Source of the DNA: Bacillota bacterium
GTDB taxonomy: Bacteria > Bacillota > Dethiobacteria > Dethiobacterales > Dethiobacteraceae
DNA: 52,843 nucleotides
Direction: 5' to 3'
Assembly (NCBI GenBank): GCA_012523945.1
Contig: JAAYSO010000055.1
Span: forward strand, 1 to 52,843
Shown here: one piece after another, positions 1 to 52,843 of the stretch
How positions within the stretch are numbered: the stretch's first letter is position 1
How the letters are laid out: each line of letters starts with the position of its first letter
The notes under the pieces: generated by a model
Told to the model about the DNA's origin: nothing
The model's database searches: none
Seen by the model: only the letters and a program-made list of their open reading frames with translations
Translations under genes and position numbers: made by a program

Positions 1-249
1 AGCACCGGTTAAAAAAAGATTGTGACACATGGGAATTAAGTCGCTAGTCTTTTTGCTGGCCATAATCCCGCCGATTTGTGCCACCCCCAGCACATCACCT
101 TTTTTCATCTGTCCTTCTTTAATCATCTTTAGAGTTTCCGGTGCCATCTTTATACTTCCCCTGGCTACAGCTACCCTTTCGGTATCGTCCTTATGGCCTA
201 CTTCTACCATTCTTGCTTTACCCTTTTCATTAAAATGAGTAAATTCCAT
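1..249 (-). CDS. moaC: MoaC, cyclic pyranopterin monophosphate synthase (N-terminal part, cut by window edge)
   Basis: The first 83 codons are present and the gene runs off the left end of the window. With MoaA, MoaC turns GTP into cyclic pyranopterin monophosphate, the first step of molybdopterin synthesis. The N-terminal sequence shows the family pattern: [15 protein letters not shown] at the start and a conserved stretch around residues 65-80 ending in DLIPMCHNL (family DLIPLCHP), which contributes to the active site. The ATG is two bases beyond the moaA stop codon. Its Shine-Dalgarno GGAGG is supplied by the two glycine codons that end moaA, so translation of the two is probably coupled. 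Last visible gene of the tup-moe-moa operon. Confidence 0.93.
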
Positions 250-251
250 CT

Positions 252-1214
252 TTAGCCTCCGATTTGATACATATTTCTCTCAATAGGTACAAATTCGGGG
301 TCGTTTAACTTATGGCCCGCCGGCTTCTGCAAAATAGCATGGGTAAGAATGTCTGCCAAAGTATTACCGGCAACCAAAAGCCTTCTAATGTCTATTTCGG
401 CATTTGCATGCAAACAGGGTTTAATTTTACCGTCAGCCGTAATCCTGAGGCGGTTACAGGCACCGCAAAAATGATTACTGACAGGATTAATCAACCCTAC
501 CCGTCCTTTAGCCTGAGGCAGTTTGAAATATTTGGCGGGACTGCTTTTATCATTTGTAATTTCCGGTACCAGGTCGGGGAATTTTTGCAGTACCGCCTCA
601 TTGGCAACAAAATGGTTTTGCGCCCACCTGCTTGCTTCACCTACAGGCATCAGTTCTATAAATCTGACTTCGATCTCATCGTGCAAAGTAAGCTTGACAA
701 AATCTGCGATTTCATCATCATTAAAACCGCCCATCAGTACGGTATTTATTTTTAAGGGCAGCAAACCTACATTTTTGGCGGCTTCAATTCCTGCCAGGAC
801 ATTTTGCAAATTACCGCCCCGGGTAATCTGTTTATATTTTTCCGCATTTAAAGTATCTAAACTGATATTAACTCTGTGCAGACCGGCGGCTTTTAAATCT
901 TGAGCAAACTTTTCAAGGAGGATACCGTTGGTGGTCATGCTAAAATCTTTAATGGCGGCAATACGGCCAATCCTGCTGACTAAATCTACTATACCCTTTC
1001 TCACCAGGGGTTCTCCGCCGGTAAGTCTGACTTTATTCATTCCCAGTTTAGCGGCAGCCTTTACTATCTCTTCAATTTCTTCAATGCGTAATATGCTGTC
1101 ATGGTCTTTTTTACAAATTCCATGTTCCGGCATACAATATTTACATCTAAGGTTACATAAGTCTGTGACCGAAATTCTTAAATAATTGATACCTCTCCCT
1201 AAAGTATCCTTCAT
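252..1214 (-). CDS. moaA: MoaA, GTP 3',8-cyclase (radical SAM)
   Basis: Radical SAM enzyme of 320 residues that rearranges GTP to 3',8-cyclo-GTP for MoaC. The SAM cluster motif CNLRCKYC is at about residues 20-27, followed by the GGEP motif (LTGGEPLVR). The second, GTP-binding cluster is near the C-terminus, CGACNR with a further Cys in KIKPCLH. The chain ends in the double glycine that is essential in MoaA proteins. Length is normal. The ATG has an AAGGGGG ribosome site. It lies 27 bases after the moeA/PBP fusion gene and two bases before moaC, in one cofactor operon. Confidence 0.96.
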
Positions 1215-1241
1215 TGTTATCCCCCTTAAAAAGGCCGGTCC

Positions 1242-3164
1242 TTACGGATAAACTAACTTGCCTGGTTCATCCAGGAAATAGCCTCCCAGTTCAGTAAGTT
1301 TTTGCTTAAATTCATCTGATTGTAAAATTTCCAGAAAAACTTTAATGTTTTCCTGCTGCAAAAATTTCTCTTCCAGCACAAAATCGTATTCTTCATCACC
1401 AATGGGAATAAAGTCCAAATCCATCACATTGGCTACAGATTTAATCCCTATACCAGCATCAGCGGTTCCCGAGGTTATGGCTGAAGCAACAGTCATATGT
1501 GTCGTCATTTCCCTGTCGTAACCAACAATCTCTGCTGCGTCTATACCTAATTCTTTGAGTTTATAATCCAGGAGAACTCTGGTGCCGGAGCCTTTCTGCC
1601 TGTTGACAAAAGTAATATCCTCCCGTGTTAAATCCTCTAATCCCCGGATCTTTTTTGGGTTGCCCCTGCGCACCATGATACCTTGCTGTCTTTTGATTCC
1701 CTTTACCAGCACTACTTCTTTTTCACCAAGAAATCTTCTAAGATAACTGAGATTATAAACGCCTGTTTCTTCATCTAAAAGATGTACAGGAGCAAGATGG
1801 GCTTCTCCTCTTCTGATGGCCATGATTCCACCCAAGCTGCCCACATGGGCCGAGGATAAAGACATCCTCGGATATTTGGCATGAATCATCGTACCGATTA
1901 AATCCATTATAATGTCGTGACTGCCGATGGAAACAATGGTGTTTTCAATTTCCTCCAAATCACGCAACAATTCAACTTCTATCATTTCACCAGACTCAAA
2001 ACCTTCTATATGTTTGGGAATAACGGTAATCCCGTCGGCTTTCACCAATGATGTGGTAACGCCCGCTCCCCTGCTTAACGGGGTGGCAATGAGCTTGTCT
2101 TCCACCTTCCCTAATTTCATCCTGGCAAATTCTAGATGTTTCAGTGAAGAAACAATTCTTTTTGACAAAACTGCTTTAACAACAGGTCTTTTTTTCACTT
2201 CAATATTTAAAATCTTAAAAATCAGCGGTTTAACAAAAGCTTCAAAGACAAAATAAGCGGAAACAGGATAGCCTGGAATGCCGATCAGAGGCTTATTATC
2301 TATTTTCCCCAGGATCACCGGCTTTCCGGGTTTAATTGCGACACCGTGGACAATTAACTCTCCCAACTCTTCCACGATATGGGGTGTAAAATCTTCTGAC
2401 CCGGCAGAAGAACCGGCATTAACAATAACAATATCATTTTCTGCTATGGCTGCTTTAATTTGCTCTTTAATAAGCTCATAATCGTCAATTACAGGCTTGT
2501 ACCTGACAGGCGAGCCTCCGTACTCCTTAATCAGACTTTCAAACATTCTTGAGTTGGAATCAATGATTTTACCGGGCTCAATTTTATCCCAGGGTTCAAT
2601 GATTTCTGTACCGGTCGGGATAATTCCCACTCTAGGCTTACTAATAACTTCAACATCCACAATCCCCCCGCTCAGCAAAGCACCGATATCAAAAGATCTG
2701 ATCTTATGAGCAGCAGGGATGATCATCTCATTGGCAACAATGTCTTCCCCCACAGGTCTCACATGCTGCCAAGGAGAAGCTGCTTTAATAATTTCCACTG
2801 TTTCTTCATCAATATTTACAACATCTTCGATCATAATCACAGCATCAAAGGGATCTTCTATTACATCGCCTGTATCTATATACCTAAAATCTTTGTTTAA
2901 CTTAAGCCACAAAGGATTGCTTTCATCTGCTCCATAAGTACTGGAAGCTTTAACGGCAATGCCATCCATGGCCGCTGCATTGTAGTGGGGCGAAGAGATC
3001 CTGGCAAAAACAGGTTCCTTGGTAATTCGGCCCAGGGACTCAATTACAGGAATCCGTTCACTGCGTCTTAAAGCACTAAAATCAGCAAAACTCCTGCTAA
3101 AAAGATCTATCGCCTCATTGAGCTCAACATTGGAGAGATAAATATTCCTTTCAATTTGGCTCAT
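1242..3164 (-). CDS. Molybdopterin molybdotransferase MoeA fused to a periplasmic-binding-protein-like domain
   Basis: About 640 residues. Residues 1-410 are a complete MoeA (gephyrin-like) protein, with the NAGSSAGSEDF loop and the IPGYPVSA motif of the metal-insertion domain. Residues ~420-640 match the PBP-like domain (PF12727 type) seen fused to MoeA or to ModE-like proteins. Such a domain may bind molybdate/tungstate or a related ligand; that is inference. It differs from the stand-alone MoeA encoded just upstream. One copy might load tungsten and the other molybdenum, but the sequence does not show which. I place the start at the ATG at 3164, which has AAGGGTGA before it; an in-frame ATG at 3179 adds five residues but lacks a good ribosome site. 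Confidence 0.9.
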   Translation of the reverse strand: MSQIERNIYLSNVELNEAIDLFSRSFADFSALRRSERIPVIESLGRITKEPVFARISSPHYNAAAMDGIAVKASSTYGADESNPLWLKLNKDFRYIDTGDVIEDPFDAVIMIEDVVNIDEETVEIIKAASPWQHVRPVGEDIVANEMIIPAAHKIRSFDIGALLSGGIVDVEVISKPRVGIIPTGTEIIEPWDKIEPGKIIDSNSRMFESLIKEYGGSPVRYKPVIDDYELIKEQIKAAIAENDIVIVNAGSSAGSEDFTPHIVEELGELIVHGVAIKPGKPVILGKIDNKPLIGIPGYPVSAYFVFEAFVKPLIFKILNIEVKKRPVVKAVLSKRIVSSLKHLEFARMKLGKVEDKLIATPLSRGAGVTTSLVKADGITVIPKHIEGFESGEMIEVELLRDLEEIENTIVSIGSHDIIMDLIGTMIHAKYPRMSLSSAHVGSLGGIMAIRRGEAHLAPVHLLDEETGVYNLSYLRRFLGEKEVVLVKGIKRQQGIMVRRGNPKKIRGLEDLTREDITFVNRQKGSGTRVLLDYKLKELGIDAAEIVGYDREMTTHMTVASAITSGTADAGIGIKSVANVMDLDFIPIGDEEYDFVLEEKFLQQENIKVFLEILQSDEFKQKLTELGGYFLDEPGKLVYP

Positions 3165-3182
3165 TTTATCACCCTTCATACC

Positions 3183-4409
3183 TTAAAATAGATAAACCTT
3201 AACTTTTTCCCCTTTTGTCAGCCCCTCTTGGTTAATGGGAATTTTTATATAACCTATTGCCTTTGACATTAAAGTAATAAAACCGGATTTACCATATACA
3301 GGCTTAACAATATATTTATCTCCGCTTTTCTCCAATGTTACCATCTGGTAAGTTTCCCTGCCTTGAGCTGAATGGACGTTAACAGCTAATTCACCCATAA
3401 TAAACTTGTCCAGCTCATCATTTTGCATGAGAGTTTTAATAAAGTATTCTACAAAAACTTTAAAGACAATCATGGCAGATGTGGGGTGACCGGGCAAACC
3501 AAAAATCGGTTTCCCGCCTGCTTTGGCCATAATTGTAGGTTTACCGGGTTTAATGGAAATGCCATGCACAAATACACCCGGTTCGCCTACGGCATTTATG
3601 ACTTTAGGCACAATATCTTTTGTTCCCACCGAACTGCCGCCGGATAAGATAATTATATCACTATCTGTCATAACACTTTCAATAGTTTGTTTTAAAAGCG
3701 TAAAATTGTCCTTAACCACATCTTTTGCCACGACAACGCCCCCGGCAGCTTCTACCATGGCTGCAAGCGTAAAAGTATTAATATCTTTAATCTGTCCCGG
3801 TTTTGCTTCTTCATCCGGGCTAACAATTTCATCACCGGTGGAAATCACTGCAAATTTTGGTTTTTGAAACACTTTTACCGTACTCAAGCCAATTGAAGCT
3901 AAAACCCCAATATCCTGCGGCCTTATCTTTAAACCTTTTTGTAAAACATGTGAACCCTTTCTTATATCGTCGCCTATCTCCACCACGTTTTCTTTAGGTG
4001 CCGTAGTATAATGCACAGCTATACCGGTAGCATCAAGTTTTTCCGTATACTCTACCATTACTACCGAATCTGCCCCTCCGGGCAGCATACCTCCTGTAGG
4101 CACATAGGCAGCCTGACCGGAAGTAAGCTTGCTTTTGGCCTCCCGGCCCATTTCCACTTCTTCGCTTACCAGTAAAAAAACAGGCATGCTTTCGCTGGCA
4201 CCGACTGTATCCTTTGCAAGCACAGCATACCCGTCTACTGTAGATCTTCGGAAATGAGGAACATCTATTTGGGAAATCACATCTTCAGCTAAATACCTGC
4301 CTAAAGCTTGTTCTATGGGAAGCTCTTCCACCGCCAAAGTAAAATCCTGAAAATATTGCCCTAAAAGTTCTTTGGCTTCTTCTACACCGTGAACTTTAAA
4401 TAGTTCCAT
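3183..4409 (-). CDS. moeA: MoeA, molybdopterin molybdotransferase
   Basis: 408 residues, the normal length for MoeA, which inserts molybdate or tungstate into adenylated molybdopterin. Recognisable parts: N-terminal PHFRRSTVDGYA, the TGDEIV motif near residue 190, the ILSGGSSVGTKD loop near 255 and LPGHPTSAM near 305. The C-terminal domain IV ends in EKVKVYLF. The ATG has AGAGGTGGG before it. It follows tupC by 12 bases and precedes the MoeA/PBP fusion closely, so transporter and metal-insertion genes form one transcript. Confidence 0.95.
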   Translation of the reverse strand: MELFKVHGVEEAKELLGQYFQDFTLAVEELPIEQALGRYLAEDVISQIDVPHFRRSTVDGYAVLAKDTVGASESMPVFLLVSEEVEMGREAKSKLTSGQAAYVPTGGMLPGGADSVVMVEYTEKLDATGIAVHYTTAPKENVVEIGDDIRKGSHVLQKGLKIRPQDIGVLASIGLSTVKVFQKPKFAVISTGDEIVSPDEEAKPGQIKDINTFTLAAMVEAAGGVVVAKDVVKDNFTLLKQTIESVMTDSDIIILSGGSSVGTKDIVPKVINAVGEPGVFVHGISIKPGKPTIMAKAGGKPIFGLPGHPTSAMIVFKVFVEYFIKTLMQNDELDKFIMGELAVNVHSAQGRETYQMVTLEKSGDKYIVKPVYGKSGFITLMSKAIGYIKIPINQEGLTKGEKVKVYLF

Positions 4410-4421
4410 TTTCCCACCTCT

Positions 4422-5135
4422 TTAGTTCACATAATACTCCAAAGCAAGAAATCTTCTCAAGTTTTCTGACTTGGGGGCTTCAATTACAGTTTTGGCTTTA
4501 CCGCTTTCCACTATTATACCATTTTCCAGATAAATCACTTCATCACAAACTCTTTTCGCCTGTCCCACGTTATGGGTGATAAAAAGAATCATTTTATCTT
4601 TATTTTGATTATATTTTAGTATGATCTTCTCGATAATTTCAATTGAATTTGGATCCATGTTGGAAGTAGGTTCATCAAGCAGAAGAATTTGCGGGTTAAA
4701 AATCAAAGCCCTTGCCAGGGCCACTCTTTGCGCCTCGCCTCCGGAAAGTTTGGTGGCCAGCTGGTTAGCCAAATGTTCAATGCTAAATTCAGAAATTATT
4801 CTTTCCACTAAAAAATTGATTTCATCTCTTTTATACTGGCGAAATTTTAAGGGGTAGGAGATATTTTCCCTGACACTGGCAGCAAACAAAAAAGGTTTTT
4901 GCGTTAAATAAGTCATATCTTTTAAAATTGCTTTCCGGAAAGGTTGATGATTGTAGAGTATTTCCCCCTCACTCAACGCTTCCAGCCTGGCTATGGTTTT
5001 CAGTAAAGTGCTTTTTCCGGCGCCATTGGGACCGATAATGCCGTAAATTTTACCTTTGGTAAAACGAAAATCCGGAATATTTAAGACAGTTTTATGATTA
5101 TAACTCTTTTTTATGTTTTTGAGCGTGATCTCCAT
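4422..5135 (-). CDS. tupC: Tungstate ABC transporter, ATP-binding protein TupC
   Basis: ATP-hydrolysing subunit of the tungstate importer. All ABC motifs are present: Walker A GPNGAGKST, signature LSGGEAQRVALARAL, Walker B ILLLDEPTSNMD and the H-loop FITHN. I prefer the ATG at 5135 (237 residues), with AGGTGA five bases upstream. A GTG three codons earlier (5144) overlaps the tupB end and is the alternative. It lacks the long C-terminal TOBE-type regulatory extension of ModC, which fits a Tup-type ATPase. Partners are TupB and TupA immediately upstream. Confidence 0.93.
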   Translation of the reverse strand: MEITLKNIKKSYNHKTVLNIPDFRFTKGKIYGIIGPNGAGKSTLLKTIARLEALSEGEILYNHQPFRKAILKDMTYLTQKPFLFAASVRENISYPLKFRQYKRDEINFLVERIISEFSIEHLANQLATKLSGGEAQRVALARALIFNPQILLLDEPTSNMDPNSIEIIEKIILKYNQNKDKMILFITHNVGQAKRVCDEVIYLENGIIVESGKAKTVIEAPKSENLRRFLALEYYVN

Positions 5136-5136
5136 T

Positions 5137-5832
5137 TTAATCACCTGTACCTGTTATCCTGCCGTATAAAATGGCATTAACAATGAAAGATATCCCCAGA
5201 AGCACTAAACCCATAGCGATGGAGGTGGAGTAGTTTCCCATGCTATGGTTCATGGCAATAAAAGTTGTCATAACCCTGGTATGGTTTTTAATATTGCCTC
5301 CTACTATCATTACTGCACCAACTTCAGAGATGGCCCGGCCAAAGCCTGATGTTATGGCTACTAAAATATTGGCTCTCATCTCCTTGACTAAAATGAGCAA
5401 AGTATCCAGCTTGTTAGCACCCAAGGTCAGGCACATTTTCTCAACTTCTGTCCCTTTATCGCGGGAGCTGTTAAAAATAACACCCATGATAATAGGCAAA
5501 ACTAATAAAGTTTGTGCAATAATCATAGCAGCAGGAGTAAAGAGCAAGCGAAACTGCCCCAAAGGCCCCCTGCGGGCTAGAAATATCGTCACCACCAGCC
5601 CCACAACCACCGGCGGCAAACTCATGGCTGTATTCAAAAACCTGGCAAAAATTCTTTTTCCTTTAAAATCCTTTAAACCTAAAATAAAACCAAGCGGTAT
5701 ACCGATAAAAGCAGAAATGAGGGTAGAGGCAAAGGATACATACATAGATAAAGCAATAATTGTATAAATTTCCTGATCAAAGGATAGCAGCAACTTTATT
5801 GCATCTGAGATGCCTTCAAGTATATAACCCAT
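5137..5832 (-). CDS. tupB: Tungstate ABC transporter permease TupB
   Basis: 231-residue inner-membrane permease with about five hydrophobic segments. The ABC-permease coupling (EAA-type) region is visible at about residues 140-185 (TLGANKLDTLLILVKEMR followed by GRAISEVGAVMIVGG), the loop that docks on TupC. The GGNIKNHTRVMTTFIAM stretch is typical of TupB rather than ModB. The ATG has GGGAGGG before it. It lies between tupA and tupC; the stop overlaps the region where tupC translation begins, suggesting coupling. Confidence 0.93.
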   Translation of the reverse strand: MGYILEGISDAIKLLLSFDQEIYTIIALSMYVSFASTLISAFIGIPLGFILGLKDFKGKRIFARFLNTAMSLPPVVVGLVVTIFLARRGPLGQFRLLFTPAAMIIAQTLLVLPIIMGVIFNSSRDKGTEVEKMCLTLGANKLDTLLILVKEMRANILVAITSGFGRAISEVGAVMIVGGNIKNHTRVMTTFIAMNHSMGNYSTSIAMGLVLLGISFIVNAILYGRITGTGD

Positions 5833-5865
5833 TGCCCATACCCTCCCTTTGCAATTTTTTTCTGT

Positions 5866-6774
5866 TTATTTAGCGTTAGGAATGAAAAGTGGCTCACCAA
5901 ATTCTTCAACGCCATATTGACTGATCAATTCTTGCGTTTCCGCAGACAGCAGCCACTCTATAAAAGCTTGTGCCCCTTCAGCATTAATTTGCTCATTTTT
6001 CTCAGGATTGACGGCAATGACACCATATTGGTTAAATAATCTTTCATCACCTTCAGTAACAATGACTAGCTCCAGGTTGTCCCGCATGGAAAGATAAGTT
6101 GCCCTGTCGGATAAAGTATAACCCTGCATTTCATCAGCCATTTGCAGGACGTCCCCCATGCCTTTACCGGCGGAAACATACCATGCTCCCTCGGGCTCTA
6201 AACCGGCTTCTCCCCACAACTCCAATTCTTTCTTATGAGTACCGGAATCGTCACCCCGGGATACAAAAATATGTTCCCCTTCATGAATAGCATTAAAAGC
6301 ATCTACAATGTTGCTGTTGGCTTGCTCTTTTACCTTTGCCGGGTCTTCCGCCGGTCCCACCAGGATGTAATCATTATACATTACATCAAATCTTTCCAGT
6401 CCATGACCTTCAGCAACAAATTCCTCTTCACTGGCCTTGGCGTGGACTAAAAGCACGTCTGCTTCACCGTCTACTCCCATTTGCAAAGCTTTACCCGTTC
6501 CTACTGCTACCACTTTTACTTCGATGCCTGTTTTTTCCGTAAAATCGGGAAGAATAAAATCTAAAAGTCCACTGTTTTCTGTGGAGGTGGTGGTGGAAAG
6601 AATGATACTGCCACCTAATTTAGGCTCCTCTACTGTTCCCTGTTCTTCTTCTCCGGCATTTTCCTCATTAAGAGGTTCATCAGGCTGCGCGGGCTCTTTG
6701 GAACCACACCCTACGACAACTAGTGAGAAAATCAATAAAAGTATGAGCCCCAAGCTTAATTTTGTCTTTTTCAC
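5866..6774 (-). CDS. tupA: Tungstate-binding lipoprotein TupA
   Basis: Extracytoplasmic binding protein of 302 residues. A GTG start at 6774 has AAAGGAGAG before it and gives a classic lipoprotein signal: KK, a hydrophobic run, then the lipobox VVVGC, so the mature protein is anchored by that Cys. An acidic linker rich in Glu and Pro follows. The TTTSTENSGLLD motif near the start of the mature domain and SRGDDSGTHKKE further on are hallmarks of TupA and separate it from ModA. An in-frame ATG at 6933 would add 53 residues, but it lies inside the folded leader and would bury the signal peptide, so I reject it. First gene of the operon. Confidence 0.94.
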   Translation of the reverse strand: MKKTKLSLGLILLLIFSLVVVGCGSKEPAQPDEPLNEENAGEEEQGTVEEPKLGGSIILSTTTSTENSGLLDFILPDFTEKTGIEVKVVAVGTGKALQMGVDGEADVLLVHAKASEEEFVAEGHGLERFDVMYNDYILVGPAEDPAKVKEQANSNIVDAFNAIHEGEHIFVSRGDDSGTHKKELELWGEAGLEPEGAWYVSAGKGMGDVLQMADEMQGYTLSDRATYLSMRDNLELVIVTEGDERLFNQYGVIAVNPEKNEQINAEGAQAFIEWLLSAETQELISQYGVEEFGEPLFIPNAK

Positions 6775-6842
6775 ACCAATCTCTCCTTTGCTGCAATTAG
6801 TATCTGTGCAGGAAAAGGAAAGTTGTAATACCCAGAAAAACA

Positions 6843-6868
6843 AAAAAACATTCAAAGGAATGTTTTTT
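6843..6868 (-). terminator. Intrinsic terminator-like hairpin in the tupA leader
   Basis: On the minus strand an 11-bp AT-rich stem (AAAAAACATTC / GAATGTTTTTT, loop CTTT) is followed by a T-rich run. It lies between the folded aptamer-like element and the tupA start, the usual place for a riboswitch expression platform. Its stem is AT-rich, so strength is uncertain. Confidence 0.55.
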
Positions 6869-6876
6869 ATAAAAAC

Positions 6877-6974
6877 AATTTTCCTTTTCAAGCACGGAAG
6901 GCATAAAGATTTCTCTTTATACCCAGCGGTCAACCTTCATAGCGCGCGCCTTAGAATAGTTGACTCGGAAAATT
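6877..6974 (-). promoter_or_regulatory. Candidate Moco/Tuco-type riboswitch aptamer in the tup-moe-moa leader
   Basis: The minus strand folds into a closed domain. P1 is AATTTTCC (6974-6967) with GGAAAATT (6884-6877), perfect. An inner stem is GTCAAC (6964-6959) with GTTGAC (6934-6929), perfect. A 10-bp hairpin spans 6923-6900 and is capped by a GAAA tetraloop. Junction strands carry CCGAG, CCGCTGGG and GCCTTCCG. A promoter precedes it and a terminator-like hairpin follows. Molybdenum and tungsten cofactor riboswitches are known from the leaders of exactly these gene sets and contain a GNRA-capped arm. The assignment rests on context and shape; I could not align it to the family model. The 383-base gap between tupA and mog holds only this leader and two promoters. 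Confidence 0.62.
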
Positions 6975-6996
6975 TCTATGCATTTTTCACATCAAG

Positions 6997-7025
6997 AGTA
7001 TACCATATTTCCTATCGCAGAACAA
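6997..7025 (-). promoter_or_regulatory. Sigma-A promoter of the tup-moe-moa operon
   Basis: TTGTTC at 7025-7020, a 17-base spacer and TATACT at 7002-6997 on the minus strand. Transcription would start near 6990, just before the candidate riboswitch. Confidence 0.65.
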
Positions 7026-7052
7026 GATTTTCCCCTGCACTTAAGCGAGATG

Positions 7053-7081
7053 TTTAAAACACCTTCCGCTCGTGGTACAAT
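7053..7081 (+). promoter_or_regulatory. Probable sigma-A promoter of mog
   Basis: TTTAAA at 7053-7058, a 17-base spacer and TACAAT at 7076-7081, about 75 bases before the mog GTG. The -35 box is weak, the -10 good. Confidence 0.45.
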
Positions 7082-7157
7082 TAGAATAAACAAGGAGCAG
7101 ACAAACTTCACCATGTGATAAAACTTATTTTCAAGCAACCGACAAGGAGGTTTACAG

Positions 7158-7649
7158 GTGTTTAAAGTAGGCATCATAGTTGCCAGCGATAAAGGCGCTA
7201 AAGGTGAAAGGACTGATGAAAGCGGGAAGTTAATTGAGGAAATCATGACCGAAAACGGTTACAAAATTGAAAAAACCGCGATCCTCCCCGACGAAAGAGA
7301 AATACTGGCCCAAGCAATGCGAGAGATGTGTGATCAACTAAAACTGGATTTGCTTCTTACCAGCGGCGGCACCGGATTTTCACCACGGGACTGGACGCCG
7401 GAGGCCACACTGGATGTAATTGACAGGCTAGTCCCGGGCATCCCGGAAGCCATGAGAGCTTACAGTCTGAAAATTACCCCCATGGCCATGTTAAGCAGGG
7501 CAGTTGCCGGCATCAGAAAACAGACGTTAATTATAAATTTGCCCGGCAGTCCCAAAGCAGTCAAGGAAAACCTTGATTGCATCCTGCCGGCTTTACCGCA
7601 TGGATTGGAAGTTTTAAGAGGAACTGCCGGCGATTGTGCCAGGAAATAA
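7158..7649 (+). CDS. mog: MogA/MoaB-type molybdopterin adenylyltransferase
   Basis: 163 residues; the only plus-strand protein gene in the window. The family activates molybdopterin by adenylylation before MoeA inserts the metal. The signature loops are LTSGGTGFSPRDWTPEAT near residues 70-87 and INLPGSPKAVKEN near 130-142. The GTG start at 7158 has AAGGAGG seven bases upstream. It is divergent from the tup-moe-moa operon with its own probable promoter, so it can be expressed independently of the leader RNA. A strong terminator follows directly. Confidence 0.92.
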   Translation: MFKVGIIVASDKGAKGERTDESGKLIEEIMTENGYKIEKTAILPDEREILAQAMREMCDQLKLDLLLTSGGTGFSPRDWTPEATLDVIDRLVPGIPEAMRAYSLKITPMAMLSRAVAGIRKQTLIINLPGSPKAVKENLDCILPALPHGLEVLRGTAGDCARK

Positions 7650-7653
7650 ATGA

Positions 7654-7690
7654 AAGAGCCGTAAGCAAATGCTTACGGCTCTTATTTTTC
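7654..7690 (+). terminator. Rho-independent terminator of mog
   Basis: Perfect 13-bp stem (AAGAGCCGTAAGC / GCTTACGGCTCTT) with loop AAAT, followed on the plus strand by ATTTTTC. It sits just beyond the mog stop. Confidence 0.9.
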
Positions 7691-7694
7691 TTAA

Positions 7695-7770
7695 TGGTGG
7701 AGATGAGGGGAGTCGAACCCCTGGCCTCCTGAATGCCATTCAGGCGCTCTCCCAACTGAGCTACATCCCC
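7695..7770 (-). tRNA. tRNA-Ala, anticodon GGC
   Basis: 76 bases including an encoded CCA. Acceptor GGGGATG pairs with CATCTCC. D arm GCTCAGTTGGGAGAGC, anticodon stem CCTGA/TCAGG with loop ATGGCAT, and T arm CAGGGGTTCGACTCCCCT are all canonical. GGC at loop positions 34-36 reads GCC/GCU alanine codons. It lies downstream of rsfS on the same strand. Confidence 0.97.
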
Positions 7771-7845
7771 AAATACTCTTTTTTGCAGTGACAATGATTA
7801 TTATACCGGGTTTAACAGCCCTTGTCAACTTTTATTTGCTTCCTT

Positions 7846-8193
7846 TTAATGACTGTCAACTTTAGGGGCATGGGCCCAGAGACGCTCAAGGTTATAGAAA
7901 GATCTTTGTTCAGGTTGGAAAAGATGTACAACTACTGAACCGTAATCCAGTAAAACCCAAAGACCTTCTTCGTAGCCTTCTTGATGTAAAAGCGGAATGC
8001 CTGCTTCTTTTGTTTTTTCCAGGATGTAATCGGCAATGGCATGAACTTGTAGCTTGGTACTACCGGTGGCAATAATAAAATAATCTGCAATTAGTGACAC
8101 GGCACCTATTTGCAGCACCACCAGATCTACAGCCTTTTTCTCCTCCGCTGCAGTTTTAATCACTTTGACTAACCTTTGAACATCCTCGGTCAA
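7846..8193 (-). CDS. rsfS: RsfS, ribosomal silencing factor
   Basis: 115 residues, the usual size. RsfS binds ribosomal protein L14 and blocks joining of the subunits when nutrients are low. Conserved features are ADYFIIATG near residues 36-44, and EGYEEGLWVLLDYGSVVVHLF in two parts near 73-93, including the WVLLDYG core. The start is TTG at 8193, preceded by GGGGAGGGG. It lies 14 bases after the LCP-like gene; in relatives rsfS follows nadD and yqeK, as here except for inserted genes. Confidence 0.95.
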   Translation of the reverse strand: MTEDVQRLVKVIKTAAEEKKAVDLVVLQIGAVSLIADYFIIATGSTKLQVHAIADYILEKTKEAGIPLLHQEGYEEGLWVLLDYGSVVVHLFQPEQRSFYNLERLWAHAPKVDSH

Positions 8194-8207
8194 ACAGACC
8201 CCTCCCC

Positions 8208-9314
8208 TTATTCGTCAAGATGATAATTTTTTCCCACAATTACAGTTACCAGTACATCAGTCTCATTTATTTCTTCCTTTAACAACTGGGCGTTGGGCAC
8301 CAAAACGGCAACTTCCTTGGCTAAATCAACATTGGCAGTACGGCTAATAACTTGAGAGCGTTCATAATTAAAATTATCAGCATTGCCGGTTCTGATAATG
8401 GCAAAACCTTCACCTTCCAGCATTTCCGCCACTTCACCGGCAGCACCCGGCACACCGCAGCCATTTAATACTTCCACTGTAATCTGACTTTTGGGCAAGG
8501 CTGCTTCCGTACCGTCCAGCCAGATTGTCAGGGCCGGGACACTTTCCCTGTCTATGTGCCGGTAAATCTTCCCGTCCTGAATTTCTCCTTCCCCCGGTAA
8601 AGCCGATAACTGCATAGATTGACCGGCGGATAAACTGTTTTCAAGCGTTTTTAACATGCTTAAAGCTTCACGCCACGATAAATTTGTGGTAAAAACGGAA
8701 GCAAAGCGTTTAAAGTTAAGGAAATCCTTATAAAAACTACCCTGGTAAAGATAGTGGAGCATACCGGCCAAAACCTGCTCCGTATGAGCAAATGTTTTTT
8801 GCCCCGGCACCGCAGCGGCCGGAATTGCCTCGGCCAAAGGCTGCATCTCATCAGCCAGCTGAAACAGTTTAGATTCATTCACTTCTAAAAAAACATGAAT
8901 TTTAGTTTGCAAAAGTTCAGAGGCGGCATCAACCAATTTTTCCGCACCGCCCGCTGCATAAACTTCAGCAGCCGTTTGTAAATTATGTAGTTCTGAAACA
9001 ATGGCCACATCGGAGGGAATCTGCAAGAACCGGACTGATTTCCTGTCCCGCCTCAGCGCGGCAACAGCCACGGAAGTCAGTGCTTTTTCTTCCCCTTCAT
9101 TTTCTACTGTGTAGAGCAGAAGATGCACCAGTTCATCTTCTGCCGGCGGCAGTGCTTCAGTCCAGGCACTTGTATCCTGAATACTGTTTAAGGTTCCAAG
9201 AAAACGGGAGACAAATAAGAGCAGGACAATAAAAGCAAAAATGGCAAGCAAAAAGAGTAAACGGCCTACCTTCAGCTTGCGCCGTTTAGTCCTCACTCTG
9301 TAATACGCAGCCAA
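8208..9314 (-). CDS. Membrane-anchored, degenerate LCP domain with LytR C-terminal domain
   Basis: 368 residues. A basic N-terminus is followed by one membrane helix (about residues 18-40). Next comes a region resembling the LytR-CpsA-Psr (LCP) fold, then a LytR_C domain (about 275-365, starting ITVEVLNGCG). LCP enzymes attach teichoic acids or other polymers to peptidoglycan. Their catalytic signature IPRDT with nearby Arg residues is altered here to IPSDV, and the usual RSDT is not seen, so activity as a phosphotransferase is doubtful. TTG start with GGGAGGG before it. Between yqeK and rsfS, a position often held by an LCP gene in this group. Confidence 0.75.
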   Translation of the reverse strand: MAAYYRVRTKRRKLKVGRLLFLLAIFAFIVLLLFVSRFLGTLNSIQDTSAWTEALPPAEDELVHLLLYTVENEGEEKALTSVAVAALRRDRKSVRFLQIPSDVAIVSELHNLQTAAEVYAAGGAEKLVDAASELLQTKIHVFLEVNESKLFQLADEMQPLAEAIPAAAVPGQKTFAHTEQVLAGMLHYLYQGSFYKDFLNFKRFASVFTTNLSWREALSMLKTLENSLSAGQSMQLSALPGEGEIQDGKIYRHIDRESVPALTIWLDGTEAALPKSQITVEVLNGCGVPGAAGEVAEMLEGEGFAIIRTGNADNFNYERSQVISRTANVDLAKEVAVLVPNAQLLKEEINETDVLVTVIVGKNYHLDE

Positions 9315-9317
9315 GGC

Positions 9318-9893
9318 TTACCCTCCCTCTTTTGTCTTTTGCACCAACCAGTTCCAATACTTAACTGCTGAAGGATGGATAATCTGATTTTTGGCAAGTT
9401 GATAAGCAATGGAATTGGCTACAGTCATGCGCAGGGCCTTGGGGAAATCTTCCCGTGCCAAAGAACGCAGTTTTTCCACCTGCGGATAAGACCGGTTGGG
9501 CTCAATTTTATCGGCAAGATAAATAATTTGTGCCAAAACTGTCATGCCGGGAGAACCCAGAGTGTGATGAGCAATGGCTTTCAAAATCTCCTCATCTTCT
9601 ATACCCCACTGCTCTTTTGCCAGTACGGCACCTACCGGTGCATGCAAAAGAACCGGCTGCTCCAAACAATAATTATCAACGGCCAGCTCATGTTTTTGCG
9701 CAAAAGCCAATAAATCTTCTGCCGGCCACCCGCGGGCAGAATCATGCAGTAATCCGGCCAAACGAGCTTTTCGCTCATCGCAGCCTAAAATTTTCGCCAG
9801 TGCACCGGCAGTTTCTGCCGTGCCTAAAGCATGGGCCAATTGTTCAGAAGATAAAGTCTGCTCTAAATGCTGCACAATCCGGCGTTCCTGCAT
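9318..9893 (-). CDS. yqeK: YqeK, HD-domain Ap4A hydrolase
   Basis: 191 residues. YqeK proteins hydrolyse diadenosine tetraphosphate symmetrically to ADP. HD-domain metal ligands are visible: His near residue 28-30 region, LLHDSARGW near 47-55 (the HD pair), HAPVGA near 84-89, IAHHTLG near 106-112 and the ADKIEPNRSYP motif near 127-137, which is diagnostic for YqeK. Its gene normally adjoins nadD and rsfS; here a small RRM gene with its own terminator separates it from nadD. ATG start with a modest GGTGAT. Confidence 0.92.
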   Translation of the reverse strand: MQERRIVQHLEQTLSSEQLAHALGTAETAGALAKILGCDERKARLAGLLHDSARGWPAEDLLAFAQKHELAVDNYCLEQPVLLHAPVGAVLAKEQWGIEDEEILKAIAHHTLGSPGMTVLAQIIYLADKIEPNRSYPQVEKLRSLAREDFPKALRMTVANSIAYQLAKNQIIHPSAVKYWNWLVQKTKEGG

Positions 9894-9964
9894 AACATCA
9901 CCAAGTTACGCTTCGACAAAAAGGTAAGCTTTTCCTGCTGAATAATTCCCCTATCCGAAAATAA

Positions 9965-9984
9965 AAGGCAACACATGTTGCCTT
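9965..9984 (-). terminator. Terminator after the RRM gene
   Basis: 8-bp stem AAGGCAAC/GTTGCCTT with a four-base loop, followed on the minus strand by TTTATTTT. It separates the RRM gene from yqeK. Confidence 0.75.
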
Positions 9985-10002
9985 AAGTAAAATTGCCCTT
10001 AT

Positions 10003-10257
10003 CTATGATGATTCAGGACGGGGCTTTGCTTCATTTATTACTAATTTCCTGCCATCCAGCTCCACGCCGTTCATTTCTACCATTTTTTCTGCATCTTCAT
10101 CTGCCACTTCCACAAAGCCATACCCTCTGGAGCGACCTGTGCCCCGCTCTGTAATAATCCGAGCGCTGAAAACTTCACCCTGTTCACTAAAAAACGCTTT
10201 TAATTCTTCTTCTGTAGTAGACCAGGGGATATTGCCCACATAAAGAGTTTTTACCAA
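10003..10257 (-). CDS. Single-RRM RNA-binding protein
   Basis: 84 residues that are almost entirely one RNA-recognition motif. RNP2 is LYVGNI at residues 4-9 and RNP1 is RGYGFVEV at about 44-51, so the aromatic RNA-stacking residues Tyr and Phe are in place. Bacterial proteins of this type are best known from cyanobacteria, where they bind RNA in the cold or affect mRNA localisation; the role here is unknown. No glycine-rich tail: it ends in KPRPESS. TTG start at 10257 with GGAGGTGAG before it. It is inserted between nadD and yqeK and has its own terminator. Confidence 0.9.
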   Translation of the reverse strand: MVKTLYVGNIPWSTTEEELKAFFSEQGEVFSARIITERGTGRSRGYGFVEVADEDAEKMVEMNGVELDGRKLVINEAKPRPESS

Positions 10258-10320
10258 GAATACTCACCTCCACTTTCAAGATTACTATTCATAGTATCTG
10301 AAGAAGCAGAGGTTTTATAC

Positions 10321-10971
10321 TTAGCCGGAAAGATTATGGTAAAGTTTGTTCTTATAAATGTATTGCGTTACAGCATCAGTTGTCAGATATTTAATGGGTT
10401 TACCTGCAGAAACACGCTGCCTGATCATAGTTGAAGAGATTTGCATCCCGGGAATTTGCACAATGGAAATATTCTGCATTATTTCCGGGCAGCTTTCCCC
10501 GATAGTTTCTTTAAGTTTATGCAAGCTGTAACCAGGACGTGTAGCAGCAATAAAATGGCAAATAGAAAGCAGCTCTTTATAATCCTTCCAGGTAATTATC
10601 TCCATAATGGCGTCTGCCCCGGTAATAAAGTAGAGTTTTGTCTTACTGCCAAAATAATTGCTAAAAAAACGGATTGTGTCAATAGTGTACGATTTTCCCT
10701 CTTCCCGGTCTATTTCTACCCGGGATACAGCAAAAGAAGGATTATTAATTGTAGCCAACACAGTCATTAAGTAGCGATGTTCCGGATCTGTTACTTTTTC
10801 CTCTTCTTTATGCGGCGGACGTCCTGTAGGCACAAAAATAACTTTGTCTAAATTAAACTGAATACGAACCTCCTCTGCCGTAACCAAATGGCCCAGGTGG
10901 ATCGGATCGAATGTTCCACCCATGATTCCAATAGCGTTTTTCTTATCCCCTTTTGGCAGTTGTAAAGTCAT
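10321..10971 (-). CDS. nadD: NadD, nicotinate-mononucleotide adenylyltransferase
   Basis: Transfers AMP from ATP to nicotinate mononucleotide in NAD synthesis. Nucleotidyltransferase signature GGTFDPIHLGHL is near the start, FVPTGRPPHKE near residue 50 and ISSTMIRQR near 190. The family is about 190-215 residues. I choose the ATG at 10971, with GGGGTGG before it; an in-frame GTG at 10980 is the alternative. It follows obgE by 17 bases, so it is probably the last gene of the rplU-obgE-nadD transcript. Confidence 0.94.
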   Translation of the reverse strand: MTLQLPKGDKKNAIGIMGGTFDPIHLGHLVTAEEVRIQFNLDKVIFVPTGRPPHKEEEKVTDPEHRYLMTVLATINNPSFAVSRVEIDREEGKSYTIDTIRFFSNYFGSKTKLYFITGADAIMEIITWKDYKELLSICHFIAATRPGYSLHKLKETIGESCPEIMQNISIVQIPGMQISSTMIRQRVSAGKPIKYLTTDAVTQYIYKNKLYHNLSG

Positions 10972-10988
10972 GCCTTCCACCCCGTCAT

Positions 10989-12281
<1,293 letters not shown>

Positions 12282-12295
12282 TTATCCCTGTCAGC

Positions 12296-12832
12296 TTATT
12301 TTTCTCCCCCGGCGCCACACTTATCCAAAGGCAGTGAAAACTTACCGGGAGCCTGTAGCCGGGCAGTAAGGCCGTTTTCTTTAGCTGCTGCCAGGACCGG
12401 CTGCCACAAATCATCAGCCTGTGTTTCCGGTGACAACAGCAAATGAAGAGCGGGAGCCTGTCCTCCTTGAATGTAAACATGTAAAGTAAAATCAGGCAAA
12501 TTTGCCAGGCCGGTGTTCAGAGTAGCTAAAACCCGCTCCACAGCCAGAAGAGTATCTTGTGCCAAAAGCGGTAAAATCCCGTCAACCCGGATAACATATT
12601 TTCCGTCCAGATCATGCAGCAGTCCTTCATAAAGCAGCAAGGCAAAACGGGCGTCACCGCAGCCAATAAAGCGGCCAAATTGCTGCACCTCATCTGTAAC
12701 TTTACGGATATAAGTCATCAGCCTGTCCGTTTTCTGCAACTGTGCCAAACCACTTACCATTTGCAGGATATTGAGAAAATCATGGCGGTAGTATTGGATT
12801 AGTTTATTTACGGCCTCGTTAAGGTCATACAT
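12296..12832 (-). CDS. Spo0B-like phosphotransferase/sensor-kinase helical domain protein
   Basis: 178 residues. The N-terminal helix carries YYRHDFLNILQMVSGL (His17), matching the Spo0B/SpoOB-alpha H-box (RHDxxN). In Bacillus this His relays phosphate from Spo0F to Spo0A. The rest would be the degenerate ATPase-like domain, without recognisable ATP-binding motifs. Position between rpmA and obg is that of Bacillus spo0B. Clostridia often lack the full relay, so whether this protein phosphorylates Spo0A is inference. A terminator lies between rpmA and this gene. Confidence 0.75.
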   Translation of the reverse strand: MYDLNEAVNKLIQYYRHDFLNILQMVSGLAQLQKTDRLMTYIRKVTDEVQQFGRFIGCGDARFALLLYEGLLHDLDGKYVIRVDGILPLLAQDTLLAVERVLATLNTGLANLPDFTLHVYIQGGQAPALHLLLSPETQADDLWQPVLAAAKENGLTARLQAPGKFSLPLDKCGAGGEK

Positions 12833-12943
12833 TTTAATCCCCTTCTTACCTCTCCTTAGCTTATTGCTAAGTCTTTTCCCCCATCACCCCAGCCGGTTAT
12901 TTTGCAAATTGTCCCCACACACAAATACTAAAGCATAACAAAT

Positions 12944-12966
12944 AAACCGGAGGTACACTCCGGTTT
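12944..12966 (-). terminator. Terminator-like hairpin after rpmA
   Basis: 9-bp stem AAACCGGAG/CTCCGGTTT with a five-base loop, followed on the minus strand by ATTTGTT. It may reduce read-through from the ribosomal protein genes into the Spo0B-like gene and obgE. Confidence 0.65.
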
Positions 12967-12985
12967 GTTTAATGAAAGTAAATGT

Positions 12986-13273
12986 TTAGACGGCTTCACC
13001 GTTGGTGTAAACACTGACTTGTTTTTTATCCCTACCTTTACGCTCAAAGGCCACAATACCGTCGACCAGGGCATAAAGAGTGTCATCTTTACCTCTGCCT
13101 ACATTAATACCGGGATGTATTTTTGTACCGCGCTGGCGGACAAGAATACTTCCTGCAGTCACAGCTTGCCCTGCTGCGCGTTTTACTCCCAGATATTTAG
13201 GATTGCTGTCACGGCCGTTCCGTGAGCTTCCCACACCTTTTTTCTGTGCAAATAACTGCAGATCCATTAACAT
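12986..13273 (-). CDS. rpmA: Ribosomal protein L27 (bL27) with cleavable N-terminal extension
   Basis: 95 residues from the ATG at 13273, which has AGGAGG eight bases upstream; a GTG three codons earlier is less likely. The N-terminus MLMDLQLF before AQKKG matches the extension that Firmicutes remove with the cysteine protease Prp, cutting after the Phe. The mature N-terminal tail reaches the peptidyl transferase centre. The body has KYLGVKR and [11 protein letters not shown]-type motifs. prp lies directly upstream in the same transcript. Confidence 0.96.
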
Positions 13274-13285
13274 CAGGTTCACCTC

Positions 13286-13609
13286 CTATTCGTCACGCAC
13301 TTGCAAATACTCCGGGTAACTTTTCTCCATGGAGACCAACCCTACCAGTGTTCCTTCAGCCAAAAGAGCAGCTTTTTCCCGCACGCTTTCCGGCAGATCC
13401 TGCGGCATGTCCAGGTCGAAATACCCGTCGCGAATTTCTGCTGCTAATTCCAGCTGCAAAAGTTTTTGCAAGCTAAAATAAAGCGTTTGTACCAGTGCTG
13501 AAACCCCGGCACAAACAATATCTTCTCCCTTGGGTGCACTGCCGGAATGCCCTTTGACCTGAAGACCGGTAATGTGGCCGCCTGTCCTTTTAACACGGAC
13601 ATGAATCAT
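13286..13609 (-). CDS. prp: Prp, cysteine protease that matures ribosomal protein L27
   Basis: 107 residues of the YsxB/DUF464 family. The catalytic pair is visible: His21 in KGHSG and Cys33 in DIVCAGVS. It removes the N-terminal extension of L27. The gene lies between rplU and rpmA as in other Firmicutes. The ATG follows the rplU stop by six bases; the GAGG at the end of rplU is the likely ribosome site. Confidence 0.95.
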
Positions 13610-13615
13610 TTAAAA

Positions 13616-13927
13616 CTATGCCTCGATTTTTTCGATCTTCACCCGGGTATAAGGCTGGCGGTGACCCTGTTTGCGCCGATAATTCTTTTTGGCCTTATAT
13701 TTAAAGACGATAATCTTTTTGCCTTTGCCGTGGCTCATCACTTTAGCCCGGACAAGTGCTCCCTCAATATAAGGCTTGCCAACCTGCAGCTTATCGTCTT
13801 TTTTAACCGCTAAAACCTGGTCAAAATCGACAACTGCCCCTTCTTCGGCCGGCAAAAGCTCCACATCCAGCACCGTACCTTCCTCGACACGGTACTGTTT
13901 GCCGCCTGTTTCAATAATGGCATACAT
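13616..13927 (-). CDS. rplU: Ribosomal protein L21 (bL21)
   Basis: 103 residues starting [17 protein letters not shown], the canonical N-terminus and length, so the ATG at 13927 is chosen over a GTG at 13936. The basic C-terminal part [16 protein letters not shown] is also canonical. First gene of the rplU-prp-rpmA cluster, with its own promoter and a leader of about 100 bases. Confidence 0.97.
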
Positions 13928-14024
13928 AATTTTCACCTTCCTCCTTCAGACTCGCCGGTACAAGGTACTAAAGACCAATGCGGCACTTAGTTTTTAACCT
14001 CTACCGTGCGGTTGCGGCGGTCGC
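13928..14024 (-). promoter_or_regulatory. Leader of the rplU operon, candidate L21-leader autoregulatory RNA
   Basis: About 100 transcribed bases lie between the promoter and rplU. They contain several complementary blocks (GACC ... GGTC, and a GTACC/GGTAC-like pair) and no open frame. Firmicute rplU operons are known to have a conserved leader bound by L21. I could not align it to that family, so this is a candidate by position. Confidence 0.4.
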
Positions 14025-14030
14025 TAGACT

Positions 14031-14060
14031 ATTCTAGCACAGGGGCGCCTATTTTGTCAA
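14031..14060 (-). promoter_or_regulatory. Sigma-A promoter of rplU-prp-rpmA
   Basis: Consensus TTGACA at 14060-14055, an 18-base spacer and TAGAAT at 14036-14031, preceded by TGC (extended -10). The -35 box begins directly after the stop codon of the RNase G gene. Confidence 0.85.
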
Positions 14061-14061
14061 T

Positions 14062-15735
14062 TCATACGATTTTTGCCCGGGCAAAAGTTTTTGCCACTTC
14101 CTGAATCTCCACAGTAATGGTTTCACCCACATAAGCACCGCCCGACTGCACATCAATAACAAAGCCGCTAATACGGGCGATGCCGTCATAAGGATTATTG
14201 GCATGCGGCTCCTCCACCTTAACTTCATAACGTTCTCCCACGGAAACCGGGTAAGCCACCTTTTGCACTTCTGCCAGGGTGCCAAACGCCAAAATTTTAT
14301 ATTTTTCTACATGCATGGTATCACTACCGCGAATAAAAATAGCTTTGCCAGTTTCTTCTTCAAGTTTACGCAAGTATGAACCGTTAGGGCCAATCATCAG
14401 TCCGGCCACGCTATGGTGAAGTTCAACCAGCACTGCTTCAGCATCCAAACCGTCTAAAAAACTGCGCAGTTGGCGTTCTGTACGCGCACTGACCACATCT
14501 GCCGCTAAAACTTTACCGCGGCCGTTACAATAAGGACAGCTTTGCTGCAGTACGGCATCAAGGCCCTGCCGTGCTTTTTTCCTGGTCATTTCCACCAAGC
14601 CAAGATTTGTAAAACCCAACACATGAGATTTAGTCCGGTCCAGTTTACTTTTTTCCATTAATGTATCTAAAACTTGCTTCGTATGCTCTTCATTTTCCAT
14701 ATCAATAAAATCAATAATAATGATGCCCCCGATATCACGCAGGCGAATTTGTCGCATAATTTCCGCTGCTGCTTCCAGGTTGGTTTTCAGGACAGTATCC
14801 GCCAGATTGGTTTTACCGGTATACTTGCCTGTATTGACATCAATGACAGTGAGGGCTTCGGCGTGATCGAAAACAAGGTACCCACCGCAGTTTAACCAGA
14901 CGATACGGGACAAAGCCCGCTCTATTTCCGGTTCAATGCCGTAAACATCAAAAATAGGTTCACGGCCACAGTAACATTCCACCCTGTCTTTCAGGGAGGG
15001 ATCAATAACATCTAATGTTTCCAAAATCTTTTCATACTCATAACGCGTATCTACAATTAAACGGTTAATTTCATCGGTAAAAAGATCGCGAAGAATACGA
15101 TAGATTAAATCAAGATCCTGGTAGATCAGGCAGGGAGCTTTTCGCTGCCGGTAACGAGCCTGCAGGCGCTCCCACAAAGGCAGTAAAAAATTTAAATCCT
15201 GCTGCAAAACAGCTTCTTCTTCACCCTCAGCTACGGTGCGCACAATTAAACCCATATTTTCCGGGCGCATTTTGGCCACAATTTGCCGCAAGCGTTCCCG
15301 CTCTTCCGCCCCTTCAATGCGCCGCGAAATACCTATATAATCGGCGGTTGGCATTAAAACCAAATGCCTGCCGGGAATGGTTATTTGACGGGTGAGGCGG
15401 GCGCCTTTACTCCCAAAGGGCTCTTTAATTACCTGTACCATAATTTCCTCGCCGGGACGCAAAAGCTGTTCGATAGATTTTTTTGTCTTAACATCGCCTT
15501 CCTTAGCTTCCACAACAGCATCATCAACATAAAGAAAGGCATTGCGCTCCAGCCCTATATCCACAAAAGCCGCCTGCATCCCCGGCAAGACGTTTGCCAC
15601 CACGCCTTTATAAATATTACCCACTACCCGCTGGTGTACCGGCCGCTCCAGATAGATTTCCACCAGCCTGCCGTCTTCAAGCACGGCAACACGAGTCTGT
15701 TTATTATCACAGTTGATAATAATCTGCTTTTGCAT
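14062..15735 (-). CDS. rng: Ribonuclease G/E family endoribonuclease with KH-like and TRAM-like C-terminus
   Basis: 557 residues. An S1 RNA-binding domain (about 35-115) is followed by the RNase E/G catalytic core. The core has metal-binding acidic motifs in VIDVNTGKY and IIIIDFIDM and the zinc link CPYC at about 400. The last 110 residues are extra compared with E. coli RNase G: a GLMIGPNGSYL stretch resembling a KH loop, then about 60 residues resembling a TRAM domain (ending VAKTFARAKIV). Both suggest added RNA contacts. It ends just before the rplU promoter; its start overlaps the DUF2344 gene by 29 bases. In Firmicutes the family acts in mRNA decay and rRNA processing. Confidence 0.93.
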   Translation of the reverse strand: MQKQIIINCDNKQTRVAVLEDGRLVEIYLERPVHQRVVGNIYKGVVANVLPGMQAAFVDIGLERNAFLYVDDAVVEAKEGDVKTKKSIEQLLRPGEEIMVQVIKEPFGSKGARLTRQITIPGRHLVLMPTADYIGISRRIEGAEERERLRQIVAKMRPENMGLIVRTVAEGEEEAVLQQDLNFLLPLWERLQARYRQRKAPCLIYQDLDLIYRILRDLFTDEINRLIVDTRYEYEKILETLDVIDPSLKDRVECYCGREPIFDVYGIEPEIERALSRIVWLNCGGYLVFDHAEALTVIDVNTGKYTGKTNLADTVLKTNLEAAAEIMRQIRLRDIGGIIIIDFIDMENEEHTKQVLDTLMEKSKLDRTKSHVLGFTNLGLVEMTRKKARQGLDAVLQQSCPYCNGRGKVLAADVVSARTERQLRSFLDGLDAEAVLVELHHSVAGLMIGPNGSYLRKLEEETGKAIFIRGSDTMHVEKYKILAFGTLAEVQKVAYPVSVGERYEVKVEEPHANNPYDGIARISGFVIDVQSGGAYVGETITVEIQEVAKTFARAKIV

Positions 15736-16408
15736 TGAAGAACACCTCTTTTTCTTTCAACAACACGGCCATGGGAGATTGCAGATAGGGTCCGGCGGCC
15801 AGTAACAGTTTCTGCCGCACAAGATCTGAACCGGCAGCAGGTATTTGTAACAATTCAAGCACCTCCCGGGGTTTTGTTCCTCCGGTACCGCCCATTGCCA
15901 GCAGCATTTCCAAACGGCCGGACGGCTTCAGCTCTAAACGATAAAGATACGGTTTGATATCAATTGTACTCACCTTCCTTTTTGTCCTGCGCACAATGGG
16001 TAAAGAAGCAGACTGCAGCAATTTTTGCACTCGCTCCGGCAGCTCCTGATCGTCCGGTACCTTTACCGACCATTCGGCTGCTTTCACGATACTCATTAGT
16101 GCCGGTGCCTTTTTAGGCACAACCCGCCACTGCAAAATTTCGAGCCCCGCCGGCAATTCTGCCTGCAAGGCAGCCATTTCTTTATCTGTAATATTTATAG
16201 CAAATTGAATATCAACATATTCACCCAGACTAGTAGCGCCCACGGGTAAGGCGGAAGCAAAAGCCATCCTGGGGTGGGGATTAAAACCTTGACTGTATAC
16301 TAAAGGCAGGGAGGCGCGCCGCAGCGCCCGCTGCCAGGTCCGCATCAAATCTAAATGAGATAAAAAACGTAATGATTCTCTAAGAGCAAACTCAATCCAG
16401 ATTCTCAT
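15707..16408 (-). CDS. TIGR03936/DUF2344 family protein, partner of the radical SAM gene
   Basis: 233 residues of the DUF2344 family, with the typical N-terminal motif RFLSHLDLMRTWQRALRRA and QGFNPHPRM. Its function is not established. The gene almost always follows a TIGR03960 radical SAM gene and in some bacteria is fused to it; here the two overlap by 17 bases and it overlaps rng by 29. This points to a shared role, perhaps in tRNA or RNA modification, which is inference. ATG with GGGGAG. Confidence 0.88.
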   Translation of the reverse strand: MRIWIEFALRESLRFLSHLDLMRTWQRALRRASLPLVYSQGFNPHPRMAFASALPVGATSLGEYVDIQFAINITDKEMAALQAELPAGLEILQWRVVPKKAPALMSIVKAAEWSVKVPDDQELPERVQKLLQSASLPIVRRTKRKVSTIDIKPYLYRLELKPSGRLEMLLAMGGTGGTKPREVLELLQIPAAGSDLVRQKLLLAAGPYLQSPMAVLLKEKEVFFNAKADYYQL

Positions 16409-18251
16409 TTATACATACTCCCCTGTTTTCTTTATCTAAGAGTAAAGCAATACCACAACCCAGGCATCCCTCCCGGCAATCCTTTGTCGTTTCTCCTTTT
16501 AAAGCACGCTCATATTCCCGCTGTAAAAAACGTTTACTGACGCCTGCATCTATATGATCCCAAGGCAGCGGGTCGGTCAAAGCATACTGACGCTGGGCAC
16601 AAGCAGCCAAATCCAGGCCGTTTTCCGTAAAAGCTTGTTGCCATAAATCAAAACGGAAATGCTCATCCCAGCTATCCAGCTTGCAGCCAAGTTTTGCGGC
16701 ACGTAAAATTACAGGCACCAGTTCCCTGCCGCCCCTGGCAATTGCCGCCTCCAGCAAGCTCATTTCTGCACCGTGCCACTGGAAATGTACTCCGGGCAGG
16801 CGCAAATGCCGGCGCAATAAATCCTGCCTGCGCCTGATTTCTGCCTCCGGTATTTGGCCAAACCATTGAAAGGGCGTATGCGCTTTAGGCACAAAAACAG
16901 AGGCAGAAACAGTTATCTGCGGTCTTCCCTTGCCGCCTGCCTGTTTATAAGTATTCAGTACCTGCTGCACTAAATGCACAATTCCCAGCAAATCATCATC
17001 GGTTTCCGCCGGCAAACCCAGCATGAAATAAAGCTTAATGTTTGTCCAGCCGGCAGCAAAAGCATCTCTGACGGCGGAGATTAGTTCTGCTTCTGTGATA
17101 TTTTTATTGATCACATCCCGCAGGCGCTGTGTTCCCGCTTCCGGTGCAAAAGTTAAACCGCTTTTGCGCACCTGCTGCGACTGCCTCGCCAGGTCCTGGG
17201 AAAATGAATCTAAACGCAAAGAGGGTAAAGATAAAAAAACCCCCTCACCGGCCAAATCGGCAGACAAATCCTGAATCAATTCGCCAATGGCACTGTAATC
17301 TCCCGAACTCAATGAACTTAAAGCTACTTCTTCATAACCGGTGGAGCGCACCATTTTTTGCGCCATCTGCCTTAATGTTTCCTTTTTACGCTCCCGCACG
17401 GGACGGTAAATCATTCCCGCCTGACAAAAACGACAACCACGGCTACAACCGCGAAAGATTTCCAACACCAAACGATCATGCACAATACTGCCGTAAGGAA
17501 CGACAAAATCTGTTGGGTAGTAAGCCTCGTCCAAATCGGCTACCACTGCACGCCGCACACGGGCCGGGGCTGAAGGGTGTGCAGGCGCAAGTTTCAGAAA
17601 AGTACCTGCAGCCGTCTGCTGCGCCTCATACAGTGAAGGCACATACACGCCCGGTAAAGCCACCAGGCGCAGCAGCCTCTCCTGCCGGGACAGGTTTTTA
17701 TGTTCTTCCAAAACCTGAACAATCTCCGGCAGTACTTCTTCCGCGTCCCCAATTACAAAAAAGTCAAAAAAACCGGCTATAGGCTCCGGGTTAAAGGCAC
17801 CGGGACCGCCACCCACCACCAGGGGGTCGCTTTCACTGCGGTCTGCGGCCAAAAGCGGAATACCTGCCAAATCCAGCATCTGCAGCACAGTAGTATAAGA
17901 TAATTCATACTGCAGTGTCACTCCCACTAAATCAAAGGCTGCCAAGGGCGTTACCGTCTCCAGGGAGCAGAGGGGGAAATTTTCCTCCCGCATAATCTTC
18001 TCTAAATCTGCACCGGGCATGAAAACGCGTTCCGCTACCCATTGTGGTCGTTCATTTAATAAATGATAAAGTATTTTTAAACCTAAATGCGACATCCCTA
18101 TTTCATACAAATCGGGAAAAACCAGGGCAATGCGCATGGTGCATTGTTCATGATTTTTTATTTGTGCATTAACTTCATTACCTAAATATCGCGTAGGTTT
18201 TTCTAGACGCGGTAAAATTTCTTGCCAAAAAATTTCCTTGTAGTTCTTCAT
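16392..18251 (-). CDS. TIGR03960 family B12-binding-like/radical SAM protein
   Basis: 619 residues. The N-terminal part (about 30-200) has the fold pattern of a cobalamin-binding domain (VFPDLYEIGMSHLGLKIL). The radical SAM cluster motif is CSRGCRFC near residue 270, followed by family motif QAGMIYRPVRER. The C-terminus has a Cys cluster (CREGCLGCG) that may hold a second iron-sulfur cluster. Substrate unknown. ATG with CGGAGG. It is the first gene of the radicalSAM-DUF2344-rng transcript; the leader upstream is discussed under the 18.4-18.5 kb RNA. Confidence 0.9.
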   Translation of the reverse strand: MKNYKEIFWQEILPRLEKPTRYLGNEVNAQIKNHEQCTMRIALVFPDLYEIGMSHLGLKILYHLLNERPQWVAERVFMPGADLEKIMREENFPLCSLETVTPLAAFDLVGVTLQYELSYTTVLQMLDLAGIPLLAADRSESDPLVVGGGPGAFNPEPIAGFFDFFVIGDAEEVLPEIVQVLEEHKNLSRQERLLRLVALPGVYVPSLYEAQQTAAGTFLKLAPAHPSAPARVRRAVVADLDEAYYPTDFVVPYGSIVHDRLVLEIFRGCSRGCRFCQAGMIYRPVRERKKETLRQMAQKMVRSTGYEEVALSSLSSGDYSAIGELIQDLSADLAGEGVFLSLPSLRLDSFSQDLARQSQQVRKSGLTFAPEAGTQRLRDVINKNITEAELISAVRDAFAAGWTNIKLYFMLGLPAETDDDLLGIVHLVQQVLNTYKQAGGKGRPQITVSASVFVPKAHTPFQWFGQIPEAEIRRRQDLLRRHLRLPGVHFQWHGAEMSLLEAAIARGGRELVPVILRAAKLGCKLDSWDEHFRFDLWQQAFTENGLDLAACAQRQYALTDPLPWDHIDAGVSKRFLQREYERALKGETTKDCREGCLGCGIALLLDKENRGVCINENLD

Positions 18252-18295
18252 GAGGCCTCCGCAAATCTTTTTGTTAACTATTTTTCCCTTTTATC

Positions 18296-18301
18296 ATTTT
18301 A
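18296..18301 (-). promoter_or_regulatory. Possible extended -10 promoter of the radical SAM gene
   Basis: TAAAAT preceded by TGT on the minus strand, about 45 bases before the ATG. No convincing -35 box. The 310-base gap 18252-18561 otherwise holds the candidate small RNA and its promoter. Confidence 0.3.
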
Positions 18302-18390
18302 ACATGAATACAGCTTATCCCTTCCTCAGCGGCAGGAAAGGTAAGAAAATTTACAGAATATTAAGCAATTTCTTTTTCCTGCAGCTCAGG

Positions 18391-18503
18391 GCAAACAAAA
18401 AACCGGTTGTCTGATCTACAGCCGGTTTTCGCCTTTATGGCTGCAAAGTCTCCCTTGTATGCCGTGCCCATTACCCCCGTCACCGGTACTTTCTCCGCCT
18501 TTC
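18391..18503 (-). ncRNA. Candidate small RNA or attenuator between spoIVFB and the radical SAM gene
   Basis: A near-consensus promoter drives about 110 bases that end in a terminator. The terminator is AAAACCGGCTGT (18429-18418) with ACAACCGGTTTT (18410-18399), followed by six T. TGCAGCC (at about 18443-18449) can instead pair with GGCTGTA, which would break the terminator: an attenuator-like choice. The same strand also has a short frame of about 40 codons (GTG at about 18484, GGAG upstream) that reads through the terminator and ends near 18366. So a leader peptide or small protein is possible. I recognise no known family. Confidence 0.5.
18399..18429 (-). terminator. Terminator at the end of the candidate small RNA
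   Basis: 12-bp stem (one G-T pair) with a seven-base loop, followed on the minus strand by TTTTTTGTTTG. Confidence 0.8.
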
Positions 18504-18509
18504 AGTTTT

Positions 18510-18538
18510 ATTATAATAAAAAATCCTGCATTTGTCAG
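18510..18538 (-). promoter_or_regulatory. Strong sigma-A promoter of the candidate small RNA
   Basis: CTGACA at 18538-18533, a 17-base spacer and perfect TATAAT at 18515-18510 on the minus strand, directly after the spoIVFB stop. Expected start near 18503. Confidence 0.75.
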
Positions 18539-18561
18539 GCTATTCCCTGGCTAAATTTAAG

Positions 18562-19446
18562 CTATTTTTTACGTAAAACTTTTTTCGCCTCGGCATAAAT
18601 CCCTTTTTCCAGCACAGTACTCACCAGCTCATCTTCCGTCACTTCGCCTAAAATCCGCCCGCTTTTATCTACAATTAAAACATGATGATATTTTTTCATG
18701 GTAAAGCGTCGCAGTATTTCTTTCAGCGGCGTCTCCGGCAAAGTCAAAAGTGTAATTAAAGGCATAACTCCTTCCTCAAAAAGAATTTTCTTTTTTCTGC
18801 TCAAACCGCGTATAAAAGCGTACATGGCGGCACTGCGCTCTTTCTCTGCGGCAAAATATAAAAAAATTGCCGTGCCCAAAAGCGTCATGTGAAAATGACC
18901 CAGGTAAAAGAGATAGAGAGCAAGGACAAAAATAAGCACAGCCAGAATCTGACTAAGACGCACACAAAGCTCCGTAGCTTTTTGAAAACCAAGTGTTCCG
19001 CAAAGCTTGGCCCGTAAAATCCTGCCGCCATCCAAGGGCAGTGCCGGCAGCAGGTTAAAAAGACCCAAGGTCAGATTGCTGCGAATAAAAAAAAGCAGTA
19101 TTTCGTTTTGCCGCCAGGAGGATACATTGGCATAAATGATGATACCTGCCGCTGCCAGGGCAAAATTAAAAAGCGGCCCGGCCAGGGACACCACTCCCTC
19201 CACCTGTGGATCCAGTTCCAGGGCATCTTCAATTTTAGCCACACCACCAAAGGGAAAAAGTTCAACTTCACCTACTTCCAAACCCTGCATCCGGGCCACC
19301 AGCAGGTGCACTACTTCATGGGCTAAAACCAGGCCAAAAATTATTATAGTTTCACTGACATAGCCGTAGTAAAGCAGCACAAAAACCAGCAAGATAAAAA
19401 CCCAATGAAAACGAAAAGTTATCCCTGCCAGGCGCAACAGTTTCAA
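18562..19446 (-). CDS. spoIVFB: SpoIVFB-type M50 intramembrane metalloprotease
   Basis: 294 residues. The zinc motif is HEVVH near residue 45, and the third ligand lies in LPALPLDGGRILRA near 133-146. Several membrane helices make up the first 200 residues. The C-terminus (about 230-290) is a CBS domain, as in Bacillus SpoIVFB, where it senses ATP. In sporulation SpoIVFB cuts pro-sigma-K in the mother cell membrane; whether sigma-K is its substrate here is inference. TTG start with AGAGG. It follows the SpoIVFA-like gene by 15 bases. Confidence 0.9.
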   Translation of the reverse strand: MKLLRLAGITFRFHWVFILLVFVLLYYGYVSETIIIFGLVLAHEVVHLLVARMQGLEVGEVELFPFGGVAKIEDALELDPQVEGVVSLAGPLFNFALAAAGIIIYANVSSWRQNEILLFFIRSNLTLGLFNLLPALPLDGGRILRAKLCGTLGFQKATELCVRLSQILAVLIFVLALYLFYLGHFHMTLLGTAIFLYFAAEKERSAAMYAFIRGLSRKKKILFEEGVMPLITLLTLPETPLKEILRRFTMKKYHHVLIVDKSGRILGEVTEDELVSTVLEKGIYAEAKKVLRKK

Positions 19447-19461
19447 GTAGAGGCCTCTCCT

Positions 19462-20274
19462 TTAATCATTCTCAGTGAGAAATTTTTGTGGATCAACCGG
19501 CTGCTTATCTTCCCAAATCTCAAAATGAAGATAACTGTCTCCCTCTAAAGCCGCCGCCACTGTGGCAATTTCCTGACCCTGGGCCACTTCCTCGCCGGGA
19601 GTCACCATCGGGTCAGCTACCCGGCCGTAAATTGTTACCCGGCCGTTTTCATGTTGCAAATAAATGGTGGTGCCGTAAAGCTCATGCTCCTGCACCAAAG
19701 TCACTGTCCCGGCAAAGGCAGCATAAACAGGAGCGCCCGCTTCTGTAGTCACATCAATGCCGTAGTGCATTTCCACTCCTTGCCCGTCGGCAGCCGGGCG
19801 TGTACCAAAGGGACTGCTTAATACACCGTTAACGGGATGAACCATCGTTTCCTGGCCGGGCTCCTCCTCGATAGCGGCGGGATTGCCGGCAAAATTATCG
19901 GCGGAATTACTTTGATAATTTAGTCTGGGCGGGTACAAACTACCTAAAGACTGCATCACAGGCTTTGCCCGCTCCAGCCAGGCAGAGGGCTGGGAATTGG
20001 TAACTGTAAGCGTATAAACCCAGTCAACCACCCGGCCGGTAAAGTCGGAATTAAGCAAACTAATGGCGCCCAAAACTAACACGATTATAATGGCCACCAC
20101 CGTCTTTTCAAACAGACCCTCTTTTAACTGCCGCACTAAAACCATTGGCAGACCGCGTGTTCCTTCACTAAAATTACTTAAGCTTACTTTATAAGTTTGT
20201 CGTTGCTCCAAACGCTGCCGCAAGTCGGAACGCGGTTTTTGCCGCCGTGTTCTATAATATTTCAAACTCCTCAC
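19462..20274 (-). CDS. spoIVFA: SpoIVFA-like membrane protein with inactive M23 (LytM) domain
   Basis: About 270 residues: basic N-terminus, one membrane helix (about 57-76), a linker, and an M23/LytM domain at about 140-265. The first zinc ligands are kept (HYGID). The second motif, normally HLHFE, reads YLHFE, so one His is lost and peptidase activity is unlikely. This agrees with SpoIVFA, a regulator that holds SpoIVFB and is itself cut by a signalling protease. The start is uncertain: GTG at 20274 or TTG at 20265, the latter better placed for AGGTGAGG. Confidence 0.85.
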   Translation of the reverse strand: MRSLKYYRTRRQKPRSDLRQRLEQRQTYKVSLSNFSEGTRGLPMVLVRQLKEGLFEKTVVAIIIVLVLGAISLLNSDFTGRVVDWVYTLTVTNSQPSAWLERAKPVMQSLGSLYPPRLNYQSNSADNFAGNPAAIEEEPGQETMVHPVNGVLSSPFGTRPAADGQGVEMHYGIDVTTEAGAPVYAAFAGTVTLVQEHELYGTTIYLQHENGRVTIYGRVADPMVTPGEEVAQGQEIATVAAALEGDSYLHFEIWEDKQPVDPQKFLTEND

Positions 20275-20336
20275 CTCTTTGAGGTTTGTCCTTATCCATG
20301 TATATTAACCTGTCCCCCAACTTATGCTTTTCTCAA

Positions 20337-20445
20337 CAAGAAAGACGCTTCACTTTTTTTGATGCGTATTTCCTTTCCTCTAGGGGTTGGTTGCCACCCC
20401 ACAGGCGGCTGCATTCCTGACCACCCCGCAAACTTAAAGGGAACC
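20337..20445 (-). repeat. Dispersed structured repeat, copy C
   Basis: About 109 bases related along their whole length to the copy at 44055-44165. Shared blocks on the minus strand are AAGTTTGCGGGGTGGTCAGG, GGGGTGGCAACC and the final CTTTCTTG. The first hairpin keeps its GGGG/CCCC stem with a longer loop. The last hairpin keeps pairing although bases differ (ACGC/GCGT here, GCGC/GCGC there). It lies between rodA and the SpoIVFA-like gene and has no coding frame of note. Confidence 0.75.
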
Positions 20446-20448
20446 GAT

Positions 20449-20473
20449 AAAAAAACCACCCGCAAAAGGGTGG
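20449..20473 (-). terminator. Terminator of rodA (end of the min-rodA region)
   Basis: 6-bp stem CCACCC/GGGTGG with a six-base loop, followed on the minus strand by seven T. It begins two bases after the rodA stop. Confidence 0.8.
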
Positions 20474-20474
20474 A

Positions 20475-21581
20475 TTAAAACATGTATTTCTGTCGCCGCA
20501 TCCCTATATTAAGAACAACCCCGATTGCCATCATATTCATCAGCAATGAACTGCCCCCATAGGACACAAAAGGCAGTGGCAGACCTGTAACCGGCATGAT
20601 ACCTATGGTCATCCCCACATTGATTAAAACATGAAAAGCCATCATGGTAGCGATGCCGATGCACACCAGTGTCCCGAAAGTATCCCGGGCCTGGGAGGCA
20701 ACGCGGATAATCCGCAAAATCAACACTAAAAACAAAAAAAGCAGGATGACGGCACCAATAAAACCTGTTTCCTCGGCATAAGCGGAAAAAATAAAATCAG
20801 TATGCTGTTCCAGCAAAAAGCCAAGGTGGTTCTGTGTCCCTTCGGCAAACAGGCCTTTGCCGTACAAACCTCCCGACCCTACGGCAATCAGGGATTGAAT
20901 AATTTGATAACCGTCATTTAAAGGATCACGATACGGATCGGTAAAAATAATCAGCCGCATCTTTTGATAATCTTTTAAATTAAACCATAAAAGCGGTATA
21001 CCCGCCGCCAGTCCCAGCCCAAGATAAGCAGCCAAATGTTTCACTTTCACTCCGGACATAAAAAGCATACCAATGAGAATCACAATAAAAACAATTGATG
21101 TTCCTAAATCAGGCTGGCGAAAAATAAGTCCCATGGGGATGGCCACATGCAGAAAAAAAGGAACGGCGCTAAAAAAACTGTCAAAATTTCCTTCCTGATC
21201 TGTTAAATGCCGGGCTAAGGAAATAATAATGGCCAGCTTGGCAAATTCGGAAGGCTGTAATTCAAAAAATTTTAAATCAATCCAGCGCTGAGCTCCGCCG
21301 GAGTCTGAACCAAAAAAAAGTACTGCTACCAATAAAATCATATTGGCAATATATATATAAGGAGCAAAACGATACAAATACGTGTAATCCAAATTTAAAA
21401 TAATAATCAACATAATAAACCCGGCCCCAAAACGTATAGCATGGCGCTTAGTAAAATATAAGGGGTCGCCGGTGAAATTTACCGTCGTGCTGGTGATAAT
21501 AATTAAGCTGATGGCAAAGATAGCCATCATTGTCAGTAAAAGCAACCAATCCAGGTTGCGCAGTAGCCTGCGATCAAACAC
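20475..21581 (-). CDS. rodA: RodA, SEDS-family peptidoglycan glycosyltransferase
   Basis: 368 residues, about ten membrane helices. SEDS motifs include QRWIDLKFFELQPSEFAK near residues 97-115, the catalytic-region loop after it, and TGLPLPFVSYGGSS near 333-347. With the class B PBP encoded by mrdA it builds the lateral wall under MreB control. Its gene follows minCDE on the same strand and closes the mre-mrdA-min-rodA block. Confidence 0.93.
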   Translation of the reverse strand: MFDRRLLRNLDWLLLLTMMAIFAISLIIITSTTVNFTGDPLYFTKRHAIRFGAGFIMLIIILNLDYTYLYRFAPYIYIANMILLVAVLFFGSDSGGAQRWIDLKFFELQPSEFAKLAIIISLARHLTDQEGNFDSFFSAVPFFLHVAIPMGLIFRQPDLGTSIVFIVILIGMLFMSGVKVKHLAAYLGLGLAAGIPLLWFNLKDYQKMRLIIFTDPYRDPLNDGYQIIQSLIAVGSGGLYGKGLFAEGTQNHLGFLLEQHTDFIFSAYAEETGFIGAVILLFLFLVLILRIIRVASQARDTFGTLVCIGIATMMAFHVLINVGMTIGIMPVTGLPLPFVSYGGSSLLMNMMAIGVVLNIGMRRQKYMF

Positions 21582-21604
21582 TTTTCCACTCCCATCTTAG
21601 AAAT

Positions 21605-21639
21605 AAGAAAAAAGAAGTGCAAGGTAACCCTTGGCACTT
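21605..21639 (-). terminator. Terminator-like hairpin between minE and rodA
   Basis: Stem AAGTGCCAAGG/CCTTGCACTT with one bulge, followed on the minus strand by CTTTTTTC. A TATAAT sits directly before it (about 21647-21642), so a promoter for rodA with an attenuating hairpin is also possible, though no good -35 box is seen. Confidence 0.6.
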
Positions 21640-21724
21640 ATAATTATACCGGAAAGTTAATCAGAGCGTAAAGCACAAGAAAAATCCTCACCAGGCAAAG
21701 CATGGTTTTTGTGTGATGATTTGA

Positions 21725-21997
21725 TTAAGTATTAACGGAACGTTTAATTTTTTTCACGGCCAAATTAGCTTCCAAAACTGCAGTCCCCTCGGCATGATGC
21801 ATGTTAATAACAGTATTGCTTTCATCGATTTCCATGTACTTTGAAATTACGGCAATCATTTCTTCCTTAATTTTATCAAGAAATTCCGGGGCTACACTGG
21901 CGCGGTCGTGGACAAGCACCAGGCGCAGGCGCTCCTTTGCCACTTCTTTACTGGGCTGTCTGCCGGTCAAAGCAGCAAGCAATGCTCTCAGGTTCAT
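21725..21997 (-). CDS. minE: MinE, topological specificity factor of division
   Basis: 90 residues. The N-terminal amphipathic membrane helix is followed by the anti-MinCD segment with KERLRLVLVHDRA (residues ~21-33) and the C-terminal beta domain. MinE drives MinD off the membrane and sets pole-to-pole oscillation, so this organism uses the MinE system rather than only DivIVA. 14 bases after minD; ATG with GGAAG. Confidence 0.95.
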   Translation of the reverse strand: MNLRALLAALTGRQPSKEVAKERLRLVLVHDRASVAPEFLDKIKEEMIAVISKYMEIDESNTVINMHHAEGTAVLEANLAVKKIKRSVNT

Positions 21998-22011
21998 GGT
22001 CCACTTCCTTT

Positions 22012-22812
22012 CTACCCGCCTAAGCCGATGAATTTTTTCAAACGGCTAAAGAAGGATTGATTTTGATAAAAGTCCATAATAGGAACTGTTTCTCCAAGCA
22101 GCCTTCGCACTATATTTGTATAAGCTTTGCCGGCCGGGGAGTCATTGGCATTGGCGGCCACTTGCTCACCACGGTTGGTGGAAATAATAATTTTTTCATC
22201 GTCCGGAATGACACCGATTAAATCAATGGCCAAAATCTCCAGGATATCATCAATATCCAGCATATCGCCGCGCTTAACCATTTCAGGCCGCAGCCGGTTA
22301 ATAATCAAATGAAAAGTTTTTATTTCTGCTGCCTCCAGCAGGCCGATAATGCGGTCGGCATCCCGAACCGCCGAAACTTCCGGCGTTGTCACAATCAGCG
22401 CCCGGTCCGCTCCGGCAATGGCATTACGGAAACCTTGTTCTATACCGGCCGGGCAGTCCACTAAAATAAAATCATATTCCTCTTTCAGCTCCAAAGAGAG
22501 CTTTTTCATTTGTTCCGGGCTGACGGCATTTTTATCGCGTGTCTGGGCAGCCGGCAAAAGAAAAAGATTTTCAAAACGCTTATCCCGGATTAAAGCCTGT
22601 TTGACCCGGCAGTGTCCTTCCACCACATCCACCAAATCATACACAATCCTGTTTTCCAGGCCCATTACTACATCCAGATTTCTCAAACCTATATCTGCAT
22701 CAATCAATACTACTTTTTTCTTGGCCAGTACCAAGCCTACTCCAAGATTGGCAGTCGTTGTTGTTTTTCCTACCCCGCCTTTACCAGACGTAATAACAAT
22801 AACTTCCCCCAT
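22012..22812 (-). CDS. minD: MinD, septum-site ATPase
   Basis: 266 residues. The deviant Walker A motif GKGGVGKTTT is at 10-19, the DADIGLRN switch near 40 and FILVDCPAG near 115. The C-terminal amphipathic membrane-targeting helix SFFSRLKKFIGL is present. It recruits MinC to membranes. Between minC and minE with short gaps. Confidence 0.97.
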   Translation of the reverse strand: MGEVIVITSGKGGVGKTTTTANLGVGLVLAKKKVVLIDADIGLRNLDVVMGLENRIVYDLVDVVEGHCRVKQALIRDKRFENLFLLPAAQTRDKNAVSPEQMKKLSLELKEEYDFILVDCPAGIEQGFRNAIAGADRALIVTTPEVSAVRDADRIIGLLEAAEIKTFHLIINRLRPEMVKRGDMLDIDDILEILAIDLIGVIPDDEKIIISTNRGEQVAANANDSPAGKAYTNIVRRLLGETVPIMDFYQNQSFFSRLKKFIGLGG

Positions 22813-22842
22813 GGACTTTCTCCCCTTTTTGCACTATGTATT

Positions 22843-23499
22843 TTATTTGGCTGTTATGGCTGCAATCATTATGCGCAAATCCTGCACATACGCATATTCA
22901 GGCTGATCAGGCAGATCGGCATGATCAGGCGCCCGGGAAATAATATCTGCAATCCGCAGCTGTGTGGGCGCCAGTCGCAGGGCAACAACAGATGCCGTCC
23001 TGTCACCGTTCATACCGGCATGAGCAATACCCCGCAGAGTACCAAAAACATAAATATCACCGTCTGCCGCTATTTCCGCCCCCGGGTTCACATCTCCCAG
23101 GACGATGACATGGCCGGGGAAACGAATATACTGGCCTGAACGTAATGTCCGTTTAATCACAAGTGCTCTGCCTTCTGTAAAACCGTCCAAAGCCAAATCT
23201 TCCATCTCCCCTTGCCGCTTGGCGGAAGTTACAGCAGGACCTCTCTCCTGGCTGCTAAAAATATCTTTTAAACGCAAGCGGCTGTTTTTGGTGATTGTTT
23301 CCATTAAAGCTTCCCTTTCCTCGTCCGTCAATTCCCTGTTACCTACATCGATGCTTACAGTTGCATCACCAAAAAAGGAGGATCTTTGCTGAAGCTTGGC
23401 GGCCAGATCGGAAAGAATCTCGGCAAAATCCGCATCCTCTAAACAATAGATGGTAACTCCCTCTTTTGTCCCTTTAAATTCCACAGCATATTTGTTCAT
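22843..23499 (-). CDS. minC: MinC, FtsZ assembly inhibitor
   Basis: 218 residues: N-terminal FtsZ-inhibiting domain (1-100) and a C-terminal beta-helix (about 115-215) with GDVNPGAEIAADGDIYVFG and the GMNGDRTASVVALRL turn typical of MinC. ATG with CGGAGG. First gene of minCDE. Confidence 0.94.
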   Translation of the reverse strand: MNKYAVEFKGTKEGVTIYCLEDADFAEILSDLAAKLQQRSSFFGDATVSIDVGNRELTDEEREALMETITKNSRLRLKDIFSSQERGPAVTSAKRQGEMEDLALDGFTEGRALVIKRTLRSGQYIRFPGHVIVLGDVNPGAEIAADGDIYVFGTLRGIAHAGMNGDRTASVVALRLAPTQLRIADIISRAPDHADLPDQPEYAYVQDLRIMIAAITAK

Positions 23500-23601
23500 A
23501 AAAGTCCTCCGCTACCACATACACTCTTCATTACCTTTTCGGCATATAGCGGCATTTTCCTGCCAGGATGTAAAATAAACGACAATGGTTCAATAAAAAG
23601 G

Positions 23602-23625
23602 AAAAACGCTCCCGGGAGCGTTTTT
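23602..23625 (-). terminator. Terminator of the mre-mrdA transcript
   Basis: Near-perfect palindrome AAAAACGCTCCC/GGGAGCGTTTTT directly after the mrdA stop, with T runs on both strands, so it can act in both directions. Confidence 0.85.
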
Positions 23626-25410
23626 TTACATTTCCTCATTGCCTTCAGGTATATCTTCGCCATAATATGCTTCAAAGATTAATTTAGCCGTAGGTACGGC
23701 GGCATCGCCGCCCAATCCCCCATTTTCCACCACGACGGCCAATGCTATCTCCGGCGCTTCTGACGGAGCATAACCCACAAATAAACTGTGCGAAATTTTA
23801 TTGGGTCCTGCTTCCGCCGAACCGGTTTTACCGGCAACTTTTACCGGTAACGTCCGTAGGCTGGAGCCGGTACCACCCGGTTCAGTAACTGCTTCCAGGC
23901 CCCTGTGGATAATTTCCCAATGCTTTTGCTCATAATCAAGCTTCTTTAGTATTTCCGGCTCCTGCACGAAAATTACCTGGCCGGTATAATCGGTAATTTC
24001 TTTCACCAAGTGCGGCCGGTAGTGGATCCCGCCGTTGGCCAGCATGGCACCGTAATTAGCCAGCTGCAACGGGGTAATGGCATGGCCCTGACCGATGGCG
24101 GCGGACAATACATCCCCGGGCATAAAATCACTTCTTGTTTCCGGTGAGTTGATGAGTCCGGGCACTTCACCGCGAATATCCGTTAAACCTACCAAATCAC
24201 CAAAGCCAAAATCTTTGGCATACTGGCCAAGACGTTCGCCGCCTAAACGGTAGCCCATTTCATAAAAGAAAATATTGCACGATTTTTGCAGTGCCCCCAC
24301 CACGTTTAAAGCACCATGAGCAGTGTAACCGTAGCAGCGTCGCCTGTCAGAGCCAAAAAATGTTTTCACCCCACCGCAGGAAATATGTGTTTTTTCGGTT
24401 ATGCTACCTTCTTCCAAAGCGGCCATGGCCCCCACCGGTTTAAAGGTGGAACCAATGGGATAAGTCCCCTGAATGGCTTTATTAATCTCCGGTTTATCCG
24501 GGTTATCACGAATCTCGTTATAATCCTGATAAAAAGTATTGGGATTATAGGCAGGGTAACTCACCAGGGCCAAAATGCCGCCCGTACTGGGATCAAGGGC
24601 CACCACCGCACCTTTGCCCACCTGGTCGTTGCCGCTTTCCTTTAACTCGGCAATAACCTGGGCCAGGGCGTTTTCCGCAATTTCCTGCAACTGTAAATCT
24701 AAAGTCAGGTGCAAAGTATTGCCCGGAACCGGGTTGATCCTTTCCAGTTCACGCACACGGTTGCCAAAGCGGTTGGTTTCCACCCGCAACGTACCGTCCT
24801 GACCGCGCAGGTATTTTTCATAAGTAGCCTCCAAACCTGACTGGCCGATAATATCAGTAAAGCGATAACCTTCGCGTTTCAATTCCTGGTATTGATTTTC
24901 CCGAATAACACCCACATAGCCTAAAATATGGGCAGCCACTGATTGCCGGGGATATTCCCTGACCGGTTGGGTCTCATATATCACACCCGGCAAATCAAGG
25001 CGGCGCTCTTCTAATTGGGCCACAATTTCCGGTGACACATCGGTGGCAATCTGAATGGGAGCGTAACTTTTAAACTGCTGTTTGGCGATTTTTTCCCTGA
25101 TCTCCTCTTCTTCTATTGCCAAAATTTCACTTAAATAACGGATTACATCGGCAGCCTTCTGCCGGTCCAAACCCAATAAAGACACGGTATAACCGGGCCG
25201 GTTTGTGGCCAGGATCTGGCCGGTACGATCTTTTATTTCCCCCCGGGTAGCAAGAATTGGCAAATCCCGTAGGCGGTTACCTTCCGCTTTCGCCGTATAA
25301 TGGTCATACTGGTAGATTTGCAACCAAGCCAGGCGTGCCGTCAGCACCAAAACTGTCAGGATAACTACCACTACAAACACACGCATGCGACGCCGTAGCG
25401 ATTTTGTCAT
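23626..25410 (-). CDS. mrdA: Penicillin-binding protein 2 (class B transpeptidase, elongasome)
   Basis: 594 residues: one N-terminal membrane helix, a dimerisation domain, and the transpeptidase domain. Active-site motifs are GSTFKP (nucleophile Ser) near 325, KSCN near 385 and GKTGSAE near 530. Partner of RodA in lateral wall synthesis. It follows mreD by six bases in mreB-mreC-mreD-mrdA. Confidence 0.95.
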   Translation of the reverse strand: MTKSLRRRMRVFVVVVILTVLVLTARLAWLQIYQYDHYTAKAEGNRLRDLPILATRGEIKDRTGQILATNRPGYTVSLLGLDRQKAADVIRYLSEILAIEEEEIREKIAKQQFKSYAPIQIATDVSPEIVAQLEERRLDLPGVIYETQPVREYPRQSVAAHILGYVGVIRENQYQELKREGYRFTDIIGQSGLEATYEKYLRGQDGTLRVETNRFGNRVRELERINPVPGNTLHLTLDLQLQEIAENALAQVIAELKESGNDQVGKGAVVALDPSTGGILALVSYPAYNPNTFYQDYNEIRDNPDKPEINKAIQGTYPIGSTFKPVGAMAALEEGSITEKTHISCGGVKTFFGSDRRRCYGYTAHGALNVVGALQKSCNIFFYEMGYRLGGERLGQYAKDFGFGDLVGLTDIRGEVPGLINSPETRSDFMPGDVLSAAIGQGHAITPLQLANYGAMLANGGIHYRPHLVKEITDYTGQVIFVQEPEILKKLDYEQKHWEIIHRGLEAVTEPGGTGSSLRTLPVKVAGKTGSAEAGPNKISHSLFVGYAPSEAPEIALAVVVENGGLGGDAAVPTAKLIFEAYYGEDIPEGNEEM

Positions 25411-25416
25411 CTTTCC

Positions 25417-25932
25417 CTACTCCTCTGGATAACTTTCTTCAAATAAAAGTTTCCGTTTATGCGCTCGATACAGGAAAGGGTAAATCAGCCCCATAAGAAA
25501 AAAATGCATCATTAAACGAGGCCCAATGCAATGTTGCAAGTATTCCTTTAATGATAATACTGTAGATACGTCAAAAAGTTTGGCCAAAAAATAAGTAAAA
25601 AGATCGCCGCCTAATGTAAACAAAGCAACAAGCAGCATGGGGGCCAAAGTAAAATCTTTATAAATATCTTCAGCGATTAAGCCGGCTAAAGCCCCTGCCG
25701 GCAGTTTAACGGCGGCAAAAAAACCTAAAGGTGCCCCAAAAATAATATCCTGCAGCAAACCGGCGCAGAGCCCAATCACGGCTCCCTTGCGCATCCCGGC
25801 TAAAACGGCCAAAGCCACTACCACCACCAATAAAAGATCCGGGTGTACACCGTCAGGGCCTGCCAAAGTAAAGACAGAACCTTCAATGGCAAGGCTAATG
25901 ACAAATAAGACAAAGGTAATGACATAAGCCAC
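25417..25932 (-). CDS. mreD: MreD, rod-shape membrane protein
   Basis: 171 residues, about five membrane helices; poorly conserved in sequence but recognised by position between mreC and mrdA and by the GPDGVHPDLLLVVVVALAV-type N-terminal segment. GTG start overlapping the mreC stop by one base, with GAAGGGG before it. Confidence 0.9.
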   Translation of the reverse strand: MAYVITFVLFVISLAIEGSVFTLAGPDGVHPDLLLVVVVALAVLAGMRKGAVIGLCAGLLQDIIFGAPLGFFAAVKLPAGALAGLIAEDIYKDFTLAPMLLVALFTLGGDLFTYFLAKLFDVSTVLSLKEYLQHCIGPRLMMHFFLMGLIYPFLYRAHKRKLLFEESYPEE

Positions 25933-26867
25933 TAAAAAGCATCCCCTTCCGGCTCCGCCCCATCTTCCGGATGCTCCGTTTCCTCCTCTTCAACCGGTAA
26001 ATCTATCGCATCCTCTTGTGGGACCACCACAAAAACTTCTTCCAAACGATTAAAATTTGCCGCCGGTTGCAAGGTGGCGTACTGCGTCAAACCAAGTTCA
26101 TCCACACCTGTCTCCAGAACATAACCGATAACAAAGCCCTTTGGGAAAACTCCGCCCAAGCCGGAAGAAATAATGGTATCGCCGGGAAGAATATTGGCTT
26201 CCCGCGGCAAATCCTTTATCCTTAATGAACCCGGTTCCTGCGGGTCATTTTCCACTACCCCCACCTCACCCGGCTCACGTGAACGCTGGACCATGGCAGC
26301 CACAGCCACCCCGCGACGTGAATCCGTTAACAACAAAACTTGAGCCGTGGTAGGCGTCACCGCTAAAATATTACCGATTAAGCCGTCTGTGGTAATGACA
26401 GCCATTTTTTCCTGCACACCGTGCCTGGTACCTTTATTAATGGTTACCGTATCAAACCATTTGGCCGGATCCCGGGCAATTACTTCCGCAGCAATTAAAT
26501 CATAAGTAGAAGCTTCCTTCAGTTCAAGCATGCGGCGTAATCTGGCATTTTCTTTGCGTAATTCATTTAAACGCGCTTCTAAAGTAACTGCTTCTGCCAG
26601 TTCCCGGCGCAATTCCTTATTTTCCTGCATCAACAGCCGGTAATCCTTTAATGTGGTGTATATCTCCTTTACTGAAGAGGTTAAACGTTGAAAGGCCCCT
26701 TGTACAGGGGCCACAATAACCTGCAGGATCTCTTCGGGAAATGTAACCCCCTGTCTGTGGGCAGTAAATGCCGCCAATACCAACAACACAGCCAGCACCA
26801 GCAGTAAAGAGCCTATTTTTTTATATTGTTGCTTCTTCTTTTTTTTGGGCGCAAGCACAGATTTCAC
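25932..26867 (-). CDS. mreC: MreC, rod-shape scaffold protein
   Basis: 311 residues: basic N-terminus, one membrane helix (about 18-38), a coiled coil (about 75-115) and the two beta domains typical of MreC (DGLIGNILAVTP; GLGGVFPKGFVIGYV). The last 25 residues are strongly acidic. It links MreB to PBP2/RodA outside the membrane. Confidence 0.94.
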   Translation of the reverse strand: MKSVLAPKKKKKQQYKKIGSLLLVLAVLLVLAAFTAHRQGVTFPEEILQVIVAPVQGAFQRLTSSVKEIYTTLKDYRLLMQENKELRRELAEAVTLEARLNELRKENARLRRMLELKEASTYDLIAAEVIARDPAKWFDTVTINKGTRHGVQEKMAVITTDGLIGNILAVTPTTAQVLLLTDSRRGVAVAAMVQRSREPGEVGVVENDPQEPGSLRIKDLPREANILPGDTIISSGLGGVFPKGFVIGYVLETGVDELGLTQYATLQPAANFNRLEEVFVVVPQEDAIDLPVEEEETEHPEDGAEPEGDAF

Positions 26868-26888
26868 CTTTCAACAGGCCTTTCCGGC

Positions 26889-27926
26889 TTATCCTACCTT
26901 GCGCGGAGTGAGGGCAACCCGGCGCAACAGTTCTATCTCTGCCAGAGCTTTCCCTGCTCCCAAAGCCACACAATCCAGCGCATTTTCGGCAATATAGACA
27001 GGCATTCCTGTTTCTTTGGCCACCAGTTTATCCAGGCCGTGCAGGAGCGCTCCGCCTCCTGTCATCACAATGCCCTTGTCCATAATATCAGCAGCCAGTT
27101 CAGGCGGGGATTTTTCCAAAGTAATTTTGATTGCTTCCAGAATACCGGCCACCGGATCAGCCAGGGCCGTTTCAATTTCAGCATCACTGATTTCCTGAGT
27201 TTTGGGCAGGCCGCTGACTAAATCGCGACCGCGAATCTCCATGGTTTTCGGCTGTTCTTCATCACGCAGTGCCGTGCCGATCTCCACTTTAATTTCTTCG
27301 GCAGTACGGTCACCAATCATTAAATTGTAATTCTTTTTAATATACTGGACAATAGCCTGATCCATCTCGTCACCGCCTACGCGGATAGAGCGGCTGGTTA
27401 CAATACCGCCTAAAGAAATAATAGCCACCTCTGTAGTACCGCCGCCAATATCAACTATCATACTGCCGGTAGGCTCTTCCACAGGCAATCCGGCCCCGAT
27501 GGCTGCAGCCATGGGCTCCTCAATTAAAAAAGCTTCCTTGGCTCCGGCCTGTTTGGTAGCATCAATGACGGCACGTTTCTCTACTTCCGTAACCCCGGAG
27601 GGAACACAAACCACAACTTGAGCTTTAAACATAGTTTTACGTTTATATGCTTTGGCAATAAAGTGGCGCAGCATAGTCTGCGTCACGTCAAAATCTGCAA
27701 TGACACCGTCTTTCATGGGCCGGATGGCCACAATATTACCGGGGGTGCGCCCGATCATCCGCTTTGCTTCTTCACCTACTTCTAAAATTGTGCCTGTATC
27801 CCGGCGAATGGCCACCACTGATGGCTCGCGCAGGACGATTCCTTTTCCTTTAACAAAAACAATAGTGTTTGCCGTTCCTAAATCAATCCCGATATTCCGA
27901 GAAAAATATTTCGTAATAAAGCGCAT
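26889..27926 (-). CDS. mreB: MreB, bacterial actin
   Basis: Actin-fold ATPase. Phosphate-1 motif GIDLGTANT, phosphate-2 [13 protein letters not shown] and adenosine motif [13 protein letters not shown] are present. It directs the elongasome. The start is uncertain: ATG at 27926 (345 residues), a TTG at 27932 that is better spaced from AAGGGAG, or an ATG at 27947 without ribosome site. First gene of mreBCD-mrdA. Confidence 0.95.
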
Positions 27927-27965
27927 CCGCAAAGCGTCTCCCTTCATTTTAAATCGCTAAGTATC

Positions 27966-27995
27966 ATTATATATCAGTTTTAACTCCGGACACAA
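27966..27995 (-). promoter_or_regulatory. Probable sigma-A promoter of mreB
   Basis: TTGTGT at 27995-27990, an 18-base spacer and perfect TATAAT at 27971-27966, about 35 bases before the mreB start. Confidence 0.6.
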
Positions 27996-28024
27996 TAGAC
28001 AAGTTTTTGTTTCCAGGACATTCC

Positions 28025-28714
28025 TCATTTAAGTAAATCCTGCTCACGGAAGCTGACAAACTTACCGTCCCCAATAATTAAATGATCTAAAACCTCTATT
28101 CCCAACAACCTCCCGGCCTCACTTAAACGGCGTGTAACTTCCACATCCTCTTGACTAGGAGTGGGATCACCGCTGGGGTGATTATGTATCAGAATAACAC
28201 TGGCGCAAGCCCGCCGGATGGCGGGACGAAAGACTTCCCGCGGGTGTACCACGGAAGCATTTAAGCTGCCGATGGAAATTTCTTCAATCCCCAAAACTTT
28301 ATTCTTTGTGTCCAGCAGTAAAATGCGAAAATGTTCACGTAAATAATGACGCATTTCCTCCATTACTAGACCGGCTACATCACGGGGAGAAGAAATAACT
28401 ACCTGTTCAGTACGCAAGCGGTTACTCAGGCGCACCGCCAGCTCCGCAGCCGCCAGCAGCGTCACCGCCTTGGCCGGACCTATGCCTTTGACGGTGGTCA
28501 ATTCCTCCAAGCTGCAGCGGGGCAGGTTAGTTAGCCCCCCGATTTCCACTAAAAGACGTTCCGCCAAATCCACGGCCGTTTCCTGCTCCGTGCCGCTGCG
28601 TAATAAAATTGCCAGCAGTTCCGCGTCCGAAAGCACATTTTTACCGCTTGCAATCAATCTTTCCCGGGGGCGCTCAGTGGGTGGCAGATCCTTGATGGTC
28701 AGGCGCCGTGTCAT
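28025..28714 (-). CDS. radC: RadC family JAB/MPN-domain protein
   Basis: 229 residues. N-terminal helix-hairpin-helix (VKGIGPAKAVTLLAAAEL) and a C-terminal JAMM domain with HNHPSGDPTPSQED. The family name comes from an old repair assignment; the actual function is unresolved. The ATG at 28714 is preceded by AAAGGAG; a GTG two codons earlier is too close to it. The first 41 bases overlap the end of maf. Confidence 0.93.
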   Translation of the reverse strand: MTRRLTIKDLPPTERPRERLIASGKNVLSDAELLAILLRSGTEQETAVDLAERLLVEIGGLTNLPRCSLEELTTVKGIGPAKAVTLLAAAELAVRLSNRLRTEQVVISSPRDVAGLVMEEMRHYLREHFRILLLDTKNKVLGIEEISIGSLNASVVHPREVFRPAIRRACASVILIHNHPSGDPTPSQEDVEVTRRLSEAGRLLGIEVLDHLIIGDGKFVSFREQDLLK

Positions 28715-29312
28715 ACTCACCAGCTCCTTTACCCATGTGCTCTTTTTTTAATTTGTTGAGCAGTCGCCACAATGCTGCTAAAGGCAGTCCTACCACATTA
28801 AAATAACAACCTTCAATCTTTTCCACAAAAACGGCAGCTTTGCCCTGAATGCCATAGCCGCCTGCTTTATCATAAGGCTCACCGCTGGTCAGGTACCAGT
28901 CAATTTCCGCAGCGGAAAGACGGCGCATAAAAACTTCAGTTTTTTCCACCTGGCTTAAAACTTTCATTACCGGCAAAGCAACCACGGCAATGCCTGTCAG
29001 CACCTGGTGGCTGCGCCCGGAGAGCAAACGCAGCATTTCCCCGGCTTCCCGGGAATCTTTCGGTTTGCCCAAAAGTGTACCGTCTACACAAACCACCGTA
29101 TCGGCAGCGATCACAACTGCTTCCCGGCGCGGCTGGTTTTTTGCCACCGCCAGCGCTTTGGCAATTGCCAGTTTTTCCACCAGTTTAGCCGGATCTTTAT
29201 CCACCACACCTTCTTCAGATACGCCGCTGACCTGCACTTCAAAATCCAGGCCAATTTGCCGTAAAAGTTCCGCCCGGCGCGGTGAAGCTGAAGCCAGAAT
29301 AATTTTTGTCAT
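28674..29312 (-). CDS. maf: Maf-type nucleoside triphosphate pyrophosphatase
   Basis: 212 residues starting MTKIILASASPRRAELL, the diagnostic N-terminus, so the ATG at 29312 is chosen over one 51 bases upstream. Also AADTVV, GKPKD and GYGIQGKA. Maf proteins hydrolyse non-standard or canonical NTPs, here of the dTTP/UTP-type by sequence, and affect septation. Upstream of radC and mreB as in Bacillus. Confidence 0.93.
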   Translation of the reverse strand: MTKIILASASPRRAELLRQIGLDFEVQVSGVSEEGVVDKDPAKLVEKLAIAKALAVAKNQPRREAVVIAADTVVCVDGTLLGKPKDSREAGEMLRLLSGRSHQVLTGIAVVALPVMKVLSQVEKTEVFMRRLSAAEIDWYLTSGEPYDKAGGYGIQGKAAVFVEKIEGCYFNVVGLPLAALWRLLNKLKKEHMGKGAGEYDTAPDHQGSATH

Positions 29313-29384
29313 TGGCCTTTCCCCTCTTGTTGTCAAGCTAAAAATACTTTTTTTCAGAGACAATTTTCTTTTCTCTTATATTTT

Positions 29385-29414
29385 CTTCTACTCTTTTCTT
29401 TTTTCTTTTGTCAA
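29385..29414 (-). promoter_or_regulatory. Possible promoter of maf-radC
   Basis: Perfect TTGACA at 29414-29409, an 18-base spacer and TAGAAG at 29390-29385. The -10 is imperfect and the region is very A-rich. Confidence 0.4.
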
Positions 29415-29426
29415 TTCCTGCAAAAA

Positions 29427-29450
29427 AGCCGGAAGTTTTACCTTCCGGCT
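29427..29450 (-). terminator. Terminator of the Gx transporter gene
   Basis: 9-bp stem AGCCGGAAG/CTTCCGGCT with a six-base loop, followed on the minus strand by TTTTTTG. Ten bases after the stop. Confidence 0.85.
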
Positions 29451-29459
29451 GCAAAATCA

Positions 29460-29987
29460 CTATTTTTGTCTAATGTTAGTCAGGACATTTTTCAATGCCT
29501 TCTCACTGTAAGTAACTGCCAATCCCGTAAAAAAACCGGTAGGAAGGGCAATTACCAGTAACAAAGGCAGGTACAGGGGAATCAAATTAAAATTACCGAT
29601 AATCAGTGCAGCCACAGTTACCTGTGTAGTATTATGTGCCGCTGCACCCAGAATACTAACGGCAATTAATGACAATTTTTCTTTGCGCCAGGCATAAACT
29701 CCGCCGGCCATCACTACGGTGGAAACAATTGCCCCGAAAAAACTTAAATAAAAACCTGTAGCCAAAAAATTACCGGCAAAAATGCTCCCTAAGACAGTAC
29801 GCACCCCGGAAACAATCAGTGCCGCTTCAAAGCCATATAAAACAAAAGTCAAAAGTGTAATTACATTGGCTAAACCCAGTTTGGCCCCGGGAATAGGCAG
29901 GGGCACAGGGATGGCATTTTCCACGGTATGGATGACTAAAGCAAAGGCTATTAATAAAGCCAAGTGGGTAAGCTTTTTGATTTTCAA
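29460..29987 (-). CDS. Gx transporter family protein (heptaprenyl diphosphate synthase component I-like)
   Basis: 175 residues, five or six membrane helices. The family (COG4769) resembles ECF substrate-binding subunits and is often annotated after heptaprenyl diphosphate synthase. The conserved PIPGAKLGLANVITL segment and GAAAHNTTQ are visible. The TTG start at 29987 has AAAGGGG nine bases upstream and gives the family length; an ATG at 30062 without ribosome site would add 25 hydrophilic residues. Substrate unknown. In other genomes it often lies near flavin or electron-transfer genes, as here near Rnf. Confidence 0.82.
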   Translation of the reverse strand: MKIKKLTHLALLIAFALVIHTVENAIPVPLPIPGAKLGLANVITLLTFVLYGFEAALIVSGVRTVLGSIFAGNFLATGFYLSFFGAIVSTVVMAGGVYAWRKEKLSLIAVSILGAAAHNTTQVTVAALIIGNFNLIPLYLPLLLVIALPTGFFTGLAVTYSEKALKNVLTNIRQK

Positions 29988-30075
29988 CTGTTTTAACCCC
30001 TTTGTAAAATACAGGTTATTACTTATCCTCAACAGTTTATCATGTTCACCGGGCCGGTGCAATTAAGACCACTTT

Positions 30076-32478
30076 TTAAGCAAGATAAGCATAAATGATG
30101 AGGAATAACAAAACAAGCACGATTGCCACTAAAAAGATATCAAAATAAAAGTTCATGCTTCTCCAGCCCGCCCACAGGCGCAACCTGTTCCAAAAGGAAA
30201 GTGTACGCGGACCGGAGCTTTCATACATGGTATTTAAAGATTCATCCAGATCAGAAGTTCTGTGCGCAATTTTTCTACCCACATTTCCGGAGAGAACATA
30301 AGCTTGGTTAAGGGATTTGTCGAGTTTGTCCGATCCTTCAGCCAGCCTGCGTGCCCCGGCAGCGGAAACAAGATAAGCTTCATTGAGTGAGCGGTCAAAT
30401 TTTTCCGTACTGTTTGCCAGCTTCCGGGCCCCCTTGGCGGAAGTTTCATACACCCGGTTCAGTGAGCGGTCAAATTTTCCCGTCCCGTCAACCAGTTTAC
30501 GTGCACCGCCGGCGGAAGTCAGGTATGCTTGGTTTAAAGCTTTGTCAAACTGCTCTGATCTCTCCACCAAAGCCATGCCCAGTCCACCGGAACTTTCATA
30601 AGTTGTATTCAAAGCTGCATCTAAACGACCAAAAAACAGGCATAATTTCCTGGCCGTTGCGGATAGATCCAGATAAACCTGATTCAAAGCACGGTCAAAG
30701 ACTGTACCGGCCTGGGCAAATGTTTTTTGGACAAAACGGGCAGCCGGCAGGTAGAATAAATATTCCACACTGAGCCATTTGGGGAACTGTAAGGTAAAGA
30801 AACCCGAACGGTCAAGGAGAGCAAATAAAATGACGGCCATGATAACCACTACCGCACTGCCCTGCAGATCCGGCAGGTTCCAAACATTGAGCTCAAATAA
30901 ATGTTCTACCATGTGTCCGTCATAAGTAAACCACTGCATGGCCGGGATGATGATTTTCTTTAACAGGAAATGCGGAAAAAGACCGATGGCAAGAATTATA
31001 GCGCCAAAGATACTTAAGACCGTGTAGACAGGCCAGGTAAAACTATAGTCCAACTTGGCGAATTTCTCCGGCATTTCACCTAAAAAGAGGCCGCGGAACA
31101 GTTTGGCAAAATAACAAAGCGTCATGGCGCTGGTAAGCATAAAAATTTTTTCCGCCAGCATTAACAGGGACGAATTACCGTGTGTAGCCGCCTCCACAAT
31201 GGCATGGTGCAGTAAAGTTTTACTGACGTAGCCGTTAAAGCCGGGAATACCACCAATACCGGCGTAGGCAATTAAAAAGATTACCATGATAAAAGGAACT
31301 TTTTGCCGCAAGCCACCCAGCACCCGGATATCCAGTTCATGAGTTACCATATAAATTGATCCCACCAGTAAAAAGAAACCGGCTTTAAAAAAGGCATGAT
31401 TAATAATATGGTAAAGGGCACCGGCAAAACCCATGGCACCCTCGGCCCCCAGGTATGCTGCCACTCCCATCCCCATGAGAATATAGCCCATTTGCGAGAC
31501 GGAACTGTACGCCAGAATCTTTTTGGCGCCTGTGGATAAAAGCGCCATAAAAGCACCCAAGAACATGGTCACAATCCCGATCCAGATAATCAGATAGCCA
31601 ATCTCCATGGACGGGAGCATAGTTACAGTCTCCGGCACCTGCGCCGGCGTAAAAATCATGCCGACAACACGAAAAATCCCGTAGGCACCTGTTTTTATCA
31701 TTAAAGCCGAAAGTAAGGCACTGGCCGGCGAAGGTGCTACCGGGTGCGCCTTGGGCAGCCAGATGTGTAAAGGAATCATACCGGCTTTAATGCCAAACCC
31801 GACAATGAAGAGTAGCATCACCACATAAGGATTCAGAGCGCTTTGCGCGATGAGATCATAAAGAGGCTTAATTGCCGCCGTGCCAATCCCGGCATAAAGG
31901 AGGAAAATCCCCATCAAAATCACTAGTCCTCCGGCAACACTCAAATAGAGCATCACACCGCCGGCATGCATGGCATCCGGCGTTTGTTCGTGAATCACTA
32001 AAACATAAGAGAAAAAAGTCATCATTTCAAAAAATAAAAAGAGAGAGACCAAATCACCGGAAAGCACTACCCCCAGGCAACTGCCCAGTGTCGCCAGGAG
32101 AAAGACAAAAAAGCGGGTTTGGGCATGTTCATGGGCCATGTAAGCTGTGGCATGCAAAGTGGCTAGAAGCCAAATCAGACTCATCAAAGCAGCAAACACA
32201 AAGCCAAAAAGATCTACCCGCAAAAGGAGCCCCAGCTGCATAATGCCCGGCAGCTCAAACTGCAACGGCCTTTGCAGTACTGACGGCAGCATCAGCATGA
32301 CGATCACAAGCGTCAGCAGTGCCGTCAGCACAGCCAGGCTGTCCCGCCATTTTCCGGCCCAGCGTTCCGCACCCAGTACCAATAATGACCCTATAAGCGG
32401 CACAGCAACTGCGGCCGGCGGCAAAAGAGAAGAGATGGATTCTATTGTGGCCATATCCTGTGCAGCCATAAAAAACAT
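30076..32478 (-). CDS. Antiporter-like proton/sodium-pumping subunit (NuoL/M, MrpD family) with 25-residue repeats at the C-terminus
   Basis: 800 residues, about 300 more than a standard MrpD/NuoM. Residues 1-510 are the antiporter-like core of about 14 helices. It keeps the key Glu in FFEMMTFFSYVLVIHE and Lys in GFGIKAGMIPLHIWLPKAHPV, needed for ion translocation. One more helix lies near 545-560. Residues 594-755 are six and a half tandem 25-residue units with pattern FD-x-x-LN-x-x-Y-x-x-S-x-x-x-ARKL. A final membrane helix (about 778-798) ends the chain. NuoL also has a long amphipathic lateral helix followed by a last membrane helix, so the repeats may be an equivalent; that is inference. 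Five bases after the second antiporter gene. Confidence 0.88.
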   Translation of the reverse strand: MFFMAAQDMATIESISSLLPPAAVAVPLIGSLLVLGAERWAGKWRDSLAVLTALLTLVIVMLMLPSVLQRPLQFELPGIMQLGLLLRVDLFGFVFAALMSLIWLLATLHATAYMAHEHAQTRFFVFLLATLGSCLGVVLSGDLVSLFLFFEMMTFFSYVLVIHEQTPDAMHAGGVMLYLSVAGGLVILMGIFLLYAGIGTAAIKPLYDLIAQSALNPYVVMLLFIVGFGIKAGMIPLHIWLPKAHPVAPSPASALLSALMIKTGAYGIFRVVGMIFTPAQVPETVTMLPSMEIGYLIIWIGIVTMFLGAFMALLSTGAKKILAYSSVSQMGYILMGMGVAAYLGAEGAMGFAGALYHIINHAFFKAGFFLLVGSIYMVTHELDIRVLGGLRQKVPFIMVIFLIAYAGIGGIPGFNGYVSKTLLHHAIVEAATHGNSSLLMLAEKIFMLTSAMTLCYFAKLFRGLFLGEMPEKFAKLDYSFTWPVYTVLSIFGAIILAIGLFPHFLLKKIIIPAMQWFTYDGHMVEHLFELNVWNLPDLQGSAVVVIMAVILFALLDRSGFFTLQFPKWLSVEYLFYLPAARFVQKTFAQAGTVFDRALNQVYLDLSATARKLCLFFGRLDAALNTTYESSGGLGMALVERSEQFDKALNQAYLTSAGGARKLVDGTGKFDRSLNRVYETSAKGARKLANSTEKFDRSLNEAYLVSAAGARRLAEGSDKLDKSLNQAYVLSGNVGRKIAHRTSDLDESLNTMYESSGPRTLSFWNRLRLWAGWRSMNFYFDIFLVAIVLVLLFLIIYAYLA
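30214..30699 (-). repeat. Tandem 75-base coding repeats (25 residues each) in the antiporter gene
   Basis: Codes residues 594-755. Six full units and half a seventh; the central four are most alike (FDKALNQAY, FDRSLNRVY, FDRSLNEAY, LDKSLNQAY). Twenty-five residues equal seven alpha-helical turns, so one long amphipathic helix would show the same residues on one face in every unit. Confidence 0.9.
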
Positions 32479-32483
32479 AGTAA

Positions 32484-33968
32484 TTAAAAGCCTCCCCGGA
32501 ATAAAAACTCAGCCGCCCTGCGAGAAAGATCAAAGGGAATATTCCAAGGCATCAGACCGAATAAAAGTGTACAAAAAGCGATGACAACTATGGGTACCAG
32601 CATTTTAGAAGGCGCCTCGTCAATTTTAAGCGGTTCGCCCTCACCTTCTGCTTCCCGCCCAAAGAAGGCATTAATAATGATGGGCAAGTAGTAAAGCCCG
32701 TTCAATAAACTACTAATGAGTAAAACCACCACATAGTAAGGCTGGCGCGCATCAAGGGCCCCTAAAGCAAGCGTCCACTTGCTGACAAACCCGTTCAGGG
32801 GAGGAATACCCACCATGGCCAGGGCCGCCACTGTAAAAGCAGCCATGGTCACCGGCATCTGCCGGCCGATTCCGCCCAAATCCTTGATTTTACGCTTTCC
32901 TGTTTTAAGAATAATGGCACCGGCTGCTAAAAAGAGAGTACTTTTCATGGTGGCGTGACTGAAAATGTGGAAGATATCCCCAAGCAGAGCCCGTTCACTT
33001 AGAATAGTCATACCCAGTAAAACATATCCCATTTGCCCGATACTGGAATAGGCCAGACGGCGTTTCAGATCCTCCTGAGTTAAAGCCACAGCCGAACCTA
33101 AAAGGATGGAAATTACGGCTAAAACTGCCAAGATTAAGATCCAGCCTGTTTCCTGCAAGAGCTGCATACCATAAACATGAAAAATTACCCGCAATAAACC
33201 GTAAGCTCCTGTTTTCAGCATAATCCCCGATAATAAGGCACTGGCAGGCGAAGGCGCCACCGGGTGGGCATCAGGTAGCCAGACATGTAGCGGGAACATC
33301 CCGGCTTTCATGCCAAAACCGACAAGGTAAGCCAAAAAGGCCACCAACGCCAGTGTTGACGGTTCCCGGATTAAAACCCCGGCACCCAGGGATACCGATC
33401 CGGCCAGTTCAAAAGTAATGATAATACCGAAAAAGAGTGCCAGACCGCCGATAATAGTCATAATTAAATATTTATAGCCTGAACGCAGGGCTTCCACCGT
33501 CTCCTCGTGGATAACAAGCACATAAGAAGCCAGTGACATTAACTCAAAAAAGACAAAAAGCGTAAAGAAATCCCCGGCTAAAAACAGACCGATACAACCG
33601 GCCAAAGTCACCATCAACACCGGATAGTAACGGTTGCCGCCATGTTCATGGCGCATATAGTCCAGCGAATAGATAGTTGCCAGCATCCAGATAAAAGAAG
33701 ACAGGATTGACAGCGAGAAACTTAAAATATCCACACGGAAAGAAACTACTAAATTGGGCAGCAAAGAAAACAGCTTTACTTCAATGATCTCTCCGGCCAG
33801 AATATAAGGAAACAGCAACACTACCGACAGAAAAGTAATGACGGATGTAGCTACAGATAAGCCGTTACGAAGTTTTTCTGATCGTTTCTGTGCAAAGTAA
33901 ATAACAAAAGTCATAACAATCGGAAACATAGCAATCCAGACCGGCAAAATTTGTTTAAAGATTTCCAC
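32484..33968 (-). CDS. Antiporter-like proton/sodium-pumping subunit (MrpD/NuoM/NuoN family)
   Basis: 494 residues, about 14 membrane helices, normal length for the family. The essential Glu is in VFFELMSLASYVLVIHEE near residue 140. The Lys residues lie in GFGMKAGMFPLHVWLPDAHP near 220 and GIMLKTGAY near 250. It moves protons or sodium when joined to a redox module or other Mrp subunits. GTG start with AAGGAG. First gene of a two-gene unit with its own promoter and structured leader, next to rnfB. No MrpA, B, C, E, F or G and no Nuo redox subunits are in the window, so the partner complex is not shown. Confidence 0.9.
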   Translation of the reverse strand: MEIFKQILPVWIAMFPIVMTFVIYFAQKRSEKLRNGLSVATSVITFLSVVLLFPYILAGEIIEVKLFSLLPNLVVSFRVDILSFSLSILSSFIWMLATIYSLDYMRHEHGGNRYYPVLMVTLAGCIGLFLAGDFFTLFVFFELMSLASYVLVIHEETVEALRSGYKYLIMTIIGGLALFFGIIITFELAGSVSLGAGVLIREPSTLALVAFLAYLVGFGMKAGMFPLHVWLPDAHPVAPSPASALLSGIMLKTGAYGLLRVIFHVYGMQLLQETGWILILAVLAVISILLGSAVALTQEDLKRRLAYSSIGQMGYVLLGMTILSERALLGDIFHIFSHATMKSTLFLAAGAIILKTGKRKIKDLGGIGRQMPVTMAAFTVAALAMVGIPPLNGFVSKWTLALGALDARQPYYVVVLLISSLLNGLYYLPIIINAFFGREAEGEGEPLKIDEAPSKMLVPIVVIAFCTLLFGLMPWNIPFDLSRRAAEFLFRGGF

Positions 33969-34022
33969 AGTTTCTCAACTCCTTATGCCAATAGCTTAAT
34001 AAATATTTGCTATCTTCCCCAC

Positions 34023-34108
34023 AACAGACGGGAACCTGCCGCCGTACCGGGAATCCGGGCAGAGAAAAGACCGGGGAACTGCCCGAAAACAAAATTTTCC
34101 CTGCTGTT
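34023..34108 (-). promoter_or_regulatory. Structured leader RNA of the antiporter pair, candidate riboswitch
   Basis: The 338-base gap 33969-34307 contains this leader, its promoter and the rnfB terminator. On the minus strand AACAGCAGGGAA (34108-34097) faces TTCCCGTCTGTT (34034-34023): 5+5 pairs around a two-base internal loop. Inside, TCGGGCAG (34086-34079) pairs with CTGCCCGG (34062-34055). Two similar single-stranded blocks, TTCCCCGGT and TTCCCGGT, and CGGCGGCAGG lie in loop and junction. No coding frame runs through it. Transcribed, closed by a long-range stem and rich in unpaired conserved-looking G/C blocks, it looks like a ligand-binding leader. I do not recognise the class; a sodium- or other ion-sensing role is a guess from the gene downstream. 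Confidence 0.5.
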
Positions 34109-34140
34109 ATAAGAATCACTTATAGTGGGGCAACGCTACT

Positions 34141-34169
34141 AGTTTACTTGTAAAATGCCGGATTGTCAA
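34141..34169 (-). promoter_or_regulatory. Sigma-A promoter of the antiporter pair
   Basis: Perfect TTGACA at 34169-34164, a 17-base spacer and TAAACT at 34146-34141. Start near 34134, giving a leader of about 165 bases. Confidence 0.8.
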
Positions 34170-34270
34170 CATTTATCACCAGGTATTTCCACCCGGCAAG
34201 AGCATTTCTTTAAATGCTACGGATTGAGAGAAACAAATTATGAGATATAACTTCCTCTCCAAATTAGGAA

Positions 34271-34302
34271 AAAACGGTGCGTTTTTATTTTCGCACCGTT
34301 TT
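34271..34302 (-). terminator. Terminator of the rnf operon
   Basis: Perfect 11-bp stem AAAACGGTGCG/CGCACCGTTTT with a ten-base loop, followed by TT. It begins six bases after the rnfB stop and separates rnf from the antiporter pair. Confidence 0.85.
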
Positions 34303-34307
34303 CCGTA

Positions 34308-35090
34308 CTAGATAATAGTATTTTGCGGGCAGACTTCCACACAAGTGCCACAATTTGTACAAAGGCTGTAATCAATCACTGCCACGTTATTTACCATACT
34401 AATGGCGTTTTCAGGACATTTTTTCACGCACAGGGTGCAGGCAATACATCCCCGGCTGCAAACTTCACGTACCTGCTTGCCTTTATCCTGGTTCCGGCAA
34501 CTTACGTGATGTTTCTTTGTTTCCGGGACAAGCTCAAGCACCTGACGCGGGCATTCTTTCACACAAATACTGCAGCCTATACACAAATCTTTATCAACTA
34601 CCGGCAGGCCGTTTTCTCCCATAGAAATAGCATCTGTGGGGCAAACACGGACACAGTTGCCCAGACCCACACAGCCAAAGCTGCAGGCTATGGGGCCGCC
34701 GCCAAACATCAGTGCCGCCCTGCAATCCCGTGCTCCGTCATAAATATGTTTGACTTTAACAGTATTGCAGTCGCCGACACATTTAAGCTGGGCTACCTGG
34801 CGCTCCATGTCAACGGGCATATCGGCACCCAAAATTTCTGCAATCTTGGCGGCCACTTCCGCCCCGGCGGGTGTACAGCCGGTAACAGGAGCGTTGCCGG
34901 TCACAACTTCTTCGGCAAACTGATCACAGCCGGCACAACCGCAAGCACCACAGTTGGCGCCTGCCAGTAGCTCGCGCACTTCTTCAACTTTCGGATCAAC
35001 TTCTACGGCAAATTTCTGGGAAGCATAAGCCAAAGCTCCACCAAAAATGAGACCTAATCCTGCCAGAGTGATTACTGCCGCTACAATCAT
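34308..35090 (-). CDS. rnfB: RnfB, iron-sulfur subunit of the Rnf complex
   Basis: 260 residues. N-terminal membrane helix (about 3-22), a Cys cluster domain (NCGACGCAGC near 46-55 with a further Cys at about 72), then four ferredoxin-type motifs (CVGLGNCVRVCP, CIGCSICVKECP, CIACTLCVKKCP, CTNCGTCVEVCP). The multi-cluster form is typical of anaerobic Clostridia, in which RnfB is the port for reduced ferredoxin. Electrons go on through the membrane to NAD at RnfC while sodium or protons are exported. Last gene of rnfCDGEAB; AGGAGG before the ATG. Confidence 0.95.
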   Translation of the reverse strand: MIVAAVITLAGLGLIFGGALAYASQKFAVEVDPKVEEVRELLAGANCGACGCAGCDQFAEEVVTGNAPVTGCTPAGAEVAAKIAEILGADMPVDMERQVAQLKCVGDCNTVKVKHIYDGARDCRAALMFGGGPIACSFGCVGLGNCVRVCPTDAISMGENGLPVVDKDLCIGCSICVKECPRQVLELVPETKKHHVSCRNQDKGKQVREVCSRGCIACTLCVKKCPENAISMVNNVAVIDYSLCTNCGTCVEVCPQNTII

Positions 35091-35103
35091 ATAGTCTCGC
35101 CTC

Positions 35104-35682
35104 CTACATCATGCCTTGAAATCCCATAAAGGCGATGGAAAGGATTCCGGCAATAATTAATGCAAGGGAAACACCGCGAAAATGTTTCGGGATGGCAACC
35201 AATTCCAAACGTTCCCGGATACCGGCCAAAATAACCAGAGCCAGCGTAAAACCAAGGGCAGCTGCCACTCCGAAAATTACAGCTTCCAGGAGATTATGTT
35301 CCAGCTGAACATTTAACAGTGCTACCCCCAGCACTGCACAGTTGGTGGTAATCAAAGGCAGAAAAATACCCAGAGCCTGGTATAAAACAGGACTGATTTT
35401 GCGTATCACCAGCTCCACAAACTGTACCAGTGCGGCAATAACCAGAATAAACACGATTGTACGCAAGTATTCCAGTTGGAACGCTTGTAAAATATAATAT
35501 TCCAACAGCCAGGTGACTAAAGAAGCCAACCCCATAACAAAAGTTACGGCCATACCCATGCCAATGGATGTATCCACCTTTTTGGAAACACCTAGGAACG
35601 GGCAGATGCCGAGGAACCTTGTCAACACAAAATTGTTAACGAAAATGGCACCAAAGATAATAGCCAATATACTCGTCATCAT
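35104..35682 (-). CDS. rnfA: RnfA, membrane subunit of the Rnf complex
   Basis: 192 residues, six membrane helices. Cys27 (GICPFLG) and Cys115 (TTNCAVLG) match the residues that, with two from RnfE, hold the membrane iron-sulfur cluster in Rnf/Nqr. The start is one of two adjacent ATG codons. Between rnfE and rnfB. Confidence 0.95.
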
Positions 35683-35692
35683 CTACCCTCCT

Positions 35693-36292
35693 CTATTCCA
35701 GTCTGAACTTTTTAAAAAGCATATTTACCAATGCCATCATTAACCCATAGACCAGGAAACCACCGGCGGGAGAACCGAAAATTTGAAACGGCTCATAACC
35801 GGCACCCATAATAGTGACGCCAAAAATTGTGCCGGCGGAAAGTATCTCCCGGATTGAGCCCATGATGGTTAAAGACAAGGTAAAGCCTAGCCCCATGCCG
35901 AGACCGTCGGCAACGGAGGCAGCAATGGGGTTTTTCGAAGCAAAGGCTTCTGCCCGCCCCAGGATAATACAGTTAACAACAATGAGCGGAATAAAAATCC
36001 CCAAAGCGGAGTGCAGTTCCGGCGTAAAAGCATTGAGTAGCATATCAACCACGGTCACAAAGGTGGCGATAATGACAATATAGGCCGGAATACGGATTTT
36101 ATCCGGAATAAACTTCCGCAGAAGAGAAATCACAAAGTTTGACGCAATTAATACGGCTGCCGTGGAAAGTCCCATACCTAAACCGTTTACAGCCAAGGTG
36201 GTGACGGCAAGTGTGGGGCAAGTGCCCAGCACCAGGCGGAAGGTCGGGTTTTCTTTAAAGATGCCTTTGGTTACTTCTTTCATCAAACTCAT
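35693..36292 (-). CDS. rnfE: RnfE, membrane subunit of the Rnf complex
   Basis: 199 residues, six membrane helices, homologous to RnfA with opposite orientation. Cys25 (GTCPTLAV) and Cys108 (VVNCIILG) complete the shared membrane cluster. I choose the ATG at 36292, with GGAGGTGA before it; an ATG at 36307 overlapping the rnfG stop is the alternative. Confidence 0.95.
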   Translation of the reverse strand: MSLMKEVTKGIFKENPTFRLVLGTCPTLAVTTLAVNGLGMGLSTAAVLIASNFVISLLRKFIPDKIRIPAYIVIIATFVTVVDMLLNAFTPELHSALGIFIPLIVVNCIILGRAEAFASKNPIAASVADGLGMGLGFTLSLTIMGSIREILSAGTIFGVTIMGAGYEPFQIFGSPAGGFLVYGLMMALVNMLFKKFRLE

Positions 36293-36306
36293 ATCGTCAC
36301 CTCCCA

Positions 36307-37413
36307 TTATTGCTGCAGTGCATTTTTCACAGCATCCATGATGCCTTTACTGCTGAAAGTGGCACCACTGGCTGCATCAACTTGCACTGACTGCTCCTCT
36401 ATAATCCGTTTGGGTACTTGGGCTTTTGCCTGATTAAAGTATTCAGGCGTATCTTCACCGGCCAGAACTTCAATATTGGTAATTTTGCCGCCTTCAACCG
36501 TTACTTCTACTTTAATACCGGGCTTTAAGCCTTTACCTTCACCGGTGTAAACACCATCAGGAATGGCGGAAATATCAAGCTCACGTTCAACAGGTGCACC
36601 TGCTGCTCCCTGCAAGGCATTGCGCACAGCTTCCATAATACCTTTACTGCTGAAGGTAGCACCACTGGCCGCATCAACTTCAAGCTCCTGTTGCTCGACA
36701 ATCCGTTTGGGAATTTGAGCTTTTGCCTGATTGAAGTATTCAGGCGTATCTTCACCGGCCAGAACTTCAATATTGGTAATTTTGCCGCCTTCAACGGTTA
36801 CTTCTACTTTAATGCCGGGCATTAAGCCTTTACCTTCACCGGTATAGACACCATCCGGGATTGTAGTAATATCAATTTCTGCCGGGCCCTGGATAATGTC
36901 CCCGCCAAAGGCAAGTAGAATTGCTTCCATTTCTGCTTGAACACCGTTTTCCATGGCTACACTGGTGACGGTTGCACCGGATATATTATCAACATCAAAG
37001 TCATCATCGACAGTTTTACCTACAAACTGCTGGCGGTATGACTCATCCTCAATCTTTGAACCCAAACCTGCAGTTTCGCTGTGAGAAATAATGGTTAAAC
37101 TAACCAACTTCCCTTCGCCGTCGATGGCCAGGTTAAAACGTATCTCACCACCGTAACCGGAAGTTTTTCCTTCAGCAAGAATTCCCACCAGGTTGCCTTG
37201 GTCATCGTAGCCCACTGTGGCCGTACGACCGTCAGCTTCCAAATCTTCAAGTTTCTCTGCTATGGGGAAAAGTCTTTGCAAAAGTTCAATTTTTTCTTTT
37301 TGAATGCGTTCTTCAATGATTTGCGAGGTCACATCGTTTGTATAAGCCAAAACGCCTGCAGAAATGGCGCAGATCACCATCAAAATCACAGCTAAACGGA
37401 TTACTTCTTTCAT
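36307..37413 (-). CDS. rnfG: RnfG with three flavin-binding domains
   Basis: 368 residues, about twice the usual RnfG. Residues 1-175 are a normal RnfG: N-terminal helix, then an FMN-binding domain whose SGAT motif gives Thr148 as covalent flavin site. Residues 182-268 and 281-368 are two further FMN_bind domains, nearly identical to each other, each with DAASGATFSS (Thr253 and Thr352). Extra FMN_bind domains of this kind are known from flavin-rich extracellular electron-transfer proteins and are loaded by ApbE, which is not in the window. The start overlaps the rnfD stop. The added domains would lie outside the membrane. Confidence 0.94.
   Translation of the reverse strand: MKEVIRLAVILMVICAISAGVLAYTNDVTSQIIEERIQKEKIELLQRLFPIAEKLEDLEADGRTATVGYDDQGNLVGILAEGKTSGYGGEIRFNLAIDGEGKLVSLTIISHSETAGLGSKIEDESYRQQFVGKTVDDDFDVDNISGATVTSVAMENGVQAEMEAILLAFGGDIIQGPAEIDITTIPDGVYTGEGKGLMPGIKVEVTVEGGKITNIEVLAGEDTPEYFNQAKAQIPKRIVEQQELEVDAASGATFSSKGIMEAVRNALQGAAGAPVERELDISAIPDGVYTGEGKGLKPGIKVEVTVEGGKITNIEVLAGEDTPEYFNQAKAQVPKRIIEEQSVQVDAASGATFSSKGIMDAVKNALQQ
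36316..36870 (-). repeat. Intragenic duplication coding the two extra FMN-binding domains of RnfG
   Basis: Units at about 36610-36870 and 36316-36573. They differ at few positions: more than 40 consecutive residues are identical except one Met/Lys change. The high DNA similarity suggests a recent duplication or gene conversion. Confidence 0.88.
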
Positions 37414-38327
37414 TACTTGGCCACCTCCCCGTACTTTCTGGGTAGGGTCAGGTTATCAATTAAAGGCGTTACCGCATTCATCAGCAAAATGGCAAAAGTA
37501 ACACCCTCCGGATAACTGCCGTAAAAGCGGACCAGCATGGTCATTAAGCCGCAACCAATACCAAAGATCAGCTGTCCTTTCGGTGTTACCGGAGAAGTTA
37601 CCATATCAGTAGCCATAAAGAAGGCACCAAGGACCACACCGCCGGCTAAAACATGGAACAGACCGGCGCTTAAAGAGATGCCTTCGCCGCCCAGCAGTGT
37701 CCCCATGACGAAAACAACCAGGATATAACCGCCGGGAATGCGCCAGTTAATATGGCCTTTATAAAACAACCAAATAGCACCTAAAAGCAAAGCAAAGGCA
37801 CTGGTTTCCCCTAAAGAACCGGCAACGGAACCAACGAAAAGCTTTACAAAGTCAGGTGTTCCTGCTGAAGCCAAAGGTGTAGCCGCGGAAACCAGATCTA
37901 CCGGGCTTAACCAGCTTGTCATATGGCCGGTCCAGGAAATCATCAATACGGCTCTGGCAACTAAAGCCGGGTTGAAAATATTGTTGCCCAGGCCGCCAAA
38001 AGCTTGTTTCCCAATACCTATAGCAACTACGCCGCCAATGATGCATAGCCACCAAGGCGGTGCAGGAGGTAAAGTCATAGCTAAAAGCAAACCGGTTACA
38101 GCCGCACTGCCATCACCAAAAATATCTTTTTTGCGCAAGATAATGGCTTCAGTGAGCATGGAAGATAACATGCAAAGAACTATGGTGATAAGAGCACGAA
38201 AGCCGAAAAAGATAATGGCAGCCAAAACGGCAGGAAATAACGCCACAAGCACATCAGTCATCACACTGCGAATACTTTCTGCACTCTTTAAGTGTGGTGA
38301 GGACGAGACAATTAATTTGTTTTCCAT
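37413..38327 (-). CDS. rnfD: RnfD, membrane flavoprotein of the Rnf complex
   Basis: 304 residues, about nine membrane helices. The covalent flavin site is Thr150-152 region in LVSAATPLA, a variant of the family SGATPL. Also NPALVARAVL and TDMVTSPVTPKG. The ATG at 38327 has AAAGGAGGG before it; a TTG two codons earlier is less likely. It overlaps rnfG by one base. Confidence 0.95.
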   Translation of the reverse strand: MENKLIVSSSPHLKSAESIRSVMTDVLVALFPAVLAAIIFFGFRALITIVLCMLSSMLTEAIILRKKDIFGDGSAAVTGLLLAMTLPPAPPWWLCIIGGVVAIGIGKQAFGGLGNNIFNPALVARAVLMISWTGHMTSWLSPVDLVSAATPLASAGTPDFVKLFVGSVAGSLGETSAFALLLGAIWLFYKGHINWRIPGGYILVVFVMGTLLGGEGISLSAGLFHVLAGGVVLGAFFMATDMVTSPVTPKGQLIFGIGCGLMTMLVRFYGSYPEGVTFAILLMNAVTPLIDNLTLPRKYGEVAK

Positions 38328-38354
38328 AAGCAATCCCTCCTTTGCCCTTACCGG

Positions 38355-39686
38355 TTATTTAGCCGCCGCACGGCGTTTAGCCGCTATTTCACTTTTTGCC
38401 ATCCGGATCCATTGTGTGAGCGGGCGTTTAGCCGGGCAGATATAAGAGCAGCAGCCACACTCAATACAATCCATGGCATCATACTGCTCCGCCCTATCAT
38501 ACAAGCCCTGCTCCACGGCTGAACCGATAAACAGCGGCATAATACTTACCGGGCAAGCTTCCACACATTTTGCACATTTAATGCACGGTCCAATATCATC
38601 AACTGTAACATCCTCATCCGTGAGACACAAAATTCCTGAAGTGCCTTTGGTTACCGGTAAATTCTCCGGTCCCGGCTGGGCAAATCCCATCATGGGCCCA
38701 CCGAGAATGAGCTTTTTCAAATTAGGTTTAAAACCGCCGCACTGTTCAATGACGTCTTCAAGCGGTGTACCTATACGCACAAGCATATTTTTTGGTTCGT
38801 TAATTCCCGAACCTGTGATTGTGACAATTCTCTCAATTAAAGGCAGGCCTTTGCGCACGGCATCAGCGATGGCAATGCAAGTACCTACGTTTTGCACAAT
38901 ACAACCCACATGGGCAGGTAAACCGCCGGAAGGAACTTCCCTGCCGGTAAAAACTTTGATTAATTGCTTTTCCGCACCTTGCGGGTACTTGGTAGGCAGT
39001 GCGCGCACTTCAATTCTCGGATCATCTGCAGCCGCTTTTGTCAGTGCTTCCACGGCATCAGGCTTATTATCTTCAATGCCAATACAGCCTTTTTCCGCTC
39101 CGACAATTTTCATAACCAGCTGCAAACCAACAATGAGATCATCCGGCCTTTCCAACATGGCACGGTGATCACTGGTTAAATACGGTTCACACTCAGCACC
39201 GTTCACCAGCACATAATCAATTTTGTTTTCCGGTGGCGGTGAAATTTTGACATGTGTCGGGAAAGTTGCTCCTCCCATCCCCACAATGCCTGCTTCCCGC
39301 ACAAGTTGCTTCAACTCATCAGCGTTCAGTTTTTCCCAATCGGGATTAGGCTTCACCGATTCATGCCAGGTATCCTGAAAATCGTTTTCGATGAAAATAG
39401 CCTCCACAGTGCCGCCGGGAGCAGAATTACATGTACCGATTTTTATTACTTTTCCTGAAACACTGGAATGCACCGGCGCTGAAACAAAACCCTTGCTATC
39501 GCCTATTTTTTGCCCCATTTTTACTTCATCACCAACGGCCACGAGCGGCTCACAGGGCGCACCTATATGCTGAGACAAGGGAATTATTGCTACAGCCGGA
39601 GGATTAGCAGGTACAACAGGCTTCTTCTCCGTAGCACTCTTGTGGTCTCCGGGATGAACGCCTCCCTTAAACGTTTTTAAACTCAT
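38355..39686 (-). CDS. rnfC: RnfC, NADH-binding subunit of the Rnf complex
   Basis: 443 residues. An N-terminal biotinyl-like domain is followed by the NADH/FMN Rossmann region (GIVGMGGATFPTHVK near residue 130-145). Two 4Fe-4S motifs are near the C-terminus: CIKCAKCVEACP and CIECGCCSYICP. It reduces NAD at the cytoplasmic face. First gene of the rnf operon, with AAAGGGGTG before the ATG. Length is normal. Confidence 0.96.
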   Translation of the reverse strand: MSLKTFKGGVHPGDHKSATEKKPVVPANPPAVAIIPLSQHIGAPCEPLVAVGDEVKMGQKIGDSKGFVSAPVHSSVSGKVIKIGTCNSAPGGTVEAIFIENDFQDTWHESVKPNPDWEKLNADELKQLVREAGIVGMGGATFPTHVKISPPPENKIDYVLVNGAECEPYLTSDHRAMLERPDDLIVGLQLVMKIVGAEKGCIGIEDNKPDAVEALTKAAADDPRIEVRALPTKYPQGAEKQLIKVFTGREVPSGGLPAHVGCIVQNVGTCIAIADAVRKGLPLIERIVTITGSGINEPKNMLVRIGTPLEDVIEQCGGFKPNLKKLILGGPMMGFAQPGPENLPVTKGTSGILCLTDEDVTVDDIGPCIKCAKCVEACPVSIMPLFIGSAVEQGLYDRAEQYDAMDCIECGCCSYICPAKRPLTQWIRMAKSEIAAKRRAAAK

Positions 39687-39919
39687 ACGCTCAATTCACC
39701 CCTTTAGAATTAATAAAAAAATTGTGGCCATCCACTAGTGATTCGCGGCCATTGTGAATAATCCTTCACCTATGTCACAGAAACTCTGTATTTGACGCTT
39801 GAGAAGGATTTCACAGGAAAAAACTTCATGAGCATTGTAACCTGGCACATTTCACTAATATTCAACAAAAATCACGGAAACCCTGCACCAGGACAAAATT
39901 TACATTTTGCCAAACCCTC
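39687..39919 (-). promoter_or_regulatory. Upstream region of the rnf operon
   Basis: 233 bases without a gene. On the minus strand TTACAAT (near 39838) could be a -10 box but has no good -35. A TGGCC/GGCCA hairpin (39724-39752) is followed by seven T, 30 bases before rnfC, and could attenuate. On the plus strand TTGTGAATAATCCTTCACC resembles a Rex operator, but the half-sites are two bases too far apart. None is firm. Confidence 0.3.
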
Positions 39920-41221
39920 CTAAGCTTGTAAAAGCTCCTTTAAAACCTCCCGTGCTTCACTGATAGTATAAAGGGAACCGGAAACACATAATGCCTCTCC
40001 GGTAGGAAGCCCGTCCACCGCCCGCCGGACTGCATCGTCCACAGACGGAATTACATCCACAGGGGTTTTGCCGGCATAGCGTTTTGCCAGTTCAGCCACT
40101 TCGTAGGGATTAGCTGCCCGCGGATTATCCGGGGCCGTAATAATGATCCCGGCATCAGCCACCGGAATAATAAGGCTCAGAATTTCATCTACCGCCTTAT
40201 CGCCTAAAATCCCCAGCACCAGCTGCAGCCTGCGGCCGACCAAAATTTCTTTCAGTGCGGCACGCAGGGCTAAAATACCGTCAACATTATGCGCCCCGTC
40301 CACCATCACCAGTGGTTCCCGGGAAAAAACCTCCAACCTGCCGGGCCAGCGCGTCCGCACTAAACCGGTGCGGACGGATTCTTCATTAAAGGTAAGAGGC
40401 ATCAGCTCTCTGGCGGCTACGGCCAAGGCGGCATTACGGGCCTGATGCCGTCCGATAAGTTTTATTTCTAAACCGGTTATTTTACGCCAGGGACTTTGAT
40501 AATCAAAAATAATGCCGTCCAGCCCTGCTTGCCTGATTTCATACGTAAAATCACGGTCTACTTGCCAGAGCTTTGTTTCTTTTTGCGCCACTACATCCTG
40601 AAAGACACGCAAAGCTTCTTCCTTTTCCGCCGCCGTTACCACAGGCACTCCACGCTTAATGATACCGGCTTTTTCCGCGGCGATGGCGGCAATGGTTTCA
40701 CCTAAAACTTGAGTATGCTCCAGGCCAATATTAGTAATAACAGACAACCGGGGCTGAACTACATTGGTTGCATCCAAACGGCCGCCTAAACCTACTTCCA
40801 CTATGCCCCAATCAGGCTTTTTCAGGGCAAAATAAGTGAAAGCCAAGGCCGTCACCACTTCAAATTCCGTAGGCTGGCCCACTTCACCGGCGGCTAATTC
40901 CTCCACCGCCGGCTTAACCTTTTCCACAATGCGGACAATTTCTTCTTCACTGATATCTATGCCGTTAATGGCCATGCGGTTAGTAAATTTTTCAATATAA
41001 GGTGAGGTATAAAGCCCTACTTTAAATCCTTCTGCCTGCAGCATTTCAGCCAGAAAAGACGCTGTAGAACCTTTACCGTTGGTGCCGGCAATGTGGATAC
41101 TTTGAAACTGGTGTTGTGGATTGCCTAAAAGCTCCATGAGCCGATTCACCCGCTCCAGCCCCAAATTGGAACCGAAGCGGTACAAACCATGAATCCACTC
41201 TAAAGCCTTTTGATAGTCCAT
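39920..41221 (-). CDS. folC: FolC, folylpolyglutamate/dihydrofolate synthase
   Basis: 433 residues, Mur-ligase fold. ATP loop AGTNGKGST near 45-53, GLYTSPYIEKFTNR, EVGLGGRLDATN near 140, and DGAHNVDG near 310. Adds glutamate to folates. 15 bases after valS, the usual Firmicute pair; ATG with GGAGG. Confidence 0.96.
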   Translation of the reverse strand: MDYQKALEWIHGLYRFGSNLGLERVNRLMELLGNPQHQFQSIHIAGTNGKGSTASFLAEMLQAEGFKVGLYTSPYIEKFTNRMAINGIDISEEEIVRIVEKVKPAVEELAAGEVGQPTEFEVVTALAFTYFALKKPDWGIVEVGLGGRLDATNVVQPRLSVITNIGLEHTQVLGETIAAIAAEKAGIIKRGVPVVTAAEKEEALRVFQDVVAQKETKLWQVDRDFTYEIRQAGLDGIIFDYQSPWRKITGLEIKLIGRHQARNAALAVAARELMPLTFNEESVRTGLVRTRWPGRLEVFSREPLVMVDGAHNVDGILALRAALKEILVGRRLQLVLGILGDKAVDEILSLIIPVADAGIIITAPDNPRAANPYEVAELAKRYAGKTPVDVIPSVDDAVRRAVDGLPTGEALCVSGSLYTISEAREVLKELLQA

Positions 41222-41236
41222 TTTCTTACCTCCGCT

Positions 41237-43882
41237 CTAGCGCAGCATTTGTAAACGTTCCTGAACTTTGTCCAGACGCTGGCGATAATCTTCGGCTTTG
41301 GCCTTCTCCTGCTCCACAACATGTTGCGGTGCTTTGGCCAAAAAGCCTTGATTTTGCAGTTTACCTTCCGCCCGCTTTAATTCTGATTCCAGTTTGGCAA
41401 CTTCTTTTGCCAGCCGTTTAATTTCCTGCTCAATATCTACAAGACCGGCCAGCGGCAGGTAAATATCAATTTCTTTTACTACTGCCGTCAGCGCCTGCTT
41501 GGGCGGAGCCTCCAGCTCCCTGACAATATCCACTTTATCCAGCGTTGCCAGCTTCTCTAGAATTGGCATTCCTGCACGTAAAACATCTGCCGTTTTTTCA
41601 TCTGCCGCACGTAGTATTACTTGCGCTTTTTTCCCGGGCGGCAGTTGCACTTCACTGCGCAAATAGCGGATGGTGCGGATTATCTCCATTAGGGTGTTCA
41701 TCCGTGCATAAGCGTCAGGAAAGACAAACTCGTCACTCTCCGTTGGCCATTCTGCCAACACCGTGGTAGATTTAACTTGAGGCAGTTTTAAACGGATTTC
41801 TTCCGTAATGAAAGGCATAAAGGGATGTAAAAGTGCCAGTGTCCGCTCCAAAACATAGCAGAGAACGGAACGGGTAGTTTGTATCTCTGCTTCATCCTGC
41901 GAACCATAAAGCACAATTTTTGCCAGTTCAATATACCAGTCACAATAATCGCTCCAGAGGAAATCGTACAGCACACGTGCCGCCTCGCCCAGTTCATAAG
42001 CATCCATCAAACGGTTTACTTCGCGCACTGTTTCATTGAAGCTGTGCAAAATCCAGCGATCGGCATCGGAAAGTTTCCCGGACAGGGACATGTCACTTGC
42101 TTTGAAGTCTTCCAGATTCATCAGCACAAAGCGCGAAGCATTCCAGATTTTATTGGCAAAGTTGCGGCTGTTTTCCACACTTTCCTGGCGGAAGCGCTGG
42201 TCATTCCCCGGTGCCTGCCCGGTAATAAGTGTAAAACGCAATGTGTCCGCGCCGTACTTTTCTATAATCTCCAGGGGGTCAACGCCGTTGCCCAGGGATT
42301 TACTCATTTTCCGGCCCTGGGAGTCCCGCACCAGTCCATGGATATAGACTGTATGGAAGGGGACTTGCTTTTGAAATTCCAAGGACATAAAAATCATGCG
42401 GGCAACCCAAAAGAAGATAATATCATAACCGGTGACTAAAACATCCGTGGGGAAGTAATGCTTCAAATCCGGTGTCTCATCGGGCCAGCCCAAAGTGGAA
42501 AAAGGCCACAGGGCGGAAGAGAACCACGTATCAAGTACGTCTTCATCCTGTTCAAGTTCTGAACTGCCACAGCTAGGACAAACTTTCGGGTCTGTTTTGG
42601 CCACAATGGTTTCCCCGCACTCACAGTACCAAGCCGGAATCCTATGCCCCCACCACAATTGCCGTGAAATACACCAATCACGGATATTCTCCAGCCAGTG
42701 CAGGTAAACTTTAGTAAAACGGTCAGGGACAAAACGTGTTTCCCCGTTTTGCACTGCTTGAATGGCCGGTTCGGCCAAAGGCTTCATTTTCACAAACCAT
42801 TGTTTGGATAAAAGCGGTTCAACAACAGTATCACAGCGCTGGCAATGGCCGACGGCATGTGTATGCTCTTTAATCTCCAGTAAAAATCCTTCTTTTTGCA
42901 AATCGGCCACAACTTTTTCCCTGGCTTCATAACGATCCAAACCAGCATAAGCCCCGGCTTCTGCTGTCATGATCCCATCTTCGCCAATGACAACCACAGA
43001 CGGAAGATCGTGGCGTCCGGCAATGGCAAAATCGTTAGGATCATGGGCAGGTGTAACTTTAACGGCACCACTGCCAAACTCCGGATCCACATACTCATCA
43101 GCCACAATGGGTATTTTGCGGTTCATTAAAGGCAGCAATACATATTTACCGATTAGGTGCTGGTATCGCGTATCGGCGGGATGAACGGCCACCGCCGTAT
43201 CTCCCAGCATTGTTTCCGGTCGCGTCGTGGCCACCACTAGGTGGCCTTCTTCATCCACCAGCGGATAACGAATATAAGTTAAAGTTCCCTGCTGCTCTTC
43301 ATGTTCCACTTCAATATCAGATAAGGCGGTGTGACAGCGGGGGCACCAGTTAATAATGTAATTGCCACGATAAATAAGCCCTTTTTCATACAAGGAAACA
43401 AAAACCTCCCGTACTGCGCGGGAGCAACCTTCATCCATGGTAAAACGTTCCCGGGACCAGTCACAGGAAACACCTAATTTATACAGTTGTTTAATAATTC
43501 GTGCGTGATACTTTTCTTTCCACTGCCATGTGCGCTCCAGAAACTTTTCACGCCCCAGGTCATGGCGGGTAAGCCCTTCTTTACTCAAATGTTCTTCTAC
43601 CTTAATTTGTGTGGCAATCCCGGCATGGTCGGTGCCCGGCAGCCACAGGGTATCATAACCCTGCATGCGTTTGCGGCGTATCAGGATATCCTGAATGGTA
43701 TTATCCAGGGCATGCCCCATATGCAAAGATCCTGTCACATTGGGCGGTGGAATCACAATGGTAAAGGTTTCCTTATTGGGATCACGGTGTGCATAAAAAT
43801 AATTATTATCCAGCCAGGTTTGGTAAAGTCTATCCTCCACCTCTGCCGGATCATATACAGGTTTGAGTGTTTTTTCTGTCAT
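41237..43882 (-). CDS. valS: Valyl-tRNA synthetase
   Basis: 881 residues. HIGH-type motif HMGH near residue 50, editing domain (about 190-340), KMSKS motif near 520, anticodon-binding domain and a C-terminal coiled coil (about 815-880). The ATG at 43882 has AAGGAGG eight bases upstream and gives the family N-terminus; an ATG 51 bases earlier is rejected. Firmicute valS genes often have a T-box leader; none of its conserved blocks is seen here, though the leader is structured. Confidence 0.96.
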
Positions 43883-43907
43883 GAGAAAAGCCTCCTTATA
43901 ATCCCCC

Positions 43908-44028
43908 ATCGGTTCAGAATGAAGGCAAATCAAGATGATATAATTCCTAACCGATAAAAAAACAACGCATCCTTTAGTAATGGGCAGAAATCTTTAAAAA
44001 TCAGCAGATGCTTTTTTGTTCTTTCTTC
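43908..44028 (-). promoter_or_regulatory. Structured leader of valS, not a T-box
   Basis: On the minus strand AACAAAAAAGCATC (44020-44007) pairs with GATGCGTTGTTTTTTT (43971-43956) across a 35-base loop, ending in a T run: a terminator-like form. Then ATCGGTT (43955-43949) pairs perfectly with AACCGAT (43914-43908), next to the ribosome site. No T-box consensus (GGTGGNACCGCG) occurs. With the repeat copies upstream this accounts for the 457-base gap 43883-44339. Confidence 0.5.
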
Positions 44029-44057
44029 ACTATAATGGATGCCTTTATTGATGTCAA
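44029..44057 (-). promoter_or_regulatory. Sigma-A promoter of valS-folC
   Basis: Perfect TTGACA at 44057-44052, a 17-base spacer and TATAGT at 44034-44029. The first three bases of the -35 box are the last three of repeat copy A. Confidence 0.85.
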
Positions 44058-44165
44058 GAAAGGCGCTTCCGTTTATTTTTAATGTTGCGCCTTTCTTGTC
44101 CTTTAGGGGTTGCCACCCCTTCGGCGGACCGGCGGTCCTGACCACCCCGCAAACTTAAGGGGAAC
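44055..44165 (-). repeat. Dispersed structured repeat, copy A (full)
   Basis: About 111 bases. On the minus strand: GTTCCCCTTAAGTTTGCGGGG, a GC-rich part with GGACCGCCGGTCC, a small hairpin GGGG-TGGCAA-CCCC, then a 12-bp stem CAAGAAAGGCGC/GCGCCTTTCTTG around a 20-base AT-rich loop. The last 60 bases are repeated exactly at 44221-44280, and the whole is related to 20337-20445. No coding content. Confidence 0.85.
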
Positions 44166-44220
44166 ACCCCCTTAACAACCCCCGTTGCTAGAAAATCAAG
44201 GTTAGATGATTTCCCAGCAA

Positions 44221-44280
44221 CAAGAAAGGCGCTTCCGTTTATTTTTAATGTTGCGCCTTTCTTGTCCTTTAGGGGTTGCC
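44221..44280 (-). repeat. Dispersed structured repeat, copy B (partial, identical to 60 bases of copy A)
   Basis: Exact 60-base direct repeat of 44055-44114, 106 bases away. It contains the 12-bp hairpin and the start of the GGGGT/ACCCC hairpin but lacks the remaining part. It lies just downstream of engB. Confidence 0.92.
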
Positions 44281-44304
44281 TGATATAACACAAGCAGCGG
44301 TCTT

Positions 44305-44341
44305 AAAATAAGCTGCTGCCGTGCCGGCAGCAGCTTATTTT
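44305..44341 (-). terminator. Terminator of the tig-clp-lon-engB transcript
   Basis: Perfect 16-bp stem AAAATAAGCTGCTGCC/GGCAGCAGCTTATTTT with a five-base loop. It overlaps the engB stop codon; the T-rich tract is part of the stem end. Confidence 0.85.
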
Positions 44342-44924
44342 AAGAAATATATTGTTTTATGATTCTCCACAAATCATCTCTACCCTGGGATGTTTGCACT
44401 GAGTAAAGAATAACCGGCCCCTCGCTTCCCAGATTTAAACCCTGACGGATCTGGTTAATATGTTTTTGCAGGCTGCCCCGGGAGACTTTATCGGCTTTAG
44501 TGGCTACCACCACTGTAGGCAGATTATAGTGAATTAACCACTGATACATATCCCGGTCATTGGCCGTGGGCGGATGACGCACATCCACCAGTAGCACAAC
44601 TAGCATAAGCGTTTCCCGGGTGGCCAGGTACTCTTCAATGATGCGTCCCCACTGTTTTTTCATGGCTTGCGACACACGGGCAAAGCCGTAACCCGGCAGA
44701 TCCACCAGGTAAAAAGCTTTATTGATGAGAAAGAAATTAATTAACTGCGTTTTACCCGGTGTACTGCTGGTTTTAGCCAATTGTTTGCGCTTGACTAATG
44801 AATTTAAAAGTGAAGACTTGCCTACGTTGGAACGGCCCACAAAAGCAATTTCCGGGAGTCTATCCTGGGGAAACTGTTCAGATTTTGCTGCACTAATAAT
44901 AAATTCAGCAGTCTTTATTTTCAT
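44340..44924 (-). CDS. engB: EngB/YsxC, ribosome-assembly GTPase
   Basis: 194 residues. G1 GRSNVGKSS, G2/G3 STPGKTQLINFF and DLPGYGFARV, G4 TKADK. Needed for 50S subunit assembly. The ATG overlaps the lon stop and has no clear ribosome site, so translation is probably coupled. After lonA, as in Bacillus. Confidence 0.96.
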   Translation of the reverse strand: MKIKTAEFIISAAKSEQFPQDRLPEIAFVGRSNVGKSSLLNSLVKRKQLAKTSSTPGKTQLINFFLINKAFYLVDLPGYGFARVSQAMKKQWGRIIEEYLATRETLMLVVLLVDVRHPPTANDRDMYQWLIHYNLPTVVVATKADKVSRGSLQKHINQIRQGLNLGSEGPVILYSVQTSQGRDDLWRIIKQYIS

Positions 44925-47263
44925 TATGAATCGGCCGGATCTTCCTGCGGTGCCTCATGCAGCGCGTATTTAAGGACTTCGTCCATATGTTCCACAGTGA
45001 TAAACTCCAACCGGCGCCTTACATTCAGCGGAATTTCCGCCAAATCCTTTTTATTATCCTCCGGGAGAATGACTGTTTTGATGCCGGCACGGTGGGCCGC
45101 CAAGACTTTCTCTTTCAAACCGCCAATGGGCAGCACGCGCCCCCGTAACGTAATTTCACCCGTCATGGCCACAGAACTTTTATAGGGCCGTTTAGTCAGG
45201 GCGGAAATTAAAGCTGTAGCCATGGTAATCCCGGCAGAAGGGCCGTCTTTAGGAATGGCACCTTCAGGAATATGGATATGAATATCATAAATTTCATGGA
45301 AATCTTCTGCAATCTTTAATTCCTGTGCACGTGAGCGGATGTATGATAATCCTGCTTGTGCCGATTCACGCATCACATCCCCCAGCTTGCCGGTTAGCAG
45401 CAGTTTGCCTTTACCTTGCATGATGGTGACTTCAATGATTAAGGTATCGCCACCTACTTCCGTCCACGCCAAACCAGTGGCCACACCGATTTCATCTTCT
45501 TTTTCCGCCACGCCGTAACGGTAACGCGGTACCCCCAGGTATTTATGCAAATTACGTGAGGTAATGGAGGAGCGCTGTTTATTATTGCGCACAACATCAC
45601 TGGCAACTTTACGGCAGATGGTGGCCAGTTGCCGCTCCAAATTGCGCACTCCTGCTTCGCGAGTATACTGACGGATAATTTTGCGGATAGTTTTTTCAGA
45701 AATAGAAAGATGTTTGCTTTCCAATCCGTTTTCTTTGATTTGTTTCGGCAAAAGATAGCGTTCACCGATTTTTACTTTTTCTTCTTCCGTATACCCGGAA
45801 ATATGGATGGTTTCCATACGGTCCAAAAGCGGCTGCGGAATATTGTAAAGCGTATTGGCCGTAGTGATAAACATGACATGGGAAAGGTCAAAAGGAATTT
45901 CCAGGTAATGATCAGAGAAACTATTATTTTGTTCCGGGTCTAAAACTTCCAGCAATGCCGCCGAAGGATCGCCCCGGAAGTCCGTGGACATTTTATCAAT
46001 CTCATCCAGTAAAAAGACAGGGTTTTTCGATTTGGCCTGGCGCATGGCCTGGATAATGCGCCCCGGCATGGCACCCACATAGGTGCGCCTGTGACCGCGT
46101 ATTTCCGCCTCATCACGGACACCGCCCAAAGACAGGCGGACAAATTTACGCTCCAACGCCCGGGCCACGGAGCGGGCCAGGGAAGTTTTCCCCACCCCGG
46201 GAGGTCCCACCAGGCAGAGAATAGGCCCTTTTAATTTTTCCGCCAGCTGTCGTACAGCCAAAAACTCAATAATACGTTCTTTAACTTTTTCCAGACCGTA
46301 ATGGTCCTCATCTAAAATTTCCTGTGCCCTGTTTAAATCCAAACGATCTTCCGTCTGTATATTCCACGGCAAGGACAAAATCCAGTCAAGATAGTTGCGA
46401 ATCACGACGCTTTCGGCCGCAGCCGGAGGCATTTTCTCCAGCCGCTCCACTTCTTTCAGCGCTTTTTCCTCAACATCTTCCGGTAAATTAGCCTCTTCTA
46501 TCCGCTCGCGAAACTCATCTGCTTCAGCCATGCGGTCATCTCTTTCGCCCAATTCCTTTTGAATGGCTTTCATCTGCTCCCGCAGGTAGTACTCTTTTTG
46601 CGTCCGCTCCATCTGTTTACGGACACGCAAATTTATTTTGCGTTCTATTTCCAGGATTTCCATTTCATGAGTGAGAATTTCCGAAAGCTTTTCCAAACGC
46701 TGGCGCGGTGAGGTAGCCTCCAAAATCTCCTGCTTCTGCTGGATCTTGAGCGTCAAATGTGAGGCAATGAGATCTGCCATCCGACCGGGCTCTTCCAGGG
46801 AGGAAACTGTTACCAGAGTTTCCGGCGGTATTTTTTTACTTAATTTGATATACTGCTCAAATTGGTAGATAACACTACGCATCAGAGCCTCAACTTCTAT
46901 GGTCTTTGTTACATCTTCTTCAACTTCTTCCGACTCTACCTTAAAATAAGGCTCTGTCTCTATAACTTCACGAATATAGGCACGGGAAAGACCTTCCACC
47001 AACACACGAATTGTGCCTCCCGGCAGTTTCAGCATCTGCTTTATCTGGGCTATTGTACCCATAGAATAAATATCATCGATGGTAGGCTCATCTATTCGTG
47101 CTTCTTTCTGTGCAACAAGTAAAATCTGATTGTCTTCCACCATTGCCTGTTCTAAAGCACTAACGGAACGTTCACGTCCCACATCCAAATGCAGGACCAT
47201 ATTAGGAAAAACAAGTATGCCTCGTAAAGGTAGAAGTGGAAGGACTTTTCGCTTTGCCGCCAT
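44924..47263 (-). CDS. lon: LonA, ATP-dependent protease
   Basis: 779 residues: N-terminal substrate-binding domain, AAA+ module ([13 protein letters not shown] near 350; Walker [10 protein letters not shown]), and the Ser-Lys protease domain with catalytic Ser in [11 protein letters not shown] near 675 and Lys in [13 protein letters not shown] near 720. Full length. ATG with GGAGGG. Between lonB and engB. Confidence 0.97.
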
Positions 47264-47365
47264 GGAGCTCTACCCTCCAATCATCAAAATAATAAAGTAT
47301 CTTTCAGTAAGAGTATTCGCCTAGATCAGGCCATATCCTTTTTATTGCATAGATTTTCCATCTGA

Positions 47366-49039
47366 CTACATGGGGGATGCAGACAGTGCCACTCCTGCCG
47401 CAGGCAAAGATTGCTGCTGCGGCCGGCACAATGCATGGGCCAGGACTTCCTCAAAATGAGTCACCGGGATAATCTCCAGATCGTGGTAATGAGAAAACAA
47501 CTGCTGCCAGTTTTCTTGCGGCAAAAGTACTTTTTTTACACCTGACTGCCTGGCGGCCTCCACTTTAGAGACAATACCGCCTACAGGCCGGACCAAGCCA
47601 CGGACAGATAATTCACCCGTCATGGCCACCGTATTATCCACAGGAATGCCCGTTAAGGAAGAATAAATGGCACACGCCATGGCAATACCGGCAGAGGGGC
47701 CGTCAACAGGCGTCCCCCCGGGGAAGTTAAGATGAACATTGTAATCTTTTATGTCAACATCAAGGTAATGAGCCAGTACCGTCAGCACATTTTCCACCGA
47801 TCCTTTGGCCATGCTTTTGCGGCGGATCACCCGCTGCGGACTGCCCAGCTCTTCTTCATCAACCACCCCGGTGACTTTAATTTCTCCTTTGCCCTTACCC
47901 ACTTTATGGGAGGACACTTCAATTTCTAAAAGCATCCCCATGCCGGGGCCATAAACCGCCAGGCCGTTCACATACCCCACCTGGGGCTGCTCCGAAATTT
48001 TACGTTCAGGTCGTGGTGAAAGCCGGCCGGCATGTACTACCCACTCCACATTTTCCACCGTAATCTGTTTGGCTGCCTGCTCACAGTCAGCCACGCCGGC
48101 GGAAATTTGGACTATATTGACAGCTTCACGCCCGTTTTTGGCATAGCGGGCAATCACCTGCAGGGCAGCCGGTTCAATGGTAAAGCCTACGCGCTTGACG
48201 GCATTGGCAGCTACCTGAATAATTTCATCCGGCAAAAGCCCGCGGAAATAAACTTCTAAACACCGCGAACGAATAGCCGGCGGGATATCCTCCGGATTAC
48301 GCGTGGTGGCACCAACCAGGCGAAAATCAGCCGGTAAACCGTTTTGAAAAATCTCATGAATATGTGCAGGTATATTTTTATCTTCAGGATTATAATAAGC
48401 ACTTTCTAAAAAAACTTTACGGTCTTCCAACACTTTTAAAAGTTTATTCATTTGTGTCGGATGCAGTTCGCCAATTTCATCAATAAAAAGCACGCCGCCA
48501 TGTGCTTTACTGACTGCACCCGGCTTGGGCTGGGGAATGCCCTGGATCCCAAGGGGCCCGGCTCCCTGATAAATTGGATCATGGACCGTACCGATGAGGG
48601 GGTCGGCAATGCCACGTTCATCAAAGCGGGCGGTGGTGGCATCCAGTTCGACAAATTTAGCATCCTTGCCAAAGGGAGAGGCAGGATTCTTTTTAGCTTC
48701 TTCCAGTACCAAACGGGCGGCGGCCGTTTTCCCCACCCCCGGAGGCCCGTAAATAATCACATGCTGCGGATTGGGACCACAAAGCGCAGCTTTTAAAGCT
48801 TTAATCCCTTCCTCCTGACCGATAATCTCTGCAAAACTAGTGGGCCTGGTTTTCTCTGAGAGAGGCTCCGTTAAAGCTACCTGCCGCATCCGCCTTAATT
48901 GATCCAGTTCCTTGCCGGATTCTTTCCGGGCGGCAGTTTTTGTGGACTGCTGCGACTTTAATTGGTTCCAAAAATAAAGCCCGATGATAACGGCAATAAT
49001 TAACTGCATTACACCAATAAGCTGTGCCAAACCAGACAT
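47366..49039 (-). CDS. lonB: LonB, membrane-anchored Lon-type protease
   Basis: 557 residues from the ATG at 49039, preceded by GAAGGGAG; an ATG 165 bases earlier is rejected because the protein then begins with a non-conserved basic stretch instead of the membrane helix (about residues 5-23). AAA+ motif [13 protein letters not shown] near 95, Walker B VLFIDEIGE and catalytic Ser in DGPSAGIAMA near 455. In Bacillus LonB is made in the forespore under sigma-F; a matching promoter is visible here. Between clpX and lonA. Confidence 0.95.
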   Translation of the reverse strand: MSGLAQLIGVMQLIIAVIIGLYFWNQLKSQQSTKTAARKESGKELDQLRRMRQVALTEPLSEKTRPTSFAEIIGQEEGIKALKAALCGPNPQHVIIYGPPGVGKTAAARLVLEEAKKNPASPFGKDAKFVELDATTARFDERGIADPLIGTVHDPIYQGAGPLGIQGIPQPKPGAVSKAHGGVLFIDEIGELHPTQMNKLLKVLEDRKVFLESAYYNPEDKNIPAHIHEIFQNGLPADFRLVGATTRNPEDIPPAIRSRCLEVYFRGLLPDEIIQVAANAVKRVGFTIEPAALQVIARYAKNGREAVNIVQISAGVADCEQAAKQITVENVEWVVHAGRLSPRPERKISEQPQVGYVNGLAVYGPGMGMLLEIEVSSHKVGKGKGEIKVTGVVDEEELGSPQRVIRRKSMAKGSVENVLTVLAHYLDVDIKDYNVHLNFPGGTPVDGPSAGIAMACAIYSSLTGIPVDNTVAMTGELSVRGLVRPVGGIVSKVEAARQSGVKKVLLPQENWQQLFSHYHDLEIIPVTHFEEVLAHALCRPQQQSLPAAGVALSASPM

Positions 49040-49068
49040 AGCATTTCTCCCTTCTGCCACATACCTTT

Positions 49069-49107
49069 TACGCCTTAGTATGTCCCAAGCAGAAGGAATA
49101 AACGCTT
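49069..49107 (-). promoter_or_regulatory. Candidate forespore (sigma-F/sigma-G) promoter of lonB
   Basis: GGACATACTA at 49085-49076 on the minus strand fits the forespore -10 consensus (GGNNANANTA; CATACTA). The -35 region (GCGTT or GTTTA, spacer 13-15) is only partly like GYATA. It lies 37 bases before the lonB ATG. Confidence 0.4.
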
Positions 49108-49211
49108 GCCGGCGCCAGATTCTTGCTAAATTTCCTCCTTTTCTTTGCCTCCCTATTACCCTCACCGGATTGAAAAAAAGCAAATTAAGGTTAGATGATT
49201 TCATCTTCGAT

Positions 49212-49251
49212 AAAAAGAGCTGTTATTCACGGCAGAATAACAGCTCCTCTT
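49212..49251 (-). terminator. Terminator after clpX
   Basis: 11-bp stem GAGCTGTTATT/AATAACAGCTC with an eight-base loop, followed on the minus strand by TTTTTATC. It separates tig-clpP-clpX from lonB. Confidence 0.85.
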
Positions 49252-49253
49252 TT

Positions 49254-50519
49254 TTATGCCGATTCTTCCTTTTTCTTTTTACGTTTGTCTGCTGTCACCA
49301 AAATCGGTTTATCCCTTTTGGTGATGACTTCATTTGTGATAATGCATTTCTCGATATTGTCAAAGGAAGGAAGTTCATACATAACATCCAACAAGACCTC
49401 TTCCAAAATCGCCCGCAACCCGCGCGCTCCCGTTTTGCGCCTGATTGCTTCCTGCGCAATGAGTGCCAGCGTTCCTTCTTTAAACTCCAAAGCCACATCA
49501 TCCATTTCAAACAAGCGCTGGTACTGCTTAATTAACGCATTGCGCGGTTCTGTCAAAATGCGGATTAAAGCTTCTTCATCCAAAGCATCCAAGGTGGCCA
49601 CCACCGGCACACGACCCACAAATTCCGGGATCAGGCCGAATCTGACTAAATCCTGGGGCAGTACATGGCGGAGAATTTCGCCGATATTTTTTTCTTCTTC
49701 ACTGCTGGCAATTTCCGCCCCAAAACCAATACCTTTTTTGCCAATGCGGTTTTTAATGATTTTTTCAATGCCGTCAAAGGCGCCGCCGCAAATAAACAAG
49801 ATATTGGTAGTATCAATTTGCATAAACTCCTGATGCGGATGCTTACGGCCGCCTTGCGGCGGAACACTGGCCACAGTTCCTTCCAGAATTTTCAGCAGTG
49901 CCTGTTGTACTCCTTCGCCCGATACATCGCGGGTAATGGAAGGATTATCGGTTTTACGGGCAATTTTATCAATTTCATCAATATAGACAATACCCTTTTC
50001 AGCCCGCTCTAAATCGTAATCGGCAGCCTGAATCAACTTCAGTAAAATATTTTCCACATCTTCGCCCACATAACCGGCTTCCGTCAGAGAAGTTGCGTCG
50101 GCAATAGCAAAAGGCACATTTAAAATCCTGGCCAAGGTTTGGGCCAGAAGCGTCTTGCCGACACCGGTAGGGCCAATGAGTAAAATATTACTCTTTTGTA
50201 TTTCCACATCGTCAGTTTTTTGTTCGGCATTAATACGCTTATAGTGGTTATAAACTGCAACGGCCAAAGATTTTTTGGCTTCATCCTGTCCAATGACATA
50301 CTGATCCAGGATTTCCTTGATTTCTGTCGGTTTCGGCAGCTCAATTAAATCCAGTTCCATTTCTTCGGACAGTTCTTCTTCAATTATTTCATTACATAAT
50401 TCAATGCATTCATCACAAATATAAACGCCGGGCCCCGCCACTAATTTGCGTACCTGCTCTTGGGTTTTGCCGCAGAAAGAACATTTTAACTGTCCCTTCT
50501 CATCATTGAATTTAAACAT
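49254..50519 (-). CDS. clpX: ClpX, ATPase subunit of ClpXP
   Basis: 421 residues. N-terminal zinc finger (CSFCGKTQ ... CDECIELC) binds substrates and adaptors; AAA+ domain has [12 protein letters not shown] near 120 and [10 protein letters not shown] near 185; the IGFGAE tripeptide region that docks on ClpP lies near 270. ATG with GGAGGG. Confidence 0.97.
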
Positions 50520-50540
50520 CTTTGTCCCTCCTACAGGAGC

Positions 50541-51122
50541 TTAACGTTTTTGCAGTACGCCATCAATCAAACCATAATCCTTTGCTTCTTCGGCGGACAT
50601 AAAGTAATCACGGTCTGTATCTTTAGCGATTTGTTCCACATCTCTACCGGTATGACGGGCCAAAATACCATTGATTTGCTCACGAATCCGTAAAATCTCA
50701 CGAGCATGAATCTCAATATCTACTGCCTGCCCTTGAGCACCACCCAGAGGCTGGTGTACCATGACACGAGAATTGGGCAGAGCAAAACGCTTACCCTTGG
50801 TACCGGCAGCTAAAAGCACGGCCCCCATACTGGCTGCCAAACCGACACAAATGGTGGAGACATCAGGTTTAATATACTGTATTGTATCGTAAATGGCCAA
50901 GCCGGAATAAACAGAGCCTCCGGGAGAATTAATGTAAATATTAATATCCTTATCAGGATCTTCCGACTCTAAAAACAGTAATTGGGCAATGACAAGATTT
51001 GCCACTGTATCATCAATGGCACTACCAATAAAAATAATACGATCCTTTAATAACCTGGAATAAATATCGTATGCACGCTCACCGCGATTGGTCTGCTCCA
51101 CAACCATCGGCACTAGACTCAT
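50541..51122 (-). CDS. clpP: ClpP, proteolytic subunit
   Basis: 193 residues from the ATG at 51122, which has GGAGGG before it; an ATG 30 bases upstream lies in the tig end and is rejected. Catalytic Ser98 (AASMGA) and His123 (VHQPLGG) are present with Asp near 169-171. Between tig and clpX. Confidence 0.97.
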
Positions 51123-51126
51123 AAGG

Positions 51127-52455
51127 TTATCCCTCCTGCTCCTCTTTTTCAACAGCAGAAACTATTTCTGTCGTAATCTTGGCCTCCTCCACCAGGAAGT
51201 CAATGGTCTTGCTGTAAGTTAATTCGTGGCGAAGGGCATCCATCTGACCTTGTACCGTTAAGAGTTCTCTAATGGCCTCTTCGTCTTGCTTATAATTTTC
51301 CGCTATGGTTTTAATGCGCTCTTGTATTTCTTCATCTGTAGCGGCAATTCCTTCTTTTTTCATAATGGCTTCTAACACCAAATCTTTTTTTACAAGTTTT
51401 TCAGCGTCTTCACGCTGTTCTTGGCGCAAATCCTCAACAGTTTTATTGCTAAACTCCAGATACTTCTCCATTGTGAGGCCTTGCATGCGCAAAAACCGTT
51501 CCAAATCGGCCATCATCACATCAAGCTGATTTTCAATGAGGATCTCCGGCACTTTAACTTCAGATGCTTCTGTAACGGCATCAATCAGGGCAAATTTTAC
51601 CTCACTATCCGCCCGTTCTTCTTCCTGCTCTTTCAGCTTATTCAAAACATCTGCTTTTAATTCAGCCACAGTCTCAAATTCGGAAATCTCCTGCACAAAA
51701 TCATCTGTCAGCTCGGGAATTTCTTTACTTTTAATTTCATTTAGCTTCACTTTAAAAACTGCATCTTTCCCCGCCACTTCTTCACTGTGGTAATCTTCAG
51801 GAAAAGTAACTTCAATCTCTTTCTCTTCACCAATATTCATCCCCACCAGCTGCGGTTCAAAGCCGGGGATAAAAGTATTGGAACCGATCTCCAGGGAATA
51901 TCCTTCCCCCTGACCGCCGTCAAAGGGCTCCCCGTCAATGTAACCTGTAAAATCAATTACTGCCACATCACCCATTTCCAGAGAGCGATCTTCAACCACA
52001 TGCAATTTTACATGTTGCTGGCGCATCTGTTGCAGGTTTTTTTCCACGTCTTCTTCGGTTATTTCCCGGATTTGACGGGTTGCCTCAAGTCCACGGTATT
52101 CCCCCAGTTTCACTTCCGGCTTTACCTCTACAGTTGCTTTAAAAATAAAAGGCTTGCCTTTTTCCAACTGTACTAAATCAATGGCAGGCTGAGCAATAGG
52201 TTCAATCCCTGTTTCTTTTACAGCCTGCTCGTATGCAGGCGGAACCATGATTTCAATGGCATCTTCATAAAGGATTTCCGGACCAAAACGGCTTTCCAAG
52301 ACAAAACGGGGTACTTTGCCTTTGCGAAAGCCGGGTAATGAAATTTGTTTTACGACTTTCTTGTAAGCTTGGTCGAGAGCTCCGGCAAGCGTCTCTTCAT
52401 CAACTTCAATCTCTAAAGCGACCTTACTTTCGTCTATTTTCTCCAGTTTTACCAT
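51127..52455 (-). CDS. tig: Trigger factor, ribosome-associated chaperone and prolyl isomerase
   Basis: 442 residues. Ribosome-binding signature GFRKGKVPR near 44-52, FKBP-type isomerase domain (about 165-240, with [16 protein letters not shown]) and a long helical C-terminal arm domain. ATG with AAAGGAG. First gene of tig-clpP-clpX; clpP starts four bases after its stop. Confidence 0.97.
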
Positions 52456-52564
52456 ACCCTATGCTCCTTTGAATGTATTTTATCTTATGCGGCTTTACAA
52501 AGCGCAGTGAAACGTAAAGTTAAGATTTTTGGTAAAAAGCTTTGGTATTTGATCTTTGCGAAGC

Positions 52565-52594
52565 ATTATAGCATACATATTGTCAATCTGCAAA
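52565..52594 (-). promoter_or_regulatory. Sigma-A promoter of tig-clpP-clpX
   Basis: Perfect TATAAT at 52570-52565 with TGC directly before it (extended -10), and TTTGCA at 52594-52589 with an 18-base spacer. A TTGACA lies only ten bases before the -10 and is not usable as its -35. Confidence 0.65.
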
Positions 52595-52645
52595 GTATTT
52601 TACCACTAAACAACTTAAAATGAAAGGAATTTGAAAGAAATTAAA

Positions 52646-52666
52646 AAAACGCCTTTTCGGCGTTTT
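52646..52666 (-). terminator. Terminator of the tRNA transcript
   Basis: 8-bp stem AAAACGCC/GGCGTTTT, loop of five, followed on the minus strand by TTTTTTT. Directly after tRNA-Gly. Confidence 0.85.
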
Positions 52667-52672
52667 ATGTTC

Positions 52673-52747
52673 TGGAGCGGAAAACGAGATTCGAACTCGC
52701 GACCCTCGCCTTGGCAAGGCGATGCTCTACCACTGAGCTATTTCCGC
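52673..52747 (-). tRNA. tRNA-Gly, anticodon GCC
   Basis: 75 bases with encoded CCA. Acceptor GCGGAAA/TTTCCGC, D arm GCTCAGTGGTAGAGC, anticodon stem TCGCC/GGCGA with loop TTGCCAA, T arm with GTTCGAAT. Reads GGC/GGU. Confidence 0.97.
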
Positions 52748-52764
52748 ACACATGAAATTTCAAA

Positions 52765-52843
52765 TGGTGCGGGCGGAGGGACTTGAACCCCCAAGGGAAA
52801 AACCCACTAGATCCTAAGTCTAGCGCGTGTGCCAATTTCGCCA
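52765..52843 (-). tRNA. tRNA-Leu, anticodon TAG (5' acceptor strand beyond the window)
   Basis: 79 of about 86 bases. CCA end, acceptor 3' strand CGCCCGC, T arm GTTCAAGT, a long variable arm, and anticodon stem CTAGA/TCTAG with loop CTTAGGA are visible. The seven bases of the 5' acceptor strand lie outside. Class II tRNA reading CUA and other CUN codons. Followed by tRNA-Gly after 17 bases. Confidence 0.95.

Follow-up and report, generated by a model that had tools for sequence, protein, structure and literature searches.

A tandem 25-residue repeat at the predicted lateral-helix position of an antiporter-like subunit encoded beside rnf

The lateral helix (HL) of complex I-type pumps was first read as a piston, the role once proposed for it in NuoL, and later as a clamp, and its length is said to correspond to the number of pump subunits. 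Mutants of E. coli NuoL point to a clamp and not to a piston (PMC3274701). The TM15-TM16 element of MBS, Mrp and complex I holds the antiporter subunits together, and its length reportedly corresponds to how many of them there are; in MBS, HL and TM16 hold MbsH and MbsH' together, and the HL of MbsH' is part of the dimer interface (PMC7684303). The locus described here lies on a 52,843-nucleotide contig of a Bacillota bacterium of the family Dethiobacteraceae (JAAYSO010000055.1, assembly GCA_012523945.1), taken whole and referred to as the window. One of its genes encodes an 800-aa antiporter-like subunit of the MbsH'/NuoL/MrpA type (ANT2; 30076-32478, minus strand) with a tail of tandem 25-residue repeats. 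The original prediction was that these could be a lengthened or rebuilt NuoL helix spanning neighbouring subunits, or a cytoplasmic tether.

The subunit and its repeat array

The assignment of ANT2 to the antiporter-like pump subunits is well supported. PF00361 (Proton_antipo_M) matches residues 140-431 at 3.7e-54, and the only other Pfam match is a weak one to PF00662. The closest PDB entries are 6cfw_H (MbhH, 2e-52) and 6u8y_X (MbsH', 3e-44) by sequence and MrpA (7qru_A, 2.5e-27 with Foldseek) by fold, and the Foldseek alignments of ANT2 with MrpA, NuoL and MbsH' extend across about 600-700 columns. The core fold is shared with MbsH' of the Pyrococcus MBS and with MrpA (PDB 6u8y_X, 7qru_A, 6z16_A), in which HL lies between TMH15 and TMH16. 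As predicted by AlphaFold (799 residues, shallow alignment), ANT2 has the H'-type layout of core, TM15, linker and last membrane anchor, with a pLDDT of about 90 in the core and low confidence in the terminal helix. Unlike MrpA, it has no C-terminal domain (MbhD/DUF4040-like) after TM16, ending at the membrane helix. Nor does it pass as NuoL of complex I, scoring 172.7 bits against a cut-off of 407.5 for TIGR01974, and no match over the cut-off was found in the window's genome to the L subunit or to other Nuo subunits. The only other antiporter-like protein found in that genome is the MrpD-like neighbour ANT1 (32484-33968, minus strand), identified by domain matches and by its ortholog in relatives.

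Helices of the ANT2 model occupy residues 534-556 (TM15), 570-627, 631-753 and 773-798 (the last TM helix). The repeats had been placed between the core and a final membrane helix, and this is confirmed: the array precedes the last predicted TM helix, which is kept in relatives, and lies after TM15, that is, in the predicted HL position. NuoL/ND5 of complex I likewise has its linker in this place, followed by a terminal anchor helix. As in MbsH' and MrpA, there is an extra TM helix on each side of the linker, and relatives of ANT2 have Mrp-type neighbours; unlike theirs, the linker is about 200 residues long and built of 25-residue repeats. Ahead of the repeats lies a segment bearing a P-x-W-L-S-V-E motif conserved in relatives (residues 559-593; 30700-30804, minus strand), and from W-L-S-V-E to the start of unit 1 there are 26 residues in 43 of 47 relatives. 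The terminal helix (about residues 774-799; 30082-30159, minus strand) is preceded by N-x-x-F-D and is conserved in relatives as WNIKNLNFDS followed by the TM segment.

Six full units follow one another at residues 594-618, 619-643, 644-668, 669-693, 694-718 and 719-743 (30250-30699, minus strand). A degenerate seventh (residues 744-768; 30175-30249, minus strand), consisting of LDESLNTMYESSG and then linker, matches in its first half only and is scored as a unit (WIN_G000_u7) by a position matrix covering 65 proteins; the earlier count of six and a half was right. The mean BLOSUM62 self-match of ANT2 is 1.80, 1.98 and 1.58 at lags of 25, 50 and 75, against at most 0.18 for the best lag in 1000 shuffles. 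Pairwise identity among units 1-6 is 24-60% in protein and 37-65% in DNA, values low enough for Tandem Repeats Finder to have missed the array. The consensus is F-D-x-x-L-(N/D)-x-A-Y-x-x-(S/T)-(G/A)-x-x-A-R-K-L-A-x-x-T-x-x, with a hydrophobic seam at positions 1, 5, 8, 12, 16, 19 and 23 (65 proteins). The most conserved positions, over 291 units from several families, are Y9 (96%), D2 (95%), D/N6 (93%) and G13 (84%). Unit 1 is more hydrophobic than the inner units and has Cys at position 20 in 82%; the inner units are polar, 36% of their residues being charged. The dominant hydrophobic harmonic is number 7, a period of 3.57 that stays in phase through the units, as expected from the seven turns per unit and the constant hydrophobic face originally proposed, and it supports a helix with one face.

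The linker is predicted as a near-continuous helix. The pLDDT of the tail is only about 40-55 in both models, so that continuity is not established; a continuous helix over residues 570-753 would span about 275 Å. Folding of the tail alone, with three tail rows from the window and related loci, returned helix, as had been anticipated, but less continuous (mean pLDDT 46) and uninformative beyond that. No known repeat domain was found for the tail above noise in Pfam, NCBIfam or PADLOC, and PDB profiles matched generic helical proteins only (best E 0.0056). Neither Pfam nor NCBIfam has a model of the tail, and no description of the repeat itself turned up in the open-access literature searched, in keeping with the original prediction.

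Variation among relatives

The repeat characterises the family rather than this one genome, and some further families within the phylum share it. A profile built from the tail (A1) matches 66 of the 98 class genomes and, in a phylum-wide sample of 399 genomes, 31; some of these matches are weak. Counting of units in related genomes, suggested at the outset, gave 291 in 65 proteins and up to 7 per protein, at a matrix threshold of 7, the highest score in 30,720 core positions of the same proteins being at most 0.09. Intervals between units are exactly 25 residues in 228 of 230 cases, both exceptions being isolated edge matches. Within a genus the number shifts by whole units (6, 6 and 7 in g5; 5, 6 and 6 in g9, by the matrix), and adjacent units in some relatives are 91-96% identical in DNA. 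Set against the antiporter gene count of each locus, unit number gave a rho of -0.15 (p 0.31) over 47 loci that are not phylogenetically independent and were not corrected for relatedness. Linker length in these loci thus does not track pump number, unlike the published rule for the HL of MbsH' and MrpA (PMC7684303), and the idea of a ruler for the number of pump subunits was rejected.

In most relatives the locus reads rnfCDGEAB-(moaC)-mrpE-mrpF-mrpG-mbhD-mbhE-mnhB-mrpC-mrpD-ANT1-ANT2(repeats)-apbE-hepI-maf-radC-mreB, that is, Rnf, then a full MBH/MBS-type Mrp module, then the flavin transferase ApbE. The joining of rnf, complete MBH/MBS-type Mrp and apbE is seen in many anaerobic Firmicutes (L096, positions 3732-12022; L098, L099, L101, L102 and others). 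This conserved locus may represent an Rnf-Mrp functional unit; a search of the open-access literature gave no account of Rnf and Mrp as a joint complex. In 'Candidatus Contubernalis alkaliaceticus', genes of a multisubunit Na+/H+ antiporter (HUE98_01720-01765) come after rnf (HUE98_01685-01710) (PMC10608574), and, judging from gene order and class, this is very probably the locus of G022/L096. The paper lists the antiporter genes beside rnf, and its passages on those genes mention neither repeats nor a joint Rnf-Mrp locus (PMC10608574).

The window holds a reduced form. Upstream of the antiporter pair lies rnfC-D-G-E-A-B (34308-39686, minus strand; B, A, E, G and D by Pfam, rnfC by position and conserved cluster order). 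RnfG (36307-37413, minus strand) contains an FMN-binding domain three times, with near-identity between the second and third copies; its length in relatives, L096 and L102 among them, is about 275-283 aa. After rnfB come ANT1 and ANT2 alone, as they do in G001, G008 and G009 and, outside the class, in G068. The small Mrp subunits B, C, E, F and G, present in most relatives, are absent from the window locus; MnhB was found nowhere in the window's genome (G000), which has two PF00361 proteins. In the assembly of this genome (96.7% complete) the Mrp partners found elsewhere appear to be missing, and of the Mrp part it has apparently kept ANT1 and ANT2 only. The same two-subunit remnant (30076-33968 in the window) is kept without small Mrp subunits in G001, G008 and G009. 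A strong terminator-like hairpin with a U-run directly follows rnfB (34271-34302, within the segment 34255-34320; -21.2 kcal/mol, z -4.83), and a promoter-like TTGACA-17-TAAACT stands at 34169-34141 on the minus strand, between this hairpin and ANT1. Together they suggest that ANT1-ANT2 may be transcribed separately from rnf in this genome.

Repeats are also found without rnf, beside an Mrp module with no rnf genes (L142) or with a single RnfG-like gene only (L103, L109). Orphan repeat-bearing copies of ANT2 exist in G010 and G003, genomes that also have full modules; at L095 (2727-5108) and L137 (3-2159) such copies lie away from rnf and Mrp genes.

The array has been lost in one lineage, and in two genomes of one family it sits on a swapped core. 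In G007 and G011, sister taxa with a support of 100/100, the gene next to rnfB encodes an ANT2 core that stops short of the repeats and TM16, and ANT1 is missing; each genome has one antiporter-like protein. This co-loss of ANT1 with the repeats and the last helix is one event. Both assemblies have a gap over rnfDGEA, between rnfC and rnfB, and because they break there the absence of ANT1 elsewhere in the genomes is less sure than its absence at the site. The tails of G004 and G006 share 65-67% identity with those of G003 and G012 from the same family, whereas the cores share only 26-30%; the cores of G004 and G006 are 51-56% identical to the cores of other families, whose tails reach only 32-41%. 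The core was swapped and the tail kept, and the tail is therefore a module remaining with the local complex, the behaviour to be expected of a contact element. In genus g28, ANT2 of the ancestral type has no more than two scored units, against 4-5 in a second copy, which has a swapped core. Tandem copies occur in one genus (L126, L134, L146, L147, L148), one with few or no units being followed by one with a different core and 4-5.

Possible roles of the linker

The best reading, because of the HL position, the co-loss with ANT1 and the core swap, is a length-tolerant cytoplasmic helical staple in the place of HL, and we put its probability at slightly under one half (0.48). The repeats would be an expanded TM15-TM16 linker of an H'-type subunit, where MrpA, MbsH' and NuoL carry HL, forming a long helix whose cytoplasmic location is suggested by the topology of those three proteins. 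Unit 1, being hydrophobic, may rest on the membrane or on a neighbour as HL does. The later, hydrophilic units would form a rod with one hydrophobic seam and an invariant stripe (D2, D/N6, Y9, G13) for protein contact, and rod and TM16 would together act as a staple between the distal pump subunit and its partner or partners. Length would be tolerated in whole-unit steps, making the element neither a ruler nor a piston. The predicted helices at 570-627 and 631-753, the in-phase hydrophobic period and the clamp role concluded for NuoL HL also speak for it. Counted against the staple are the low pLDDT of the tail, the absence of HL homology, the polar inner units, the single co-loss with its assembly gaps and the orphan ANT2 copies in G010 and G003.

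Such a staple would not simply be a longer NuoL helix, because the inner units are polar, the length is excessive and whole-unit changes are tolerated. No sequence homology was detected between the ANT2 linker and NuoL HL (hhalign, 30 NuoL tails, probability 0.06%), the inner units are much more polar (mean 0.06 versus 0.54 for HL), and the repeats are spaced at 25 residues whereas HL of Firmicutes NuoL is spaced, by eye, at about 22. For a genome with two antiporter subunits, some 275 Å of helix also seems excessive. The original notion of a lengthened helix spanning neighbouring subunits is not supported by these comparisons, nor by unit number, which bears no relation to pump number. Descent of the unit from NuoL HL was considered and rejected: FDWLYDKVFVKP of E. 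coli NuoL resembles a unit by eye, hhalign gives no support and the unit matrix scores NuoL at -23.

The other half of the original prediction, a tether, is possible, if tentative. In this reading the hydrophilic units would reach out into the cytoplasm as a coiled coil or antiparallel hairpin, linking two complexes to each other or binding Rnf (RnfB/RnfC) or some other protein. By homology both ends of the array are anchored in the membrane on one side, making a hairpin topologically natural, and the polar inner units with their invariant stripe, the varying length and a tail that follows family and not core are consistent with such a contact. So are the part played by the HL of MbsH' in the MBS dimer interface (PMC7684303) and the position of the locus next to rnf in most genomes, but a tether specific to Rnf is weakened by the repeat loci that lack rnf neighbours or have a single RnfG-like gene. 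Moreover, the array has no conserved loop in its middle where a hairpin would turn.

Slippage or unequal recombination might instead have multiplied units in a length-tolerant linker with little function of its own. The near-identical adjacent units, the changes of number within a genus and the loss of the whole array in one lineage point in this direction. Mostly neutral expansion is nonetheless unlikely given that D2, D/N6, Y9 and G13 have been held over units of several families, that no indel breaks the 25-residue spacing, that the tail outlasted the replacement of its core and that two-thirds of the genomes of the class (66 of 98) have the array.

It is also improbable that the rod acts as coupling strap in a redox-driven pump made from Rnf and complex I-type antiporter subunits; in the window's genome, where no further antiporter-like subunit and no MnhB were found, ANT1-ANT2 would then be strapped to Rnf, with unit number adjusting the geometry. 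A coupling rod or piston passing movement between pump subunits, in the older sense given to NuoL HL, has the HL position and the predicted helix in its favour and is very hard to credit when close relatives differ by whole units, length is without link to pump number and the NuoL experiments argue against one (PMC3274701).

The window alone could not reveal that the repeat occurs widely, normally as part of a whole Mrp module, or that the tail behaves as a module separable from the core. The repeat-bearing subunit is a new variation on the known H'-type subunit, and dozens of genomes hold a natural experiment at the HL position, with about 3 to 7 whole repeats, a deletion and a core swap in which the tail was kept. 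The clamp, ruler and piston ideas thereby become testable by comparative genomics and simple unit deletions. The widespread Rnf-Mrp locus of anaerobic Firmicutes also deserves notice, as does the way it has shrunk to a remnant of two subunits.
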